A program made the translations under genes and the position numbers. Shown in pieces: positions 1-64,000 of a DNA stretch of 64,000 nt. The DNA lies in assembly GCF_040782645.1 (NCBI RefSeq), contig NZ_CP160403.1, forward strand, positions 1,612,001 through 1,676,000. Direction: 5' to 3'. The DNA comes from Streptomyces sp. HUAS ZL42. GTDB lineage: Bacteria > Actinomycetota > Actinomycetes > Streptomycetales > Streptomycetaceae. Position 1 is the stretch's first letter. Each line of letters starts with the position of its first letter. Under the pieces are notes generated by a model. It saw nothing but the letters and a program-made list of their open reading frames with translations, did no database searches and was not told the origin of the DNA.

Positions 1-99
1 CGGGCGATCACTTCCTCACCGTACGACTGACACAAGATGTCAGCCATGGGGCCGTAGCGTCACCTCACACACCGGCGAACAGCCCCAGGGAGACAGCGC

Positions 100-471
100 G
101 TGATCAGCGGATACGTCATCGGCGAAAGCCTCCGGCCAGGCTCCGAGTTCGAGCCCCGCGGCCTGCGTCTGCGCAGAGTCGGCCGACTCGACGTCTCCTC
201 CAGCGCCACCGACGCCCAGCCCGACCGATGGACGCTCGTCGAATGGGAGGCCGACGACGAGGACGCCGACCGGATCGCCGAGGCGCTCGCCGCCGTGCTG
301 GAGCCGGAGAACGGGTGGTACGCCGACTTCACCGTCGGGGACGAGCGGGTCGTCGTGTTCGCCGGGAAGGTCTTCCGCTACCGGCGCGGCGACGAGGCGG
401 GCCGCGCCGAAGCGGTCGCGTACGGGCGGTCGGCGGGGACGCCCGGGCACCAGCTCGACTGGGAGGAGTGA
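100..471 (+). CDS. Hypothetical protein, 123 aa
   Basis: I do not recognise a family. The product is a small acidic soluble protein with no signal peptide or membrane segment and a high content of Glu, Asp and Arg. The GTG start at 100 follows a purine-rich AGGGAGA stretch, and third codon positions are strongly GC-rich, as in real genes of this genome. A hairpin at 651-676 closes the unit downstream. It stands alone and convergent to the next gene, so context gives no hint of function. Confidence 0.7.
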   Translation: MISGYVIGESLRPGSEFEPRGLRLRRVGRLDVSSSATDAQPDRWTLVEWEADDEDADRIAEALAAVLEPENGWYADFTVGDERVVVFAGKVFRYRRGDEAGRAEAVAYGRSAGTPGHQLDWEE

Positions 472-650
472 CCAGGTCGCAGAGACTACGGCCGCACGGA
501 CCACGAAGGCTCCGGCGGCCACCGCCCACAAGGCCCCCCGACAAGGCCGGCCCGGAAGACCACACCCAGACGATCAAGGGCGCCGCCGCCAAGTCCGCAT
601 CGACCCGGACGGCTTCCCGCCACAAGGCGTGATCGGGCCCGGCCGTGCGA

Positions 651-676
651 AAGGGCCCGCCTGAGTGCGGGCCCTT
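651..676. terminator. Bidirectional hairpin terminator
   Basis: AAGGGCCCGC and GCGGGCCCTT form a perfect 10-bp stem around the 6-nt loop CTGAGT. It lies between the plus-strand gene ending at 471 and the minus-strand gene ending at 700. The A and T ends of the stem give short U tracts in both directions, so it can serve both convergent genes. Confidence 0.75.
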
Positions 677-699
677 CGTAGTACCGGGACGGTTTCCGT

Positions 700-1146
700 T
701 CACAGGTCGCGCGGTGGCCGGTCGAACGGGTCAGGGGCGTCCTCCTGCCGGACCACGCACAGGGCCCAGATGATGAACGCCGAGAAGGCGATCATCACGA
801 TCGACCAGACCGGGTAGTACGGCAGGTCGAGGAAGTTGGCGATGATGACGAGTCCCGCGATGGCCACCCCGGAGACGCGGGCCCACGTAGCCACCTGGAA
901 GAGTCCGATGCTGACGAGCACGGCGAAGGCCCCCAGGACGACGTGGATCCAGCCCCAGCCGGTGAGGTCGAACTCGAAGACGTAGTTGCGGGTCGTGACG
1001 AAGATGTCGTCCTCGGCGATCCCCATGATGCCCCGGAAGATGTCGAGCACGCCCACGATCGTGAGCATCACGGCTGCGAAGACCGTCAGTCCCGCAGCCC
1101 ATCGGTGCTTGGCCGTCGGTGCTTGCGCGCGGTGCGTCGCGGTCAT
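700..1146 (-). CDS. Four-helix membrane protein, DUF7144-like
   Basis: The 148-aa product has four hydrophobic segments (roughly residues 18-38, 63-85, 88-105 and 108-130), with a WGWIHVVLGAF stretch in the second. This layout fits the small actinobacterial integral membrane family usually labelled DUF7144, whose function is unknown. The family call is from memory of its pattern. The gene is followed by the convergent hairpin at 651-676. It heads a run of minus-strand genes for small membrane or hypothetical proteins. Confidence 0.75.
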   Translation of the reverse strand: MTATHRAQAPTAKHRWAAGLTVFAAVMLTIVGVLDIFRGIMGIAEDDIFVTTRNYVFEFDLTGWGWIHVVLGAFAVLVSIGLFQVATWARVSGVAIAGLVIIANFLDLPYYPVWSIVMIAFSAFIIWALCVVRQEDAPDPFDRPPRDL

Positions 1147-1179
1147 CGTGCTGCCTCGTTTCGGTCTCGTGCGGTGTCC

Positions 1180-1635
1180 TCAGTGACCGGAGGGGTCGGG
1201 GCCCGGGCGGCCCGACGCGCCGGAGCCGCTCAGTACCAGTTCCTTCGCCCTGCGGTACTCGTCGTCCGTGATGTCGCCGCGGGCGCGGATCTCGGACAGC
1301 TTGGCGAGTTCGTCGGCGCTGCTGGTCCCGCCCTTGGCGGTGTCCCGGACGTAGCTGTCGAAGGCCTGCTGCTGCGCCTGCGCCTGCGCCATCTCGCGGC
1401 GGCCCATGTCCTTCCCGCGGGAGACGACGTAGACGAAGACTCCCAGGAAGGGCAGGACGATGCAGAACACCAGCCAGCCGGCCTTGCCCCAGCCGCTCAT
1501 GGTGTCGTCACGGAAGATGTCCACGACGACCCGGAAGAGCAGGACGAACCACAGGATCCACAGGAAGAACCACAGCATCGTCAGGAAGGCGCTCGCCAGC
1601 GGGAAGTCGTAGGCGAGATACGTCTGCGCGCTCAT
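1180..1635 (-). CDS. Membrane protein with PLDc_N-like N-terminus and SHOCT domain
   Basis: The 151-aa product starts with two strong membrane segments joined by a short cytoplasmic loop (FRDDTMSGWGKAGW), typical of the phospholipase D nuclease N-terminal type anchor. A polar linker rich in Gln and Ala follows. It ends in a SHOCT motif (DELAKLSEIRARGDITDDEY), a short C-terminal module seen in many oligomeric membrane proteins. The ATG at 1635 is preceded by GGAGGAGA, which favours it over upstream in-frame starts. The role is unknown; such proteins may be stress or envelope factors, which is only a guess. Confidence 0.8.
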   Translation of the reverse strand: MSAQTYLAYDFPLASAFLTMLWFFLWILWFVLLFRVVVDIFRDDTMSGWGKAGWLVFCIVLPFLGVFVYVVSRGKDMGRREMAQAQAQQQAFDSYVRDTAKGGTSSADELAKLSEIRARGDITDDEYRRAKELVLSGSGASGRPGPDPSGH

Positions 1636-1761
1636 GTGTCTCCTCCATTCCGGGCGCTCGCCCGGCAGCCGTTCCGTGCCGTCTTCAGCGTGCCCACGGC
1701 ACGGGCCCGGCGGCCTCACCCGGGGCGGGTGATCGGAGGGGCCGCGCTCTCCCCGCGAAGG

Positions 1762-1959
1762 TCACTCCGGGAGCTGGCGCATCTCCACGACCCGCAGTCC
1801 CAGCGACTGGCAGCGGGCCAGCAGCCCGTACAGGTGGGCCTCGTCGACGACGGGTCCGAACAGGACGGTCTGGCTGGACATCACCACGTGGTCCAGCTCG
1901 GGGAAGGCCTCGGCCATCGTCTCCGACATGTGGCCGTCGACACGGATCTCGTAGCGCAT
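1762..1959 (-). CDS. Small hypothetical protein, 65 aa
   Basis: The product begins MRYEIRVDGHMSETM and looks like a small soluble alpha/beta protein, with alternating polar and hydrophobic residues and no membrane segment. A GGGAGAG ribosome site lies just before the ATG at 1959, so the longer open frame up to 2037 is not needed. Similar short proteins next to SHOCT or DUF membrane genes are common in Streptomyces. I cannot name a function. Confidence 0.7.
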   Translation of the reverse strand: MRYEIRVDGHMSETMAEAFPELDHVVMSSQTVLFGPVVDEAHLYGLLARCQSLGLRVVEMRQLPE

Positions 1960-2068
1960 GAGCTGCTCTCCCGCAGGCGGGCTGTGCCCTACCCTGCGAT
2001 CCTCCGTCCCCGCACACCGCCCGGCCTCACCCCGCACAGGTGACTCGCGGCCCGGGTCGATGCCCCCC

Positions 2069-2158
2069 GGTCGGCGCTTCCCCGGTCAGCGCTTCCCCGG
2101 TCAGCACTTCTCCGGTCAGCACTTCTCCGGTCAGTGCTTCTCCGGTCAGTGCTTCACG
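2069..2158. repeat. 15-bp tandem repeat, about six units
   Basis: Units of the type GGTCAGCGCTTCCCC begin at 2069, 2084, 2099, 2114, 2129 and 2144. They diverge only at a few positions (GC/AC/TG before CTT, CCC or TCC at the end). The last unit contains the stop codon of the minus-strand gene at 2146, so the array is built from copies of that gene's 3' end. Confidence 0.85.
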
Positions 2159-2664
2159 AAGATCTTGAACAGGACGATCAGCAGGCCGAGCAGCAGATTG
2201 ACCGAGGCGGTGACGGCCATCAGACGCCGGGGCGCCCCGGCATGTCGTGCCGCGGCCACCGACCAGCCCACCTGCCCCGCCACGGCGACCGCCAGCGCCA
2301 GCCAGAGCGCGCCCTGGACGTCGAGGCCCAGCAGCGGACTGACGGCCACGGCGGCGGACGGCGGAACGGCGGCCTTCACGATCGGCCACTCCTCGCGGCA
2401 CACGTGCAGCACGGCCCGGCGGTCCGGCGGCCGCTGTGCCAGCCGCGCCCCGAACAGTTGGGCGTGCACGTGCGCGATCCAGAACACCACGCCGGTGAGC
2501 AACAGCAGGAGCACCAGCTCCAGGCGCGGGAAGTCGCCCAGGGTGCCGGCGCCGAGGACCACCGAGGCGGCCAGCATGGATCCGTAGACGCCCCCGGTGT
2601 AGTCGGCCCTGGTCCGGGACCCGGCGCGGCGCGCCCCGGCGGAGCCGTGCTCGGTCGTGGGCAT
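2146..2664 (-). CDS. Integral membrane protein, paralogue of the 29.1 kb gene
   Basis: The 172-aa product has four to five predicted helices after a polar N-terminus of about 24 residues. Landmarks are YGSMLAASVVLGAG, AHVHAQLFG, EEWPIVKAAVPP and a C-terminal VNLLLGLLIVLFKIFVKH. The protein encoded at 29070-29582 has the same landmarks in the same order (YGAVLASAMVAAL, AHGYAHLIA, DEWPLVVAMLPT, DALLGVIVVVANAIIK), so the two are paralogues. The stop codon lies inside a 15-bp tandem array. Function is unknown. Confidence 0.8.
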   Translation of the reverse strand: MPTTEHGSAGARRAGSRTRADYTGGVYGSMLAASVVLGAGTLGDFPRLELVLLLLLTGVVFWIAHVHAQLFGARLAQRPPDRRAVLHVCREEWPIVKAAVPPSAAVAVSPLLGLDVQGALWLALAVAVAGQVGWSVAAARHAGAPRRLMAVTASVNLLLGLLIVLFKIFVKH

Positions 2665-2682
2665 CGCGGTCTCTCCTCGGAC

Positions 2683-4320
2683 TCAGCGCGACGAACCGGG
2701 CGTTTCGGCCGGTTCGTCGGCGTCGGGGTGCTCCGAACGGCTCGCCCGCCCGGTCGGCAGATGCGGTGTGACGAGGAAACTGGCGAGCGTGATGCCGCCG
2801 GCGGCAAGGATCGCCGCCTTCAGCCCGTCGAGCTGCGCCGACGCGTACGAGTCCGCGAGGGCGTCGACGTCGGACGGCGGCAGCCCCGCGCGCTCGGCCG
2901 CCGAGCGCACCTGGTCGGTGGGAACGAACGTGATTCCGGCCTCCAGGGCGACACCGGTCTGTGCGCGGGCCTCCTCCGACAGCCGCGGGTCCTCCTCCAC
3001 CTGTGTGGTGAAGGCGTGGGCGAGGGCGCCGACGAGCAGCGATCCGATGAGTGCGGTGCCCAGTGCGGAGCCCAGGTTCTGGGCCGTGAACTGCAGCCCG
3101 CCCGCCTCGCTGCGCTCCTCCTCGTCCACGCTGGACTGGACGACGTTGCCCAGTTGCGAGGCGAGCAGTCCCATGCCGACGCCCAGCAGGGCCATGGCGC
3201 CGGCGAACTGTGCGTCGTCGATGACGGGGTCGATGGTGGCCAGCAGCCACACGACGGCCGCGGCCAGGGTCGCCAGGGCCAGCCGGACCACCCGGCGCGG
3301 TCCGGCCAGCCGCCCCACCCGGGAGGCGACCGTGGAGGCCAAGAGCATGGTGATCGACACCGGCAGCAGCCGCAGCCCCGTCTCGAAGGCATCGAAGCCC
3401 TGGACCACCTGCAGATACAGCGGGATGGTGAAGAACAGTCCCAGCAGGATGAGGTTCTGGCTCACCAACGTCATCAGTCCGGATCGCAGGGCGGGCTTGC
3501 GCATCAGGGACAAGTGCACCAAGGGGTCCACGCCATGGGCCTCCCGCCGCCGCTCCCAGTGCACGAACACGGCCAGCACGGCCACCCCGGCGCCGACGAC
3601 GAACAGCGTCGGAGCGAAGCCCAGGACGGTGAAGGGAGGATTGCGCGGCTGTACCCATCCCCAGGTGCCGCTCTGCAGCACACCGAGCACTCCCAGCCCC
3701 AGTCCTGCCGCCGAGAGGACGGCACCGACGCCGTCCAGCCGCAGACGGGGACCGGTCCGCGCCGACTCCTTGATCACCCGGTGGAAGAACAGGACCACCA
3801 CGACGACCACGACCTCGCCGAGGAAGACCAGCCGCCAGGTGAGGTACGTGGTCACCCAGCCGCCCAGCAGCGGGCCGACCGCGATTCCGGCACCGGCGAG
3901 TCCGCCGATGACTCCGTAGGCGACGGCACGGTCCCTCCCGCGGTAGGACTCCGCGACCAGGGCCGCCATGGCCGGCAGCACCATGGCGGCACCGAGTCCC
4001 TCGATGACCGACCAGCCGAGCGCGAGGACCCACAGCGTGGGAGCCGCGGCGGTCAGGGCCGACCCCGTGCCGTAGACGACGAGCCCGAGGAAGAACAGGC
4101 GGCGACGCCCCCACATGTCCCCCAGCCTGCCCCCGATGATCATGAAAGCGGCCATGACCAGCGCGTAGAGCGTGATGACGGCCTGGATGGCGGTGACCTC
4201 GGTGTCGAAGTCCTCGACCAGTTGACTGATGGAGACGTTCATGACGGACGTGTCCAGGACCATCAGGAACTGGGCCGTCCCCAGCACGATCAGTGCCCGC
4301 CAGTGCGTCACGGTGTCCAC
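2683..4320 (-). CDS. MFS efflux transporter, DHA2 (14-TM) type
   Basis: This is a proton-driven drug or metabolite exporter of the inner membrane. The N-terminus has the LDTSVMNVSISQL motif of 14-helix exporters, motif A (GGRLGDMWGRRR) after helix 2, and motif C-like GAGIAVGPLLGG in helix 5. About 14 hydrophobic segments are present, with a large loop before the last helix. I place the start at GTG 4320 (VDTVTHWRALIV); an in-frame start at 4431 would add 37 unlikely polar residues. The next gene upstream on the same strand is a LAL regulator, 193 bp away, which may control it. The substrate cannot be read from sequence. Confidence 0.85.
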   Translation of the reverse strand: MDTVTHWRALIVLGTAQFLMVLDTSVMNVSISQLVEDFDTEVTAIQAVITLYALVMAAFMIIGGRLGDMWGRRRLFFLGLVVYGTGSALTAAAPTLWVLALGWSVIEGLGAAMVLPAMAALVAESYRGRDRAVAYGVIGGLAGAGIAVGPLLGGWVTTYLTWRLVFLGEVVVVVVVLFFHRVIKESARTGPRLRLDGVGAVLSAAGLGLGVLGVLQSGTWGWVQPRNPPFTVLGFAPTLFVVGAGVAVLAVFVHWERRREAHGVDPLVHLSLMRKPALRSGLMTLVSQNLILLGLFFTIPLYLQVVQGFDAFETGLRLLPVSITMLLASTVASRVGRLAGPRRVVRLALATLAAAVVWLLATIDPVIDDAQFAGAMALLGVGMGLLASQLGNVVQSSVDEEERSEAGGLQFTAQNLGSALGTALIGSLLVGALAHAFTTQVEEDPRLSEEARAQTGVALEAGITFVPTDQVRSAAERAGLPPSDVDALADSYASAQLDGLKAAILAAGGITLASFLVTPHLPTGRASRSEHPDADEPAETPGSSR

Positions 4321-4513
4321 CTCGCGGAGTCGGCCCGGGACGTCGGCGGAGTCGGCCGGGCAGCGGCCCGCAGGTGCCCGGCCGCCCTTCCCATCGCATC
4401 CGAGGACGTCGCCCGGCGCCTCACCCGCCACGGGCGAAGGACGTCGGCCCGGCCGGGCGGCCGAGCGCGGAGCCGACGCGGCCCGCCGCCGCGGAGAGCC
4501 CGCCGGAGCACGG

Positions 4514-7186
4514 TCACAGCAGTCGCAGCTCGCGTGCCCGGCGCACCGCGTCGCTGCGCCGGTTCACCGCCAGCTTCCGGTAGGCGCCCTTGAGGTGGGT
4601 CTTCACCGTGTTCACCGACACGTACAGGTCGGCGGCGACCTCTTCCGTCGACATCATCTGGGCCACCCGTCGCAGCACCTCGCGCTCGCGGTCGCTCAGC
4701 GCCTCCACCACGGGCGAGGGGGGCTGCTCCTCGTGGCGGGACTGCCCTGCTCCCCGAGACGGACCGCGCGCCGGCCGGACCGCGGTCGGCCGCTGCGGCG
4801 CCGCCTCCGCGAGGAGGGGCCGGATCCATGGACCGGCCTCGAGGAACGGCCGCCGCAGCCGCTCATGCCGGGCCTCGCGGAGCGCCCGGGCGACCAGCGA
4901 GCGGGCGGCCGCGGTGTCGCCCGCCCCGTCCGCGGCCTGCGCCCGCACCAGCGCGGCCCGGACGACCACCGCCGGGCCCATCCGGCCGCCCTCGGTGCGG
5001 ATGCCGTCGAGCCGGTCGAGCGCCGCGCCGGGATTCCCCGTCACGAGCTCGACCCGGGCGGCTTCCACGGAGCAGGCCGGCTGGTCGTGGGGCACCTGGC
5101 GCAGCACGTCGGCGGCCCTGTCGGGGCGGCCCTCGGCCAGGTGGGCGGCGGAGGCCACGAGAGCGGCATGAGCTGTCGCCCAGGGGGAGGCCTCATCGGT
5201 GGAGACGTACGGCTGCGTGGCCTCCAGGGCGGCACGCGGGTCGCCCCTGGCCAGCAGCAGGCGAGAGGTGGCGAGGGCGCGGGCCGCCGCCGTCACCGGG
5301 TCCGGGCCCTCGTGACCGGTCCCGCCCGCCTCGGCGAGGAGGTCTTCGGCATCGGCCAGTTCGTCGCGGTCCACGGCCACCGCCGCCAGGACCAGCCGCC
5401 CGATGCCCGGACCGACCGGCCGGGGCGGGCCGGACCGCTCCGGCCCCGCGGCGGCGGCCAGCACCTTGCGCTCGGCGCGGCGGGGCCAGCCGTGCAGATA
5501 GTCGATCAGGGCCAGGTGGCCCAGGGACTCCGCTCGCGGCAATGCCGTGGCGGTTTCGTTCGCGCCGCCGGCCACCGTGGACAGGGCGGAGCGCGCGTCG
5601 GGGAAGCGCCCGGCCCACAGGCGTGTCGAGCCCACGTGCGTCAGCAGGAGCGCGGTGAGTTCGGGGTGCTCGTCCAGGAGGGCGGCCGGGACGTCGTGCC
5701 GCAGCGTCTCGGCCGCGTCCGCCGCCTTCTCCGCCCGCGCGGGAGAACCGGTCAGCCGGGCCGCCAGGGCTTCCAGCAGCGCACAGCTCAGCCTGGCGGC
5801 CGCCCGGTCGGGTACGTCACCGGCGAGCCCTTCCTCGGCACGACGCAGATGGGTCAGGCCGCGGTCGATGTCGCCGTGGGCCAGGTCGCGGGCCGCCCGG
5901 ACGACGTCCGTCGCGGGGCTCGTGGCCTCGGCGTCCATACCGGCGAACAGCTCCGCCAGGTCGTCGCAGCGCAGGCCCGCGAAGAGCTGTCCGATCGCCA
6001 GGTCGTCGACGAGGGCGCCGGCGGTGAACTCCCAGTCACCCGCCGCGGCGCCGTGGGCGAGCGTCGCCGAGAGGCTTCCACCGCGCCGCGACCACTGCGC
6101 GGCCCACCGGTGCAACCGGGGTTCCAGGCCGGGAAGGCGCACCCGCAGATGGGCCCGGAGGATCTCCCCGAACAGAGGGTGGAGCCGGTACCACGAGTGC
6201 CCGAGGTGCTCGACGAACGCGTTCTCGCGGTGCAGCCCGGCCAGGATGGGCTCGGCGTCCGTCCGGTGCGTCAGCGCGTTCGCCAGATCGGGGCAGAAGC
6301 GGTCCAGAACGCTCACGCGCAGCAGCAGGTCCTGTGTCTCGGCGCTCTGCCGCTTGAGCACCTCGGCCAGCAGAAAGTCGGCCACCGTACTGTGGTCGGC
6401 CTCGAACTCCTTCAGGTACGTCTCCGGATCCGGGCTCTCCTGCGCTGCCAGGGCACACAGTCGCAGGCCCGCCGCCCATCCGCGGGTGCGGTCCACGAGG
6501 GCGCCCGCGGCGTGCACGGGAAGGCGCAGGCCGTGGAGCCCCAGCAGGGTGACCGCCTCCTGCGGCGTGAAGGCCAGTTCCGCACCCCGGATCTCCGTCA
6601 TCTCGCCGGCCGCCCGGTAGCGGTGCAACGGCAGCAGCGGCTCGGTCCGGGTGACGAGGATCAGCCGCATACCCTGCCCTGCGTGGTGCAGGACGAACTC
6701 CAGCTGCTCCGCGATCACCGGGGCGGCCACCCGGTCGTACTCGTCGAGCACGACGACCACGCACGGGTCGCGGCCGCTCAGATCGGCGGCGAGCCGGGTG
6801 AGCAGCGTCCGGTCCACCCGGCCGGCGTCCGCGGGACAGCCCACCTCGTCGGGGGCCGGTACCCCGGCGACGCGCAGCGCCTCCAGCACATACGCCCAGA
6901 ACATTCCGGGGCGCTGGTCCGCCTCGTCGGCGGTGAGCCAGGCGACCGGCTGCCGCAGGCCGGCCGCCCAGTCGGCGACGAGCAGGGTCTTGCCCGCGCC
7001 GGCCGCGCCGTTGACCATGGTCAGCGGGGTCAGCAGGGCCTGGTCGAGATGCCCGACCAGGCGCTCACGCCGCAGAAAGGTGGCGGGTCTCGTCGGTAGA
7101 GCGAACCGGGTGCGCAGAAACGGGTCTCCCAGGGGATCGACACGGGAGGGGACCGATCCCGGGCCGCTCGCGTCCGTCCCATCCAT
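4514..7186 (-). CDS. Large LuxR-family regulator, LAL/MalT type
   Basis: The product of about 890 aa is an STAND-type ATP-dependent activator. A P-loop (GAAGAGKT, about residues 60-67) and a Walker B (VVVVLDEYD) are in the N-terminal NTPase. A long middle of helical TPR-like repeats rich in Ala and Leu follows, and the last 65 residues are a LuxR helix-turn-helix (LSDREREVLRRVAQ ... VNTVKTHLKGAYRKL). MalT-like proteins bind an inducer through the repeat region and then multimerise on DNA. ATG 7186 is preferred; a GTG lies five codons upstream. It sits between the MFS gene and polysaccharide locus A, so either could be its target. Confidence 0.88.
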   Translation of the reverse strand: MDGTDASGPGSVPSRVDPLGDPFLRTRFALPTRPATFLRRERLVGHLDQALLTPLTMVNGAAGAGKTLLVADWAAGLRQPVAWLTADEADQRPGMFWAYVLEALRVAGVPAPDEVGCPADAGRVDRTLLTRLAADLSGRDPCVVVVLDEYDRVAAPVIAEQLEFVLHHAGQGMRLILVTRTEPLLPLHRYRAAGEMTEIRGAELAFTPQEAVTLLGLHGLRLPVHAAGALVDRTRGWAAGLRLCALAAQESPDPETYLKEFEADHSTVADFLLAEVLKRQSAETQDLLLRVSVLDRFCPDLANALTHRTDAEPILAGLHRENAFVEHLGHSWYRLHPLFGEILRAHLRVRLPGLEPRLHRWAAQWSRRGGSLSATLAHGAAAGDWEFTAGALVDDLAIGQLFAGLRCDDLAELFAGMDAEATSPATDVVRAARDLAHGDIDRGLTHLRRAEEGLAGDVPDRAAARLSCALLEALAARLTGSPARAEKAADAAETLRHDVPAALLDEHPELTALLLTHVGSTRLWAGRFPDARSALSTVAGGANETATALPRAESLGHLALIDYLHGWPRRAERKVLAAAAGPERSGPPRPVGPGIGRLVLAAVAVDRDELADAEDLLAEAGGTGHEGPDPVTAAARALATSRLLLARGDPRAALEATQPYVSTDEASPWATAHAALVASAAHLAEGRPDRAADVLRQVPHDQPACSVEAARVELVTGNPGAALDRLDGIRTEGGRMGPAVVVRAALVRAQAADGAGDTAAARSLVARALREARHERLRRPFLEAGPWIRPLLAEAAPQRPTAVRPARGPSRGAGQSRHEEQPPSPVVEALSDREREVLRRVAQMMSTEEVAADLYVSVNTVKTHLKGAYRKLAVNRRSDAVRRARELRLL

Positions 7187-7396
7187 GGCGCTCACCACCA
7201 CTGTCCGTCAGCTCATGGGCAGCGCACCCTCGCTCAGCATCTCAGCCTTCCGGCGCATCCGCGCGGGCAACGGCTCGTGAAGGCGCTGCGGCGACTGCGG
7301 CGACTGTGACCAGTGTGACGACGTACGAAAGGGGCTTTGCGGGCTCTCGCCCGAGAGCCGTCCGGGCTGCGAGCAGTGACGGGCGGCGTCAGGGGG

Positions 7397-8620
7397 TCAG
7401 CAGCCGATGCGTGCGCGCGCCGACCGCGCCAGGCGGCGGGTCACGAGCCCGCCGAACCGGAGCGCCTCGACCGCGGCCGGCAGCGGGTCGTCCCGGCACA
7501 GCCAGGCACGTTCGGTCGCGCGCTCGCTCAGGAGATCCGGCGGAAGCCGGCCCTCCACGCGCAGCGAGGCCACCACCGACGGAAGGTCCAGTTGGCCGAC
7601 GACGAAGACTCGCCCCTCGACCTGAGGCCCGACGGGCACCTCCCGGCCGGTCAGGTCCAGGTACAGGGCGCGCACGACGTCGACGTGGTGCACGTTCTCG
7701 AAGAGGCGGAACTGGGCGCCCGTACGCGGGTTGAAGTCCACCAGCTTGTACCGTCCGTCCCGGCGGTCGTAGCGCCAGTCCAGGTCCGCCACGCCGCTGT
7801 AGCCGGTCCGGCGGCACAGGTGCTCCGCCAATCGGGCCAGTCCCGGATTGCGCAGCGCCACGGCCCGGGTGGTCACCCCGGCGTACGGCGGCCAAGAGCG
7901 CAGCTTCCGGCCGGTGAACAGGACCTTCGGCACGCCGCCCGGCCCGCAGTAGAGGTGCGTGATCCAGTCCTCCGCATGCTGCCTCGGGATGTACTCCTGC
8001 ATGAGAACCGGCGGCGGCGCGCCTCGCGGAAAACGGTCGAGCAGCTCCCGTTCGTCACGCACCCGCGTGGTGGAGCCGCTCACGGCCGGTACCCGGAGCC
8101 GGCTGAACGGCTCCAGGTTCTTCAGCACCAGCGGGTAGCCGAGTTCGCGGCCCGCGTCGACCATCTCGTCACGGTCGGTCGGCGCCCGCGAGCGCGGCGA
8201 GGGCACGCCGGCCTCCACACAGAGCCGGTGCAGGCTCGCCTTGCCGGCCAGCAGCCGCGGCAGGCCCACCGGCGTCAGAGGCAGCAAGAAGCACTCCGAC
8301 AGCAGTTCCGCGTGCTCTGCCAGCAGAATCGCCGCCTCGTCGTCGGTCGGTACCGGCACGCACCGTTCGCCGATCGCCCGGCCGATCGACAGCAGGGACT
8401 CCGTAAGACGTGCCGGTTCCTCCCGCCCGGTCGTCGGCCAGACGATCCGGCGCGTCACATGGCGCGAGAGCGCGAGAGGGGTGAAGCGGTCCTCGACGAT
8501 GGCGTGGACCGGCACACCCAGCCGCCCGAGCGTGCGGGCCACGCCCAGGCCACCGTGATGCTGTGGGTAGTTGCCGATCCTCGTGACGAGCACGGGCACC
8601 TTGTCGGGCACGGATACCAC
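7397..8620 (-). CDS. ATP-grasp ligase in polysaccharide locus A
   Basis: The product of about 407 aa is an ATP-grasp enzyme, which joins a carboxylate to an amine or similar nucleophile through an acyl phosphate. Visible parts are an N-terminal pre-ATP-grasp fold (VLVTRIGNYPQHHGGLGVAR), the nucleotide-binding lysine in YPLVLKNLEP, and the metal-binding C-terminal signature YKLVDFNPRTGAQFRLFE. GTG 8620 has a GGGAGG site 4 nt upstream; a longer frame to 8683 would run through AT-rich promoter-like DNA. It is divergent from the FAD oxidoreductase at 8811. I infer a role in decorating a sugar or building block with an amide; the substrate is unknown. Confidence 0.82.
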   Translation of the reverse strand: MVSVPDKVPVLVTRIGNYPQHHGGLGVARTLGRLGVPVHAIVEDRFTPLALSRHVTRRIVWPTTGREEPARLTESLLSIGRAIGERCVPVPTDDEAAILLAEHAELLSECFLLPLTPVGLPRLLAGKASLHRLCVEAGVPSPRSRAPTDRDEMVDAGRELGYPLVLKNLEPFSRLRVPAVSGSTTRVRDERELLDRFPRGAPPPVLMQEYIPRQHAEDWITHLYCGPGGVPKVLFTGRKLRSWPPYAGVTTRAVALRNPGLARLAEHLCRRTGYSGVADLDWRYDRRDGRYKLVDFNPRTGAQFRLFENVHHVDVVRALYLDLTGREVPVGPQVEGRVFVVGQLDLPSVVASLRVEGRLPPDLLSERATERAWLCRDDPLPAAVEALRFGGLVTRRLARSARARIGC

Positions 8621-8810
8621 CCGCCCTCCCACCACCGGGAACACACGCAGGTGAGGCCCTAGACTTGAATACCGACATTTCACCCATATTCATTATCGCG
8701 AGTAACGCGCATCGCGCCCGACACACGCACATCCCCAAGATTCGGCCGCAGCCCCACGAAAGCCGCTCCGGCCTGGGCCCGATCATGAGAGCCCCGAGGA
8801 GGGATCGACC

Positions 8811-10094
8811 ATGCTCGCGAAGACCGGTTTCGCCGGTCGGCGCAGGTCCGCCGGACACGGGGCGGCTGCCCGCCGCCGTGGGCAGGCACCCGCCGTCGTC
8901 GTCGGCGCCGGCCCCTACGGGCTTGCCACGGCCGCCTGGCTGAGCGCGGCAGGGATCCCACGGCGGGTGTTCGGCGACCCCATGGAGTGCTGGCGCACTC
9001 ACATGCCCCAGGGCATGTTCTTGAAGTCGGTGCCCGCCGCCTCCAGCATCTCCGCACCGGAGCCCGGCCACCGCCTCGACGACTTCCGTGCGGCCGGGGG
9101 GCTGGCACCCGTCGGCGACACGTATGTGATCCCCGTCGGGGAGTTCATCACCTACGGACAGTGGTTCCAGGAGCGCCGAGTGCCCGAGTTGGAACAGCGG
9201 AAGGTGCACGCGATCGAGGAGGCGGACGGCCTGTTCGGCGTCACTCTGGACTCCGGGGAGCAGTTCCTCGCCCAGAGCGTGGTGATGGCCACCGGGCAGG
9301 TCCCGTTCGCCCGCGAGGTGCCCGAACTGGGCGGCCCGTTTCCGGCCGAACTGGTCTCCCACACAAGTCGGCACCAGGATCTGGCCCGGTTCTCAGGACA
9401 GCGGGTCGCCGTCCTCGGAGCGGGGCAGTCGGCGCTGGAGAGTGCCGCGCTGCTGCACGAGGCGGGCGCCCGGCCCACCGTGATCGCCCGCGCCGCGTCC
9501 GTCGCGTTCGGTGCTCCCCCGGCCACGGACCACCCGGGCGACCGGCCGCGCGCCGTTCGGCTCGTCAAGCCCGGTTCCGCCCTGGGGCCCGGCTGGTCGC
9601 TGCTGGCGTGCAGCCGGGGCGGTGCCGCCTACCGCCATCTGCCCGCGCCCGTGCGGATCCGTCTGCTGCACGACGTGCTCGGGCCGTCCGGCGCCTGGTG
9701 GCTGCGGGATCGCGTGGAGGACGTCGTACCACTTCTGTGCTCCCGTACGCTGCGCTCCGCGCGCGTCGAGGACGGCATGGTGCTTGTGGAGTTGGCGGAC
9801 GCCGAGGGCCGTACGGACGTGCTGCGAGCCGACCACCTGCTGCTGGCCACGGGGTACCGGGTGGAAGTCGACCGGCTCCGGCTGCTGGCGCCCGAACTCC
9901 GCCGTGCGATACGGGCCTTCAGCGGCGCACCGCGCCTCTCGTCCGGGTTCGAGTCCTCGGTGCCCGGCCTGTTCTTCACGGGGCTGGCCGCCGCTCCCAC
10001 CTTCGGCCCCGCCCTGCGATTCGTCGCCGGTACCGGATTCGCCGCTCGCAGGGTGGCCGGCTCGGTCGCGGCCAGGGCCCGGACACGACCATGA
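8811..10094 (+). CDS. FAD-dependent oxidoreductase, flavin-monooxygenase-like
   Basis: The 427-aa product has two Rossmann signatures: VVVGAGPYGLATAAWL near residue 33 for FAD, and VAVLGAGQSALESAALL near residue 200 for NAD(P)H. A late LLLATGYRVEVDR motif is typical of flavoprotein monooxygenases (ATG motif). A GAGGAGGGA ribosome site precedes ATG 8811. Its stop overlaps the GH16 gene start by ATGA, so the two are translated together. A soluble flavoprotein coupled to a secreted glycosidase is unusual. I infer oxidation of a glycan precursor or of an attached amino compound, with no direct proof. Confidence 0.82.
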   Translation: MLAKTGFAGRRRSAGHGAAARRRGQAPAVVVGAGPYGLATAAWLSAAGIPRRVFGDPMECWRTHMPQGMFLKSVPAASSISAPEPGHRLDDFRAAGGLAPVGDTYVIPVGEFITYGQWFQERRVPELEQRKVHAIEEADGLFGVTLDSGEQFLAQSVVMATGQVPFAREVPELGGPFPAELVSHTSRHQDLARFSGQRVAVLGAGQSALESAALLHEAGARPTVIARAASVAFGAPPATDHPGDRPRAVRLVKPGSALGPGWSLLACSRGGAAYRHLPAPVRIRLLHDVLGPSGAWWLRDRVEDVVPLLCSRTLRSARVEDGMVLVELADAEGRTDVLRADHLLLATGYRVEVDRLRLLAPELRRAIRAFSGAPRLSSGFESSVPGLFFTGLAAAPTFGPALRFVAGTGFAARRVAGSVAARARTRP

Positions 10095-10909
10095 CGGCAC
10101 GGGGCGCGGCCCTCGGCGTGCTGTTGCTGATGCTGGTCGCATGCGGCGGCGCCGGCCCCGTTTTGGACACCGCCCCGCCCCGGCCCCCGGCATCGGGGGA
10201 CTGGCGCCTCGTGTTCCACGACGACTTCGGCGGGAATCGACTCGACAGGAGCCGCTGGACCACCTGTTACGACTGGAACAAGGACGGCTGCACCATCGCC
10301 AGCAACAACGAACTCGAGTGGTACCAGCCCGATCAGGTGTCGGTGGCCGGAGGGCACCTCACCCTCACGGCCGAACGCCGCGCCATCCGCGGCAGCGACG
10401 GACGGATGCACCCCTGGGTCTCCGGCATGATCTCGACCGGCCGTGACCACTGGTACGCCCAGCCCCGCAGGACATTCACCTACGGCTACTTCGAGGCGGC
10501 GATCCGCATCCCGGCGCAGCCCGGCATGCTGCCCCAGTTCTGGATGATGCCCGCCACGCGCTTCACACCGCCCGAGATCGACATCATGGAGTTCTTCGGC
10601 GGGACTCGTGAGCTGTCCATGTACGTCCATTGGAAGGACCGGCAGGGCGCCCCGCGCAAACAGCGGGGCACGTACACGGCGACCGGGTTCCCCGAGGACC
10701 ACCACGTCTTCGCGGTGCTCTGGGAGCCGGACAGACTGGTCTGGTACGTGGACGGCGTGGAGCGGTTCCGGGTGACCGCCCCGCAGCGGATCCCGCACAT
10801 TCCCATGGAGGTTCTCGTCAACCTGGCCGTCGGTGTCCCGAGCGGCCCGCCGCCGTCCGTCGACACGGCGCGGATGCTCGTGGACTGGGTGCGCGTGTGG
10901 CAGCACTGA
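10091..10909 (+). CDS. Secreted lipoprotein, glycoside hydrolase family 16
   Basis: The 272-aa product has a short lipoprotein signal (MTARGAALGVLLLMLVAC) with lipobox LVAC, so it should be anchored outside the membrane. The catalytic core is GH16: WRLVFHDDFGGNRLD at the start, the retaining catalytic motif EIDIMEFFGG in the middle, and a final VDWVRVW strand. GH16 enzymes cut or transfer beta-1,3, beta-1,4 or galactan-type glycans. Translation is coupled to the upstream flavoprotein gene by ATGA at 10091-10094. In this locus it probably trims or releases the exported polysaccharide. Confidence 0.9.
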   Translation: MTARGAALGVLLLMLVACGGAGPVLDTAPPRPPASGDWRLVFHDDFGGNRLDRSRWTTCYDWNKDGCTIASNNELEWYQPDQVSVAGGHLTLTAERRAIRGSDGRMHPWVSGMISTGRDHWYAQPRRTFTYGYFEAAIRIPAQPGMLPQFWMMPATRFTPPEIDIMEFFGGTRELSMYVHWKDRQGAPRKQRGTYTATGFPEDHHVFAVLWEPDRLVWYVDGVERFRVTAPQRIPHIPMEVLVNLAVGVPSGPPPSVDTARMLVDWVRVWQH

Positions 10910-10937
10910 GACACGGTCGCCGGCCGACGCGTCCCCT

Positions 10938-11738
10938 TCACTCGGGCAGGGCCCGGTACGGCCACCCCGTCACCGCCCTGGCCCGGCGGTAGGCCCGCCA
11001 CCCTCTGGTGCGCAGGCTCTCGGCGAACGGTGCGACCCGAGCGCCCTCACCCCGGGTCCAGAGCCCGAAACGTTCGCCGCTCGTGTCGGCCCGCACCATG
11101 AGCCGGGCGAACCTCAGCGGGTCGTCCCGGGCCGAACTGTGAGCAGAGGCACCCCGGATGGCGGCGGCCGAGGTCCAGCCGGCCTCCGCCACCAGTGCGC
11201 GCACCAAGCGGCTGGAATAGCCGTGCGGATAGGCGAATGAGACGACGGGATGGCCCAGGGCGTCCTCGATCTCCCGCTTGCAGCCGCCGACCTCCTCACG
11301 CACCGACGTCCGGGGCAGCGTGTCCAGTTGCGGGTGGCTCCTGCTGTGCCCGCCGATCTCGAATCCGGCCGCGTCCAACTCGCTCACCTGATCCCACGTC
11401 AGAGTGCGCGCGGACGGAAACGGTCCCCCCGATCCGTTCAGGGCATCCGTGGTGACGTACAGGGTGGCGGGCCATGCCCGCGCGGCGAGCAACGGGGCCA
11501 CGACGGAGGCGAAGTCCGCGTATCCGTCGTCGAAGGTCAGCACCGCGGACCGCGGGGGCAGGGGCGGGCCCCCGAGCAGTGACGCCACGAACCGCCCCAG
11601 CGGGACCATCTGCAGTCCGCTGTCGGTGATCATGTGCAGGTGTTCCTCGAAGGTGCGAGGGCTCACGGTGAACGGCGCGAGCCACCGCGGCGGGTCGTCC
11701 GACACCGCGTGGTAGAGGAAGACGGGTACGGGCCTCAT
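10938..11738 (-). CDS. Polysaccharide deacetylase (NodB/CE4 type)
   Basis: The 266-aa product has the CE4 motifs: FLYHAVSD at the N-terminus, LTFDDGYADF with the catalytic base and metal Asp, and GGHSRSHPQL with the metal His pair. It should remove N-acetyl groups from amino sugars. No signal peptide or membrane segment is seen, which suggests action on cytoplasmic intermediates or export by another route. Its ATG at 11738 overlaps the stop of the upstream glycosyltransferase (ATGA, 11735-11738), so it is the last gene of the locus A chain. Confidence 0.9.
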   Translation of the reverse strand: MRPVPVFLYHAVSDDPPRWLAPFTVSPRTFEEHLHMITDSGLQMVPLGRFVASLLGGPPLPPRSAVLTFDDGYADFASVVAPLLAARAWPATLYVTTDALNGSGGPFPSARTLTWDQVSELDAAGFEIGGHSRSHPQLDTLPRTSVREEVGGCKREIEDALGHPVVSFAYPHGYSSRLVRALVAEAGWTSAAAIRGASAHSSARDDPLRFARLMVRADTSGERFGLWTRGEGARVAPFAESLRTRGWRAYRRARAVTGWPYRALPE

Positions 11739-12742
11739 GACCGAACCGATCCCAGCGGCGCCCCGGCTGCCTTCGGCCACGGAGGGATGTCCCGGGACTC
11801 CAGCGGCCGGATCCATCCGACGACGTAACCGGTGACGGTGACGCACACTCCGGCGGTGAGCGCACCGACCGTGCGCAGCGCGCCGGGGCGGCCGATCCGG
11901 CGGAGGTTACGGGCGAGGGCACGCGGAATGGTCGACCTGAGGTAGGCGCGCTCGCTGGCCAGGGCCGGCCCGCTGCCGGTGCGCCGGGCCACCAGCGCCT
12001 TGGACATCCCCTCCACATAACACCGGGAGCAGAAGTAGGACCAGCGGGCCCGCGTCGCGGGGACCCGGTGTAGCACCTGCGCGGCGGGCTCGTACAGCAG
12101 GACGGCATCCGGCGTGCGCGCGGTGATGCGCAGACACATGTCGGTGTCGTCGCAACTGGCCGCAGGGCGGTTTCCCAGCCGCCCCAGGGCGTCGAGGAAC
12201 CCGCCGACGGCGAGCAACTCCGTCCGGCGGAACGACATATTGGCGCCGATGAGGTTGCGCACCGGTGCGGCCTGTTGGGGCAGCCCCCGGTGGGAGCACC
12301 CCACCACCCAGTCGAACTCGGGCGGGAACCACGGCGGCCGCCGGGTGGACCACAGTGGCCGGACAAGACCGCCCACCCCCGCCACCCGGGGGTCCTCGTA
12401 GCCGGCCAGCAGACGCTGCGTCCATCCGGGTTCCGCGATCGCATCGTCGTCGAGGAAGGCCACCACGTCGCCGTGCGCGACCGCCACCCCGGTGTTGCGT
12501 CCTCCGGACAGTCCACGGCGCCTCCGGTTGGGCACCACTCGAACTCCGGCCAGCGCCTTCGAGGCCAGCTCCTGGAGATCCTGGTTGTGATCGACGACCA
12601 GCACGATTTCGTCGGCGGGTGGTTCCTGGGCCAGCAGCGAACCGATCGCGGCCCGTACGTCCTCCCACCGGTCGAGGGTGTAGGCGCACACGACGACCGA
12701 CAGCGTGAGCGGGGGGTGCCCACCGGGCAGTGCGGCGTTCAT
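11735..12742 (-). CDS. Family 2 glycosyltransferase, 335 aa
   Basis: The N-terminal GT-A domain is clear: LTLSVVVCAYTLDRWEDV for nucleotide binding, GLSGGRNTGVAVAHGDVVAF, and the metal-binding DDD in FLDDDAIAEPGW. A later SCDDTDMCLRI motif carries the expected acceptor-side acidic pair. The C-terminus (about residues 270-320) has a possible single membrane helix. The ATG at 12742 overlaps the flippase stop (12739-12742), and its own stop overlaps the deacetylase start. It most likely adds one sugar to a lipid-linked repeat unit on the inner face of the membrane. Confidence 0.9.
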   Translation of the reverse strand: MNAALPGGHPPLTLSVVVCAYTLDRWEDVRAAIGSLLAQEPPADEIVLVVDHNQDLQELASKALAGVRVVPNRRRRGLSGGRNTGVAVAHGDVVAFLDDDAIAEPGWTQRLLAGYEDPRVAGVGGLVRPLWSTRRPPWFPPEFDWVVGCSHRGLPQQAAPVRNLIGANMSFRRTELLAVGGFLDALGRLGNRPAASCDDTDMCLRITARTPDAVLLYEPAAQVLHRVPATRARWSYFCSRCYVEGMSKALVARRTGSGPALASERAYLRSTIPRALARNLRRIGRPGALRTVGALTAGVCVTVTGYVVGWIRPLESRDIPPWPKAAGAPLGSVRS

Positions 12743-14103
12743 GATGACCTCGCGGTTGCCGGGACAAGCCAGCGCGACCGGCACGCCAGCAGGAAGACGG
12801 CGATCAGGCACTGGGCGGCCAGCCAGGCGATGCCGGCTCCGGTGACGCCGAACCGAGGCAGGAGCACGACGGTCAGCCCGAGCACCAGGCCACATGTCGC
12901 GATCTGCAGTCCGACCGCCCAGCGCAGCCGCCGCCGAGCCCGCGAAACGTCGATGGCCAGGCTCACCAGGAGGTTGGGCAGGGCGGACACCGCCAGCAGC
13001 CGCAGCAAGGTGGTGCCGTGGGCCGAGTACGACGCACCGAAGAGGGACAGGATCTGAGGGGCCGCGGCGGCCAGGACGGCGGTGACACCGGCCAGCATCA
13101 GACCCGAGTGGCGCAGGACGCGCAGGCCGTTGTCGACGAGTCGTTCGGGCCGGCGTACGGACTCCGTGATCAAGGACGTTCCCATGTTGAGGGCCAGCAG
13201 GTAGGGCACGTAGGCGATGCTCCACGCCAGCGAGTAATAGGCGCTCTGCTCCGCTCCCAAGGTGTCCAGCACGATCAGCGGGACCAGGGTGTACGCGGCC
13301 AGCCGGAACAGCGAGCCGAGCCAGTCGGTGGCGGCGTACCCCAGCATGCGCGGCGACGGTGGCGTTGCCGGGGTGTTCCGCTCGTGCTGCGGAATCCCCC
13401 TGCGCAGCAGGACCGTGTTGGCCACGACGAGGGCGATCAGCAGGGCGCCCGCCCACGAGATCAGGATCCCGGAGAACAGGGCCAAGGCGGCTCCGAGGGC
13501 GAGCAGCAGTATCTTCCCGCAAGCGAAGATCAGGTTCTCCGCGACGACCCATCCGGGACGGCCGACCGCGGTGAGCGCGCCGTCCTGCAGCACGAATATG
13601 GCGTATCCGGCAGTGGCCACCGCGAAGCAGCCGCCCGCGACGGGGGTCAGCAGGAAGTCGAGCCCGGGTGTGACCACCGGCACCAGGGCCAGGAACACGG
13701 CGGCGACGAGCAGGCTGAAGGACGTACTCACCGCGTAGCAGGTGAGGACCAGTCTGCGGGTGCGGCGTCCGGTGGTCGGCACGAATCGCACCAGGAAATC
13801 GTGGAGGTTGAGCTGGCCGATGCCCGTGAGCAGCATGGACGCCGAAAGCGCGGAGTAGCTCAGGCCCACCGTCCTCTCGTCGTACCAGTGGGTCGCGAAG
13901 AGCCAGAAGAGCGAGCCGAAGCACGAGTTGACCAGGGAACTGACCGCGAGCAGGTGTCCCGTGCGCAGCAGGCGTTCACCGGGCAGCACGACGGCGACAC
14001 CCGCCCGCAAAGAGGCCCCCAGGGAGCGTCGTTCCCTGCCCGCGGCACTCACCGCCGCCCCGGTGACCGAACGGGCGCCCACGCCTTCACACCTCTCGTC
14101 CAT
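12739..14103 (-). CDS. Polysaccharide flippase, Wzx/MOP type
   Basis: The 454-aa product is almost entirely membrane helices, about 12 to 14. A polar N-terminus of about 45 residues precedes the first helix (LAVSSLVNSCFGSLFWL). The pattern, with Arg-rich cytoplasmic loops and a YYSLAWSIAYVPYLLALNMG stretch, fits lipid-linked oligosaccharide flippases of the MOP superfamily. It should move a lipid-linked repeat unit across the membrane. ATG 14103 shares its A with the TGA of the upstream glycosyltransferase (TGATG, 14101-14105). No Wzy-type polymerase is obvious nearby apart from the GT-C protein at 16620. Confidence 0.85.
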   Translation of the reverse strand: MDERCEGVGARSVTGAAVSAAGRERRSLGASLRAGVAVVLPGERLLRTGHLLAVSSLVNSCFGSLFWLFATHWYDERTVGLSYSALSASMLLTGIGQLNLHDFLVRFVPTTGRRTRRLVLTCYAVSTSFSLLVAAVFLALVPVVTPGLDFLLTPVAGGCFAVATAGYAIFVLQDGALTAVGRPGWVVAENLIFACGKILLLALGAALALFSGILISWAGALLIALVVANTVLLRRGIPQHERNTPATPPSPRMLGYAATDWLGSLFRLAAYTLVPLIVLDTLGAEQSAYYSLAWSIAYVPYLLALNMGTSLITESVRRPERLVDNGLRVLRHSGLMLAGVTAVLAAAAPQILSLFGASYSAHGTTLLRLLAVSALPNLLVSLAIDVSRARRRLRWAVGLQIATCGLVLGLTVVLLPRFGVTGAGIAWLAAQCLIAVFLLACRSRWLVPATARSS

Positions 14104-15359
14104 CACCTTCTGCCGCGGTCGCCGGTGAGGCGTCCGCGGGCATAGCCGCAGGGCCCGTAGGCCATGCCCCGCATCTCCAGGAGAGTCAGGCGCCGGGACC
14201 AGCCGGCCTCCGGGTCGGCAAGCCGGCCGCGCGATCTGGTCACGACGTGGCGCACGCCGCGGGGCAGCCGGCACAGCAGGGCGGGCAGTTGGCGGGGATG
14301 GCGCACCAGGGCGCCGGTGAGGTAGGCGCCGAGACCGACGCCGTAGCCGAAGACCTGCGCGGCCACGGCGTCCTGCGTACGCCGGTGCCGGTGCCACACG
14401 ATGGCAGCGGGCTGGTAGACGAGGGAGTGGCCGGCGGTCAGGACCTCGAAGAAGGCGAGCAGGTCGTCGCCGCCGCGGGCCGGGGTGCCCGCGCCCGTCG
14501 CGGGGTCGAAGCCGCCCAGCGAGCGCAGTACGTCGGTGCGGAAGGCCATGTTGGCACCGGAGCCGAAACGCCCGGCCGCGAAGGGGAACAGTGGGTCGGC
14601 CGACGTGTCGGACAGCGACCAGGTGAGCACCGTGTACCCCTTGGCGAAGCCGCCGTGCCGCTCCACCGCGGCCTGGGCGGGGGTGTCCAGTTCGGCAGGC
14701 ACGATGAGTCCCGTGACGCAGCCGATCCGTGTGTCGGACGCGAACGTCTCGGCGAGGGCGGACAGCCACCCGGGGTCGACGAGTGTGTCGTCGTCCGTGA
14801 ACGCGACGACGGGGCCGCATGCTCGGGACAGTCCGCGGTTGTGGGCGCGCGCCAGTCCGGCGACAGGTTCGCGGAGATAGCGGACCCGTCCTTCGAAGGC
14901 ACCGCGGACCAGAGCTTCGGTCGCGCGGTCGGCCGGGGCGTTGTCGACCACGATGATCTCGAACTCGCGGTACGCGGACCGCAGGAGCGAATCCAGACAT
15001 CGGCACAGTTGCCGGGGACGGTCGCGCGTGGCCACGATCACGCTGATGAGGGGTGCGTCGGGGAGGGCAGGGCGTGGTTCGGCCCGGTCCGAGGCGCGGT
15101 GCCGGGCGAGGTTGTCCGCCAGTTCCACGTGGGCGGCACGGGCGACCGCCGACCACAGAGCTTCGGGTCCGGAGGTCTCCCCGGCACTGACCATGCCCAG
15201 TGGACGGCCGTGCAGTCGCACCAGGGCCCGTATCCTCCCTCGCGGTGTGACGGACCCCTGGTCCCCGGGCAGCCGGAACTCGCCCGGACGGGCGAGGTCC
15301 ACGTCGACGACACGTACCGGGGTACACACGGCGGCGGAGTGCACGGGAACGGGGTTCAC
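14103..15359 (-). CDS. Family 2 glycosyltransferase with extra N-terminal domain
   Basis: The 418-aa product has about 110 N-terminal residues of unknown fold before a GT-A domain that begins ISVIVATRDRPRQLCRCLDS. Key marks are GLARAHNRGLSRACGPVVAF, the DDD of FTDDDTLVDPGW, and GGDDLLAFFEVL. The GTG start at 15359 overlaps the stop of the preceding glycosyltransferase (GTGA, 15356-15359). Similar enzymes with an N-terminal extension occur in actinobacterial exopolysaccharide loci. The sugar donor cannot be inferred. Confidence 0.87.
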   Translation of the reverse strand: MNPVPVHSAAVCTPVRVVDVDLARPGEFRLPGDQGSVTPRGRIRALVRLHGRPLGMVSAGETSGPEALWSAVARAAHVELADNLARHRASDRAEPRPALPDAPLISVIVATRDRPRQLCRCLDSLLRSAYREFEIIVVDNAPADRATEALVRGAFEGRVRYLREPVAGLARAHNRGLSRACGPVVAFTDDDTLVDPGWLSALAETFASDTRIGCVTGLIVPAELDTPAQAAVERHGGFAKGYTVLTWSLSDTSADPLFPFAAGRFGSGANMAFRTDVLRSLGGFDPATGAGTPARGGDDLLAFFEVLTAGHSLVYQPAAIVWHRHRRTQDAVAAQVFGYGVGLGAYLTGALVRHPRQLPALLCRLPRGVRHVVTRSRGRLADPEAGWSRRLTLLEMRGMAYGPCGYARGRLTGDRGRR

Positions 15360-16096
15360 GATGCGTTCCGCTCGTTCCGGGTGGAGGACCGTGCACCGGG
15401 GCGTTCCGAGAGCAGGGTGCGCAGCACCCTGAGCCCGTCGGGTATGGCGTGGAGGTTGGAGTGCCCGCTGCGGCGGGGCAGTTCCAGGCTGGGCACCTCG
15501 GCGATGCGCAGGCCGGAGCGCAGGGCGTGCACGACCATCTCGGCCTCGATCTCGAATCCCACGGCATGCAGGTCGAGTTGGTCCAGGAAGCTGCGCCGGA
15601 AGGCACAGAAGCCGTAGCACAGGTCGGTCAGGGACGCGTGGTAGAGCCTGTTGGCGACGGCCAGCAGCGCATGGTTTCCCATCCGCCTGAAGCGGGTGAT
15701 GTCGAGTGAACCACCGCCCGCGATGAATCTCGAACCCTTGACGAAGTCGTAGCCGTTCTCGAGGAAGTGCAGGAAGTGAGTGATCTCCGCGGGCGACATG
15801 CTGCCGTCGGCGTCCAGCATCACCACGTAGTCCCCGGTGGCCGCGAGAAAGCCGGTGCGCAGCGCGTTTCCCTTTCCGGGACCGCTCTGCCGTACGTGGT
15901 GAACCGTCGGCAGGCAGTACCGGGCCATGGGGACGGTCGCGTCGACGGAGTCGGCGTCGACAAGGATGACCTCGTCGACGCATGCCGGGATCTGCTCGAA
16001 GACCCATGGGATGTTGCGCGCCTCATTGCGGGCCGGTACGACCAGGCTCACACTGGCGGGCGGCTTGCCGGTCTCGGCGATCGGGTCGCTGTACAT
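15356..16096 (-). CDS. Family 2 glycosyltransferase, DPM1-like
   Basis: The 246-aa product resembles soluble polyprenyl-phosphate hexose synthases: VSLVVPARNEARNIPWVF, DEVILVDADSVDAT, and the metal motif DAD in YVVMLDADGSMSP, followed by FVKGSRFIAGGGSLD. Such enzymes load a sugar on a polyprenyl phosphate for GT-C enzymes, and a GT-C like gene lies just upstream. ATG 16096 has a GGGAG site 10 nt upstream; the longer frame to 16147 runs through the promoter motif. It begins a new unit, because 119 bp holding the shared 17-bp motif separate it from the gene before. Confidence 0.88.
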   Translation of the reverse strand: MYSDPIAETGKPPASVSLVVPARNEARNIPWVFEQIPACVDEVILVDADSVDATVPMARYCLPTVHHVRQSGPGKGNALRTGFLAATGDYVVMLDADGSMSPAEITHFLHFLENGYDFVKGSRFIAGGGSLDITRFRRMGNHALLAVANRLYHASLTDLCYGFCAFRRSFLDQLDLHAVGFEIEAEMVVHALRSGLRIAEVPSLELPRRSGHSNLHAIPDGLRVLRTLLSERPGARSSTRNERNAS

Positions 16097-16121
16097 GATC
16101 GAGTGTCTCCCGATTTGCCAC

Positions 16122-16138
16122 CATACACTTACGATGTA
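16122..16138 (-). promoter_or_regulatory. Shared 17-bp exopolysaccharide motif, site A
   Basis: On the minus strand the site reads TACATCGTAAGTGTATG, 25 nt before the start codon at 16096. It matches site B (50293-50309) at 15 of 17 positions and lies at nearly the same distance from a start codon. A TTGACG hexamer lies 31 nt upstream (16170-16175), the same spacing as at site C. Whether it is a promoter core, an operator or a leader element is not known. Confidence 0.65.
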
Positions 16139-16215
16139 AAAATACAACCTTTGTCCGATTTATTCGCTTCGTCAAGCGACCGGCTCGTTTCGGAGCCGGC
16201 CGCCCGCAGCGGCGA

Positions 16216-16623
16216 TCACTCCGATGTGTGGGCAGCAGGCGTCTGCGGGCCCGCGCCCGGAGAGTCTCCCGGCGACCGACGGGGCGCCCCGGGCCGGGGA
16301 AGCAGAGCCAGCGTGGAGGTGACGACCGCGAGGGCGAGCAGGGCCCGCGCGACCGTGAACACGCCGCTCAGGAACAGCGCCTCCGCGATGACCACCGCCA
16401 GCGACAGGCTGAGCACGAAAGTGAGGACGGCCGCCTCCAGAAGGGCCACCCGGCCCGCGGCCCGCGCCGGGGCGGGCCAGGCCCACCGTACGGCCGCCAG
16501 CCCCGGGCAGACGAGCAGGAAGACCGTGGTCACCAGTACACGCAGGACACCGGCGGCAGGCAGGGCGGTGGCGGCGAGGGCAAGCCAGCCGGACAGCGCG
16601 AGCCCCCAGCGAAGCCGAGTCAT
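16216..16623 (-). CDS. Small membrane protein of locus A, 135 aa
   Basis: The product has three to four membrane helices (LALSGWLALAATALPAAGVL; VLVTTVFLLVCPGLAAVRW; AAVLTFVLSLSLAVVIAEAL; VARALLALAVVTSTLALL) and a Pro/Gly-rich tail. It is not a family I can name, though CPGLAAVRW resembles short membrane proteins found beside polysaccharide genes. ATG 16623 overlaps the stop of the GT-C like gene (ATGA, 16620-16623), so the two are coupled and may form a membrane complex. Confidence 0.75.
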   Translation of the reverse strand: MTRLRWGLALSGWLALAATALPAAGVLRVLVTTVFLLVCPGLAAVRWAWPAPARAAGRVALLEAAVLTFVLSLSLAVVIAEALFLSGVFTVARALLALAVVTSTLALLPRPGAPRRSPGDSPGAGPQTPAAHTSE

Positions 16624-18452
16624 CGCCGCTCTCCCCTCTCGGGGCCCTGATACCGGAAGACAACGGCATCCTCGTTGCGGTAGACGGGCACGAAACCCGA
16701 ATCCGTCGACAGGGCGGACTCCAGGCGCCGCGGGGTGTCGGCGGGCAGCACCCCTCTGAAGTAACAATCGGCGGCCTGTGCACGGCTCAGGACGACGTAG
16801 GCGGGCCGCTGCGCGGTGGCCCCCTCGAGGAACGGTGTCAGACCCGCGACCGGCTCTCTCACCAGGCGCCGCCGGTCACTGATGGCCCACTCTTCCGCCT
16901 GCACCCAGAAGTACTGCTCGTAACGCGTGTACAACCCGGGCACGGCCGACGTGAGAGTGACGATCCTGGCCTCCGGAGGAGCGGTGGCCGTGACGAAGCG
17001 GACGGCGGCGACCTCGTCCTTCGTGAAGTAGTTCGCCGACTCCTTGCCGTAATAGCCGAAGACCAGTCCGCCGAGCAGAGCGACGAGCACCGGGTATACG
17101 GCGACGGCACGCAGACCAGGCTTCCCGCCCCGCTCGAAGAGCAGCGACGCGATCAGGAAGGCGGCCGCGGGCAGTGCGAACAGATACGCACGGAAGATCA
17201 TCTCTCCGCCGTAGGCGTTCGCCCCCAGTACCGGCAACGGGGACAGCGCCAAGAGCGGAAGCCCGGTCCGGCGGACTTCGGGCCGCACCAGGAGAGCCAG
17301 GACCGCCAGCAGGAGGACGGCGGCCGACAGGCCCCTGTCGACCCAGGACACCACCACCTGCCCCGGTGCCGCGGTGCCCAGCGTGGCCAGCCCCGAGACG
17401 ATGTTCGCGTCCGTCCGCGTCAGCGAGCCCACGAAGTCGCCCAGGTGGGCCGCCATGTAGGACCGTGCGACGGTGACGTTCCAGACCGCGGTCAACAGCA
17501 CCGCGCAGCCCAGAACCGGCAGCACCACCCGCCGGTTGCGTCGCGGCAGCGACAGCGCCACCAGTGCACTGATCAGCATGAGCGGTGTCAGCGGGTGCGA
17601 GGAGACGATGACGGCTTCGATCAGCACCACCGGCGCCAGCGTGCCGAGGGGCAGGCGACCGGGGCGGGGGGTGCCCGGCCGACGCAGTGCCGAGTCGGGA
17701 AGCTGCCCCATGACCAGGGCGATCACCGTCACGAAGAGCAGGAACGCGAAGGCCTGGGGTGCGAAATAGTCCTGTCCGACCCATGAACACGAGTAGAAGA
17801 TCCACGCTCCGCCCCAGACCAGCCGGCGATCCCGCGTCACCGACCGGTAGAGCAGCAGCAACGGGGCGAGCAGCAGGGCGTTGAAGACCGGCGGCGCCCA
17901 GGCCGCGTAACCCAGCGCCGGGTCGAGGCCTGTCGACTTCAGGAAGAACGCATTGAGCTCGAAGAAGCCCGGCCACTGGTTGTAGAGGGAGAGCTGCCCC
18001 GCGCCCGGCACGTCGCCGTCATGGCGGATCATGGCGTCGACGACCGCGACGTGCTTCCACGCCCAGCTGTAGCGCAGTGTGGGGTAGAGCAGGGTGGGAG
18101 ACGCGTGGACGACCGCGATCAGCCCCAGCACGTAGGCCGCGAACCAGCCGTGGCCGGTACGCCGGTCGGCCATCGCCAGACAGAAGCCGAAGGCGAGCAG
18201 GCCGAGGGCGACCCAGAAGAGGACCGGCAGCACCTGCAGCAGACCGAAGTCGCGCATCCCGCGCAGTTCCACGTGCCGCAGGGAGAGCAGCCACAGGGCG
18301 AGCGCCGTGGGAAGGAGGGCGCGCACCGCCCACTGCAGTGAGCCACCGCGCCGTACGCGACGCCGGTCGACCAGGACCGTGCCGGGCCGCCGTGCCACGC
18401 CGCTCGTGAGGGACTGCGCGCGTCCGCCCGTCAGCGCCCGGCGCTCGTCCAT
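16620..18452 (-). CDS. Multi-spanning GT-C like membrane protein
   Basis: The 610-aa product has about 12 to 14 membrane helices over its first 450 residues and a soluble C-terminal domain of about 120 residues. Between early helices lies a loop with YNQWPGFFELNAF, and a conserved-looking WVGQDYFAPQAFAFLLF follows, as in some actinobacterial GT-C glycosyltransferases. It could use a polyprenyl-phosphate sugar made by the DPM1-like enzyme, or act as a polymerase. I place the start at ATG 18452, though its ribosome site is weak and an in-frame GTG 12 codons upstream follows GGGAG. It is the first gene of the locus A chain. Confidence 0.8.
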   Translation of the reverse strand: MDERRALTGGRAQSLTSGVARRPGTVLVDRRRVRRGGSLQWAVRALLPTALALWLLSLRHVELRGMRDFGLLQVLPVLFWVALGLLAFGFCLAMADRRTGHGWFAAYVLGLIAVVHASPTLLYPTLRYSWAWKHVAVVDAMIRHDGDVPGAGQLSLYNQWPGFFELNAFFLKSTGLDPALGYAAWAPPVFNALLLAPLLLLYRSVTRDRRLVWGGAWIFYSCSWVGQDYFAPQAFAFLLFVTVIALVMGQLPDSALRRPGTPRPGRLPLGTLAPVVLIEAVIVSSHPLTPLMLISALVALSLPRRNRRVVLPVLGCAVLLTAVWNVTVARSYMAAHLGDFVGSLTRTDANIVSGLATLGTAAPGQVVVSWVDRGLSAAVLLLAVLALLVRPEVRRTGLPLLALSPLPVLGANAYGGEMIFRAYLFALPAAAFLIASLLFERGGKPGLRAVAVYPVLVALLGGLVFGYYGKESANYFTKDEVAAVRFVTATAPPEARIVTLTSAVPGLYTRYEQYFWVQAEEWAISDRRRLVREPVAGLTPFLEGATAQRPAYVVLSRAQAADCYFRGVLPADTPRRLESALSTDSGFVPVYRNEDAVVFRYQGPERGERR

Positions 18453-18633
18453 GAGCTCGTGCCGGGGTTGATGCGTCCCATGCCCCACCTCCCGGTTGCG
18501 GCCCGCCAGGCACGTCCGCGGCCGATATGGACGAGATTGGGCAAAATTCCCAATCGCCACATTAATGTCGTTTGCTGTATGTGGCAGTACCCGACGGCCG
18601 ACCAGGCGGGGTGAGCGGCGTACAAGGCCTCCG

Positions 18634-18679
18634 GAAAAAGATCGAGGGCCTTGTCTCACATGACGTGATCCAAGGCCCT
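18634..18679 (-). terminator. Rho-independent terminator of tRNA-Pro
   Basis: AGGGCCTTG (18645-18653) pairs with CAAGGCCCT (18671-18679), and an inner TCAC/GTGA stem closes the loop. Read on the minus strand, the stem is followed by ATCTTTTT (18634-18641). It lies 27 bp past the 3' end of the tRNA gene and shields the GT-C like gene from read-through. Confidence 0.85.
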
Positions 18680-18706
18680 GACCTGGGCAAAGAACCCAAC
18701 AAAATG

Positions 18707-18780
<74 letters not shown>

Positions 18781-18822
18781 GTGCGTCGCACGCGGTGAAC
18801 CGCGTGAACACGCAGGCCAACA

Positions 18823-20256
18823 CTACCGTACGCGTACGGGTGCTTCCGCCGGGCTGCCGACGGAGCGGGGCGGGCCGGTGCGGCGGGCGGTTCGCCGGCC
18901 CGGGACCAGCAGGGCGGCCAGGGTCGCGGCCAGGCAGAGCAGCGCCAGCAGGGTGAAGCCGTGGGTGTAGCCGGAGTCGTACGGCAGCCCGGACGGCTGG
19001 AGACTGCCGGTGACCAGGACGCTGGTGACCGCGGCGCCGACGGAGCCGCCGATGGTGCGGATGTTGGCGTTCATCCCGGTCGCCGCGCCGGTCTGCTCGG
19101 CCGGGACGCTGCCGACGACCAGGTTGGCCATCGAGGCGAAGGCGAGACCGATTCCGAAGCCGAACACGCCCGCCACGAAGGCGATCTGCCACTGTTCGTC
19201 GTGCCGGAGGGCGAGGAAGCCACAGGCGAAGGCGCCCAGCGCCGCACCGGCCGTGAGCAGGGCCTTGGCTCCGAGGACGGGCTCGAGGCGGCCGCCGAGC
19301 ACGCCGGAGAAGAACATCGCGACCAGCATCGGCAGCATGAGGAGACCGGACGCGGTGACACTCGCCCCGAAGCCGTACCCCGCGGAGCTCGGGGTCTGGA
19401 CGAAGCCGGGCAGGAAGGACCAGATCGAGTACATGCCCGCCCCGAACAGCAGCGCGGCGAGGTTGGTGGTCCACACGGCGGGCAGCCGCATGACGCGCAG
19501 GTCGATCAGCGGGGTGCGGGAGCGGCCCTCGGCGAACAGCCACACCGCGAACAGGAGCACGGCGGCGGCGAACAGACCGATGACCTTCATGGAGCCCCAA
19601 CCCCATGCGCTCGCCTGGGTGAGCGGCAGCAGCAGGGCCACGAGCCACGCCGACAGCAGCACGGCACCGGTCCAATTGACCCGCCCCTCGGCCCTGTTGG
19701 GCGACTCGGGCACATAACGCACGGCGATGAGCGTGGTCGCGGCGACGACGGCGACAGGGATCCAGAACAGCCAGCGGTAGTCGAGCGCGGACACGATCGG
19801 ACCCGCGGCGACGATGCCGACGCCGCCGCCCGCGGCGATGACGGCGGACAGGTTGCTGATGCTGCCGCTCACCTCGGCCGGCGCGAACTCGTCGCGGATG
19901 ATGCCGAAGGAGAGCGGGAACAGGGCGCCTCCGACGCCCTGGACGATGCGGGCGACGATCAGTACGCCGATGTTCGGCGCGAGAGCGGCGAGCAGACAGC
20001 CCGCCAGTACGACCACGAGGACGGCGACGAGGGTGCGCTTCTTGCCGATCAGGTCGCCGACGCGGCCGAGGATCGGTGTGAAGACCGAGGCGGACAGCAG
20101 ATAGGCCGTCATCACCCAGGTCGCGGTGGACTGCGAGGTGTGCATGGCGTGCTGGACGGTCGGCAGGGCCGGCGCGATCAGCGACTGCAGCATGGCGAAC
20201 ACGCCGGCACCGGTCGCGAGGACCGCGAAGGTGAGACGGGTGGACTTGCGGGGCAT
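18823..20256 (-). CDS. MFS efflux transporter, EmrB/QacA type
   Basis: The 477-aa product is an inner-membrane drug exporter with about 14 helices. It has motif A (GRVGDLIGKKRT) after helix 2 and GGGVGIVAAGPIVSALDYRW in place of motif C. A GGAGAG site precedes ATG 20256. It is divergent from a TetR gene at 20439, with two palindromes between them, the usual layout for a repressor that releases its exporter when a toxic ligand binds. The substrate is unknown. Confidence 0.88.
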   Translation of the reverse strand: MPRKSTRLTFAVLATGAGVFAMLQSLIAPALPTVQHAMHTSQSTATWVMTAYLLSASVFTPILGRVGDLIGKKRTLVAVLVVVLAGCLLAALAPNIGVLIVARIVQGVGGALFPLSFGIIRDEFAPAEVSGSISNLSAVIAAGGGVGIVAAGPIVSALDYRWLFWIPVAVVAATTLIAVRYVPESPNRAEGRVNWTGAVLLSAWLVALLLPLTQASAWGWGSMKVIGLFAAAVLLFAVWLFAEGRSRTPLIDLRVMRLPAVWTTNLAALLFGAGMYSIWSFLPGFVQTPSSAGYGFGASVTASGLLMLPMLVAMFFSGVLGGRLEPVLGAKALLTAGAALGAFACGFLALRHDEQWQIAFVAGVFGFGIGLAFASMANLVVGSVPAEQTGAATGMNANIRTIGGSVGAAVTSVLVTGSLQPSGLPYDSGYTHGFTLLALLCLAATLAALLVPGRRTARRTGPPRSVGSPAEAPVRVR

Positions 20257-20367
20257 GAAGAGCCTCTCCGAATCCGAGCAGGGCGCGGCCGAGGAGATCC
20301 GGGGTCGCGGAGGAGGGGGGATCGTGCGGGCGCGCGCCTCCATGGCGAGCGCACCCCGCACTGCTAA

Positions 20368-20387
20368 AGTGGAGGTACCCCTCCACT
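20368..20387. promoter_or_regulatory. Palindromic operator candidate 1 for the TetR gene
   Basis: AGTGGAGG, a TACC spacer and CCTCCACT form a perfect inverted repeat with 8-bp arms. It lies in the divergent region between the MFS and TetR genes, where a TetR dimer would repress both. Confidence 0.7.
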
Positions 20388-20391
20388 GTAA

Positions 20392-20407
20392 CGGAGGGAA
20401 CCCTCCG
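20392..20407. promoter_or_regulatory. Palindromic operator candidate 2 for the TetR gene
   Basis: CGGAGGG, AA and CCCTCCG form a second perfect inverted repeat 4 bp after the first. Both share a GGAGG/CCTCC core, which suggests two sites for one regulator, possibly bound by two dimers. Confidence 0.6.
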
Positions 20408-20438
20408 GTTCAACCCCGTGCGCCCCCAGGAGGCAGCA

Positions 20439-21017
20439 GTGACGGCTCGGCCGTTCCCCGTCAGCGAGATCGTCGCGGCCCAGCGCCCGCACCGTAAGGA
20501 CGCCGCGCGCAACTACGACGCCCTGCTGTCCGCCGCCAGGGAGGCCTTCGCGGAGAACGGCGCGGAGGCGTCCTTGGAGGACATCGCCCGCCGCGCGGGC
20601 GTGGGCATCGGCACCCTCTACCGCAACTTCCCGACCCGCCGGGCCCTCTTCGAGAGCGTCTACGCGGACGAGGTCAACGCCCTGTGCGGGGTAGCCGTCG
20701 AGGTCGCCGACCGCGAGCCCTGGGAGGCCCTGACGGCCTGGCTCGACCGTTTCGCGGACTACATGGTGACCAAGCGGGCCGTACGCCAGGCGCTGGAGGA
20801 CGAGTCGGAGGTCTTCCAGGCCTGCCGCGACTCGATGTACTCGGCGGGCGGCCCGCTGTTCGAGCGCGCCCAGGAGGCCGGCGCGGCCCGCAAGGACATG
20901 GACTTCGGTGATCTGCTGCGTCTGGTGGCCGGTGTCACGGGGACCGCCTTCGCCGACGACGCGCAGCGCGACCGCATCCTGAGCATCGCCCTGGACGGCG
21001 TCCGCGCCGCGCGCTGA
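20439..21017 (+). CDS. TetR-family repressor
   Basis: The 192-aa product has a typical N-terminal TetR helix-turn-helix (residues about 18-62: ARNYDALLSAAREAFAENG, then VGIGTLYRNFPTRRALFESV) and a helical C-terminal ligand domain. GTG 20439 has a perfect AGGAGG 5 nt upstream, so it is preferred to GTG 20418. It is divergent from the MFS exporter and most likely represses it through the two palindromes in between, including its own promoter. Confidence 0.9.
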   Translation: MTARPFPVSEIVAAQRPHRKDAARNYDALLSAAREAFAENGAEASLEDIARRAGVGIGTLYRNFPTRRALFESVYADEVNALCGVAVEVADREPWEALTAWLDRFADYMVTKRAVRQALEDESEVFQACRDSMYSAGGPLFERAQEAGAARKDMDFGDLLRLVAGVTGTAFADDAQRDRILSIALDGVRAAR

Positions 21018-21185
21018 GGGGTCGGTCAGCCCGCGAGCGGGTGGTTCGGGGCAAGGCGGCCCGTGATCCGCTCGACGACCGTCCGGGCGGTGCTGCCACC
21101 GCGGGCCTTCGGGCCCACGGTCGTCGACCACGCGATGCTCAGGCACTGGTGCGGCTCGTACGCCATCAGCGACGTCCCCCTGTGC

Positions 21186-23057
21186 TCACCCGAGACTGCG
21201 GTCGAGGTTGTAGGCGGCGCTGATCATCGCCAGGTGGGTGAAGGCCTGCGGGAAGTTGCCGAGTTGCTCGCCCGTGGGACCGATCTCCTCCGAGTACAGC
21301 CCGACGTGGTTGGCGTAGGTGAGCATCTTCTCGAAGGCCAGCCGCGCCTCGTCGAGCCGACCGGCCCGGGCCAGCGCCTCGACCCACCAGAACGAGCACA
21401 TCGAGAACGTCGCTTCCCGGCCGGCGAGCCCGTCGGGCGACGCTTCCGCGTTGTAGCGGTAGACGAGGCTGTCGGAGACCAGCTCCGCGGTGATGGCGTC
21501 GAGCGTGGAGATCCACCGCGGATCGGTGGGCGCGACGAACTTGCACAGCGGCATGAGCAACAGCGAGGCGTCGAGCACATCGGTGTCGTAGTGCTGAACG
21601 AACGCACGGCGGGCCGGATTCCAGCCGCGCTCCATGATCTGGTGGTAGATGCTGTCCCGGACCGCCATCCAGCGAGGCAGGTCGGCGGGCAGGCCGCGCT
21701 GGCGGGCGATCCGGATCGCGCGCTCGACCGCGACCCAGCTCATCAGCCGGGAGTACGTGAAGTCACGGCGGCCGCCGCGCGTCTCCCAGATCCCCTCGTC
21801 GGGCTGGTCCCAGTGGTCCATCAGCCACTCGAGATTGCGCGTGAGCTCCATCCAGCCGTCGTGGTAGAGGGGCAGCCCGTACTTGTTGCTCAGGTAGACG
21901 GAGTCCATCAGCTCGCCGTAGATGTCGAGCTGCAGCTGGGTCGCCGCCTCGTTGCCGATCCGTACCGGTGCCGAGCCCATGTAGCCCTCGAGGTGGGAGA
22001 GGTTCTCCTCGGGCAGGTCTGCGCGCCCGTCGATGCCGTACATGATCTGCAAGGGGCCCGACTCGCCGTAGTCGGCCGCGTGGCGGAATCGCTCCTGCAG
22101 CCACTCCATGAACGCGCCGGCCTCGTCGGTGAACCCGAGTCTGAGCAGCGCGTAGAGCGAGAAGGCGGCGTCACGCATCCACGTGTAGCGGTAGTCCCAG
22201 TTGCGTGCGCCGCCGAGTTCCTCCGGCAGGCTGGTGGTGGGGGCGGCCACGATCGCGCCGGTGGGGGCGTACGTGAGCAGTTTGAGGGTGAGCGCCGAGC
22301 GATGCACCGGCTCGCGCCAACGGCCGCTGTAGCGCGAGCGGCGCAGCCAACTCCGCCAGAACGCCACGGTGGCGTCGAACTCGGCGGCGATACCGTCGTC
22401 GGAGTACGGCACGTGCGGGTCGCCGGGCTGAACGCGGTCGAGCACGAAGGTGGCCGTCTCCCCGGCCCGGAGGGCGACCTGGGCACGGACGTCGCCGTCC
22501 ACGATCCCGAGCGGGCAGTTCGTCGAGAGGGCGAGTTGCAGCTCGGGAGAGCGGAACAGCGCGCCGTACGGGGTCGATTCCACCTCGTGGCGGGCCCGCG
22601 CATAGTCGAAACGCGGGGCGACGTCGACGACGAAGCGCATCTGTCCGCGCACGGCGAGGACCCGGCGGATCATGCGGTGGCGGTGCGCCGCCTCGCCGGT
22701 GCGCGGCGGGGGCATGAAGTCCTGCACCTCCCCCACCCCGTCGGGCATCAGGAAGCGCGTGATGAGGATGTTGGTGTCGGGGAGGTAGAGCTGCTTGGAG
22801 CTCCAGCCGTCGCAGTCGGGCGAGATACGGAACAGGCCCCCGCGGTCGGCGTCGAGGATCGCCGCGAACACGCTCGGCGAGTCGAAGTGCGGGCAGCAGT
22901 ACCAGTCGATCGTCCCGTCGGTGCCGACGAGCGCGACGGTGTGCAGGTCCCCGATGAGGCCGTGCTCGGCGATGGGCAGGTAGCGCGCCCGCGGTTCCTG
23001 CCGCGCTCCACCGGGCAGGGCCTCCTCCACTCGACCAGCAGGGCCGTCGCGCACCAT
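21186..23057 (-). CDS. Glycoside hydrolase family 15, trehalase/glucoamylase-like
   Basis: The 623-aa product is a bacterial GH15 enzyme with an N-terminal beta-sandwich ([20 protein letters not shown]) and an alpha/alpha barrel. [19 protein letters not shown] is the family signature. The general acid is expected in [11 protein letters not shown] and the general base in GLYSEEIGP, and both are present. Actinobacterial members often split trehalose; others act on alpha-glucans. No signal peptide is seen, so it is cytoplasmic. A GAGGAGG site lies before ATG 23057, 30 bp after the MDR gene on the same strand, so the two probably share a transcript. Confidence 0.88.
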
Positions 23058-23087
23058 CGCGAGCGCCTCCTCGGCCTCGACCTCGGC

Positions 23088-24164
23088 CTATGGCACGAGC
23101 ACGAGCTTTCCCTTCGCCGCCGAGGTCTCGAGCAACTCGTGCGCGTGACGCGCCTCGGACAGCGGCAGGCGCTCGGCCACGACCGGGTGGATCCTGCCCT
23201 CACGGAGCAGGTCGAGCAGCGCGCTGAAGTCCTCGCGGAACCAACGCGGATCGCGGGGGCCGCCACCCACGGGAAGTGCCTCCTGGCCGCCGGCCACGGG
23301 CAGCACCTGGCGGTGGTGGTCGTGCAGTTTCTGGATCCGGTAGGCGAGCGCCTGTCGGCGGGGCGAGAGCAGACTCCAGAGCCATACGGTCCCGGTCGCC
23401 GCGTACCACTCCGCCCACCGCCGCCAGTTCTTGCGCCCGTGCTCGAGGGTGGCGTAGTGGCCGTAGACGACAAGCCGTCCGCCGGGCCGCAGCGCACGGA
23501 AGGAGCGGATCGACAGCGCACCGCCGAGCCCGTCGAGCACGACGTCCACGCCCATGCCGGGGAGTTCGCGCACCCGCTCCAGGAAGTCCTCGTGGCGGTA
23601 GTCGATCGCGATCGCGCCGAGCCGTTCGACCGCTTCCCGGTCGCGGGCCGATGCGGTCCCGTACATGTGCAGCCCCGCGGCCGCTCCGAGCTCGAGGACC
23701 GCGGTGCCCACCCTGCCGGCCGCACCGTGCACGAGCACCGTCTCACCGCGCTTCACCTTCGCCACACGGTGAAGAAGCTGGTAAGCCGTCATGTACGTGA
23801 AGACGAGGTTCAGAGCATCCGCCGGGTCGATGTCCGCGGGTACGTCGACCGCCTCCGCCTCCGGCACGCAGACGCGCTCCGCGTCGGCACCCCACACCGT
23901 CAGCGCACCGACACGGTCTCCTTCTTGCAGTCTCGAACACCCGGGGCCGAGCTCCTCGACGACGCCGACGAGCTCGTATCCGGGCGTGAACGGCGGCTTC
24001 GGTACGCCGAGATACGTCCCGGCGCGCAGCTGGGCATCGGTGAACGAAACGCCGGCGGCCAGCACCCTGACACATACCTCGCCCGGACCCGGCCGGGGAT
24101 CGTCGTCCTCCACGACCCTCAAGACCTCGGGACCGCCGAAATGATCAACGACAACGCGTTTCAT
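23088..24164 (-). CDS. Zinc-independent MDR oxidoreductase, quinone-oxidoreductase-like
   Basis: The 358-aa product belongs to the medium-chain dehydrogenase superfamily: an N-terminal GroES-like domain (PGYELVGVVEELGPGCSRLQEGDRV) and an NADPH-binding domain with VLVHGAAGRVGTAVLELG. The zinc-binding Cys cluster of alcohol dehydrogenases is absent, which fits NADPH:quinone reductases or enoyl reductases. The stop lies 30 bp before the GH15 gene. Nothing nearby points to a substrate. Confidence 0.85.
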   Translation of the reverse strand: MKRVVVDHFGGPEVLRVVEDDDPRPGPGEVCVRVLAAGVSFTDAQLRAGTYLGVPKPPFTPGYELVGVVEELGPGCSRLQEGDRVGALTVWGADAERVCVPEAEAVDVPADIDPADALNLVFTYMTAYQLLHRVAKVKRGETVLVHGAAGRVGTAVLELGAAAGLHMYGTASARDREAVERLGAIAIDYRHEDFLERVRELPGMGVDVVLDGLGGALSIRSFRALRPGGRLVVYGHYATLEHGRKNWRRWAEWYAATGTVWLWSLLSPRRQALAYRIQKLHDHHRQVLPVAGGQEALPVGGGPRDPRWFREDFSALLDLLREGRIHPVVAERLPLSEARHAHELLETSAAKGKLVLVP

Positions 24165-24327
24165 GTCTTCAGCCTAGGTCGGTGGCGCCGTCCTCGCATC
24201 TGATCGAGCGTGCGCCCCGGTCGGCACAAAACCGCGCTGAGCTGGGACGATACGGCGACCGCCGTCCCTCCCCGCCCCCGGTGGCCGGGGCGGCCCCCGG
24301 GGAGCCGCCCCGCGCAGGTCGTCCTCG

Positions 24328-24572
24328 TCAGTGTGCGGTGACCAGTTCCTCCTGCGCGCTGCTGCGGCCGGCCGGCCGGCTTCGTGCTGCGCAGTGCCGC
24401 GATGCCGATGAAGACCATCGACGACACGCCGGCCAGCGCGAAGGCGGTGAAGCCGCAGTCGCCGCGCTTCTTGCGGCCGATCCGGTCGGCGACCGTACCC
24501 GCGGTCAGGGCGCCGACGAGCATGCCCGACGGTGGCGTAGCTGCCGAGGTCGCCGGCCAGGTTTCGACGGGT
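24328..24572 (-). pseudogene. Remnant of an MFS aromatic-acid transporter
   Basis: Pieces of one MFS protein appear in different frames on the minus strand. First comes RRNLAGDLGSYATVG, then after a shift MLVGALTAGTVADRIGRKK (helix 2 and motif A). After a deletion of most of the protein comes FTAFALAGVSSMVFIGIAAL (a late helix), and after another shift the tail AQEELVTAH with stop at 24328. Over 300 residues are missing. It follows the dioxygenase gene directly, so the intact gene probably imported the aromatic substrate of this operon. Confidence 0.75.
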
Positions 24573-24585
24573 CGGGCATCAGCGG

Positions 24586-25536
24586 TCAGCCCACCGGCGG
24601 CGTGCCGTGCGTATGGAACGACTCGATGGTCTTCAGCCCCCAGGCCTGCCCCTTGGCCCGCTCCGCCTCGGTCCAGGTGATCAGCGGCCAGTCGGGCGCG
24701 AGCACCAGGCGCGTGAGCGGATTGCACAGCTCGATGCGGTTGCCGCCCGGCTCGTAGACGTACAGGAAGAACGTCTGCTGGATGGCGTGCTTGTGCGGGC
24801 CCGTCTCGATGAACACGCCGGTGTCGATGGCGAGGTCGGCGGCGCGCAGGATGTCCTCGCGGGTGTCCGTCGCGAAAGCGACGTGGTGCAGCCGGCCGGT
24901 GGAGCCGGTCCAGTCCGAGGTGTAGACGACGTCGTACGACTTGTTCGTGAACGTCAGCCAGCGGGCCGCGATCGTCCCGCCGTCGAGCCGGATCTGTTCC
25001 GTCGGCCGGGCGCCGAGCACATGCTGCTGGAACTCGGCGCTGGCGAGCACGTCGGCGGCGAGGAAGTTGATGTGGTCCAGGCGCCGTACGCCCACGCCCC
25101 GGTTGGGCTTGGCCTGCGGCTGGTTCTTCAGCGCCGGTTTCAGCTCGTCGGAGGCCCGGTAGTGCTCGCTCTCCCAGTACAGGGCGTGCTCGTGGCCGTC
25201 CGGGTCGGTGGTGACGTACAGCTTGCCGAGACCGGGCTCGTCCTCGACCCACTTTCCGGTGCCCCCTGCCTCCTCGACCGCCTTCACACGGCGCTGCAGG
25301 GCCTCCTCGCTGGAGGTGCGCAGGGCGAGCCGGCCGAGGCCGGGCTGCTCGCGGGCGGTGAGCACCAGGCTGTGGTGCTCGTAGTCGTCGAAGGTCCGCA
25401 GATAGACCGTGTCGCCGTGCTGCCCGTTGACGGTGAGCCCCAGGTAGTCGGTGAAGAAGCCGACGCTGGCGTCCAGGTCCGGGGTGAAGAGCTGGGCGTG
25501 CCCGATATGGGCGATGTCGCCGAGCGGCGGAGTCAT
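24586..25536 (-). CDS. VOC-family extradiol ring-cleavage dioxygenase
   Basis: The 316-aa product is a two-domain type I extradiol dioxygenase like catechol 2,3-dioxygenase. The iron ligands expected for the family are visible: His in RRLDHINFLAADV (about residue 153), His in GRLHHVAFATDT (about 217) and Glu in GGNRIELCNP (about 268). It would open a catechol-type ring beside the hydroxyls. Its ATG overlaps the stop of the GalD-like gene (25533-25536). The downstream enzymes handle 4-oxalomesaconate, so a gallate- or protocatechuate-like substrate is inferred. Confidence 0.87.
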   Translation of the reverse strand: MTPPLGDIAHIGHAQLFTPDLDASVGFFTDYLGLTVNGQHGDTVYLRTFDDYEHHSLVLTAREQPGLGRLALRTSSEEALQRRVKAVEEAGGTGKWVEDEPGLGKLYVTTDPDGHEHALYWESEHYRASDELKPALKNQPQAKPNRGVGVRRLDHINFLAADVLASAEFQQHVLGARPTEQIRLDGGTIAARWLTFTNKSYDVVYTSDWTGSTGRLHHVAFATDTREDILRAADLAIDTGVFIETGPHKHAIQQTFFLYVYEPGGNRIELCNPLTRLVLAPDWPLITWTEAERAKGQAWGLKTIESFHTHGTPPVG

Positions 25537-26654
25537 CGTTGGCCTCCATGGGATCGTGCGGGTCGTGCGGGTACCGGTGCCGTCCCGGCCGACCGGGGGA
25601 ACACGGTGCCGTCGAAGATCTTGCGGGCCGTACGGACCACGGCGGTACGGCGGACGAAGGGCAGGCCGTCGGGGGTAGTGCCGAGGCTGCTTTCGATGTC
25701 CAGGAAGCCCGTGGGATGTTCTATGCGAATTCGGTCACTACCGGCGCGAAGATCCGCGAGGTCCGCGCCCACGCCGCCTTCGATCCGGAGCCCGGCGGCC
25801 ACACTGGCCGCACCGAGCACACCGATCGACGGGTGGCAGCGCACGGGAATGAAGGTGCGGGTGGTGACCGCTCCGCCGTCACGGGGCGGCGCGAGCAGGG
25901 TGAGCTTGGGAACGGTGGTGTCCGACACGTCGCCGAGCCCCATCAGACGGCCCGCGGCCAGGCGGATCGTGCGGAGCCGGCCGGCGAGGGCGACGTCCTC
26001 CTCAAGGTCCCTGGGCGACTCGTAGCCCGTCGCTTCGAGGGAAGTGGCGGCGATCAGCACGGCGGGCATCCCGTTGTCCACACAGGTCACCGGCACACCG
26101 TCGATCTCGTCCCGGACGCTGCCGGTGGGCAGCAGCTTCCCGTCGCCGGGCGGGAACTCGATCACCACGGGAGCGGCCGTCCCGGGCACACCCGAGATCT
26201 CGGCGTCTCCCGTGCAGTCGACCCGGCCGCCGGGGGTCGGGAAGGTCGCGGTGGCGAAGTCGCCGCTGTTGACCATGCGGATGCGTACGGATGTCCGCTC
26301 CTCCCCCGCCGGGACCAGACCGCGCTCGACGGCGAACGGACCGATACCGGCGAGGATGTTCCCGCAGTTCTGACGGTCGCTCACCTCGGTCCGGTCCACG
26401 GCGACTTGGAGGAAGAGGTAGTCGACGTCGGCCCGCGGGTCGGCCGAGCGCGAGACGACGGCCACCTTGCTGGTGAGCGGGTGCGCGCCGCCCAGGCCGT
26501 CGATCTGACGCTCGTCGGGGCTGCCCATGATGCGCAGCAACAGCTCGTCGCGCAGGGCCGGTTCGGCAGGCAGGTCGTCGGCGAGGAAGTAGGCCCCTTT
26601 GGAGGTGCCGCCCCGCATCAGCAGGCAGGGCACCGCCTCGGGCAGACGGGTCAC
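25533..26654 (-). CDS. galD: 4-oxalomesaconate tautomerase-like (PrpF/GalD family)
   Basis: The 373-aa product has the PrpF fold: an N-terminal MRGGTSKGAYF, DRQNCGNILAGIGPFA with a conserved Cys, and PVRCHPSIGVLGAAS with a second Cys in the twin domain. Family members isomerise double bonds of tricarboxylates; GalD converts keto and enol forms of 4-oxalomesaconate. Position between GalC-like and dioxygenase genes, with ATGA overlaps on both sides (26651-26654, 25533-25536), supports the GalD role rather than 2-methylaconitate isomerase. The symbol is by family and context. Confidence 0.83.
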   Translation of the reverse strand: MTRLPEAVPCLLMRGGTSKGAYFLADDLPAEPALRDELLLRIMGSPDERQIDGLGGAHPLTSKVAVVSRSADPRADVDYLFLQVAVDRTEVSDRQNCGNILAGIGPFAVERGLVPAGEERTSVRIRMVNSGDFATATFPTPGGRVDCTGDAEISGVPGTAAPVVIEFPPGDGKLLPTGSVRDEIDGVPVTCVDNGMPAVLIAATSLEATGYESPRDLEEDVALAGRLRTIRLAAGRLMGLGDVSDTTVPKLTLLAPPRDGGAVTTRTFIPVRCHPSIGVLGAASVAAGLRIEGGVGADLADLRAGSDRIRIEHPTGFLDIESSLGTTPDGLPFVRRTAVVRTARKIFDGTVFPRSAGTAPVPARPARSHGGQR

Positions 26655-27364
26655 GACCGTTCACCCTCGTCCGCCGTGTACTCCTCGTACGTCTTGTACT
26701 CGACGCCGAGCTTCTTCAGCGTGTCCCTCAACCCGTAGCGGTCCAGGCCCAGTTCGCCGTCGAGGAACGCCTCGCGGGAGCGGGCCTCCTTGGCCTCGCG
26801 GGCCTCGGACGCCTCGACGGTGGCGCGGGCGCTGTCGCGGGGGACGACGACCACGCCGTCGTCGTCGGCGAGGATCACGTCACCGGGGCGGATCACCTGG
26901 CCGTCGACGGCGACCGGCACGTTGACCGAGCCGCCGGTGGCCTTCACGGTGCCCTGCGCGCAAACAGCCCGGGACCAGGCCGGGAAGTCCATCTCGCGCA
27001 GCTCCTGCGTGTCCCGGATGCCCGCGTTGATGACCAGGCCGCGCACCCCGCGCCGCCGCAGCGCCGTCGCGAACAGCTCGCCGAACATGCCGTCGGTGGA
27101 CGGGGAGGTGGTGGTGACGACCAGGATGTCGCCCTCGCCGCACTGCTCCACGGCGGCATGGATCATGAGGTTGTCGCCGGGCCGGCTCAGCACGGTGACG
27201 GCCGTGCCGGCGACGCGTACGCCCTGCTGGACGGGCCGGATCCCCGGACCGAGGAGGCCGGTACGCCCCATCGCCTCGCTCACCGTCGCCACGCCGAAGC
27301 CGGCCAGCGCGTCGACGTCCTCGAGGTCCGCCTTCGGCGGGTTGGTGACGATCACGCCGGTCAT
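26651..27364 (-). CDS. galC: 4-carboxy-4-hydroxy-2-oxoadipate aldolase-like (RraA fold)
   Basis: The 237-aa product is an RraA-like class II aldolase. GLVINAGIRDTQEL carries the conserved Arg-Asp pair that binds substrate and metal, and VILADDDGVVVVP is the family signature. A charged C-terminal helix of about 40 residues extends the fold as in GalC/LigK enzymes. It should split 4-carboxy-4-hydroxy-2-oxoadipate into pyruvate and oxaloacetate and decarboxylate the latter. ATG 27364 overlaps the stop of the GalB-like gene (27361-27364). Confidence 0.85.
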   Translation of the reverse strand: MTGVIVTNPPKADLEDVDALAGFGVATVSEAMGRTGLLGPGIRPVQQGVRVAGTAVTVLSRPGDNLMIHAAVEQCGEGDILVVTTTSPSTDGMFGELFATALRRRGVRGLVINAGIRDTQELREMDFPAWSRAVCAQGTVKATGGSVNVPVAVDGQVIRPGDVILADDDGVVVVPRDSARATVEASEAREAKEARSREAFLDGELGLDRYGLRDTLKKLGVEYKTYEEYTADEGERS

Positions 27365-28146
27365 GCCAGCTCCTTCGCGATCTGCGGGTACGGACGCATG
27401 TAGGCCTCGGCCATGGTCTTGTGGGCCAGGCCGAGGTTCGGGCCCGCGTTGCGCTTGAGCTGGACTCCGCGGCGGACGGCGAGGTCGGTGTAGTAGTCCC
27501 ACAGGTGCTGCTGGGCGCCGAGGCACTCCATGGCCTTGCGCTTGGTGTCCCACACCTCGGTGATGTCGAGGAGGACCTCGGGCTTGAAGCCGCTCATCTC
27601 GGGCTGGTGCGGCTCGAAGAAGAAGACGGGCGGGGCGCCGATGATCTCGCCCGGACCCGGGTAGCCGATGGCCTGGGCCAGCACGCGGGCCTCCAGCGCC
27701 ATACGGTTGGCGGCGGGGTGGTCGCCGTTGTAGGGGTCCTCGGTGGGGTGGGTGAGGACGACGTCCGGCTGGGTCTCGCGGTAGACCTCGACGAGCCTGT
27801 CGGTCAACTCGGCGGTGGGGATCAGCGGGTAGTCGCCGGCGTCGAAGAAGCGGACCTCGGCGCCGAGGGTGGCGGCGGCTCGCTCTGCCTCGTCGCGGCG
27901 TATCGCCTTGATCTCCTCGAGCTTCCTGCCCTCGCGCCACGCCTTGGCGGACTCGCCGCGCTCACCGAAGGTCAGGCACGCGATGGTGACCTTCTCCCCG
28001 CGCGAGGCGGCGAGGGCGATGGCACCCCCCGCACGCCACACGAAGTCCCCGGCATGCGCGGTGACGACGAGCGTCGAGCGTGCGGGGGGTCCCTTCGCGC
28101 GAGCGGAGTCGAGCGTGGGGGAGGCGGGCGCGTCGGCCTGGGTCAT
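27361..28146 (-). CDS. galB: 4-oxalomesaconate hydratase-like (PIG-L/LmbE family)
   Basis: The 261-aa product is a PIG-L fold zinc protein. The first metal motif reads AHAGDFVWRAGG rather than AHPDD, as I recall for GalB-type hydratases, and HPTEDPYNGDHPAAN gives the later ligands. It should hydrate 4-oxalomesaconate. A GGGAGAG site precedes ATG 28146. Residues about 9-22 are encoded by a Streptomyces-type palindromic repeat (28082-28124) and look like an insertion. It is the first structural gene of the operon, 136 bp after the GntR gene. Confidence 0.8.
   Translation of the reverse strand: MTQADAPASPTLDSARAKGPPARSTLVVTAHAGDFVWRAGGAIALAASRGEKVTIACLTFGERGESAKAWREGRKLEEIKAIRRDEAERAAATLGAEVRFFDAGDYPLIPTAELTDRLVEVYRETQPDVVLTHPTEDPYNGDHPAANRMALEARVLAQAIGYPGPGEIIGAPPVFFFEPHQPEMSGFKPEVLLDITEVWDTKRKAMECLGAQQHLWDYYTDLAVRRGVQLKRNAGPNLGLAHKTMAEAYMRPYPQIAKELA
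28082..28124 (-). repeat. Short Streptomyces-type repeat inside the galB-like gene
   Basis: On the minus strand the element runs GCCTCCCCCACGCTCGACTC and ends AAGGGACCCCCCGC. It shares the CTCCCCCAC-CTCG block and the terminal GGGACCCCC with the element at 30510-30547 in a LacI gene. Here it is in frame and encodes about 14 residues near the N-terminus. Confidence 0.6.
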
Positions 28147-28282
28147 TGCTGAAATCTCTCCCTCTTCTGGGCGGTTCGCCTCCGGTGGGCTCCAGCCTGT
28201 GTCGACCGGCGCACCCCTTCGGCTCACTCGCCTCGGTGACAGGTGGGCGCCCGCCTCAAAACGGCTCTCGGTCTCGCGGCTC

Positions 28283-28933
28283 TCAGTCGCGCAGCGCCTC
28301 GATCACACTGGTGAGGTGGGCACGGACGGCCGCCTCGGCCGCCTGCGGGTCCCTGGCCCTGATCGCCTCGATCATCGCCAGATGCTCGTTCAGGGAGTGC
28401 TGCGGACGTCCCGGCCTCAGCGCCAACTGAAAGCGGTGGCGCACCAGTTGTGCGTTGAGCCGCTCCAGCAGTTCCACGGCCGTCCGCTGGCCGGAGAACT
28501 CCCGGATCCTGGCGTGCAGTTCCTGGTTGAGTTCGGAGTACGTCACCGGCTCGCCGTCGGCCACGGCCTTGGTCATCGCCGCGCCCAGGTCCGCCAGTTC
28601 GGTCAGCTGCTCGTCGCTCGACGCGACGGCCGCCTTCGCCGCGCACAGCCCTTCCAGGACCATGCGGCACTCGGTGATGGCGACCGCTTCCTCCACGGTC
28701 ACCACCCGCACCCGCGAGCCGCGGTTGCGGATCCGCTCCACGAGGCCCTGGGCCTCCAGATCGATGAGTGCCGCGCGGATGCTGGCCCGTGTCACACCGA
28801 ACTGCTCGGCGAGCTCGTTCTCCACCAGCCGCTGCGCCGGTGCCATCTCGCCGTGCAGGATCGCCTGCCGCAGCTGCGTCAACGCATGCTGTTTGGCCTG
28901 CTCTCCGGTGCTCGGACGGGCTTCGTTCGGCAT
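28283..28933 (-). CDS. GntR-family regulator with FCD domain
   Basis: The 216-aa product has a winged helix (residues about 12-75, with LVENELAEQFGVTRASIRAAL) and an all-helical FCD ligand domain with metal-type residues (ELNQELHARI, LNEHLAMIEAI). FCD regulators often sense carboxylic acids, which suits a meta-cleavage operon. It lies just upstream of the GalB-like gene on the same strand. A FadR-like palindrome ATTGTCAACAAT (28983-28994) is in its promoter region, so it probably controls itself and the operon. Confidence 0.88.
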   Translation of the reverse strand: MPNEARPSTGEQAKQHALTQLRQAILHGEMAPAQRLVENELAEQFGVTRASIRAALIDLEAQGLVERIRNRGSRVRVVTVEEAVAITECRMVLEGLCAAKAAVASSDEQLTELADLGAAMTKAVADGEPVTYSELNQELHARIREFSGQRTAVELLERLNAQLVRHRFQLALRPGRPQHSLNEHLAMIEAIRARDPQAAEAAVRAHLTSVIEALRD

Positions 28934-28982
28934 GCGCCCTCCCTGAGTGAGTGCCAGTCGAACCTAAATCTAGCCAAACAAG

Positions 28983-28994
28983 ATTGTCAACAAT
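28983..28994. promoter_or_regulatory. GntR operator candidate
   Basis: ATTGT-CA-ACAAT is a perfect inverted repeat that fits the TTGT-N2-ACAA type bound by FadR/FCD regulators. On the minus strand it overlaps a TTGACA that could be the -35 box of the regulator gene starting at 28933. Confidence 0.6.
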
Positions 28995-29069
28995 TTTGTC
29001 CGCCGTATCGCGGGCGCAGGTCAACGCCACGGCCGCGGCCCGCCCCTGGGCGGCCCCGACGATCGCCGC

Positions 29070-29582
29070 TCACTTGATGATCGCGTTGGCGACGACCACG
29101 ATCACGCCGAGCAGGGCGTCCGCGACCCCGGTGGCCACGGCGGCGGCCCAGCGGCGGCCGGCCCATCGGGCCGAGAGGAACCCCAGGACGAGCAACAGGA
29201 CGATGTTGAAGACGAACGCCGGGAGCTCGACGCCGTTCGCCGGCCACCAGCCCCAGCCCGCACCCGCGAGGATCACCACGGTGGGCAGCATCGCCACGAC
29301 CAGGGGCCATTCGTCGACGAGAACGCGCAGGGCCTGGAGCCGGTGGCGCGGATCGCGGTCCGCGATCAGGTGGGCGTAGCCGTGCGCCAGGGCCGAGGCG
29401 AGCGCGGTCACCAGCAGCCAGGCGGCGTCGTAGCGCCGGTCCGCCCGTGTGGTGTGCTCGTGCTCGGTGAGCGCCGCGACCATGGCACTGGCCAGCACGG
29501 CGCCGTAGACACCGCCGAAGAGCATGAGCGAACGGCTGTCGTGCCCGGACCGTCCGGAGACGGCCGCCGTGGTGTCCGTCAT
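29070..29582 (-). CDS. Integral membrane protein, paralogue of the 2.1 kb gene
   Basis: The 170-aa product has five hydrophobic segments after a polar N-terminus. Landmarks YGAVLASAMVAAL, AHGYAHLIADRD, DEWPLVVAMLPT and a basic C-terminal end match the protein encoded at 2146-2664 in order and spacing. ATG 29582 follows a GAAGAGAG ribosome site. The function is unknown; a single-gene unit between two regulators gives no context. Confidence 0.8.
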   Translation of the reverse strand: MTDTTAAVSGRSGHDSRSLMLFGGVYGAVLASAMVAALTEHEHTTRADRRYDAAWLLVTALASALAHGYAHLIADRDPRHRLQALRVLVDEWPLVVAMLPTVVILAGAGWGWWPANGVELPAFVFNIVLLLVLGFLSARWAGRRWAAAVATGVADALLGVIVVVANAIIK

Positions 29583-29669
29583 CGGCTGCTCTCTTCGCGG
29601 GCGTACGGAGACGATCTCCTCAACGATCACCCGAGCCGTACGCCGGCGCCACTCACGGCGGCACCGGCA

Positions 29670-30731
29670 CTACGGTGGCGGCGCCGTGGTTCCGCGGATC
29701 TCCAGGGTCGGCGCGGACAGGTGGACGCTGCCCTCGGCCCCCGGCCTGTCCAGGCGGTCCAGGCGGTCCAGGCGGTCCAGGCGGTCCAGCAGACAGTGGG
29801 CGGCGCGGCGGCCGACCTCGTGCGGTGCCGGGTCGACGGTGGTGAGCCAGAGATGGCGCAGCCGGGAGATGCTGGTGTTGTCGTAGCCGACCACGGACAG
29901 GTCGTGCGGGACGCGCAGGCCCAGTTCCTCGGCCGCGGACAGGGCCCCGACGCAGGCGATGTCGTTGACGGCGAACACGGCGGTGGGCCGGTCGGGGCGG
30001 CTGAGCAGCCGTACGGTCGTCCGGTAGCCGCCCTCCTCGGTCATGTCGCTGGGCTCGACGAGCGCCTGGTCCGCCAGGCCGTGAGCCCGCATCGTCGCCT
30101 CGAAGCTGCCGCGGCGCAGCTCGCCGACGGCGCCGTAGCCGGCGATGTGCGCGATGCGGCGGTGGCCGAGCCCGATGAGGTGCTCGGTGGCCAGCCGTGC
30201 CCCCATCGCGTCGTCGTTGGCCACGACGTCCACGCCGGGCGGCGCCTGCTCACGGGCGGCCGCGACGACGACGGGGATCCGGGCGGCGACCGCGCCGAGG
30301 GCGGCCGGGTCGGGCAGCGTGCCGACCACGACCAGCCCGTCGGCCTGCAGGTCCAGGAAGGGTCCGGCGAGGTCGTGTCCGATGCGGCGGTTGAGGCGGG
30401 CGTCGGAGAGCAGCATGTGCAGGCCGCCCGCGTGCAACAGCGAGTTCAGGCCGTCGAGCAGGTCGACGAACCAGGGGTTGCGCAGGTCGTTCAGGAGTAC
30501 GCCGACCATGGGGGTCCCCCCGCTCGAGCGAGGCCGAGAGTGGGGGAGGGTGCGCTGTTCGCTGAGGCTGCGGGCGGCCGCGTTGGGCCGGTAGCCGAGC
30601 TCGCGCACGGCGGCCAGGACGGCCTCCCGCTTCTCGGCGCGCACCTGGTCGGAGCCTCGCAGCACCAGGGAGACCAACGACTTGGAGACTCCGGCCCGTT
30701 CGGCCACGTCGCGGATCGTCGGCGGTCTCAT
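29670..30731 (-). CDS. LacI-family regulator
   Basis: The 353-aa product has the LacI headpiece (TIRDVAERAGVSKSLVSLVL, hinge about residue 55) and a periplasmic-binding-type core (VGVLLNDLRNPWFVDLLDGL ... FAVNDIACVGAL). Two oddities are visible. About 15 residues after the hinge come from a Streptomyces-type palindromic repeat (30510-30547). A run of five LDR triplets near the C-terminus comes from a 9-bp tandem repeat (29748-29788). It is divergent from a sugar dehydrogenase gene, with two TGGACCGGTCCA-type sites between them, so it probably represses that gene and itself. Confidence 0.9.
   Translation of the reverse strand: MRPPTIRDVAERAGVSKSLVSLVLRGSDQVRAEKREAVLAAVRELGYRPNAAARSLSEQRTLPHSRPRSSGGTPMVGVLLNDLRNPWFVDLLDGLNSLLHAGGLHMLLSDARLNRRIGHDLAGPFLDLQADGLVVVGTLPDPAALGAVAARIPVVVAAAREQAPPGVDVVANDDAMGARLATEHLIGLGHRRIAHIAGYGAVGELRRGSFEATMRAHGLADQALVEPSDMTEEGGYRTTVRLLSRPDRPTAVFAVNDIACVGALSAAEELGLRVPHDLSVVGYDNTSISRLRHLWLTTVDPAPHEVGRRAAHCLLDRLDRLDRLDRLDRPGAEGSVHLSAPTLEIRGTTAPPP
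29748..29788. repeat. 9-bp tandem repeat in the LacI gene
   Basis: GTCCAGGCG repeats four times and begins a fifth. On the coding strand each unit gives Leu-Asp-Arg, so copy number changes alter protein length without breaking the frame. Confidence 0.85.
30510..30547 (-). repeat. Short Streptomyces-type repeat inside a LacI gene
   Basis: On the plus strand the element begins GGGGGTCCCCCCGCTCGAGC and ends GAGAGTGGGGGA. The outer G/C blocks are roughly complementary, so it can fold. From memory this is a common dispersed element in Streptomyces genomes. It is inserted in frame between the DNA-binding headpiece and the ligand core. Confidence 0.75.
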
Positions 30732-30735
30732 GCTT

Positions 30736-30747
30736 TGGACCGTTCCA
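30736..30747. promoter_or_regulatory. LacI-type operator candidate, proximal to repressor
   Basis: TGGACCGTTCCA differs by one base from the perfect palindrome at 30817-30828 and lies 5 bp upstream of the LacI start codon. It is a likely autoregulatory site. Confidence 0.6.
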
Positions 30748-30816
30748 CGAGCCGCACCGGCTTGTCAAAGGGTTGACAGGCAGGGGAAAGCACCCCCAGG
30801 GTGGCCTGGAATGAAA

Positions 30817-30828
30817 TGGACCGGTCCA
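30817..30828. promoter_or_regulatory. LacI-type operator candidate, proximal to dehydrogenase gene
   Basis: TGGACCGGTCCA is a perfect 12-bp palindrome with the central CG typical of LacI-family sites. It lies 13 bp before the ATG at 30842, where binding would block the dehydrogenase transcript. Confidence 0.7.
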
Positions 30829-30841
30829 AAGAGGGGCTGTC

Positions 30842-32002
30842 ATGGTGGATTCGCTGGGTGTCGCCGTCGTCGGGTTCGGCTGGATGGGGCGGGTGCACAC
30901 CCAGGCGTACGCGCGGGTGCTGCACCACTTCCCGCAGCTGACCGTGCGCCCGCGGCTGGTCACGGTGGCCGAGGAGGTGCCCGGCCGGGCCGAGGAGGCC
31001 GCCGCCCGGTTCGGCTTCGCCACCACCACCCGCGACTGGCGCGAGGTTGCGGCCGACCCCCGGGTGCAGGCGGTCAGCATCACCGCCCCCAACTTCCTGC
31101 ACCGCGAGATCGGCGTGGCGATGGCCGAGGCCGGCAAGCACATCTGGATCGAGAAGCCGGTGGGCCTGACCGCCCAGGACGCCCGCCAGGTGGCCGACGC
31201 CGTCGCCAAGGCGGGCGTGCAGGGCGCGGTCGGCTTCAACTACCGCAACGCGCCGGCCGTCGAGGCCGCCCGCGACCTGATCGCCGCCGGTGAGATCGGC
31301 ACGGTCACGCATGTGCGCATCCGGCTGTTCAGCGACTACGCCGCCCACCCCGAGGGCGCGCTGACCTGGCGCTACGAGCGCGAGCGGGGCGGCAGCGGGG
31401 TGCTGGGCGACCTGGCCTCGCACGGCGCGGACCTGGCCCGCTTCCTGCTCGGCGACATCGCCTCCCTGACCGCCGACACCGCGATCTTCGTCCCCGAGCG
31501 GGCCCGCCCGACCGGCGCCACCTCGGGCCACACCCGCGCCACCGGCGGCGAGCTCGGCGCGGTCGAGAACGAGGACTACGTCAGCTGTCTGCTGCGCTTC
31601 GCCTCCGGCGCCCGCGGCGTCCTGGAGGCCTCCCGCGTCTCCGTCGGCGAGCAGAACAACTACGGCTTCGAGGTCCACGGCACCCAGGGCGCCGTCTTCT
31701 GGGACTTCCGGCGGATGAACGAACTGGGCATCAGCCGCGGCACGACCTATCAGGACCAGCCGGTCAGCACGGTGTACGTCGGCCCCGGCTCCGGCGAGTA
31801 CGCCGCCTTCCAGCCCGGAGCGGCGAACGCCATGGGCTACGACGACCTGAAAGTGATCGAGGCCCACCGCTTCCTGCGGTCGGTCGCCGAGGGCACCCCG
31901 TACGGCGCCACCCTGTCGGACGCCGTGCACAGTGCCGCCGTACTGGACGCCATGGCCCGTTCGGCGCAGGGGGGCGCGTGGGTCACCCTGCAAGCGCCGT
32001 AG
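30842..32002 (+). CDS. Gfo/Idh/MocA-family dehydrogenase 1
   Basis: The 386-aa product is an NAD(P)-dependent sugar or cyclitol dehydrogenase. The Rossmann motif VAVVGFGWMGRVHTQAY opens the protein; the catalytic EKP lysine is in HIWIEKPVGLT; and LGDLASHGADLARFLLG carries the conserved His of the substrate domain. It is divergent from the LacI gene at 29670, whose operator lies at its promoter. Its 3' end overlaps the convergent LacI gene by 20 bp. The sugar is unknown. Confidence 0.9.
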   Translation: MVDSLGVAVVGFGWMGRVHTQAYARVLHHFPQLTVRPRLVTVAEEVPGRAEEAAARFGFATTTRDWREVAADPRVQAVSITAPNFLHREIGVAMAEAGKHIWIEKPVGLTAQDARQVADAVAKAGVQGAVGFNYRNAPAVEAARDLIAAGEIGTVTHVRIRLFSDYAAHPEGALTWRYERERGGSGVLGDLASHGADLARFLLGDIASLTADTAIFVPERARPTGATSGHTRATGGELGAVENEDYVSCLLRFASGARGVLEASRVSVGEQNNYGFEVHGTQGAVFWDFRRMNELGISRGTTYQDQPVSTVYVGPGSGEYAAFQPGAANAMGYDDLKVIEAHRFLRSVAEGTPYGATLSDAVHSAAVLDAMARSAQGGAWVTLQAP

Positions 32003-33014
32003 GCATGTTGTAGGGCGTCACCACCTGGATCGCGGACGGCAGGGTGGGCCCCGCGGGCGGCAGCGCGCCGTGCGCCCGCATGACGGTGTGGCAGGCCTCG
32101 CGCATGTCCTGGCGCAGGTCGTGGTGGAGGACGGCGGACAGACGGTGCTCGCGCAGCAGGCGGGTGTTGTCGTGGTCGAGGTCGTGGGCGATGAACACGG
32201 CGCACTCGCGGTCCAGGTCGGCGAAGGCGCGCAGGGTCGCGATGTTGCCGCCGCCGATCGAGTAGACGGCGCGGATGTCCGGGTCGCGTTCGAGGGCGGC
32301 GCGGACGAGGTCGTACTGCGTGGCGTCCAGGCCCTGGCCCTCGGTGATCTCGACGAGGGTGCGCTCGGGGTGCCGGGCGCGCATGGCGCCGCGGAAGCCC
32401 ATCTCGCGCTCCTCCTCGTTGCGGAAGAAGCCGCTGCTGAGGCTGGTGAGCACGTTGCCGGGCCGGTCGCCCAGCCACTGGCCCATGAGGTACGCGGCGG
32501 TGGCGCCGGCGGCCCGGTTGTCGATGCCGACGTAGCCGAGGCGGGCGCTGGTGGGCAGATCGGTGACGAGGGTGACGACCGGGATGCCCGCGGCCTCCAG
32601 CCTGCCGACCGCGGCGGTGATCTCGGGGACGTCCGGGGCCTTCAGGATCACCCCCTGAGAGCCGCGCCGGGCTATCCGGTCCAGCGTCCCGGCCAGCTCC
32701 CCGACCGGCCCGGTCTCGCGGAAATGGAAGCGGGAGCGCAGGACGGCCGGGTGCAGCGACGGCAGTTCGGCCTCCAGGGCGGCGCGCACGGCGGTGGAGA
32801 ACCGCTCCGGCGTCTGCATCACGATGTCGATCATGAAGGTGCGGCCGACGAGCCGGACCTGGGTGCGCTGCCGGTCCAGGTCGGCGATGGCCCTCTGCAC
32901 CTCCTGCGCGGTGCTCTCCCGCACCCCGCCCCGGCCGTTGAGGACCCGGTCGACGGTGGCCTCGCTCAGGCCTGCCTGACGTGCGATCTCACGGATCGGG
33001 AAGGGGTGGCCCAC
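31983..33014 (-). CDS. LacI-family regulator 2
   Basis: The 343-aa product has a LacI headpiece (PIREIARQAGLSEATVDRVLNG) and a sugar-binding core close to ribose/inositol-binding proteins (VIDIVMQ-type strand as FMIDIVMQTPERF, then GVILKAPDVPEI and YVGIDNRAAGATAAYLMG). It overlaps the end of the convergent dehydrogenase gene. It is divergent from the PhyH-SDR-dehydrogenase operon at 33175, with the palindrome CTGACA-AGAA-TGTCAG between them, so it is the likely repressor of that operon. Confidence 0.9.
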   Translation of the reverse strand: MGHPFPIREIARQAGLSEATVDRVLNGRGGVRESTAQEVQRAIADLDRQRTQVRLVGRTFMIDIVMQTPERFSTAVRAALEAELPSLHPAVLRSRFHFRETGPVGELAGTLDRIARRGSQGVILKAPDVPEITAAVGRLEAAGIPVVTLVTDLPTSARLGYVGIDNRAAGATAAYLMGQWLGDRPGNVLTSLSSGFFRNEEEREMGFRGAMRARHPERTLVEITEGQGLDATQYDLVRAALERDPDIRAVYSIGGGNIATLRAFADLDRECAVFIAHDLDHDNTRLLREHRLSAVLHHDLRQDMREACHTVMRAHGALPPAGPTLPSAIQVVTPYNMPTALAG

Positions 33015-33071
33015 AGGAGGCTCCTTGATGGGTTTTTGATGGCTCGCTGCTGGTTGTTCGAGGGGTTTGTA

Positions 33072-33087
33072 CTGACAAGAATGTCAG
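33072..33087. promoter_or_regulatory. Inverted repeat in the LacI 2 / PhyH divergent region
   Basis: CTGACA and TGTCAG are perfect 6-bp arms around AGAA. The arms could be an operator for the LacI-type regulator at 31983, or part of back-to-back promoters, because TTGTCA lies on the minus strand. Confidence 0.5.
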
Positions 33088-33174
33088 AGCCGCGCGTCGC
33101 CGCGTGCCGCCGGTGCAGGGTCCTCGCCCCGCCCCGGAGCCGCGTCGCTCCCCGTGACCGAAAGAAGGACGACG

Positions 33175-34341
33175 ATGTCCGTGACCTCAGCTCACAGCCG
33201 TGCCTGGCTGACCGGGCAGGACTGCGACTTCGACGACTTCCGTGCGCTGGTCGAGCGCACGACCGACCTGGCCGACTACCCCCACGCCTCGGCGGTAAAG
33301 GGGAACGTCCTCGTCTACGACAGCGAGCGCCTGCGCGTGGCGGACGAGGACCGTCGGCTGCGCACCGAGCTGGTCCGCGCTCTCGCCGACGGGCCCGGCA
33401 TCGCGGTCTTCCGGGGCGCGTTCCCCGACGCGTCGGTCGTCGACCGGGCCACCGCGGTGTTCGACGCGCTGATCACCGAGCAGTACGCGTCGGGGGCCAC
33501 CGCCGGCGACCACTTCGCCAAGCCGGGCGCCAACGACCGGGTGTGGAACGCCCTCGAGAAGGCCGCACTGTACGACCCGGAGACGTTCGCCGACTACTAC
33601 GCGAACCACGTCGTCGCGCTGGTCTCCCGGGCCTGGCTCGGCCCCGGCTACCAGATCACCTCCCAGATCAACGTGGTCAATCCGGGAGGCGCGGCCCAGA
33701 CCGCGCACCGCGATTACCACCTCGGCTTCCTCTCCGACGAGGCCGCCGCGGCCTATCCGGCGCACGTGCACCGCCTCTCCCCCGTGCTCACCCTTCAGGG
33801 CGCGGTCGCGCACTGCGACATGCCCGTGGAGTCCGGCCCGACGCTGTACCTGCCGTACTCACAGAGGTACGAGCCCGGCTATCTCGCCTGGCGGCTGCCC
33901 GACTTCCAGGCGTACTTCAAGGCGCACCACGTCCAGCTTCCGCTGGCGAAGGGCGATGTCGTGTTCTTCAACCCGGCGGTGTTCCACGCGGCCGGCACCA
34001 ACCGCACGCTGGACGTGCGACGCATGGCCAACCTGCTCCAGGTGTCGTCGGCCTTCGGGCGCGCCATGGAGACCGTGGACCGCGAGGCGGTGGCGAACGC
34101 CGTCTACCCCGTGCTGCGCAGGCGCCGGGCCGAGGGCGTCGGCGAGGAGTGGCTGGAGCATGTGATCGCCGCGAGCGCCGAGGGCTACCCGTTCCCCACC
34201 AACCTCGACAGCGACCCGCCCGTCGACGGGATGGCCCCGCCCTCGCAGGCGGACGTCGTACGACGGGCGCTGCACGAGGACTGGACACCGCGGGCGCTGC
34301 GGGACGAACTGCGGGCCGGCGCCGCACGGCGTGAGAGCTGA
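33175..34341 (+). CDS. Phytanoyl-CoA dioxygenase (PhyH)-family protein
   Basis: The 388-aa product is an Fe(II)/2-oxoglutarate oxygenase of the PhyH family. The iron ligands are visible as His-x-Asp in TAHRDYHLGF and the distal His in VFHAAGTNRT, and an Arg in DVRRMANLLQ is placed to bind 2-oxoglutarate. It would hydroxylate a small organic substrate. ATG 33175 has a GAAGGA site; an earlier GTG is less likely. It leads an operon with an SDR and a sugar dehydrogenase, so a cyclitol- or sugar-derived substrate is inferred. Confidence 0.87.
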   Translation: MSVTSAHSRAWLTGQDCDFDDFRALVERTTDLADYPHASAVKGNVLVYDSERLRVADEDRRLRTELVRALADGPGIAVFRGAFPDASVVDRATAVFDALITEQYASGATAGDHFAKPGANDRVWNALEKAALYDPETFADYYANHVVALVSRAWLGPGYQITSQINVVNPGGAAQTAHRDYHLGFLSDEAAAAYPAHVHRLSPVLTLQGAVAHCDMPVESGPTLYLPYSQRYEPGYLAWRLPDFQAYFKAHHVQLPLAKGDVVFFNPAVFHAAGTNRTLDVRRMANLLQVSSAFGRAMETVDREAVANAVYPVLRRRRAEGVGEEWLEHVIAASAEGYPFPTNLDSDPPVDGMAPPSQADVVRRALHEDWTPRALRDELRAGAARRES

Positions 34342-34356
34342 AAGGGCTGGGAGATC

Positions 34357-35133
34357 ATGGGACTTCTCGACGACAAGGTCGTCCTGGTCAACGGTGGCAG
34401 CCAGGGTGTCGGCGCCGCCATCGCACGGGCCGCGGTCCGCGAGGGCGCGGTGGTCGCCGTGACCGGGCGGCGCGCGGAGCCGGGCGAGGCGCTCGTGGCG
34501 GAACTGACCGCCACCGGCGGCAAGGCCATGTTCGTCCGGGCCGACCTGGCCGACGCCGAGCAGGCGAGGACCTCCGTGTCCGAGGTGGTGGACGCGTACG
34601 GCCGGATCGACTGCCTGGTCAACTCCGCCGGCCTCACCTCCCGGGGCACACTGCTGGACACCACGCCCGAGCTGTTCGACCAGCACATCGCGATCAACCT
34701 GAGGGCGCCGTTCTTCGCCATGCAGGCCGCCGTCGCGGACATGGTCTCCCGCAAGGCACCCGGCACGGTCGTCAACATCATCACCTCGTCGGCGCACGGC
34801 GGACAGCCCTTCCTGGCGCCGTACGTCGCCGCCAAGGCCGGGCTCGTCGGCCTGACCCGCAACGCCGCGCACGCCCACCGCTGGGACCGGATCCGCATCA
34901 ACGGCCTCAACATCGGCTGGACCGCGACCGAGGGCGAGGACGCGACGCAGAAGACCTTCCACGGCGCCGGGGACGACTGGCGCGAGCAGGCGGCCGCCGG
35001 GCTGCCGATGGGCAAGCTGGGCCAACCGGACGAGATCGCCGACTTCGTGGTCTTCCTGCTGTCTGACCGGTCCGGCGTGGTCACCGGATCGGTGATCGAC
35101 TGGGACCAGAACGTGCTGGGCGGACTCGACTGA
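34357..35133 (+). CDS. Short-chain dehydrogenase/reductase
   Basis: The 258-aa product is a classical SDR. The cofactor motif is VLVNGGSQGVGAAIA, the NNAG-type motif appears as LVNSAGLTS, and the catalytic Ser and Tyr-x3-Lys are in IITSSAHGG and YVAAKAGLVG. The usual third residue after Tyr is conserved, so it should be active. It lies 15 bp after the PhyH gene on the same strand and probably shares its transcript. It likely oxidises a hydroxyl created or exposed by its partners. Confidence 0.9.
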   Translation: MGLLDDKVVLVNGGSQGVGAAIARAAVREGAVVAVTGRRAEPGEALVAELTATGGKAMFVRADLADAEQARTSVSEVVDAYGRIDCLVNSAGLTSRGTLLDTTPELFDQHIAINLRAPFFAMQAAVADMVSRKAPGTVVNIITSSAHGGQPFLAPYVAAKAGLVGLTRNAAHAHRWDRIRINGLNIGWTATEGEDATQKTFHGAGDDWREQAAAGLPMGKLGQPDEIADFVVFLLSDRSGVVTGSVIDWDQNVLGGLD

Positions 35134-35142
35134 GCGGATTTG

Positions 35143-35202
35143 AGCCCGTCCGGCGATTGAGGACGAACCCGAAGGGCGATCGGGGTCCGGGGCGGAGCCC
35201 CC
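35143..35202. repeat. Streptomyces-type intergenic repeat
   Basis: The block contains GTCCGGCGATTGAGGACGA, CCGAAGGGCGATCGGGGTCC and GGGGCGGAGCCCCC. From memory, this combination recurs many times in intergenic DNA of Streptomyces genomes. The last part can fold as a GC hairpin. It lies between the SDR and the next dehydrogenase gene and may attenuate or stabilise the message. Confidence 0.75.
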
Positions 35203-35243
35203 GCAACGGACAGCAACCACAAACCAGGAAAGCAGCGGAGCAC

Positions 35244-36248
35244 ATGCGTATCGGAATCCTCGGCCTCGGCCGCATCGGCGCCTTCCACGCCGAGACCCTC
35301 TCCGGACTCGAAGCCGTCGAGTCGCTCGTCGTCGCCGACCCGTTCGCGGAGGCCGCCAAGTCCGCCGCCGAACGCTTCGGTGCCGAGGTCGCGGACTCCC
35401 CCGAGGCCGTGCTGGCCGCCGGGGTGGACGGCGTGGTGGTCGCCGCCGCGACCGACGCCCACCCGGGTCTGATCCTGGCCGCCGTCGAGGCCGGCGTCCC
35501 CGTCTTCTGCGAGAAGCCCGTTGCCAGGACCATGGGCGAGGGCGTCGAGGTGCTGAAGGCGGTCGAGGGCAAGGACGTGCCGATCCAGATCGGCTACAAC
35601 CGCCGCTTCGACGCGGGCTTCGTGGCCGCCCGGGCCGCCGTGCACAGCGGCGAGCTGGGCAAGCTGCACACCGTACGGTCGACCACGCTGGACCCGGCGC
35701 CGCCGCCGGCCGCGTACATCGCCGCCTCCGGCGGCATCTTCCGCGACTGTTCCGTGCACGACTTCGACATCATCCGCTGGGTGACGGGCCGCGAGGTGAC
35801 CGAGGTGTACGCGGTCGGCGGCAACCGGGGCGCCGAGTACATCAAGGAGGCGGGCGACGCCGACACGACCGGCGCGATCCTCACCCTCGACGACGGCACG
35901 ATCGCGGTGGTCTCCAACAGCCGCCACAACGCCCGCGGTTACGACGTCCGCATGGAGATCCACGGCTTCACGGACTCCATCGCCGTCGGCCTGGAGGACA
36001 AGCTGCCGCTGCGCTCCGTCGAGCCCGGCGTGACCTTCCCGGCCGGGACCCCGCACGACTTCTTCATGGACCGCTTCACCGAGGCCTACCGCGCGGAACT
36101 CACCGCGTTCACCGAGGTCGTGGCCGGCACCCGGCCCTCGCCCTGCACGGTCGCGGACGCCCTGGAGGCGGGCTGGATCGCCGAGGCGTGCACGTTGTCG
36201 CTGGCGGAGCACCGGCCGGTGCGGATCGACGAAGTGCGGGTGGTTTGA
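35244..36248 (+). CDS. Gfo/Idh/MocA dehydrogenase 2, inositol 2-dehydrogenase-like
   Basis: The 334-aa product begins MRIGILGLGRIGAFHAETL, has the catalytic lysine in PVFCEKPVARTM, the NRRFD motif in QIGYNRRFDAGF, and DCSVHDFDIIRW with the active-site Asp and His. The length and motifs are close to myo-inositol 2-dehydrogenases (IolG). It is the last gene of the PhyH-SDR operon, after a 110-bp gap that holds a dispersed repeat, and is followed by a strong terminator. Substrate could be an inositol isomer. Confidence 0.87.
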   Translation: MRIGILGLGRIGAFHAETLSGLEAVESLVVADPFAEAAKSAAERFGAEVADSPEAVLAAGVDGVVVAAATDAHPGLILAAVEAGVPVFCEKPVARTMGEGVEVLKAVEGKDVPIQIGYNRRFDAGFVAARAAVHSGELGKLHTVRSTTLDPAPPPAAYIAASGGIFRDCSVHDFDIIRWVTGREVTEVYAVGGNRGAEYIKEAGDADTTGAILTLDDGTIAVVSNSRHNARGYDVRMEIHGFTDSIAVGLEDKLPLRSVEPGVTFPAGTPHDFFMDRFTEAYRAELTAFTEVVAGTRPSPCTVADALEAGWIAEACTLSLAEHRPVRIDEVRVV

Positions 36249-36265
36249 CGTACCACCGCCGGGGG

Positions 36266-36294
36266 CGGGACGGGGCCCCTGACGCCCCGTCCCG
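36266..36294. terminator. Strong bidirectional hairpin terminator
   Basis: CGGGACGGGGC and GCCCCGTCCCG form a perfect 11-bp stem with the 7-nt loop CCCTGAC. It lies between convergent genes ending at 36248 and 36314. There is no U tract, as is common for Streptomyces terminators. Confidence 0.75.
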
Positions 36295-36313
36295 TGTCCT
36301 CCGCGGCCCGTCC

Positions 36314-37555
36314 TCACCGCGCGGCGGGCTGCGCGGGCAGGTCGAAGACGTGGTCCGGGCTGATGATCTTCGTGATGGCCTCGCCGAAGACGGTGCTCGG
36401 TTCCTCACCCTTGTAGTTGATGTCGGTGTTCAGCAGCACCACGAGGGTCGCCTGCGCCGACGGGAGGTAGACGGTCAGGGACTCGTAGCCCGGCAGCGAG
36501 CCGTTGTGCCCGAGCCAGCCCCGCACGTCGAAGATGCCCAGACCGTATCCGGCGCCGGGGAATGTGCTCGGGGGTGTGGTGAGCCGCTGCTTCTGGACGA
36601 CGGGGCTGATCAGGGTGGAGCCGTCGGGCAGTTGGCCGGTGGCGACCGTGCGGGCCCAGATCCTCAGGTCGTCCAGCTTGGAGATCATCGCGCCGGCCGC
36701 CCAGGCCCACGAGGGGTTCCAGTCGGCGGTGTCCGCGACGTTCCCGTCGGCGGTCTGGTCGGTGTAACCCTGCGCGTGCGGCTGCGGGAACTCGGCGCCG
36801 GTCGGGAACAGCGTGTCCTCCATCCCCGCCGGATCGAGGATGTTCCGCTGGATGTAGTCCCCGAGGCGCATACCGCTCTCCTTCTCGACGACCAGGCCGA
36901 GCAGGATGAGGTTGGTGTTGCAGTAGTAGAACTCCTGGCCCGGCTGGAACATCACCGGGTGCCTGAAGGAGTAGCCGAGCAACTCCTGCGGGGTGAACGG
37001 CCGTCGGGGATCGGAAGTCAGGGCCTTGAAGAAGGCCGGATCCTCGGAGTAGTTGAACAGACCGCTGCGCATGCCCGCCAGTTGCCGCAGCGTGATCCTG
37101 TCCCCGTTGGGAACTGCGCTGATGTACTGCCCGATCGGGTCGTCGAGGCCCACCTTGCCCTCGTCGACCAGCTCCAGCAGCGCGGTCACGGTGAACGTCT
37201 TGGTCTCGCTGCCGATCCGCATGAAGAGGTCCGGCGCCATCTTCTGCCCGGTGTTCTGGTCCGCGACACCGAACGACCGTACGTACTCACCCTTGTCGGG
37301 CGTCCAGATCCCGACGGTCACGCCGGGTACGTTCGCCTCCCGCAGGACCTGCTGCACGGCCGTGTCGAGCTGCCGCTTCACATCGGGGGTGAGAGGCACG
37401 ACGCCGTCGTCGGTGGCGGAAGGACTGGGTTGGCCGGTGGCGGTGGGGGTCCCCGGCGCCGCGTAGGCGGTTGCGCCCGCCGTCGCCACGAGGAGAATCC
37501 CCGCTGCCACAGCGGTGACGACCACCCTGCGAAGTCTTCCGCACGCGTGCTTCAT
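36314..37555 (-). CDS. Secreted serine hydrolase, class C beta-lactamase/DD-peptidase fold
   Basis: The 413-aa product has an export signal (RRVVVTAVAAGILLVATAGATAYA) and a penicillin-binding transpeptidase fold. The active-site motifs are SETK in RIGSETKTF, YCN in YYCNTNL and HNG in LGHNGSLPG. Such proteins are D-alanyl-D-alanine carboxypeptidases or esterases acting outside the membrane. ATG 37555 is favoured by a GGGAG site 5 nt upstream. It is divergent from a dehydrogenase gene and looks unrelated to its catabolic neighbours. Confidence 0.88.
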   Translation of the reverse strand: MKHACGRLRRVVVTAVAAGILLVATAGATAYAAPGTPTATGQPSPSATDDGVVPLTPDVKRQLDTAVQQVLREANVPGVTVGIWTPDKGEYVRSFGVADQNTGQKMAPDLFMRIGSETKTFTVTALLELVDEGKVGLDDPIGQYISAVPNGDRITLRQLAGMRSGLFNYSEDPAFFKALTSDPRRPFTPQELLGYSFRHPVMFQPGQEFYYCNTNLILLGLVVEKESGMRLGDYIQRNILDPAGMEDTLFPTGAEFPQPHAQGYTDQTADGNVADTADWNPSWAWAAGAMISKLDDLRIWARTVATGQLPDGSTLISPVVQKQRLTTPPSTFPGAGYGLGIFDVRGWLGHNGSLPGYESLTVYLPSAQATLVVLLNTDINYKGEEPSTVFGEAITKIISPDHVFDLPAQPAAR

Positions 37556-37740
37556 GGCTGCTCCCAGCGCATGAGAGGCGACCGTACCGTTGGACTCGGA
37601 GCTCAACAGCCGTACCTCATCAGGATAGGAGCTCCCCCCATGGCCGTCCTGTCGGGGCGATCGCGGCAGGTCTGCGCCACGCGCCGGTGGCGACGGGTTC
37701 CGGGGTCGGCCTCCGGCGGCCGCGACGGCACACTTTCCCT

Positions 37741-37760
37741 GCACGGGTACCGCCCCGTGC
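37741..37760. promoter_or_regulatory. Inverted repeat before dehydrogenase 3
   Basis: GCACGGG and CCCGTGC are perfect 7-bp arms around TACCGC, 22 bp before the ATG at 37783 and upstream of its AGGAGG site. It may be an operator or a leader hairpin. Confidence 0.4.
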
Positions 37761-37782
37761 CGACACAGGAGGTACGACAGGC

Positions 37783-38805
37783 ATGGGCGAAGCAGACCGG
37801 GAACCGCTGCGCATCGGAGTGCTGGGCGCGGCACGCATCACCGAACTCTCCCTCGTGGCCCCGGCCCGGGCGACCGGCCACCGGCTTGTGGCGGTGGCCG
37901 CCCGCGACCGGTCCCGCGCCGAGTCCTTCGCGGCCGCACACGGCGTGGAGCGGGTGGCGGACTCCTACGCCGGCCTGCTCTCCGACCCCGAGGTGGAGGT
38001 GGTCTACAACCCGCTCGCCAACGGCCTGCACGGTCCGTGGAACCTGGCCGCCTTGGCGGCGGGCAAGCACGTCCTGAGCGAGAAGCCTTCGGCGAGCAAC
38101 GCCGAGGAGGCCGCCGAGGTGCGGGAGGCGGCCGCGAAGGCCGGCACCGTCTTCATGGAGGCCTTCCACTACCTCTTCCATCCGGTCACCCGGCGCCTGC
38201 ACGAGTTGCTGGCCTCGGGGGAACTCGGGGAGCTGCGCCGGGTGGAGACACTGGTCGCGATCCCCGCGCCGCCGGACACCGACCCGCGCTGGTCCCTGCC
38301 GCTGGCCGGGGGCGCCGTCATGGACCTGGGCTGCTACAGCCTCCATGCGGTGCGGATGCTCGCGCCCTGGGCGGGCGGTGCGCCGCGGCTGGTGTCCGCG
38401 CGGGGTGGGGAGCGGGCCGGGGCGCCCGGCGTCGACGAGTGGCTGGACGCCGACCTGGAGTTCCCCGGCGGCGCCACGGGCTCGGCCCGCTGCCACATGG
38501 CGTACGGAGACATGGAGATGAGCTGCCGGATCGTCGGTTCCCGTGGTGAGGCGCTCGCCCCGAACTTCGTGCTCCCGCACCTGGACGACCGCGTCGTGGT
38601 GCGCACGGCGGACGGCGAGCGCACGGAGCGGCTGGGTACGCGCTCGTCGTACACCTACCAGCTGGAGGCGTTCGCCGACCGGGTCCGCGGCGGCGTCCCG
38701 CTGCCGCTCGACGCGGACGACGCCCTGACGACGATGACACTCATCGACGACTGCTACCGCGCGGCCGGTTTCGAGCCCCGGCCGCGCACGGCCGTCGAGG
38801 GCTGA
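37783..38805 (+). CDS. Gfo/Idh/MocA-family dehydrogenase 3
   Basis: The 340-aa product begins LRIGVLGAARITELSLVAPA, closer to glucose-fructose oxidoreductase/dimeric dihydrodiol dehydrogenase types than to IolG. The lysine motif is HVLSEKPSASN, followed by FMEAFHYLFHP and MDLGCYSLHAVRM. AGGAGG precedes ATG 37783. It stands alone between a divergent hydrolase and a convergent dehydrogenase, so its substrate cannot be inferred. Confidence 0.87.
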   Translation: MGEADREPLRIGVLGAARITELSLVAPARATGHRLVAVAARDRSRAESFAAAHGVERVADSYAGLLSDPEVEVVYNPLANGLHGPWNLAALAAGKHVLSEKPSASNAEEAAEVREAAAKAGTVFMEAFHYLFHPVTRRLHELLASGELGELRRVETLVAIPAPPDTDPRWSLPLAGGAVMDLGCYSLHAVRMLAPWAGGAPRLVSARGGERAGAPGVDEWLDADLEFPGGATGSARCHMAYGDMEMSCRIVGSRGEALAPNFVLPHLDDRVVVRTADGERTERLGTRSSYTYQLEAFADRVRGGVPLPLDADDALTTMTLIDDCYRAAGFEPRPRTAVEG

Positions 38806-38857
38806 CGCCCTTCGTCAGGAGCAGTCGAACCGGTGGCCCATCGGGCGGTCGGGGCGC

Positions 38858-39886
38858 TCAGCGGTACAGCGCCGGCCGCTCCACCAGCTCCACCTCCACC
38901 CGGCCGCCCTCCTCCAGCGACCGCACCCCCGCCTCGCAGACCGCCGCCGCGGCGTAACCGTCCCAGGTGCTGGGGCCGGTGACCTCGTCGCGGCGGGTGG
39001 CGTCGACCCAGGCCTGGAGCTCGCGGTCGTAGGCGTCGGCGAAGCGTTCGATGAAGTCCTGGGCGATGGTGCCGCCCCAGCGGCCGGCCATGTTGGTGAC
39101 CATGGCGTGGCCGTCGCCGATGCGGGCGGTGCCGCGTTCGCAGACCATCTCGGCCTGTACCTGATAGCCGAAGCCGCAGTTGACGAACATCTCCACGTCG
39201 GCGATCGCACCGCCCTCGGTCTCGAAGACGACGAACTGGGGGTCCTGCAGACCGTCCGGAGCGTTCGCCGACGGCTGCGGGCGCAGCACCGTGACCGCCG
39301 TGATCTCGTGGCCCAGCAGCCAGCGGGTCGCGTCCGTTTCGTGGGCCACGGAGTCGCTGATCAGCATGGCGCTGGTGAAGCCGGGCGGGCTGGCCGCGTT
39401 GCGGTGCCGGTTGTGCACCATGAGCGGACGGCCCAACTGACCTGTGTCCAGTAGGGACTTGAGCTTCATGTACTCGGCGTCGTAACGCCTCATGAAGCCG
39501 ACCTGGACGCGCCGCCGGCCGAGCCGCTGCTCGGCCTCCAGCACGCGCAGCGCCGATGCCGCGTCGGGGGTGAGCGGCTTCTCGCAGAGCACGGGCAGGT
39601 CGTGTTCGAACGCCGTGAGAAGTGCCGCCTCGTGGGCGGGCCCCGGGGAGGCGATCAGTACGGCGTCGACGTCGGCCGCCGCCATCGCCGCAGCCGGGTC
39701 GGTGTAGGCGGTGCAGCCGTTGACGCGGGCAGCGACGGCCTTGGCGCGTTCCGCGTCGACGTCCACCACAGCGGTCACCCGTGCTCCGCTGGTGACCTGC
39801 TGGATCCGGCGCACATGGTCGGCGCCCATTTTTCCGGTACCGATGACTGCCACCCCGAGCGTTCCGCGCGTGTCACGCCGGTTCAT
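38858..39886 (-). CDS. iolG: Gfo/Idh/MocA dehydrogenase 4, myo-inositol 2-dehydrogenase candidate
   Basis: The 342-aa product has the Rossmann motif [18 protein letters not shown], the lysine in [25 protein letters not shown] and [18 protein letters not shown] with the catalytic Asp/His. These match myo-inositol 2-dehydrogenases of actinobacteria well. It is the last gene of an operon with an RbsABC-like importer and an IolE-like protein, and the rest of the inositol pathway lies divergently at 44-50 kb. The iolG symbol is an inference from family and context. Confidence 0.82.
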
Positions 39887-39911
39887 GGTGATCGGCCGTC
39901 CTTTCGGGTCG

Positions 39912-40814
39912 TCAGGCGCCACAGGACTTGAGGAACTTACGGGTGCGGACCGCGATGGGCAGCGGCTTGTCCGGCTCACAGGGGTACATGTCCTGCTCGA
40001 CGATCGCGAACAGTTCGACGCCGAGCTTCTGTGCCGCCTCCAGCACCGGCCCCAACTCCGGGACACCGGCGGGCGGTTCGCACATGACTCCGCGCTGTAC
40101 GGCCGGTCCGAACGGGATCTCGTTCGCCACCACGTCCGCGTGGATCTCGGGGTCCACCTGCTTCAGGTGCAGATAGCCGATCCGTTCGCCGTACGTCTCG
40201 ATCAGCTTGACGCTGTCGCCGCCGCAGTAGGCGTAGTGCCCCGTGTCCAGGCAGAGGTTGACCAGTTCGGAGTCCGTCGAGTCGAGGAACCGCTCGACGT
40301 GGGCCTCGGTGTCGATGTGGGTGTCGGCGTGCGGATGAACGACGATGTCGAGGCCGTACGTCTCCTTCACCTCGTGCCCGAGCCGCTCCATGCCCTTGGT
40401 GAGGTGGGCCCACTGTTCGTGGGTGAGCTCCGGGGGCTCCAGGATCTCGGCGGTCTTGTCGTCCCGCCAGAAGGACGGGATGACGACGAGGTGGCCCGCG
40501 CCCATCGCCTGGGTGAGCGCGGCGACCTGGCTGACATGCTCCCAGGTGGACTCCCACACGGACGGGCCGCGGTGCAGGCCGGTGAAGACCGTGCCCGCCG
40601 AGACCCGCAGCCCGCGCTTGTCCACCTCGTCGGTGAGCCGCGCCGGGTCGGTCGGCAGGTAGCCGTACGGACCCAGCTCGATCCACGAGTAGCCGGCCTC
40701 GGCAACCTCGTCCAGGAAGCGTTCCCAGGGCACCTGCCGGGGGTCGTCGGGGAACCAGACGCCCCAGGAGTCGGGGGCCGAGCCGACCCGGATGCGGTCG
40801 AGCGAAGAAGCCAT
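39912..40814 (-). CDS. iolE: Sugar phosphate isomerase/epimerase-type TIM barrel, IolE-like
   Basis: The 300-aa product is an AP-endonuclease-2 type TIM barrel. It begins [15 protein letters not shown], very like IolE (2-keto-myo-inositol dehydratase), and has metal-ligand motifs [38 protein letters not shown] and [10 protein letters not shown]. It would dehydrate scyllo-inosose to the diketone used by IolD. It starts 1 bp after the ATPase gene of the importer, which shows one operon. An epimerase role (IolI-like) is the main alternative. Confidence 0.82.
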
Positions 40815-40815
40815 G

Positions 40816-41726
<911 letters not shown>

Positions 41727-41731
41727 TGCGG

Positions 41732-42802
41732 TCACCTCCGGGTCGCCGTGCGGCTGACCCACAGATTGATCAGGACGGCGCCGAGCAGCATCACGCCGAG
41801 GAAGGCCTTGAACCAGTCCGGGTTCCAGCCGGCGTAGACGATGCCCTGCTGCACCATGCCGAACATGAACGCGCCGAAGACCGGACCGATCGCGGAGCCG
41901 GCACCACCGGTCAGCAGACAGCCGCCGATGACGGCCGCGGAGATGTAGATCAGCTCCTGGCCCACGCCCTCACCGGACTGCACGGTGTTGAAGGAGAACA
42001 GGTTGTGCATGCCGATGAACCAGGCGCCGAAGCCGACCAGCATGAACAGCGAGATCTTGGTGAAGGTCACGGGCACGCCGACCGCCCGTGCGCTCTCCTT
42101 GTTCCCGCCCACCGAGAACACCCAGTTGCCGTACTTGGTGCGCAGCAGCACCCAGGTGGCGATGGCGGCGAACACCAGCCAGTACACCACCGTGATCTTC
42201 ACATTCACGCCGCCGATTTCGAAGGTGGAGGCGAAGACCTTCCTGGCCCCGTCGAAGCCGTCCATGTCGCTGATGTCGTCGGTGGCCACGTTCCCGGTCA
42301 CCAGCTTGGTCACCGCGAGGTTGACGCCCTGCAGGATCAGGAAGGTGCCCAGGGTGACCAGGAAGCTGGGCAGGCCGGTCTTGACCACCATCCAGCCGTT
42401 GAAGAAGCCGACCCCCAGGGAGACCAGGAGTGCGATGATCACGCCTGCCCACACGTTCATGCTGAGCTGATAGGCGAGCATGCTCGCCGTCAAAGCCGAG
42501 GTGATGACCGCGACGCCGGCCGACAGGTCGAACTCCCCGCCGATCATCAACAGGGCCACCGGCAGGGCCATGATCCCGATGGTCGACGACTGGTACAGCA
42601 CGTTCGCCATCGAGCTGGCCTCACGCACCGGCGGGGCGGCGACCAGGAAGAAGACGTACACCGCGACGGCACCGAGGAACACACCCACTTCGGGGCGAGC
42701 CAACAACCGCAACACCAGGGGACGTTGCGCGGTGCGCCCGTCGGTTTCCTTCGGGCCGGGGGCCGGCGGTGTGGTCACCGCCGGCTCGGCGTGCTGGGTC
42801 AT
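41732..42802 (-). CDS. CUT2 sugar ABC transporter permease
   Basis: The 356-aa product has about ten membrane helices and the RbsC-type pattern: [20 protein letters not shown] in the middle, [33 protein letters not shown] and a late [19 protein letters not shown]. It forms the channel of a ribose/inositol-type importer. It starts 5 bp after the stop of the binding-protein gene and ends 5 bp before the ATPase start, so the three are one operon. Inositol is the likely cargo, from context. Confidence 0.9.
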
Positions 42803-42807
42803 ACTGA

Positions 42808-43827
42808 TCACCGGGTGCCCTTCGCGGCGAACGCGGAGACGGCGTCGACATTGCTCTTGTCGACGAAGGCCGGACCGGTCAGCACCGGCTGCTCCCCGCC
42901 GCCCATGTAGTTGCCGTTGTTCTTGTAGAGCCACAGCGAGTCGATGGCCAAGTAGCCCTGGAGGTAGGGCTGCTGGTCGACGGCGAACTCGATGGTTCCC
43001 TTGCTGATGGCGCCGGTCAGCTCCTTGTTGAGGTCGAAGGTGGCGACCTTGGCCTTGCTGCCCGCCTCGGACACCGACTGCGCGGCGGTCAGTGCGAAGG
43101 GGGCGCCGAGGGCGACGACGTAGTCGATCGCGCTGTCCTGCTTGAGCTTGGCGGTGATCGTCGACTTCACGGAGGGCATGTCGGTGCCGTTGACGTACAG
43201 GGTCTCCGTTGTGCCCGAGAACGTCTTCTTCACGCCGTCACAGCGCTGCGTCAGGCCGATGTTGCCCTGCTCCTGGACCACACAGACGGCCTTCTTGGCG
43301 CCGGCCGCGCTCAGGCGCTTGCCGAGCGCCTCGCCCGCCACCGTCTCGTCCTGACCGAAGAACTCCATCAGGCCGAGCTTCTTCCAGTCGCTGACACCGG
43401 AGTTGAGGCCGACCACGGGTATGTTCGCCGCCTTCGCCTTGCTCACGACGTCCTTGAGGGCGTCCGGCTTGGCGAGGGTGACGGCGATGCCGTCGACCTT
43501 CTGGTCGATCGCGTTCTGCACCAGGTTGGCCTGGCCGCCCGCGCTCGGGTCGGCGGAGTAGACGAGTTTGATGTTGTCCTTGGCGGCGGCGGCCTCGGCG
43601 CCCTTGCGGACGATGTCCCAGAAGGTGTCACCAGGTGACTGGTGGGTGACCAGCGCGACTGTCATCCGGGGCGTGGTGGCCTTGCCCGCGGAAGCGCCGC
43701 CGGCGCTTTCCTCGGCCTTCTTGCCGCCGGAGCTGCTGGAGCAGCCAGCGAGGGTCAGAGCTGCCGCTGCGGCCACGGCCACCACGGGGGCCATTCTGCG
43801 GGAGCGGAAGTGAGAAGAGCGGTCCAT
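42808..43827 (-). CDS. Sugar-binding lipoprotein of the CUT2 importer
   Basis: The 339-aa product has a lipoprotein signal with lipobox LAGC (VAVAAAAALTLAGCSSSSGG) and a periplasmic binding protein type 1 fold: VALVTHQSPGDTFWDIVRKG, VDGIAVTLAKPDAL, NIPVVGLNSGV and VATFDLNKELTGAI. It captures a sugar or inositol outside the membrane and hands it to the permease. ATG 43827 has an AAGGAAAG site directly upstream. It is the first gene of the importer operon and divergent from iolC. Confidence 0.9.
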   Translation of the reverse strand: MDRSSHFRSRRMAPVVAVAAAAALTLAGCSSSSGGKKAEESAGGASAGKATTPRMTVALVTHQSPGDTFWDIVRKGAEAAAAKDNIKLVYSADPSAGGQANLVQNAIDQKVDGIAVTLAKPDALKDVVSKAKAANIPVVGLNSGVSDWKKLGLMEFFGQDETVAGEALGKRLSAAGAKKAVCVVQEQGNIGLTQRCDGVKKTFSGTTETLYVNGTDMPSVKSTITAKLKQDSAIDYVVALGAPFALTAAQSVSEAGSKAKVATFDLNKELTGAISKGTIEFAVDQQPYLQGYLAIDSLWLYKNNGNYMGGGEQPVLTGPAFVDKSNVDAVSAFAAKGTR

Positions 43828-43949
43828 CTTTCCTTGCACCTCACTGTGCGACGGGTGGAGACGGTGGAAAGGAGGGGGATCGCGAAGATCCCGGGGCCCG
43901 TGATCGGGCCATATGCGCTGGGACGGGATCCAATCCCTTGGCGCGCCCG

Positions 43950-44015
43950 CTGTCAATACTTTGTTAAGACATCATTTCACAATCAGGTCCGAATGTAAGT
44001 ACAAACTATTGACAG
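43950..44015. promoter_or_regulatory. Divergent promoter region of the inositol genes
   Basis: CTGTCAATA (43950-43958) and TATTGACAG (44007-44015) are perfect inverted copies 48 bp apart, each carrying a TTGACA -35 type box pointing outward. On the plus strand a TACACC follows after 18-19 bp. The region between is AT-rich for this genome. The GntR protein at 49454 is a likely binder. Confidence 0.65.
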
Positions 44016-44096
44016 TGGCGCCCTCCGCGACCTACACCTGAGAGGCGTCAGGCCCCGTCCGGGACCCGCACCCCCGATCGGTTCGAGGAGCGTCGT

Positions 44097-45068
44097 ATGG
44101 CCGAGTCAGCCCAGTCCTTCGACCTGATCACTATGGGCCGTATCGGAGTCGATCTCTACCCCCTCCAGTCTGGCCTACCTCTGATGAGCGTGGAGACCTT
44201 CGGGAAGTTCCTCGGAGGTTCCGCCGCCAGCGTCGCTGTCGCGGCCGCCCGACTGGAGAGGCGCACCGCCGTGATCACCCGGACCGGCGACGACGCCTTC
44301 GGTGCCTACCTCCACGAGGCGCTGAAGGAGTTCGGTGTCGACGACCGCTGGGTCACCCCGGTCGCGGGTCTGCCGACGCCGGTGACCTTCTGCGAGATCT
44401 TCCCGCCGGACGACTTCCCGCTGTACTTCTACCGGCGGCCCAAGGCGCCCGACCTGGAGATCCACACCGACGAACTGGACTTCTTCGCCATCCGCGCGGC
44501 CCGTGTCTTCTGGATCACCGGCACCGGTCTGAGCGAGGAGCCGAGCCGCTCGGCGACTCTCGCGGCCCTCAAGGCACGGGACCGGTCGGGCACCACCGTG
44601 TTCGACCTCGACTGGCGGCCGGCGCTCTGGAACGACACAGCCTGGAAGGATCCGGAGGAGGCCCGCCCGTACTACGCCGAGGCACTGCGGCACGCCACCG
44701 TCGCGGTCGGCAACCTCGACGAGTGCGAGGCCGCCACCGGCGTACGCGAACCGCGGGCCTGCGCCGAGGCGCTGCTGGCGGCGGGCGTCGAACTCGCCGT
44801 CGTCAAGCAGGGCCCGAAGGGCGTGCTCGCGGCGCATCGCGACGGTACGACCGCGGAGGTCCCGCCCGTGCCGGTCGAGGTGGTCAACGGCCTCGGCGCG
44901 GGCGACGCGTTCGGCGGCTCGCTCGTCCACGGGCTGCTGTCCGGCTGGGACCTGGCCAAGACCCTGCGGTACGCCAACGCGGCCGGCGCCCTGGTGGCCT
45001 CGCGTCTCGCCTGCTCCTCCGCGATGCCCACCGAGTCCGAGGTCGAGGACCTCCTCGCGCGCGGCTGA
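44097..45068 (+). CDS. iolC: 5-dehydro-2-deoxygluconokinase
   Basis: The 323-aa product is a PfkB-family kinase with GKFLGGSAASVAVAAARL near the N-terminus and the ATP/catalytic motif NGLGAGDAFGGSLVHG near the C-terminus. Its opening LITMGRIGVDLYPLQ is typical of IolC, which phosphorylates 2-deoxy-5-keto-gluconate in myo-inositol breakdown. It is the first gene of the plus-strand inositol operon, divergent from the importer. A GAGGAG site precedes ATG 44097. Confidence 0.9.
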   Translation: MAESAQSFDLITMGRIGVDLYPLQSGLPLMSVETFGKFLGGSAASVAVAAARLERRTAVITRTGDDAFGAYLHEALKEFGVDDRWVTPVAGLPTPVTFCEIFPPDDFPLYFYRRPKAPDLEIHTDELDFFAIRAARVFWITGTGLSEEPSRSATLAALKARDRSGTTVFDLDWRPALWNDTAWKDPEEARPYYAEALRHATVAVGNLDECEAATGVREPRACAEALLAAGVELAVVKQGPKGVLAAHRDGTTAEVPPVPVEVVNGLGAGDAFGGSLVHGLLSGWDLAKTLRYANAAGALVASRLACSSAMPTESEVEDLLARG

Positions 45069-45098
45069 TCCGGACCACCCCGAAAAACGGAGCCCGAC

Positions 45099-45966
45099 TT
45101 GTCCCTCAGCATCCCCGGCCTCACCACGGTCCGGGTGCGGCACCCCGAGGCGATCGCCGAGGCCGCCGCCCGGCGGTCGCGTCGCCCCCTCCTCGGTGAC
45201 AGCGGCCGCCTGATGATCGTGGCCGCCGACCACCCGGCGCGCGGTGCCCTCGGCGTCGGCGACCGCGCTCTCGCCATGGCCGGCCGGGCGGATCTGCTGG
45301 AACGTCTCTGCATCGCGCTGTCCCGGCAAGGTGTCGACGGGGTGCTCGCCACCGCCGACATCCTGGAGGACCTGCTGCTGCTCGGGGTGCTGGAGAACAA
45401 GGTGGTCATGGGCGGCGGCCTCGCGGGCGCCGTCTTCGAGCCGGACGACCGCTTCACCGGCCACCGCGCCGAAGACCTCGCCCGGCTCCGCTTCGACGCG
45501 GGCAAACTGCTGCTCCGTGTCGACCACGACGACCCGGGATCGCTGACCACCCTGGAGTCCACGGGCCCGCGCCATCGACGAGATGGCCGCCCTCCGGCTC
45601 CCCCTGTTCGTCGAGCCGTTCATCTCGCGCAGGGTCGACGGCAGGGTCCGCAACGACCTGTCCGCCGAGGCCGTCACCCACTCCATCGCCATCGCCTCGG
45701 GCCTGGGCGGCACTTCCGCCTGGACATGGCTGAAGCTGCCCATCACCGACGACCCGGACGACATGGCCGAGGTGCTGGAGACCTCCACGCTGCCGGCCGT
45801 CCTCCTGGGCGGCGAGGTCGGCGACGACCAGGAAGGCGCGTACACGCGCTGGGCCAAGGCCCTGCGCCTGCCGACCGTCCGGGGCATGGTCGTCGGCCGG
45901 TCGCTGCTCTACCCCGCCGAGGGCGGCGTGGAGGAGGCCGTGGACACGGCCGTGAGCCTGCTGTGA
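45099..45966 (+). pseudogene. Frameshifted DeoC/LacD-type aldolase (Cgl0159-like)
   Basis: The start is a TTG at 45099 with CGGAG 6 nt upstream. The first 155 codons give RLMIVAADHPARGALGVG and KLLLRVDHDDPGSLTTLEST; the rest lies in another frame (MAALRLPLFVEPFISRRV ... LPTVRGMVVGRSLLYP). Removing one G from GGG at 45563-45565 joins them as TARAIDEMAAL. The intact protein would be a class I (beta/alpha)8 aldolase that in actinobacterial iol operons takes the place of IolJ and splits the phosphorylated keto acid. It is either a real mutation or a sequencing error. Confidence 0.85.
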
Positions 45967-46010
45967 CGAACCCGCACGTTGTGACCAGGAACGATTCCGA
46001 GAGGTACCCC

Positions 46011-47897
46011 ATGAGCCAGTCGAGCCGGTCCACGAGCCGCCTCACCGTCGCCCAGGCGCTGGTGCGGTTCCTGTCCGCCCAGTACACCGAGCGGGACGGG
46101 ACGCGGCACCGGTTGATCGCCGGCACCTGGGGCATTTTCGGCCATGGCAACGTTGCCGGGATCGGTCAGGCCCTGCTCGAGGCGGGCGAGGACGCGATGC
46201 CGTACCACCAGGGCCGCAACGAGCAGGCCATGGTGCACGCGGCCGTCGGCTACGCCCGCCAGCTCAACCGGCTGTCGGCGCAGGCGGTGACGACGTCCAT
46301 CGGTCCCGGCGTCACGAACCTGGTCACCGGCGCCGCCCTGGCGACGATCAACCGCCTCCCCGTCCTCCTGCTGCCGGGTGACTACTTCGCCACGCGCCCC
46401 GCAGACCCCCTGCTCCAGCAGTTGGAGCACCCGACCGAGGCGGACGTGTCGGTCAACGACACCCTGCGCCCCGTGTCGCGCTGGTTCGACCGGATCACCC
46501 GCCCCGAGGCGCTGATCCCCTCCGCCCTGAACGCGATGCGGATCCTCGCCGATCCGGCCGAGACCGGTGCCGTCACCCTCGCGCTGCCGCAGGACGTGCA
46601 GGCGGAGGCGTACGACTGGCCGGAGGAGTTCTTCGCCGAGCGCGTGTGGCGTGTACGGCGTCCCGCGCCCGACCCCGTCGAGCTGGCCGAGGCGGTCCGG
46701 GCGATCCGGGCCGCCGATCGTCCGCTGATCGTCGCGGGCGGCGGGGTCCACCACAGCGAGGCCGAGGAGGCGCTGAAGGCGCTGGTGGACGCCACCGGCA
46801 TCCCCGTCGCCTCCACCCAGGCGGGCAAGGGCTCACTCCGGTACGACCACCCCGCCGACCTCGGCGGAATCGGCCACACCGGCACGGCGGTCTGCGACGA
46901 CATCGCCCGCACCGCCGATCTGGTCATCGGCGTGGGCACCCGGTACACCGACTTCACCACGGCGTCCGCCACGCTCTTCCAGAACCCCGGCGTGCGCTTC
47001 CTCAACCTCAACATCGCCGCCTTCGACGCGCACAAACTGGCGGCGCGGACGGTCGTCTGCGATGCGCGGGCCGGACTTACGGCGTTGACGGAAGCGCTGT
47101 CGGGCCACCGTGTGAACGCGGTTTACGAGGCCGAGTACCGCGCCGGCAAGGACCGCTGGGAGCAGGTGGTCGACGCCGCTTACACAGCCGCCGACGACAA
47201 CGCCGTTCCCACCCAGACGCAGGTGCTCGGCGCGCTGGACGCGGTCGTGGGCGACGACGACGTGGTGATCAACGCGGCAGGCTCGCTCCCCGGCGACCTG
47301 CACAAGCTCTGGCGGGCGCGCGGCCCCCGCCAGTACCACCTGGAGTACGGCTACTCCTGCATGGGTTACGAGATCCCCGCCGGGATCGGCGTTCAGCAGG
47401 CGGCCCCCGGCACGCCCGTCTGGTCGCTGGTCGGCGACGGCACCTACCTGATGATGCCGACCGAGATCGTCACCGCCGTCCAGGAGGGCCTGCCCGTCAA
47501 CATGGTCCTCATCCAGAACCACGGGTACGCCTCCATCGGCGGCCTCTCCGAGACGGTGGGCGGCGAACGCTTCGGCACCGCCTACCGTTACCGGTCCGCC
47601 GACGGCACCTTCAGCGGCGCCCCGCTGCCCGTCGACCTCGCCGCCAACGCGGGCAGCCTCGGCATGGACGTCCTGCGCGCCAAGACCGTGCGCGAACTGC
47701 GCGAGGCGCTCGCCACGGCCCGCGCCTCCGACCGTCCGACGTGCGTGTACGTCGAGACGGACACCGCCACCGCGACCGCTCCCCCGGCCGAGGCCTGGTG
47801 GGACGTGCCCGTGGCCGAAGTGGCCTCCCGCGAGGCCGCGTCGGCCGCCCGCGAGGAGTACGACCGCCAGGTCGCCGCCCGGCGCCGCCACCTCTGA
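46011..47897 (+). CDS. iolD: 3D-(3,5/4)-trihydroxycyclohexane-1,2-dione hydrolase
   Basis: The 628-aa product is a thiamine diphosphate enzyme. The N-terminal domain has GIFGHGNVAGIGQAL and the catalytic Glu region YHQGRNEQAMVHAA; the C-terminal domain has the cofactor motif GDGTYLMMPTE with NMVLIQNHGYASIG about 25 residues later. This is the IolD pattern, which opens the cyclohexane ring to 5-deoxy-glucuronate. It lies 44 bp after the aldolase gene, where many actinobacteria carry iolB instead. Confidence 0.93.
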   Translation: MSQSSRSTSRLTVAQALVRFLSAQYTERDGTRHRLIAGTWGIFGHGNVAGIGQALLEAGEDAMPYHQGRNEQAMVHAAVGYARQLNRLSAQAVTTSIGPGVTNLVTGAALATINRLPVLLLPGDYFATRPADPLLQQLEHPTEADVSVNDTLRPVSRWFDRITRPEALIPSALNAMRILADPAETGAVTLALPQDVQAEAYDWPEEFFAERVWRVRRPAPDPVELAEAVRAIRAADRPLIVAGGGVHHSEAEEALKALVDATGIPVASTQAGKGSLRYDHPADLGGIGHTGTAVCDDIARTADLVIGVGTRYTDFTTASATLFQNPGVRFLNLNIAAFDAHKLAARTVVCDARAGLTALTEALSGHRVNAVYEAEYRAGKDRWEQVVDAAYTAADDNAVPTQTQVLGALDAVVGDDDVVINAAGSLPGDLHKLWRARGPRQYHLEYGYSCMGYEIPAGIGVQQAAPGTPVWSLVGDGTYLMMPTEIVTAVQEGLPVNMVLIQNHGYASIGGLSETVGGERFGTAYRYRSADGTFSGAPLPVDLAANAGSLGMDVLRAKTVRELREALATARASDRPTCVYVETDTATATAPPAEAWWDVPVAEVASREAASAAREEYDRQVAARRRHL

Positions 47898-47931
47898 CCT
47901 CCCCCCATGCCCCTGTGAAAGGCCCCGCACC

Positions 47932-49428
<1,497 letters not shown>

Positions 49429-49453
49429 CTGCTCCTCAGAAGGAGGCACGTCC

Positions 49454-50239
49454 ATGGCGAAGACCGGCGACCGCGCACGCGCGACGACCGCATCGGCGCT
49501 CGACAACCTGCACTTCGCCCTGGACCGGGGCAGTCCGGTGCCCCTGTACTACCAGCTCGCGCAGCAACTCGAGGCGGCGATCGAGCACGGCGTCCTCGCA
49601 CCGGGCAACCTCCTCGGCAACGAGATCGACCTGTCGGTACGGCTGGGCCTGTCCAGGCCCACCGTCCGGCAGGCCATCCAGTCCCTGGTGGACAAGGGCC
49701 TGCTGGTCCGGCGACGCGGCGTCGGCACGCAGGTCGTCCACAGCCAGGTCAGACGCCCCCTCGAGCTGAGCAGTCTCTACGACGACCTGGAGACCGCCGG
49801 CCAGGGCCCGACCACGCAGGTGGTCCGCAACGAGGGCGTCCCGGCACCCGCCGACGTGGCCGCCGCCCTGGGCGTCGCGGAGGGCAGCGAGGTCACGCTC
49901 CTGGAGCGGCTCAGGTTCACCCACGGCGAGCCGGTGGCGCTGCTGTGCAACTACCTGCCCGCCAACCTGCTGAACCTCGACGACAGCAGGCTGGAGTCGA
50001 CGGGCCTGTACCGCATGCTGCGCTCCGCCGGCATCACCCTGCACAGCGCCCACCAGACAATCGGCGCCCGCTCCGCCACGGCGGAGGAGGCGGCTCGGCT
50101 GGACGAGGAGCCGGGCGCGGCGCTGCTGACCATGCAGCGGACGGCTTATGACGACACGGGGCGGGCGGTGGAGTACGGGACGCATATCTACCGGGCGTCT
50201 CGGTATGCGTTTGATTTTCAGTTGCTGGTGCGGCCCTGA
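49454..50239 (+). CDS. GntR-family regulator, HutC/UTRA type
   Basis: The 261-aa product has a winged helix (residues about 28-95, with YYQLAQQLEAAIEHGVL and LSRPTVRQAIQSLVDKG) and a UTRA ligand domain (VTLLERLRFTHGEPVAL ... LYRMLRSAGITLHSAHQTIGA). It is the last gene of the inositol operon, 25 bp after mmsA, as in many actinobacterial iol clusters. It most likely represses the operon and the importer until an inositol intermediate binds. Confidence 0.9.
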   Translation: MAKTGDRARATTASALDNLHFALDRGSPVPLYYQLAQQLEAAIEHGVLAPGNLLGNEIDLSVRLGLSRPTVRQAIQSLVDKGLLVRRRGVGTQVVHSQVRRPLELSSLYDDLETAGQGPTTQVVRNEGVPAPADVAAALGVAEGSEVTLLERLRFTHGEPVALLCNYLPANLLNLDDSRLESTGLYRMLRSAGITLHSAHQTIGARSATAEEAARLDEEPGAALLTMQRTAYDDTGRAVEYGTHIYRASRYAFDFQLLVRP

Positions 50240-50292
50240 CCCTTCCGAGGCTTGACCAACCAGGACAGGAGACCCATAGTGGTACGTATGTA

Positions 50293-50309
50293 TACATCGT
50301 AAGCGTACG
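50293..50309 (+). promoter_or_regulatory. Shared 17-bp exopolysaccharide motif, site B
   Basis: TACATCGTAAGCGTACG lies 26 nt before the galE start at 50336. It matches site A at 15 and site C at 13 of 17 positions. The surrounding GTACGTATGTATACATCG is very AT-rich for this genome. A TTGACC occurs 35 nt upstream, 4 nt farther than the TTGACG at the other two sites. Confidence 0.65.
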
Positions 50310-50335
50310 TCGTCCCGCCTGAGGGGCTCGGGCCT

Positions 50336-51394
50336 ATGAGCGCTCCATCCACAGTCCTGGTCACCGGTGGAGCCGGCTTCATCGGCAGCCACGCCTGTGT
50401 CGACCTGCTCGACCACGGCTACGAGGTCATCGTGGTCGACGACTACTCCAACAGCTCGCCGCAGGTCTTCGCCCGTGTGGAACGGATCGCCGGCCGCTTC
50501 GTCGGCGCCGTCTACGAGCTGGACATCCGTGACCGGCAGGCCCTGTCAGCCGTCTTCGACCGGCACACGGTAGACGCGGTCGTGCACTTCGCCGCCCTCA
50601 AGTCGGTGAGCGCTTCGACGAAGATGCCCGTCGAGTACTACGACACCAACGTCGGCGGCACGACCGCCCTGCTGCGAACCATGCACGAGCACGGAGTCCA
50701 CCGGCTCGTCTTCTCCTCGTCCTGCTCGCTCTACGGCGAGGCCGGCTCCGGGCCGCTCGACGAGTCCACCCCCGCGCGTCCCACCAATCCCTACGCTGCG
50801 TCCAAGTGGGCCTGCGAACAGATACTTGCCGACGTCTGCCACCGACGTCCCGAGTACTCCGTGCTGTGCCTGCGGTACTTCAACCCTGTCGGCGCCCACC
50901 CCAGCGGACTGCTCGGAGAGGACCCGCAGGGAACGCCCGAGAACCTCATGCCGTACCTGGCACAGGTGGCCGTCGGACGACGCAACCAGTTGCGCGTGTA
51001 CGGAAGCGACTACCCCACGCCCGACGGAACCGCGATCCGCGACTACATCCACGTCATGGACACCGTCGAGGCACACCGGGTCGCGCTCGACCGCCTGGCC
51101 GACACCTCGGGCATGCAGGTGTACAACCTCGGCCTCGGCCACGGCAGTTCCGTCCTCGACGTCGTCACCGCGTTCTCCAGGGTCTGCGGCAGGGAAATAC
51201 CGTACGAACTCGCGCCGCGCCGCCCCGGCGACGTGAGCGAACTCGTCGCCGACGCCTCCGCCGTGACGCGCGCCTGGGGCTGGCGCCCTCTGCGCGACCT
51301 CGACGACATGTGCCGGGACGCATGGCGGTTCCAACTGCACAATCCCCATGGGTACGCGGGGTCTCCCCGGCGGCCCAGGACGAAGGAGAGCTGA
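50336..51394 (+). CDS. galE: UDP-glucose 4-epimerase
   Basis: The 352-aa product is an extended SDR with cofactor motif VLVTGGAGFIGSHACVDLL, catalytic Ser in SSSCSLYGEAG and Tyr-x3-Lys in NPYAASKWACEQ. LRYFNPVGAHPSG and IRDYIHVMDTVEAH are characteristic of GalE, which interconverts UDP-glucose and UDP-galactose. It opens locus B on the plus strand. The shared 17-bp motif lies 26 nt upstream. The GGDEF-EAL gene begins 6 bp after its stop, so precursor supply and c-di-GMP turnover are likely co-transcribed. Confidence 0.93.
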   Translation: MSAPSTVLVTGGAGFIGSHACVDLLDHGYEVIVVDDYSNSSPQVFARVERIAGRFVGAVYELDIRDRQALSAVFDRHTVDAVVHFAALKSVSASTKMPVEYYDTNVGGTTALLRTMHEHGVHRLVFSSSCSLYGEAGSGPLDESTPARPTNPYAASKWACEQILADVCHRRPEYSVLCLRYFNPVGAHPSGLLGEDPQGTPENLMPYLAQVAVGRRNQLRVYGSDYPTPDGTAIRDYIHVMDTVEAHRVALDRLADTSGMQVYNLGLGHGSSVLDVVTAFSRVCGREIPYELAPRRPGDVSELVADASAVTRAWGWRPLRDLDDMCRDAWRFQLHNPHGYAGSPRRPRTKES

Positions 51395-51400
51395 CCGCCG

Positions 51401-54400
51401 GTGCCAAGATGCAGCCCGACAGTGCCGTGCCTACCATTGCAGAAGGCCCAGGTCGAGGCGTACTTCGCGGCCCGGCCTCCTCCGACCCGAGGAGGCGCTT
51501 TGCGATTGCTGCTGGCCCACCGGCTGATGGCTGTCTTCTTCACTCTGTCCGCGGTCGTCACCTCTCTCTACATGACCGTTCCGAGCCTGCGCACGCCGAT
51601 GTGGGCCCTCATAGGCATGGGAGGCGCCGCAGCCATCCTCACCGGTGTCCACATCAACCGTCCGGCGCACCGATGGCCCTGGCTGGTACTCGCCGCCGGG
51701 CTGCTGGCCCTCACCGCCGGTGACACCTACTCCCACGTGCAGGAGCAGTACTTCCAGGCCTCTCCGTTCCCCTCACCGGCGGACGCGTGCTATCTCGCCG
51801 TGTACCCGCTCCTCGCGGCAGGGCTCTTCGGCCTCGTCCGGTACCGCCGGGTGGACCGTGACCTGCCCAGCCTGCTGGACGCGATGATCGTCACCGCGGG
51901 GCTCGCGGTGCCGGTCTGGGTCTACCTGATACTGCCGCTCACCAGGCAGGAGAGCCTGACCTGGGAGCAGCGCGCGATCAGCATCGCCTATCCACTGGGC
52001 GACATCGTGATACTCGCGCTGCTGGTCCGGCTGCTCGCCCACAGCCCCCTCTCCGGCCGGGAACGCTCCGTACAGCTGCTCGCCCTGGGCACCCTCGCAC
52101 TGCTCGGTTTCGACATCGCCTACGGAATCGTGCAGCTCGACGGGGCGTGGCAGGCCGGCTTGCCTGACCTCGGCTGGATCGTCTTCTTCACGGCCTGGGG
52201 GCTGGCCGGGCTCCACCCGTCCATGACGGAACTGACCCGTCCGGAACCCCGGCCGCAATCCGCCCTTCCGCCTTGGCACCGGCTGCCCCTGCTCGCCGCC
52301 GCCACGCTGATCGCACCGGCGATCCTGCTCTCGGAGGGACGGGTCGGCACGGTCCGGGACGCAACGGCGCTGGCGGCCTTCTCCGGCCTGTTGTTCGTGC
52401 TGGTGATCCTGCGGCTCGCGGGCATGATCGTGGCACACCGCGAGGCCGTGACGCGTGAGCAGACATTGCGCAGGGCAACCGCCGCACTCGTCGCGGCCAC
52501 AGGAGCCCAGGAGATCGAACAGTCCTGCGCCGGTGCGGTCACGGCGTTGTTCGGACCGAAGGCCCGGCACGCGACCATGCTGCTTTCGGCCCAGCAGGCC
52601 CAGCAGCTGTACGCGCTTCCGGCAAAGACGCCCGTCGGCCCGGAGACCGCGGGCACTGCGGGCGGGCCTCACAGAGAGCCGGCCGCCGCCGTACTCCCCG
52701 GCACCCTCCTCGTCACCGTTGCCGAGCTCGGGCCGGACATCGCCGACCGGCTGGACCACCTGCCGACCGCCCTGGTGTGCCCCATGGTCCAGCCCGACCG
52801 CCCGACCGGCAGCGAGCTTCCGGGTGTGCTGCTGGCCGCCGGACCCGAGCGACAGCTCACCGAGATGCGCGGCACACTGGAGATCCTGGCCTCGTACGCG
52901 GGGCTGGCGGCTGAACGTGTTGAGCTCCGGCAGGAGATCATCCGGAAGGAGAGCGAGGCCTACTTCCGCACCCTGGTGCACAACGCCTCGGACGTGATCC
53001 TCATCCTCAACGACGACACGACCGTGCGCTACGCCAGTCCGTCCGCGGAAGCCGTCTTCGGCAGCACCGTGATGACGGGTACGGCACTGCGGGACCTGGT
53101 GGATCCCCGGGATCGCGACCGGGTACACCGCACTCTGACGGTCCTGCGCAGCACCAAGCAGAAGGAGGCCCACGAGTACTGGTGGGTGCTCAAGGACGGC
53201 GACCGCATCGAAGTGGAGGTGCGGTGCCGTGACCTTCGGCAGGACAGGACCGTCGGCGGGCTGGTGATCACCCTCCGGGATGTGACCGAACAACGTCAAC
53301 TGGAGCACGAACTCACCCAGCGGGCCTTCCATGATTCGCTGACCGGTCTGCCCAACCGGACACTGCTGCTGGAGCGGACCGAGCGCGCGCTGCTGCGCGG
53401 CCGCCGCGAGGCGACTCTCACCTGTCTGCTCTTCATCGATCTTGACGACTTCAAAGTCGTGAACGACACGCTGGGCCATTCGGTCGGCGATCAGCTTCTC
53501 TCCGCTGTGGGAGAGCGAATGGCGAGGACGCTGCGCCGCACCGACACCGCGGCGCGTCTGGGCGGTGACGAGTTCGCCGTGCTGATGGAGGGTGCGAGAC
53601 AGCCCGTCGATGCCGAACTTCTGGCGGCACAGGTGATCCAGAGCCTCAACCGGCCCTTCCAGCTCTCCGAGGACTCGGTGAACGTCTCCGCCAGCGTGGG
53701 CGTGGCCACGGCGTGGGACAGCGCGGACCCCGAAGAGCTGCTGGCCCTCGCAGATCTGGCCCTGTACGCGGCCAAGACGGCGGGAAAGCGCCAGTGGCGC
53801 CGCTTCCAGCCGGAGCTGCGCGACAACATGGCGGAGCGGCACGATCTTCGAGCGCGGCTTGACCGGGCGATCGCCGAGGAGGAGTTCAGCCTGCTCTACC
53901 AACCGGTGGTGGACATCACCGTGGGCGAGATCGTCGGCTTCGAGGCACTGGCCCGCTGGCCGCACACCCGACGGGGTCTGGTCCCACCGCTGCAGTTCAT
54001 CGGGCTCGCCGAGGAGACCGGGCAGATCACGCCGCTGGGCGCCTGGGTGCTGCGGAACGCCGCGGCCGACATCGCCCGGCTGCGGGATCGGACCCCACGG
54101 CCCGTACCGCTGTACGTCAGCGTCAACGTCTCCGCACGCCAGTGGCGGGACACGGGCTTCCTGAACGAGGTGCGCAGGGCCCTCGACACCTCCGGCCTCG
54201 ATCCGGGCTCACTGCAGCTGGAGCTGACGGAGTCGGTGCTCATGCGGCGGGACGACCACATCGACGCGCTCCTTCGGACGCTCAAGGACCTCGGCGTGCG
54301 CATCGCGGTCGACGACTTCGGCACCGGGTTCTCCTCGCTGCGCTATCTGCGGGAATTCCCCATAGACGTACTCAAGATCGACAAGACGTTCATCGACGAC

Positions 54401-54637
54401 ATCCCGGAGGACCCCCGGCAGGTCGCACTCGTCGAGGGAATCGTCCACCTCGCGGACACGCTCGACCTTCAGGTGATCGCCGAGGGCATCGAGGAACCGG
54501 CACAGCGCGAGATGCTCGCCGCCATGGGCTGCCGGTTCGGCCAGGGATACCTGTTCGCCCCGCCGATGAGCCTGGAGGAGAGCGAGATCGTCCTGCGCCG
54601 GCACGACGAAGCAGTTCGCCACAACGAAGCAGGGTGA
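51401..54637 (+). CDS. Membrane PAS-GGDEF-EAL protein, c-di-GMP synthase/phosphodiesterase
   Basis: The product of about 1078 aa has ten predicted helices (residues about 34-345), a linker, a PAS domain (about 525-645), GGDEF (about 650-810) and EAL (about 820-1070). The cyclase site ARLGGDEF is intact, and an RRTD inhibitory site lies five residues before it. The EAL site is also complete: FEALARW, NVSARQ, ELTES, DDFGTGFSSL, KIDKTF, EGIE and QGYLF. So both making and breaking c-di-GMP are possible. The layout recalls RmdB-type proteins of Streptomyces. It follows galE by 6 bp and likely controls this polysaccharide or development locally. Confidence 0.9.
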   Translation: MPRCSPTVPCLPLQKAQVEAYFAARPPPTRGGALRLLLAHRLMAVFFTLSAVVTSLYMTVPSLRTPMWALIGMGGAAAILTGVHINRPAHRWPWLVLAAGLLALTAGDTYSHVQEQYFQASPFPSPADACYLAVYPLLAAGLFGLVRYRRVDRDLPSLLDAMIVTAGLAVPVWVYLILPLTRQESLTWEQRAISIAYPLGDIVILALLVRLLAHSPLSGRERSVQLLALGTLALLGFDIAYGIVQLDGAWQAGLPDLGWIVFFTAWGLAGLHPSMTELTRPEPRPQSALPPWHRLPLLAAATLIAPAILLSEGRVGTVRDATALAAFSGLLFVLVILRLAGMIVAHREAVTREQTLRRATAALVAATGAQEIEQSCAGAVTALFGPKARHATMLLSAQQAQQLYALPAKTPVGPETAGTAGGPHREPAAAVLPGTLLVTVAELGPDIADRLDHLPTALVCPMVQPDRPTGSELPGVLLAAGPERQLTEMRGTLEILASYAGLAAERVELRQEIIRKESEAYFRTLVHNASDVILILNDDTTVRYASPSAEAVFGSTVMTGTALRDLVDPRDRDRVHRTLTVLRSTKQKEAHEYWWVLKDGDRIEVEVRCRDLRQDRTVGGLVITLRDVTEQRQLEHELTQRAFHDSLTGLPNRTLLLERTERALLRGRREATLTCLLFIDLDDFKVVNDTLGHSVGDQLLSAVGERMARTLRRTDTAARLGGDEFAVLMEGARQPVDAELLAAQVIQSLNRPFQLSEDSVNVSASVGVATAWDSADPEELLALADLALYAAKTAGKRQWRRFQPELRDNMAERHDLRARLDRAIAEEEFSLLYQPVVDITVGEIVGFEALARWPHTRRGLVPPLQFIGLAEETGQITPLGAWVLRNAAADIARLRDRTPRPVPLYVSVNVSARQWRDTGFLNEVRRALDTSGLDPGSLQLELTESVLMRRDDHIDALLRTLKDLGVRIAVDDFGTGFSSLRYLREFPIDVLKIDKTFIDDIPEDPRQVALVEGIVHLADTLDLQVIAEGIEEPAQREMLAAMGCRFGQGYLFAPPMSLEESEIVLRRHDEAVRHNEAG

Positions 54638-54638
54638 C

Positions 54639-56507
54639 TCAGGCGGGGTGGCAACGCGCCGCAGGCGGAGAACCGGCCCACCCTTCGGACCGGTCGCGCC
54701 CTTCGGACCGGTCGCGCTCGGACGGTGCTGCCGACAGAGCGAACGCCGTCTCCACCAGTGCGATGTGACTGAACGCCTGCGGCGCGTTGCCCAGTTGGCG
54801 TCCGGCATCCGGATCCCACTGCTCCGACAGCAGCCCGACGTCGTTGCGGACGGCGAGGACCCGCTCGAAGACTTCACGGGCGTGCGCGCCGTGGCCGGTC
54901 TCGGCGAGGGCGTCGGCGTACCACAGGGTGCACGCCACGAACGCGCCTTCCCGGCCGTGCATGCCGTCGACACCGTGGGCCCCACTGTTCGGCGGGTACC
55001 GGCGTACGAACCCGCCATGGTCGAGCCGCCGCATCTCGCCAATGGTGCACAGCACCCTCGGGTCCCGTGCGGGCAGGAAGCCGAGCCTGGGCATCAGCAG
55101 GGCTGAGGCGTCCAGGTCGGCCGAACCGTAGGACTGGACGAAGGACCGCTGCTCGGCGTCCCAGCCCTCCCGCAGGACCTGGCGATGCACCCCGTCCCGC
55201 ACGGCCCGCCACTCGGCCGAGGATCCGTTGCGGCCCAGCAGCTCCGCCATGCGCAGGGCACGGTCGGCGGCCACCCACACCATGACCTTGGAGTGGACGA
55301 ACTGCCGTCGGGGCCCACGCACCTGCCACAACCCCTGATCGGGTTCGCGCCAGTGCCGTTGCAGGAAACCCATCATCGCCTCGACCAGGTGCCACACATG
55401 GGCGGGCATGGGGATGCCTGCCTGCAGGGAATGGAACAGCGCGTCCAGGACTTCGCCGTACACATCCAGCTGGAAGTGACCGACCGCGGAGTTCCCGAAC
55501 CGCACCGGCCGCGAGTCCTCGTAGCCGGGCAGCCAGGGGGCCTCGATCTCCGGCAGCAGCCGCTGTCCGCCGAGGCCGTACACGGTCTGAAGATCGGCCG
55601 GGTCACCCGCTATGGCCCGCACCAGCCAGTCCAGCCAGGCCGACGCCTCGTCCCGGTAGCCGCTGCGCAGCAGGCAGGACAGGGTCAGGGTGGAGTCGCG
55701 CAGCCAGCAGTACCGGTAGTCCCAGTTGCGTTCGCCGCCGATGCACGCGGGCAGCGAGGTGGTCGGTGCGGCGACGATGCCGCCGGTGGGCGCGAAGGTG
55801 AGCGCCTTCAGTGTGATCAGCGAGCGCACCACCGCGTCCCGCCACGGCCCCTGATAGCGGCACTCGCCCGCCCAGCGCCGCCAGAAGTCGGAGGTCTCCT
55901 TGAGCATCGTTTCCGCCGGAACACCCATCGGCGCGGGCGGCCCGGGGCGGTGCGAGGGCGCCCACACCAGTGTGAGGGCGACCCGCCGGCCGGCCGGGAC
56001 CGTGAAGTCGAGGACGGTGGCGCCCTCCCTGCCCTGGGCGCGCACGGGGCCGTCCGCAGCCAGCCACACGGAGTCGGGACCGGCCACCGCGACGGTGCAG
56101 TCGTCGGTGACCTGGACCCACGGCACCACACGGCCCTGGTGGAAGCGCAGGCGCAGTTCGCTGCGCATGGGCACGGCACCCGACAGCCCCTCGACCAGCC
56201 TGACCATGCAGGGCAGTTCGGCGCGCGGCGGCATGAAGTCGGTGACCCGTACCGCTCCCGACGCGGTCTCCCACACGGTGTCCAGGACCAGCGTGTCGGG
56301 CCGGTAGGCGCGGCGGGCACACGTACCGGGACCAGCTGTCGGAGCGACCCGCCAGAAGCCGTTGTCCTGCGTGCCCAGGAGCGCCGCCAGGCATGCCTCC
56401 GAGTCGAAGCGGGGCAGGCACAGCCAGTCGACCGACCCGCTCCGGCCCACCATGGCGGCGGTTTCCAGGTCACTGAGAAGGGCGTAGTCCTCGATGGGTG
56501 CGCTCAT
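54639..56507 (-). CDS. GH15-family protein with altered catalytic acid
   Basis: The 622-aa product has the full bacterial GH15 fold: SDLETAAMVGRSGSVDWLCL, NWDYRYCWLRDSTLTLSCLL and a GLLSEQWDP motif with the expected general base. Where the 21.2 kb paralogue has [11 protein letters not shown], this one has PDQGLWQVRGP, so the Glu expected to be the general acid is Gln (codon 55323-55325). It may be inactive, a binding protein, or use another acid. It is tightly convergent with the GGDEF-EAL gene (1 bp apart) and follows the rmlA-like gene on the same strand. ATG 56507 has GGAGAC upstream. Confidence 0.85.
   Translation of the reverse strand: MSAPIEDYALLSDLETAAMVGRSGSVDWLCLPRFDSEACLAALLGTQDNGFWRVAPTAGPGTCARRAYRPDTLVLDTVWETASGAVRVTDFMPPRAELPCMVRLVEGLSGAVPMRSELRLRFHQGRVVPWVQVTDDCTVAVAGPDSVWLAADGPVRAQGREGATVLDFTVPAGRRVALTLVWAPSHRPGPPAPMGVPAETMLKETSDFWRRWAGECRYQGPWRDAVVRSLITLKALTFAPTGGIVAAPTTSLPACIGGERNWDYRYCWLRDSTLTLSCLLRSGYRDEASAWLDWLVRAIAGDPADLQTVYGLGGQRLLPEIEAPWLPGYEDSRPVRFGNSAVGHFQLDVYGEVLDALFHSLQAGIPMPAHVWHLVEAMMGFLQRHWREPDQGLWQVRGPRRQFVHSKVMVWVAADRALRMAELLGRNGSSAEWRAVRDGVHRQVLREGWDAEQRSFVQSYGSADLDASALLMPRLGFLPARDPRVLCTIGEMRRLDHGGFVRRYPPNSGAHGVDGMHGREGAFVACTLWYADALAETGHGAHAREVFERVLAVRNDVGLLSEQWDPDAGRQLGNAPQAFSHIALVETAFALSAAPSERDRSEGRDRSEGWAGSPPAARCHPA
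54681..54716. repeat. 18-bp tandem duplication in GH15 gene 2
   Basis: CCCTTCGGACCGGTCGCG occurs twice in direct succession near the 3' end of the gene. It encodes a repeated Arg-Asp-Arg-Ser-Glu-Gly in the C-terminal tail. Confidence 0.85.
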
Positions 56508-56550
56508 GATCGGAGTCTCCGTCACCACGCCGGCGGAATTCGGGTGGTGG

Positions 56551-57618
56551 TCATGACGGGATCTGCACCTTGCTGTGGTCGCCGAGCACCAGCCGGTGCA
56601 CGGCGGGGGTACGGGGCGCCGGGGTCACCTGGACGTTGCGGCCGATCAGGGACACCTCGATCCGGCGCATCCCGACGATGGTCGCCCTCCGCAGCACGAT
56701 CGAGTACTCGATCTCGCTCTCCTCGATCAGGCAGTCCTCGGCGATCGAGGTGAACGGCCCGACGTAGGAGTCGGCGATCACACTTCCGGAACCGATGACG
56801 GCCGGTCCGACGACACGGCTGGCGAAGACCTTCGCACCGTCCTCGACGCCGACCCTCCCGATGATCTCGCTGGCCTCGTCGACGCTGCCGTCGATCCGCG
56901 GTTGCAGGGTCTCCAGGACCGAGCGGTTCACCTCGAGCATGTCGGCGACGTTCCCGGTGTCCTTCCAGTAGCCCGAGATCGTCGTGGCGCGCACGTCGCG
57001 ATCCTGGTCGAGTAGCCACTGGAGGGCGTCGGTGATCTCCAGCTCGCCGCGCCGGGACGGCAGTACGGCCCGTACGGCCTCGTGCACGAGGGGGGTGAAG
57101 AGGTAGACCCCGACCAGCGCCAGGTCGCTCTTCGGGTGCTGTGGCTTCTCCTCCAGGCCCATCACCCGCCCCGCCCCGTCCAGTTCGGCGACACCGAACG
57201 ACGCCGGCTCGGGCACGTGAGTCAGCAGGATGCGGGCGTCGGGCCGATCGCGGCGGAAGTCGTCGACGACGCCGGAGATGCCGCCGACGATGAAGTTGTC
57301 GCCCAGGTACATCACGAAGTCGTCGTCGCCCAGAAAGTCGCGGGCGATGAGCACGGCGTGCGCGAGCCCGAGCGGTGCCTCCTGCGGGAGGTAGGTCACG
57401 TCGAGGCCGAACCGGGAGCCGTCGCCGACGGCTGCGCGGATCTCCGGCGCGGTGTCGCCGACGACGATGCCGGTCTCGGTCACTCCGGCAGCGGCGATCG
57501 CCTCCAGGCCGTAGAACAGCACCGGTTTGTTGGCCACCGGCACGAGTTGCTTCGCGGAGGTGTGGGTGATGGGGCGGAGGCGGGTTCCGGCTCCGCCGCA
57601 CAGGACGAGTGCTTTCAT
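56551..57618 (-). CDS. rmlA: Glucose-1-phosphate thymidylyltransferase, long form
   Basis: The 355-aa product has the nucleotidyltransferase signature LCGGAGTRLRPITHTSAKQL, then YLGDNFIVGGISG and EEKPQHPKSDLALVGVYLF. After about residue 240 it continues into left-handed beta-helix hexapeptide repeats (VVGPAVIGSGSVIADSYVGP), as in StrD-type enzymes. It should make dTDP-glucose, though UDP is possible for the long form. No rmlB, C or D is in the window. ATG 57618 overlaps the stop of the UXS-like gene (57615-57618). Confidence 0.87.
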   Translation of the reverse strand: MKALVLCGGAGTRLRPITHTSAKQLVPVANKPVLFYGLEAIAAAGVTETGIVVGDTAPEIRAAVGDGSRFGLDVTYLPQEAPLGLAHAVLIARDFLGDDDFVMYLGDNFIVGGISGVVDDFRRDRPDARILLTHVPEPASFGVAELDGAGRVMGLEEKPQHPKSDLALVGVYLFTPLVHEAVRAVLPSRRGELEITDALQWLLDQDRDVRATTISGYWKDTGNVADMLEVNRSVLETLQPRIDGSVDEASEIIGRVGVEDGAKVFASRVVGPAVIGSGSVIADSYVGPFTSIAEDCLIEESEIEYSIVLRRATIVGMRRIEVSLIGRNVQVTPAPRTPAVHRLVLGDHSKVQIPS

Positions 57619-58592
57619 GATGAACGTCCCACTGGTGAGTGCTCCGGGGGGCGTGCAGCCGTGTCCGGATGCGCGGCGAACCAGGCAATGGTGTGGCGAA
57701 GCCCCTCTTCCAGCGGCACGGTCGGGTTCCAGCCGAGTCCTTCGAGGGCACGCGTGATGACGGGGCGCCGGCGTACGGGGTCGTCGACGGGCAGGGGCAG
57801 GAAGCGCAGTCCGCCTTCCGATCCGGTGATCAGCAGCACCATTTCGGCAAGCTCCCGCACCGTCCGCTCGGTGGGGTTGCCGAGGTTGACCGGGCCCGGA
57901 AGGTCCGCGTCGACCATGGCCAGCAGGCCGCGGATCAGATCGTCCACATAACACAGGCTCCGGGTCTGGCTGCCGTCTCCGAACACGGTGAGAGCTTCCC
58001 CGTCCAGCGCCTGGTTGACGAACGTGGAGACCACCCGGCCGTCGTCGGCGCGCATCCGGGGGCCGTACGTGTTGAAGATCCGCACGATGCCGGCGTCGAC
58101 GCCCTGACTGCGCCGGTAGGCCATGGTGAGCGCCTCGGCGAAGCGTTTGGCCTCGTCGTAGACACTTCGGGGCCCGACCGGGTTGACGTGTCCCCAGTAG
58201 TCCTCGTCCTGCGGGTGCACCGCGGGGTCGCCGTACACCTCGCTGGTCGACGCGAGGACGAAACGGGCCTGGTGCCGGACCGCCAGTCGCAGCAGGTTCT
58301 CGGTGCCGCGGCTGCCGGCGGCCAGTGTCTCCAGTGGATGACGGCCGTAGTCGAACGGGGACGCCGGGCTCGCGAGGTGCACGATGGCGTCGACGTCGCC
58401 GTCGACCCTGAGCCGCTCCGTGACGTCGGCCGGGGTGAGCACGAATCCGGACTCGTTGAGCAGGTCGGCCACGTTGGATGCCCGGCCCGACGAGAAGTTG
58501 TCCAGGCAGCAGACGCGGTCGCCCCTGCGCAGCAGCGCTTCGCACAGATGCGATCCCAGGAAGCCGCTCCCGCCGGACACCACGACACGCAT
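57615..58592 (-). CDS. UDP-glucuronate decarboxylase-like (UDP-xylose synthase)
   Basis: The 325-aa product is an extended SDR with VVVSGGSGFLGSHLCEALL, then STSEVYGDPAVHPQDEDYWG, catalytic Tyr-x3-Lys in SVYDEAKRFAEAL and IFNTYGPRMRADDGRVVSTF. The PQ-x-E-x-YWG-x-VNP-x-G-x-RS-x-YDE pattern is that of UDP-xylose synthases. It would turn UDP-glucuronate, made by the gene just upstream, into UDP-xylose or the 4-keto-pentose. It overlaps rmlA and follows the dehydrogenase gene by 17 bp. Confidence 0.87.
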   Translation of the reverse strand: MRVVVSGGSGFLGSHLCEALLRRGDRVCCLDNFSSGRASNVADLLNESGFVLTPADVTERLRVDGDVDAIVHLASPASPFDYGRHPLETLAAGSRGTENLLRLAVRHQARFVLASTSEVYGDPAVHPQDEDYWGHVNPVGPRSVYDEAKRFAEALTMAYRRSQGVDAGIVRIFNTYGPRMRADDGRVVSTFVNQALDGEALTVFGDGSQTRSLCYVDDLIRGLLAMVDADLPGPVNLGNPTERTVRELAEMVLLITGSEGGLRFLPLPVDDPVRRRPVITRALEGLGWNPTVPLEEGLRHTIAWFAAHPDTAARPPEHSPVGRSS

Positions 58593-58609
58593 GAGCTCTC
58601 TCCTGCCGG

Positions 58610-59935
58610 TCAGCCGAGCCGTGGTCGACCCGGGGCGCACAGCGTCCAGCCCGCGGCGCTCCAGACCACCGGGTCGAGGATGTTGCGCGCGTCGACGATG
58701 ACCGGGGTGCGCACCACCGTGGCGAGGGCCGCGGGGTCGAGCTCCCGGTACTGGGGCCATTCGGTCAGGTGCAGGACGACATCGGCCTGCTCGCACGCCT
58801 TGGTCACGTCGAGGGCGAACTGCAGTGCGGGGTACGCCGCGCGGGCGTTGTCGACCGCCTCGGGGTCGTGCACGCGGACCTGGGCTCCGCGGCGCCGGAT
58901 CGCGTCCGCGACGGCGAGCGCCGGGGAGTCCCGTACGTCGTCGCTGCGCGGCTTGAAGGCGGCGCCCAGGACCGCGACGTTCCGCTGCGCGAAGTCGCCG
59001 CCCACGACCCGTTGGGCGAGGGCGACGGTGCGCTCGCGCTGGCGGGTGTTGATCTCGTCGACCTGGCGCAGGAACGCCACCGACTCGCCCTGCCCGAGTT
59101 CCTCGGCCCGTGCGGCGAAGGCCCGTATGTCCTTGGGCAGGCAGCTGCCGCCGAAGCCGAGCCCGGGTGCGAGGAACCGGGGCCCGATGCGGGAGTCCGC
59201 GCCCATCGCCCGGGCCAGCGTGAGCACGTCGGCGCCCGTCGCGTCGCAGATCTCCGCCATGGCGTTGATGAAGGAGATCTTGGTCGCGAGGAAGGAGTTC
59301 GAGGCCACTTTGACGAGTTCGGCGGTGGCGGGGTCGGTGACGAAGACCGGTATGTCGGCCGCCAGGAGGGGCGCATAGAGGGCACGCAGCCGCGCTTCGG
59401 CAGGCACCGAGCGGACGCCCACCACGATGCGCTCGGGCCGCAGAGTGTCCTGGACCGCGCAGCCCTCCCGCAGGAACTCCGGGTTCCAGGCGACATCGGC
59501 AGTGGGATCGACGGCCCGCAGCCGCCGGGCCAGTCGGTCGGCGGTACCGACGGGGACGGTTGACTTCCCGACAACCAGGACGCGGTCGTGTCCGCTGTCG
59601 TGCAGATGCGCGGCCAGGCCGTCCACGGCGGCCTCGACGTACCTCAGATCGGAGGCACCCGAACCGGGCTGCTGGGGGGTGCCGACACAGACGAAGTGCG
59701 TGCCGGCGAACCGGGCGGCCTCGGCCAGTGAGGTGGTGAAGCGCAGCCGCCCCGCGTCCACCATCCGCTTGAGCATGCCGGACAGGCCGGGCTCGTAGAA
59801 CGGGGGTCTGCCGGCGCCGAGCGCACCGATCCGCTCCGCGTCGATGTCCACGCCGAGCACCTCGTGCCCGATCTCCGCCATGCAGGCGGCGTGGACCGCT
59901 CCTACGTATCCGGTACCGATGACTGTCAGGCGCAT
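58610..59935 (-). CDS. UDP-glucose 6-dehydrogenase
   Basis: The 441-aa product has the NAD motif LTVIGTGYVGAVHAACMAEIG, the linker helix VKVASNSFLATKISFINAMA and the catalytic Cys in GFGGSCLPKDIRAF (about residue 260). It oxidises UDP-glucose to UDP-glucuronate, feeding the decarboxylase next to it. ATG 59935 has a GGAG site; the longer frame to 60028 is unlikely. It follows the GT4 gene after 89 bp that contain half of a 22-bp direct repeat. Confidence 0.92.
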   Translation of the reverse strand: MRLTVIGTGYVGAVHAACMAEIGHEVLGVDIDAERIGALGAGRPPFYEPGLSGMLKRMVDAGRLRFTTSLAEAARFAGTHFVCVGTPQQPGSGASDLRYVEAAVDGLAAHLHDSGHDRVLVVGKSTVPVGTADRLARRLRAVDPTADVAWNPEFLREGCAVQDTLRPERIVVGVRSVPAEARLRALYAPLLAADIPVFVTDPATAELVKVASNSFLATKISFINAMAEICDATGADVLTLARAMGADSRIGPRFLAPGLGFGGSCLPKDIRAFAARAEELGQGESVAFLRQVDEINTRQRERTVALAQRVVGGDFAQRNVAVLGAAFKPRSDDVRDSPALAVADAIRRRGAQVRVHDPEAVDNARAAYPALQFALDVTKACEQADVVLHLTEWPQYRELDPAALATVVRTPVIVDARNILDPVVWSAAGWTLCAPGRPRLG

Positions 59936-59981
59936 GGTGGTCTCCGTGGTGGGCGTGTCGTCGGAGGCGTGTCCCCCGGTG

Positions 59982-60036
59982 GACGCTCGGTTCAGGGACG
60001 GGGAGCGGGGCTCCGACGCTCGGTTCACGGACCGGG
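59982..60036. repeat. 22-bp imperfect direct repeat at the GT4 gene end
   Basis: GACGCTCGGTTCAGGGACGGGG (59982-60003, first 20 of 22 shown as GACGCTCGGTTCAGGGACGG) recurs at 60015-60036 with two changes. The offset is 33 bp and the second copy spans the stop codon of the GT4 gene, so the 3' end has been duplicated. Confidence 0.7.
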
Positions 60037-61329
60037 GGCGGTTCCCCGGGTCCGGCTCGTGCCGGTTGCCACCCGGTCATGGAGGGGCGGCAGGCCGAGC
60101 AGCTCGCGGTAGCAGTCGTCGACGGCCGCGCACATGGCTTGGGGCGCGAAGGACGTACGGACCCGCCGGCGCCCCTGCCGCCCCATCTCGGCGGCCTCCC
60201 CCGGGTGGTCGAGCAGCCAGGAGACCGCCCGCGCCTCGCCCTCGGGATCGGCCGGCGGTACGAGCAGGCCCGTGGCGCCGTGCTCGACCAGATCGGGTAC
60301 ACCGTTGACAGCCGTGGCGACGACTGGCCGAGCAGCGGCCAGCGCCTCGGTGAGCGCGCGGCCGAGGCCCTCGTAGAGCGACGTCATCACGAAGACGTCC
60401 AGCCCTGCCACCAGCCAGGACGCGTCCGGCCGGTATCCGGTGAAGGTCACGTCGACGTCCAGTTCCGCGGCGAGTCGCCGGACCTCGTCCTCCAGCGGTC
60501 CGTCGCCGATCACGACGAACGCGGTGCCGGGGTGATCGGCACGGATCGCGGCCGCCATGCGGACGAAGTCCCAAGGGGCCTTCTGGTAGTCGATACGGCC
60601 GACGGTGCCGATGAGGGTCTTTTCGCGAGGCACACCCAGTACATGGCGCGCGACGGGGTCGAACCCCTCGGGGATGTGCCCCAGGTCCACGGCCGACGGC
60701 ACCACGTGGACCAGACCCGGTGGGGCCAGGCGCTCGTCGACCGCCTCTCGGGCGACGCGCGGCGCGACAGCGAGGAAGCGGTGGGTGAAGCGCCGCGTCG
60801 CCCGCTCCAGCCAGCGGTACGCCGTGCGCCGACGGCGCGACATGTACGGGTGGAAGCTGAAGCCGTGGAAGGTGTGCACCACCACGGGCGTACGGCACAG
60901 CCGCGCGGCGGCCCGCCCGAGGAACCCCCCCTTCCCCGAGTGGGTGTGCACGACGGTGAACCGCTCACGGCGGACCAGGCGCACCAGCCTCCACAGCACC
61001 AGGAGGTCCACGGGGGTCAGGGTGTGCCGGAACCCCGGTATCTCGGCCGTGCGCAGTCCGGCGGCGCGCGCCGGTTCCCAGAGGTCACCCCCCGGGACCC
61101 CGGCGATCCACACCTCGTACCGCTCGGGGTCCATTCCCTCTGCCGACAGCAGCGTGTTGCCACCGGCTCCCGCCTCGAAGCGGGTGATGACGTGAAGGAC
61201 CTTGATACGGGGCAGCACCGGCGGTGTCGGCAGCGTCGCCGCCGGTGCCACCTGTGGGGGCGTCGCGGGCCAGCCCACGGCTTCGCCGTCCGACCGCCCC
61301 GAGCCGGTCACGAGCGTCCCGTTCTGCAT
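60025..61329 (-). CDS. Family 4 glycosyltransferase
   Basis: The 434-aa product has a GT-B fold. After a disordered N-terminus of about 40 residues comes KVLHVITRFEAGAGGNTLL, then VVHTHSGKGGFLGRAAARL, and the donor domain IGTVGRIDYQKAPWDFVRMA, with the E-x7-E type motif in SLYEGLGRALTEALAAARPV. It transfers an activated hexose to a lipid-linked or nascent glycan with retention. The shared 17-bp motif (site C) lies 26 nt before its start. It begins the transcript that includes the nucleotide-sugar genes. Confidence 0.92.
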   Translation of the reverse strand: MQNGTLVTGSGRSDGEAVGWPATPPQVAPAATLPTPPVLPRIKVLHVITRFEAGAGGNTLLSAEGMDPERYEVWIAGVPGGDLWEPARAAGLRTAEIPGFRHTLTPVDLLVLWRLVRLVRRERFTVVHTHSGKGGFLGRAAARLCRTPVVVHTFHGFSFHPYMSRRRRTAYRWLERATRRFTHRFLAVAPRVAREAVDERLAPPGLVHVVPSAVDLGHIPEGFDPVARHVLGVPREKTLIGTVGRIDYQKAPWDFVRMAAAIRADHPGTAFVVIGDGPLEDEVRRLAAELDVDVTFTGYRPDASWLVAGLDVFVMTSLYEGLGRALTEALAAARPVVATAVNGVPDLVEHGATGLLVPPADPEGEARAVSWLLDHPGEAAEMGRQGRRRVRTSFAPQAMCAAVDDCYRELLGLPPLHDRVATGTSRTRGTAPGP

Positions 61330-61355
61330 GGTCGATCACCACCGTCGAGGTAAGT

Positions 61356-61372
61356 CGTATATTTACGCTGTA
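61356..61372 (-). promoter_or_regulatory. Shared 17-bp exopolysaccharide motif, site C
   Basis: On the minus strand the site reads TACAGCGTAAATATACG, 26 nt before the GT4 start codon at 61329. It matches site B at 13 of 17 positions. TTGACG lies 31 nt upstream (61404-61409), the same offset as at site A. It lies in the divergent region shared with the methyltransferase gene. Confidence 0.6.
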
Positions 61373-61454
61373 TACGTACATCATTACTCTATCGGGCACC
61401 ATGCGTCAATTCATCAGAAGATGGACACCTGAGACGATCGCCGGAGGAACGCGC

Positions 61455-62420
61455 ATGGTCCTGGCCGACGTGAACGCCGTCGAGCATCTGCTGGTCTGCC
61501 CCCGCTGCCGGTCGCCGCTGGTCTCGCGGCCCGGGGGCTTCAACTGCACCGCGCCCGGCTGCCCCCACCGCGTTCCCATGGCCTTTCCCGTCGCCGGCCG
61601 GTGGCCGGTCCTGGTCGACTTCGAGCGCAGCGTCGTGGACCGCAAGGCCGTCGTGGCGGCGGCCGGCGGCACCGATTCCGAACGGCCGCGCCGCGCCGCC
61701 GGCGCCGACGGACTGCCGGCGCCGTTGCGCCGCATCTTCAAACCGCCCAACCGCGTCGCGGCCCGGAACGTCGAGCTGCTGCTGCGGACCCTTCCCGGTC
61801 GCGCGCCGCTGCTGCTCGTCGTCGGCGGGGCCACCGTCGGCAACGGCGTGGGTGCCGTCTACCGCGATCCGCGCGTCCAGGTGATCGGGTTCGACATCGT
61901 CGGCAGCACCGTGACGCAGTTGATCGCCGACGCCCACCAGATTCCGCTGTCCTCGGCGAGCGTCGACGCGGTGCTGGTGCAGGCCGTACTCGAGCACGTT
62001 CTCGATCCGGCCCGGGTCGTGGCGGAAGTCCACCGGGTCCTGCGGGACGACGGGCTCGTCTACGCCGAGACCCCGTTCCTGCAGCAAGTGCACGCCGGCG
62101 CCCACGACTTCACGCGGTTCACCGCGAGCGGCCACCGCTATCTCTTCCGCCGCTTCGAGGAGCTCGCCGCCGGACCGGTGACCGGGCCCGGTACTCAACT
62201 GCTGTGGAGCGCCGACCACCTGGTCCGCGGCCTGACCCGGTCCGCTCTCGCGGGCCGCGTGGCGCGCGGGCTGCTGTTCTGGCTGCGTGCCCTCGACCGC
62301 CTGGTGCCGGCGAACTACGCGATGGACGACGCCACCGCCTACTACTTCCTGGGGCGCAAGCAGGACGGTGAGATGTCGGCCGCGGAGATCCTGACCTATT
62401 ACCGCGGGGCACAGGTCTGA
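61455..62420 (+). CDS. SAM-dependent methyltransferase with N-terminal zinc ribbon
   Basis: The 321-aa product begins with a CxxC...CxxxxC zinc ribbon (LVCPRCRSPL, then FNCTAPGCPHR) like Trm112-type or sugar-methyltransferase N-termini. A class I Rossmann domain follows with LLVVGGATVGNGVGAVY, VIGFDIVGS, SSASVDAVLVQAVLEHVLDP and VHRVLRDDGLVYAETPFLQQ. ATG 61455 has GGAGGA at good spacing. It is divergent from GT4 and convergent with the epimerase gene. In context it may methylate a sugar of the polysaccharide; the target is not shown by sequence. Confidence 0.85.
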   Translation: MVLADVNAVEHLLVCPRCRSPLVSRPGGFNCTAPGCPHRVPMAFPVAGRWPVLVDFERSVVDRKAVVAAAGGTDSERPRRAAGADGLPAPLRRIFKPPNRVAARNVELLLRTLPGRAPLLLVVGGATVGNGVGAVYRDPRVQVIGFDIVGSTVTQLIADAHQIPLSSASVDAVLVQAVLEHVLDPARVVAEVHRVLRDDGLVYAETPFLQQVHAGAHDFTRFTASGHRYLFRRFEELAAGPVTGPGTQLLWSADHLVRGLTRSALAGRVARGLLFWLRALDRLVPANYAMDDATAYYFLGRKQDGEMSAAEILTYYRGAQV

Positions 62421-62433
62421 CGCCGCCCGGCGG

Positions 62434-63381
62434 TCACGCGGCGGGCACCGGCCGGCCCGTGTGCGCGGCTGCCACCATCGCCGCGAGTCCGTCCCGTACG
62501 CCTGTCTCGGGCCGAAAACCGAAGGCCTCACGAGCGACCGTGATGTCCGCAGCGGTACGACGGGCGTCTCCGGGCCGGCGGGGCACGCGCACCACACGGA
62601 CGGAGGCGCCCAGCAGCCGGAGGAGACCGACGACCTGATTCATCGTCACTTCGGAGCCCCCGCCCACATTGGCCACCCCGCTCCATGACGAGAGCGCGGC
62701 CTTGCGCATGGCGGTCACCACGTCCGCGACGTAGGTGAAGTCGCGGCTCTGCTCACCGTCTCCGTACAGCGTGAACGGCCGCTGGGTGAGGGCTGCCGCA
62801 ACCAGCCGGGAGAACGCCATGTCGGGTCGCTGCCGGGGGCCGTAGACGCTGAACAAGCGGAGGGATACGGCGGGCACACCGAAAGCGGTGCGATACGTCT
62901 CGCACAGGTGCTCCGCGGCCAGCTTGGTCACGCCGTACGGGGAGACGGGCCTCGGACGCACCGTCTCACTGGTCGGATACGTCTCGGCGTCCCCGTAGAC
63001 CGACGAACTGGAGGCGTACACGAGCCGACGCAGCCCGGTGGCGCGGGCCGTCTCGAGGACGCGCTGGGTGGCCAGGACGTTGCGTTCCACGTAGTCGGCG
63101 AACTCCGGGCCCCAGGAACCTCGCACACCGGGCTGCCCGGCCAGGTGGTAGACCGCGTCGGCGTCGGCGAAGAACGCCTCCAGGGGCGCTGCCAGCAGAT
63201 CCTCCTGCCGGAAGGTGAAACGGTCCCGGCCCAGCAGGGGGTGGAGGTTCTCCCGCTTGCGCGCGGGATCGTAGTAGTCCGTCATGGCGTCGACGCCTGT
63301 CACGTCGTCGCCACAGGACAGCAGGTGCTCGCAGAGATGGGAGCCGATGAACCCGGCTGCCCCGGTCACGACGGCGCGCAT
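62434..63381 (-). CDS. NAD-dependent sugar epimerase/dehydratase
   Basis: The 315-aa product is an extended SDR with VVTGAAGFIGSHLCEHLL, YASSSSVYGDAETYPTSE, catalytic Tyr-x3-Lys in SPYGVTKLAAEHL, and LRLFSVYGPRQRPDMAF. It is close to UDP-glucuronate or UDP-glucose 4-epimerases and dehydratases of cell-surface loci. The start shares TGATG with the sugar transferase stop (63379-63383); an ATG two codons upstream is too near the GGGAGG site. UDP-glucuronate from the gene at 58.6 kb is a plausible substrate. Confidence 0.87.
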   Translation of the reverse strand: MRAVVTGAAGFIGSHLCEHLLSCGDDVTGVDAMTDYYDPARKRENLHPLLGRDRFTFRQEDLLAAPLEAFFADADAVYHLAGQPGVRGSWGPEFADYVERNVLATQRVLETARATGLRRLVYASSSSVYGDAETYPTSETVRPRPVSPYGVTKLAAEHLCETYRTAFGVPAVSLRLFSVYGPRQRPDMAFSRLVAAALTQRPFTLYGDGEQSRDFTYVADVVTAMRKAALSSWSGVANVGGGSEVTMNQVVGLLRLLGASVRVVRVPRRPGDARRTAADITVAREAFGFRPETGVRDGLAAMVAAAHTGRPVPAA

Positions 63382-64000
63382 CAGCATCGGCCTCCCTCGG
63401 TGCGCAGCTTCTCCTCCCCGACCGCCCCGTCGCAGGAGGTCCCGGACCCCTCCCAGGCGGCGGACAGGAGGTACCACGGCGTGCGGGCGACGAAGAGAAT
63501 CACGGTGACCGGGGTGATGTGCGCGAGGAGCTTCGCGTCCATCGCGACCCGGCGCGGGACCATGACCTCGAGGTAGTACCGCTCGGGATCCGGACTGCCG
63601 TCGAACACCACCGCGTCGGAGCGCGAACGGAGTTGGCACGGTCCGGTGAGCCCGGGGCGGTGGCGGAACACCCAGTGGCACTCCGGCGGATAGCGGTGGG
63701 CCAGTTCGACGGCCTCCGGACGCGGACCCACCAGGGTCATGTCCCCGCGCAGGACGTTGAACAGTTGCGGCAGTTCGTCAAGGCCGAAGCGCCTGAGCTG
63801 CCGTCCCGTGCCGGTCACGCGCGGATCGGAGGTGCCGGTGAGCCCGGGACCCGCGGCGTCCTGCCGCATGGTGCGGAACTTGTAGAGAGTGAACTCCTGC
63901 GCGCCCTCACCCATGCGCCGCTGGCGGAAGATCGTCGGCCGACCGCTCGTGGCGCGCACCAGGACAGCGAGAAACAGCAGCAGGGGCGACAGCAGGACGA
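63381..64000 (-). CDS. Undecaprenyl-phosphate sugar phosphotransferase, partial
   Basis: Only the C-terminal part is in the window; the frame stays open to the right edge. It ends a transmembrane helix (LLSPLLLFLAVLVR) and continues with the polyisoprenyl-phosphate hexose-1-phosphate transferase core: PTIFRQRRMG, LYKFRTMRQDA, GLDELPQLFNVLRGDMTLVG and PRPEAVELAHRY. This enzyme family (WbaP/WcaJ type) starts the repeat unit by loading a sugar phosphate on undecaprenyl phosphate. About 40 residues follow the usual core end. It overlaps the epimerase gene by TGATG. Confidence 0.92.
   Translation of the reverse strand, partial: VLLSPLLLFLAVLVRATSGRPTIFRQRRMGEGAQEFTLYKFRTMRQDAAGPGLTGTSDPRVTGTGRQLRRFGLDELPQLFNVLRGDMTLVGPRPEAVELAHRYPPECHWVFRHRPGLTGPCQLRSRSDAVVFDGSPDPERYYLEVMVPRRVAMDAKLLAHITPVTVILFVARTPWYLLSAAWEGSGTSCDGAVGEEKLRTEGGRC

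Follow-up and report, generated by a model that had tools for sequence, protein, structure and literature searches.

A 17-bp motif recurs before three polysaccharide genes in the window, the stretch of 64,000 nucleotides analysed here (positions 1612001-1676000 of a single 9,866,886-base contig). The first-pass annotation had taken it as the mark of an undescribed regulon or promoter class. We asked which of these it is, which genes belong to it and which protein might read it. To our knowledge, the control of exopolysaccharide genes in Streptomyces has been little studied.

Three motif copies are parts of a 25-bp palindrome

All three copies were found at the places first described: site B (TACATCGTAAGCGTACG, 50293-50309, + strand) before galE, site A (TACATCGTAAGTGTATG, 16138-16122, − strand) before a DPM1-like GT2 gene, and site C (TACAGCGTAAATATACG, 61372-61356, − strand) before a GT4 gene. 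In the window, the combined 17-mer pattern was matched perfectly at these three places and nowhere else. With up to three mismatches it had 4 matches there against 0.20 expected from shuffles, so that chance was far exceeded. When the 9.87-Mb genome was scanned, three perfect matches were found, all in the window, and with up to two mismatches there were 7 places, compared with 4 for the reversed pattern. The added places were sites at 1679455, 1688356 and 6482811 and a match at 4105913, which was dropped at only 8.6 bits. The 2-mismatch places 3476038, 6720204, 7974757 and 8240251 were dropped as well, with scores of 5.8 to 16.6 bits.

In the alignment, the sites matched on both strands with an offset of 8 bases, which exposed a palindrome of 25 bp, YGTAYRTWTACR-N-YGTAWAYRTACR. 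The 17-mer before galE is the right part of it. This is the symmetrised consensus of 106 distinct sites of at least 28 bits, in which TWTAC and GTAWA are nearly fixed. The half-sites of the consensus are nearly palindromic themselves, and in several loci an extra half-site lies 13 bases away. Taken as a lead only, these two traits could mean that two dimers bind each site.

The palindrome changes how two early observations are read. The motif had been described as always lying on the coding strand; because it is one half of a palindrome that occurs on both strands, this orientation means nothing by itself. A nearly constant distance to the start codon (25-26 nt) was confirmed for sites A, B and C, as the 25-bp site ends 25 nt before the start codon at A and 26 nt before it at B and C. 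It failed for the other five genomic sites: for these, the distance to the gene lying on the side of the TTGAC box is 17, 18, 61, 63 and 111 nt. Strand and start-codon spacing were thus rejected as a defining trait, since they are valid for three sites only.

Eight sites in the genome and the genes behind them

The 23-bp core of the palindrome, with up to three mismatches, occurs at 8 places in the 9.87-Mb genome, and the reversed pattern at 0. Six of them lie inside one 60-kb polysaccharide region that extends beyond the window end, and two are remote. Downstream of seven of the eight lie genes with Pfam domains of a polysaccharide type (glycosyltransferase, epimerase or aminotransferase), and the eighth, site G, precedes a homologue of the cluster gene g087.

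Operator B occupies 50285..50309 on the + strand (beginning at genome position 1662285), where the full 25-bp palindrome reads CGTATGTATACATCGTAAGCGTACG. It precedes the gene of a galE-like UDP-sugar epimerase (50336..51394, +, PF01370). The second gene after the operator follows galE at a gap of 111 nt and encodes a PAS-GGDEF-EAL protein (51506..54637, +). This protein holds GGDEF, EAL and DDFGTG motifs, and we take it to be a c-di-GMP enzyme.

Operator A (16122..16146, −, beginning at genome position 1628122) precedes genes at 10938..16096 on the − strand. The DPM1-like GT2 gene (15356-16096) is the first, and after a gap of 134 nt it is followed on the same strand by GT2, flippase-like, GT2 and polysaccharide deacetylase genes. 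Operator C (61356..61380, −, beginning at genome position 1673356) precedes genes at 54639..61329 on the − strand, namely GT4 (60025-61329), UDP-glucose dehydrogenase, epimerase and nucleotidyltransferase genes. A GH15 gene (54639-56507, −) lies 43 nt after the nucleotidyltransferase end of this group. The window has a second GH15-type gene at 21186-23057, which is so named from its similar start only.

Three further regional sites lie beyond the window. Site D' (beginning at genome position 1677228) precedes a GT4 gene and the genes onward from it; site D (1679455) lies between a GT2 gene and a divergent Wzy-like gene; and site E (1688356) separates a TetR-family gene from a divergent DegT aminotransferase gene that is followed by LCP and Wzz genes. 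Of the remote sites, F (beginning at 6482811) has a GT2 gene 17 nt away, and G (beginning at 8161265) has a gene without a Pfam match 63 nt away. The latter is 60% identical to g087, which likewise has no Pfam match, and both are read here, by sequence alone, as probable glycosyltransferases.

Among the components of a Wzx/Wzy type, Wzy_C, Wzz and LytR_cpsA_psr domains were found. The flippase-like protein g037, which had no Pfam match, and the initiating sugar transferase g080 were named from their sequences alone.

Catabolic genes had been described as free of the motif, and the matrix scan indeed gave no site in the catabolic run at about 24-50 kb of the window. In 164 kb, the best score of the first matrix outside the sites and their overlapping shadows was 5.3 bits. 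The gene of a GntR-UTRA regulator (49454..50239, +) lies beside operator B. In the same part of the window, at 40816-41726, a sugar ABC-transporter ATPase is encoded by two overlapping reading frames where the relative L138 shows one gene; it is possibly a split or frameshifted gene.

The TetR-family gene at site E

The TetR-family gene lies at genome positions 1688450-1689193, 12.4 kb beyond the window end, and is divergent from the DegT gene. Site E is a palindrome between the two, and TetR-family regulators typically have a palindromic operator beside their own gene, which is often divergent. The protein has an N-terminal helix-turn-helix domain (TetR_N, PF00440, 36.8 bits against a cut-off of 24) and a C-terminal ligand/dimer domain (TetR_C_1, PF02909, 45.4 bits against 21). 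Of the 78 orthologues 33 were aligned, and all of these share the same DNA-recognition segment, VEAMALYRY. The model of the S. canus orthologue (locus L103) has a TetR fold that is almost all helical (pLDDT 86.9). In a fold search it matched ActR, SimR, PamR2 and TetR at 20-27% identity; these are general TetR relatives only, and the search gave no hint of a ligand.

Sites at the TetR loci of relatives

We fetched the 78 best loci with relatives of the TetR gene from a search that kept the top 80 of 213 matches; 77 loci have Streptomyces in the title. The matrix was built from our own sites A, B, C, D', D and F, and the TetR-adjacent site E was excluded. A site of at least 22 bits was found in a range from 400 nt before to 60 nt after the start of the TetR match in 62 of the 78 loci, and one of at least 30 bits near that start in 51. 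The remaining 16 loci had no site of at least 22 bits near the TetR start. Somewhere in the locus, a site of at least 22 bits was held by 72 of the 78, and six (L110, L117, L118, L130, L132 and L169) had none, with weak sites of 17.1-18.5 bits in L110, L118 and L132.

The matrix was then applied to 91 sequences (2.05 Mb), made up of the 78 loci, 11 other genome regions and two stretches of our own genome; these regions were chosen for holding the TetR gene or a site, and their genes were called by a simple script. We found 155 sites of at least 22 bits, fewer of them independent, since six are training sites and some regions are duplicates (e.g., G063 and L114). None lay inside a called gene, though 88.6% of the sequence is coding. 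The reversed matrix gave 0 matches of at least 22 bits in the same 2.05 Mb.

A matrix was built in the reverse direction from 57 distinct foreign TetR-adjacent sites. With it our own eight sites ranked first, at 24.9 bits or more, and the next match scored 13.1 bits; the maximum of the reversed control was 9.8 bits. The 224 kb scanned in this test consisted of stretches known to hold sites, with their flanks, plus one stretch without a site (L013). Sites before TetR genes 58-60% alike score 20.6-27.2 bits, and no site of comparable score was found at TetR genes 53% alike.

Sites are kept before the relatives' orthologues of the DegT, galE, DPM1-like GT2, GT4, GH15 and flippase-like genes. Together with a genome scan that was not scattered, this conservation supports the regulon reading. 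A site-borne galE gene is followed by a GGDEF-EAL gene on the same strand in 10 of 20 cases, our own and one duplicate locus included.

Other loci have different genes. Seven (L162, L164, L166, L167, L170, L173 and L174) show a compact form in which a gene of about 610 codons lies divergent to TetR and is followed by galE, UGD, an epimerase and a further gene; in 6 of the 7 a GGDEF-EAL gene reaches the locus end. In L166, the one that was scanned for domains, the gene of about 610 codons has GT2 domains and the further gene a beta-helix domain. The compact form may be a synthase-dependent polysaccharide system. In L159 the gene divergent from TetR (7615-9717) has Agd3-like deacetylase and CBM87 domains, and L156 has a counterpart of it, by length and place only. 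To judge from these compact operons and Agd3-like variants, the switch seems to persist as the polysaccharide genes vary.

Two TetR paralogues were observed in L102, in L146 with L127, and in the genomes G001, G030, G095, G114 and G139. In G001, G030, G114 and G139 a palindrome match adjoins both of them.

The palindrome often follows a predicted TTGAC-type promoter

Before galE, a promoter scan independently found TTGACC (50252..50257, +) and CATAGT (50275..50280, +) as −35 and −10 boxes with a spacer of 17 nt, the −10 box ending 4 nt before operator B; it was the 1 match in 1.4 kb, compared with 0.1 expected. By eye, we read TTGACG (16175-16170) and AAAGGT (16152-16147) on the − strand at operator A, and TTGACG (61409-61404) and TAATGA (61386-61381) on the − strand at operator C. 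At the sites of our genome the TTGAC box precedes the dyad centre by 37-45 nt (the value for site G was read by eye), and this distance is more nearly constant than that to the start codon. The galE promoter is a mild outlier, with TTGAC 45 nt before the dyad rather than about 40.

The same spacing was sought in 244 site-gene pairs, with identical contexts counted once, from −80 to +60 nt of the dyad centre. TTGAC was found 125 times, 105 times at 37-42 nt before the centre and 60 times at exactly 40. When the TetR side is left out, 105 of 167 pairs have TTGAC at 37-42 nt. The fixed spacing was found for DegT in 20 of 20 pairs, DPM1-GT2 in 15 of 16, galE in 14 of 18, PGT in 7 of 9, flippase-like in 3 of 3, GT4a in 3 of 5, GT4b in 4 of 8 and FADox in 2 of 7, and for genes without a counterpart here in 28 of 44. 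It was found in none of the 77 pairs on the TetR side, the 7 of Wzz and the 4 of AKR. In several loci, sites adjoin relatives of the GH15 gene at 54639-56507, and TTGAC has the fixed spacing in 4 of 13 GH15 pairs. Autoregulation of the TetR gene and the control of some targets are therefore less sure.

In the 105 pairs, the positions 23-28 nt past the first T most often read C, A, A, A, G and T, which form a weak −10 hexamer. The A at its second place (93/105) and the T at its sixth (88/105) are most fixed, and the hexamer is often CAAAGT rather than TANNNT. The palindrome begins 28 nt after the first T of TTGAC in 60 of the 105 pairs and 25-30 nt after it in all 105, a range that is partly a product of the window used. 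With TTGAC about 40 nt before the dyad, a bound operator would cover the expected start point of transcription.

This geometry bears on the role of the TetR protein. Some TetR-family proteins activate transcription, and 62 of the 167 pairs not facing TetR are without TTGAC at the usual place. The protein could thus be an activator, or another protein could chiefly control the regulon, with TetR as one binder of several. We consider this unlikely, because the palindrome starts 25-30 nt after the first T in the 105 TTGAC pairs, and an operator placed just after the −10 hexamer is typical for repression.

Co-occurrence of the palindrome and the TetR gene

We examined a first sample of 150 genomes of the genus for the palindrome (up to three mismatches) and for the TetR gene (E-value of 1 × 10−50 or better, a cut set after inspecting the table). 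The TetR search scored the best 18 candidates per genome in this sample and the best 28 in the second. The palindrome was present in 25 of the 28 genomes with the TetR gene and in 12 of the 122 without it (P = 2 × 10−16; because the genomes are related, this and the other P-values overstate the evidence). The reversed control was present in 8 of the 150 genomes, 6 of them among the 122 without TetR. In the second sample (99 genomes, up to two mismatches) the palindrome was found in 13 of 16 genomes with TetR and 3 of 83 without, and the reversed control in 0 of 99. Among the 87 genomes new to this sample, the counts were 11 of 14 and 3 of 73 (P = 4 × 10−9); the three exceptions are G158, G214 and G230.

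The exceptions were looked at one by one. A fuller scoring of candidates in the 12 TetR-less palindrome genomes gave no TetR gene at 1 × 10−50. Among the matches listed, which cover all of the 12 but G031 and G034, nine genomes have 3-mismatch matches only. G099 has palindrome matches with 0 and 1 mismatch and is TetR-less at the cut. G099 and G230, assemblies of 1020 and 910 contigs, have good sites and no close TetR gene; in G017 a piece of the TetR gene lies at a contig end with the site close by; and in G158 the site adjoins a more distant TetR gene. The one-contig genome G214 has a perfect palindrome match and no intact TetR gene (G214:C1:7775227-7776222, L219). Beside its site lie pieces of galE and a C-terminal piece of a TetR-like gene, 44% identical to our own, so to judge from these pieces the locus is possibly a relic of a lost system.

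The GntR-UTRA regulator encoded upstream of galE was considered as the binder, with the other copies of the palindrome as its further targets. Its gene adjoins operator B here and galE in several relatives, and some GntR-family operators also contain short palindromes. For GntR orthologues at an E-value of 1 × 10−120 or better, the palindrome was present in 17 of the 52 genomes that have one and in 20 of the other 98 (P = 0.07), and for GntR relatives at 1 × 10−80, which 134 of the 150 genomes have, in 35 of 134 and 2 of 16 (P = 0.19). Among TetR-less genomes, however, a GntR orthologue added nothing clear (5/38 and 7/84, P = 0.30). TetR predicted the palindrome both where the orthologue is present (12/14 with TetR against 5/38 without, P = 2 × 10−6) and where it is absent (13/14 against 7/84, P = 2 × 10−10). 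In our genome the catabolic run that ends with the GntR gene had no site, neither upstream of this gene nor at any other point. Co-occurrence thus does not favour GntR as the binder, and we regard this explanation as very improbable.

The promoter class of the first-pass annotation would be one read by an alternative sigma factor. The fixed spacing to TTGAC, the frequent CAAAGT in place of TANNNT and the position near start codons in three cases agree with it. However, the element, a palindrome of 25 bp, begins only where the expected −10 hexamer ends or close to that point, and both boxes lie upstream of the motif in the 105 pairs and at galE, so the motif is not itself at −35 or −10. The palindrome is present on the TetR side without a TTGAC box as well, and it tracks the TetR gene. 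Because the motif comes after a TTGAC-N17-hexamer promoter, an operator fits better than a promoter class, which we judge extremely unlikely. A leader RNA element (a riboswitch or similar) instead of a protein operator can be practically dismissed, as there are 0 Rfam 15 matches in window positions 49000-52000 at E-values up to 1 and sites also lie between divergent genes beside TetR, where one palindrome would serve two directions, even though the site falls inside the likely 5' leader or borders on it.

A proposed TetR regulon for exopolysaccharides

We conclude that the motif is very probably part of the operator of the TetR-family repressor encoded 12.4 kb past the window, which would block the promoters of a split exopolysaccharide system. 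Computation gave the sites with their palindromic form and conservation, the spacing to the promoter and the tie to the TetR gene. From these we infer binding, repression, autoregulation and release by a ligand.

In the proposed mechanism, the TetR protein would bind the 25-bp palindrome, which begins beside the −10 hexamer in promoters of the TTGAC type and extends over the expected start of transcription; the bound protein would block initiation. It is predicted to control eight promoters, six in the split Wzx/Wzy-like exopolysaccharide region and two at remote genes. The regional six would serve glycosyltransferases, sugar-nucleotide enzymes, DegT with LCP and Wzz and possibly the Wzy-like gene; the remote targets would be the GT2 gene and the homologue of the cluster gene. 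The galE unit under this control would also carry the GGDEF-EAL (c-di-GMP) protein. Some ligand would presumably release TetR from the operator.

A wider and rather doubtful possibility is that TetR is a portable master switch for different Streptomyces exopolysaccharides. It would then govern the split Wzx/Wzy-like form here, and in other species the compact GT2-galE-UGD-epimerase-beta-helix-GGDEF/EAL form or the Agd3-like deacetylase form. With a c-di-GMP enzyme also under its control, it might close a feedback loop in which c-di-GMP or a polysaccharide precursor is the ligand.

The analysis provides a candidate regulator, an operator sequence and eight target sites in one genome. Scanning for the operator offers a way to find polysaccharide genes in other species. 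In addition, the synthesis of a sugar polymer and a c-di-GMP enzyme are brought together in a single probable transcription unit. The loss of the single TetR gene might switch silent polysaccharides on.

Comparison with known systems

Repressors, operators and regulons of the sort proposed here are known. In the open-licence literature, as far as titles and the starts of abstracts tell, we found no earlier description of this TetR regulator, its operator or its regulon. The Ebosin (ste) cluster of Streptomyces sp. 139 is likewise an exopolysaccharide gene cluster of Streptomyces, compared here by its description only; the starts of the abstracts on it mention no TetR operator or regulon.

ActR of S. 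coelicolor, likewise a Streptomyces TetR-family repressor, is the best sequence match of the TetR protein among solved structures (E-value 6 × 10−13) and is among the top fold matches. Aligned by fold, it is only 22-26% alike to the TetR orthologue. ActR controls exporter genes for actinorhodin export. According to the titles of its structures it binds actinorhodin, whereas the predicted targets here are polysaccharide genes.

QacR-type operators are long palindromes bound by two dimers. The length of the palindrome and the near-palindromic half-sites resemble them, and this likeness is a lead only.

SimR and TetR(B/D) have a palindromic operator between divergent genes, and the fold search gave the TetR fold as common to both and to the protein described here. 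Unlike in these two systems, the operator here is repeated at eight places of the genome.
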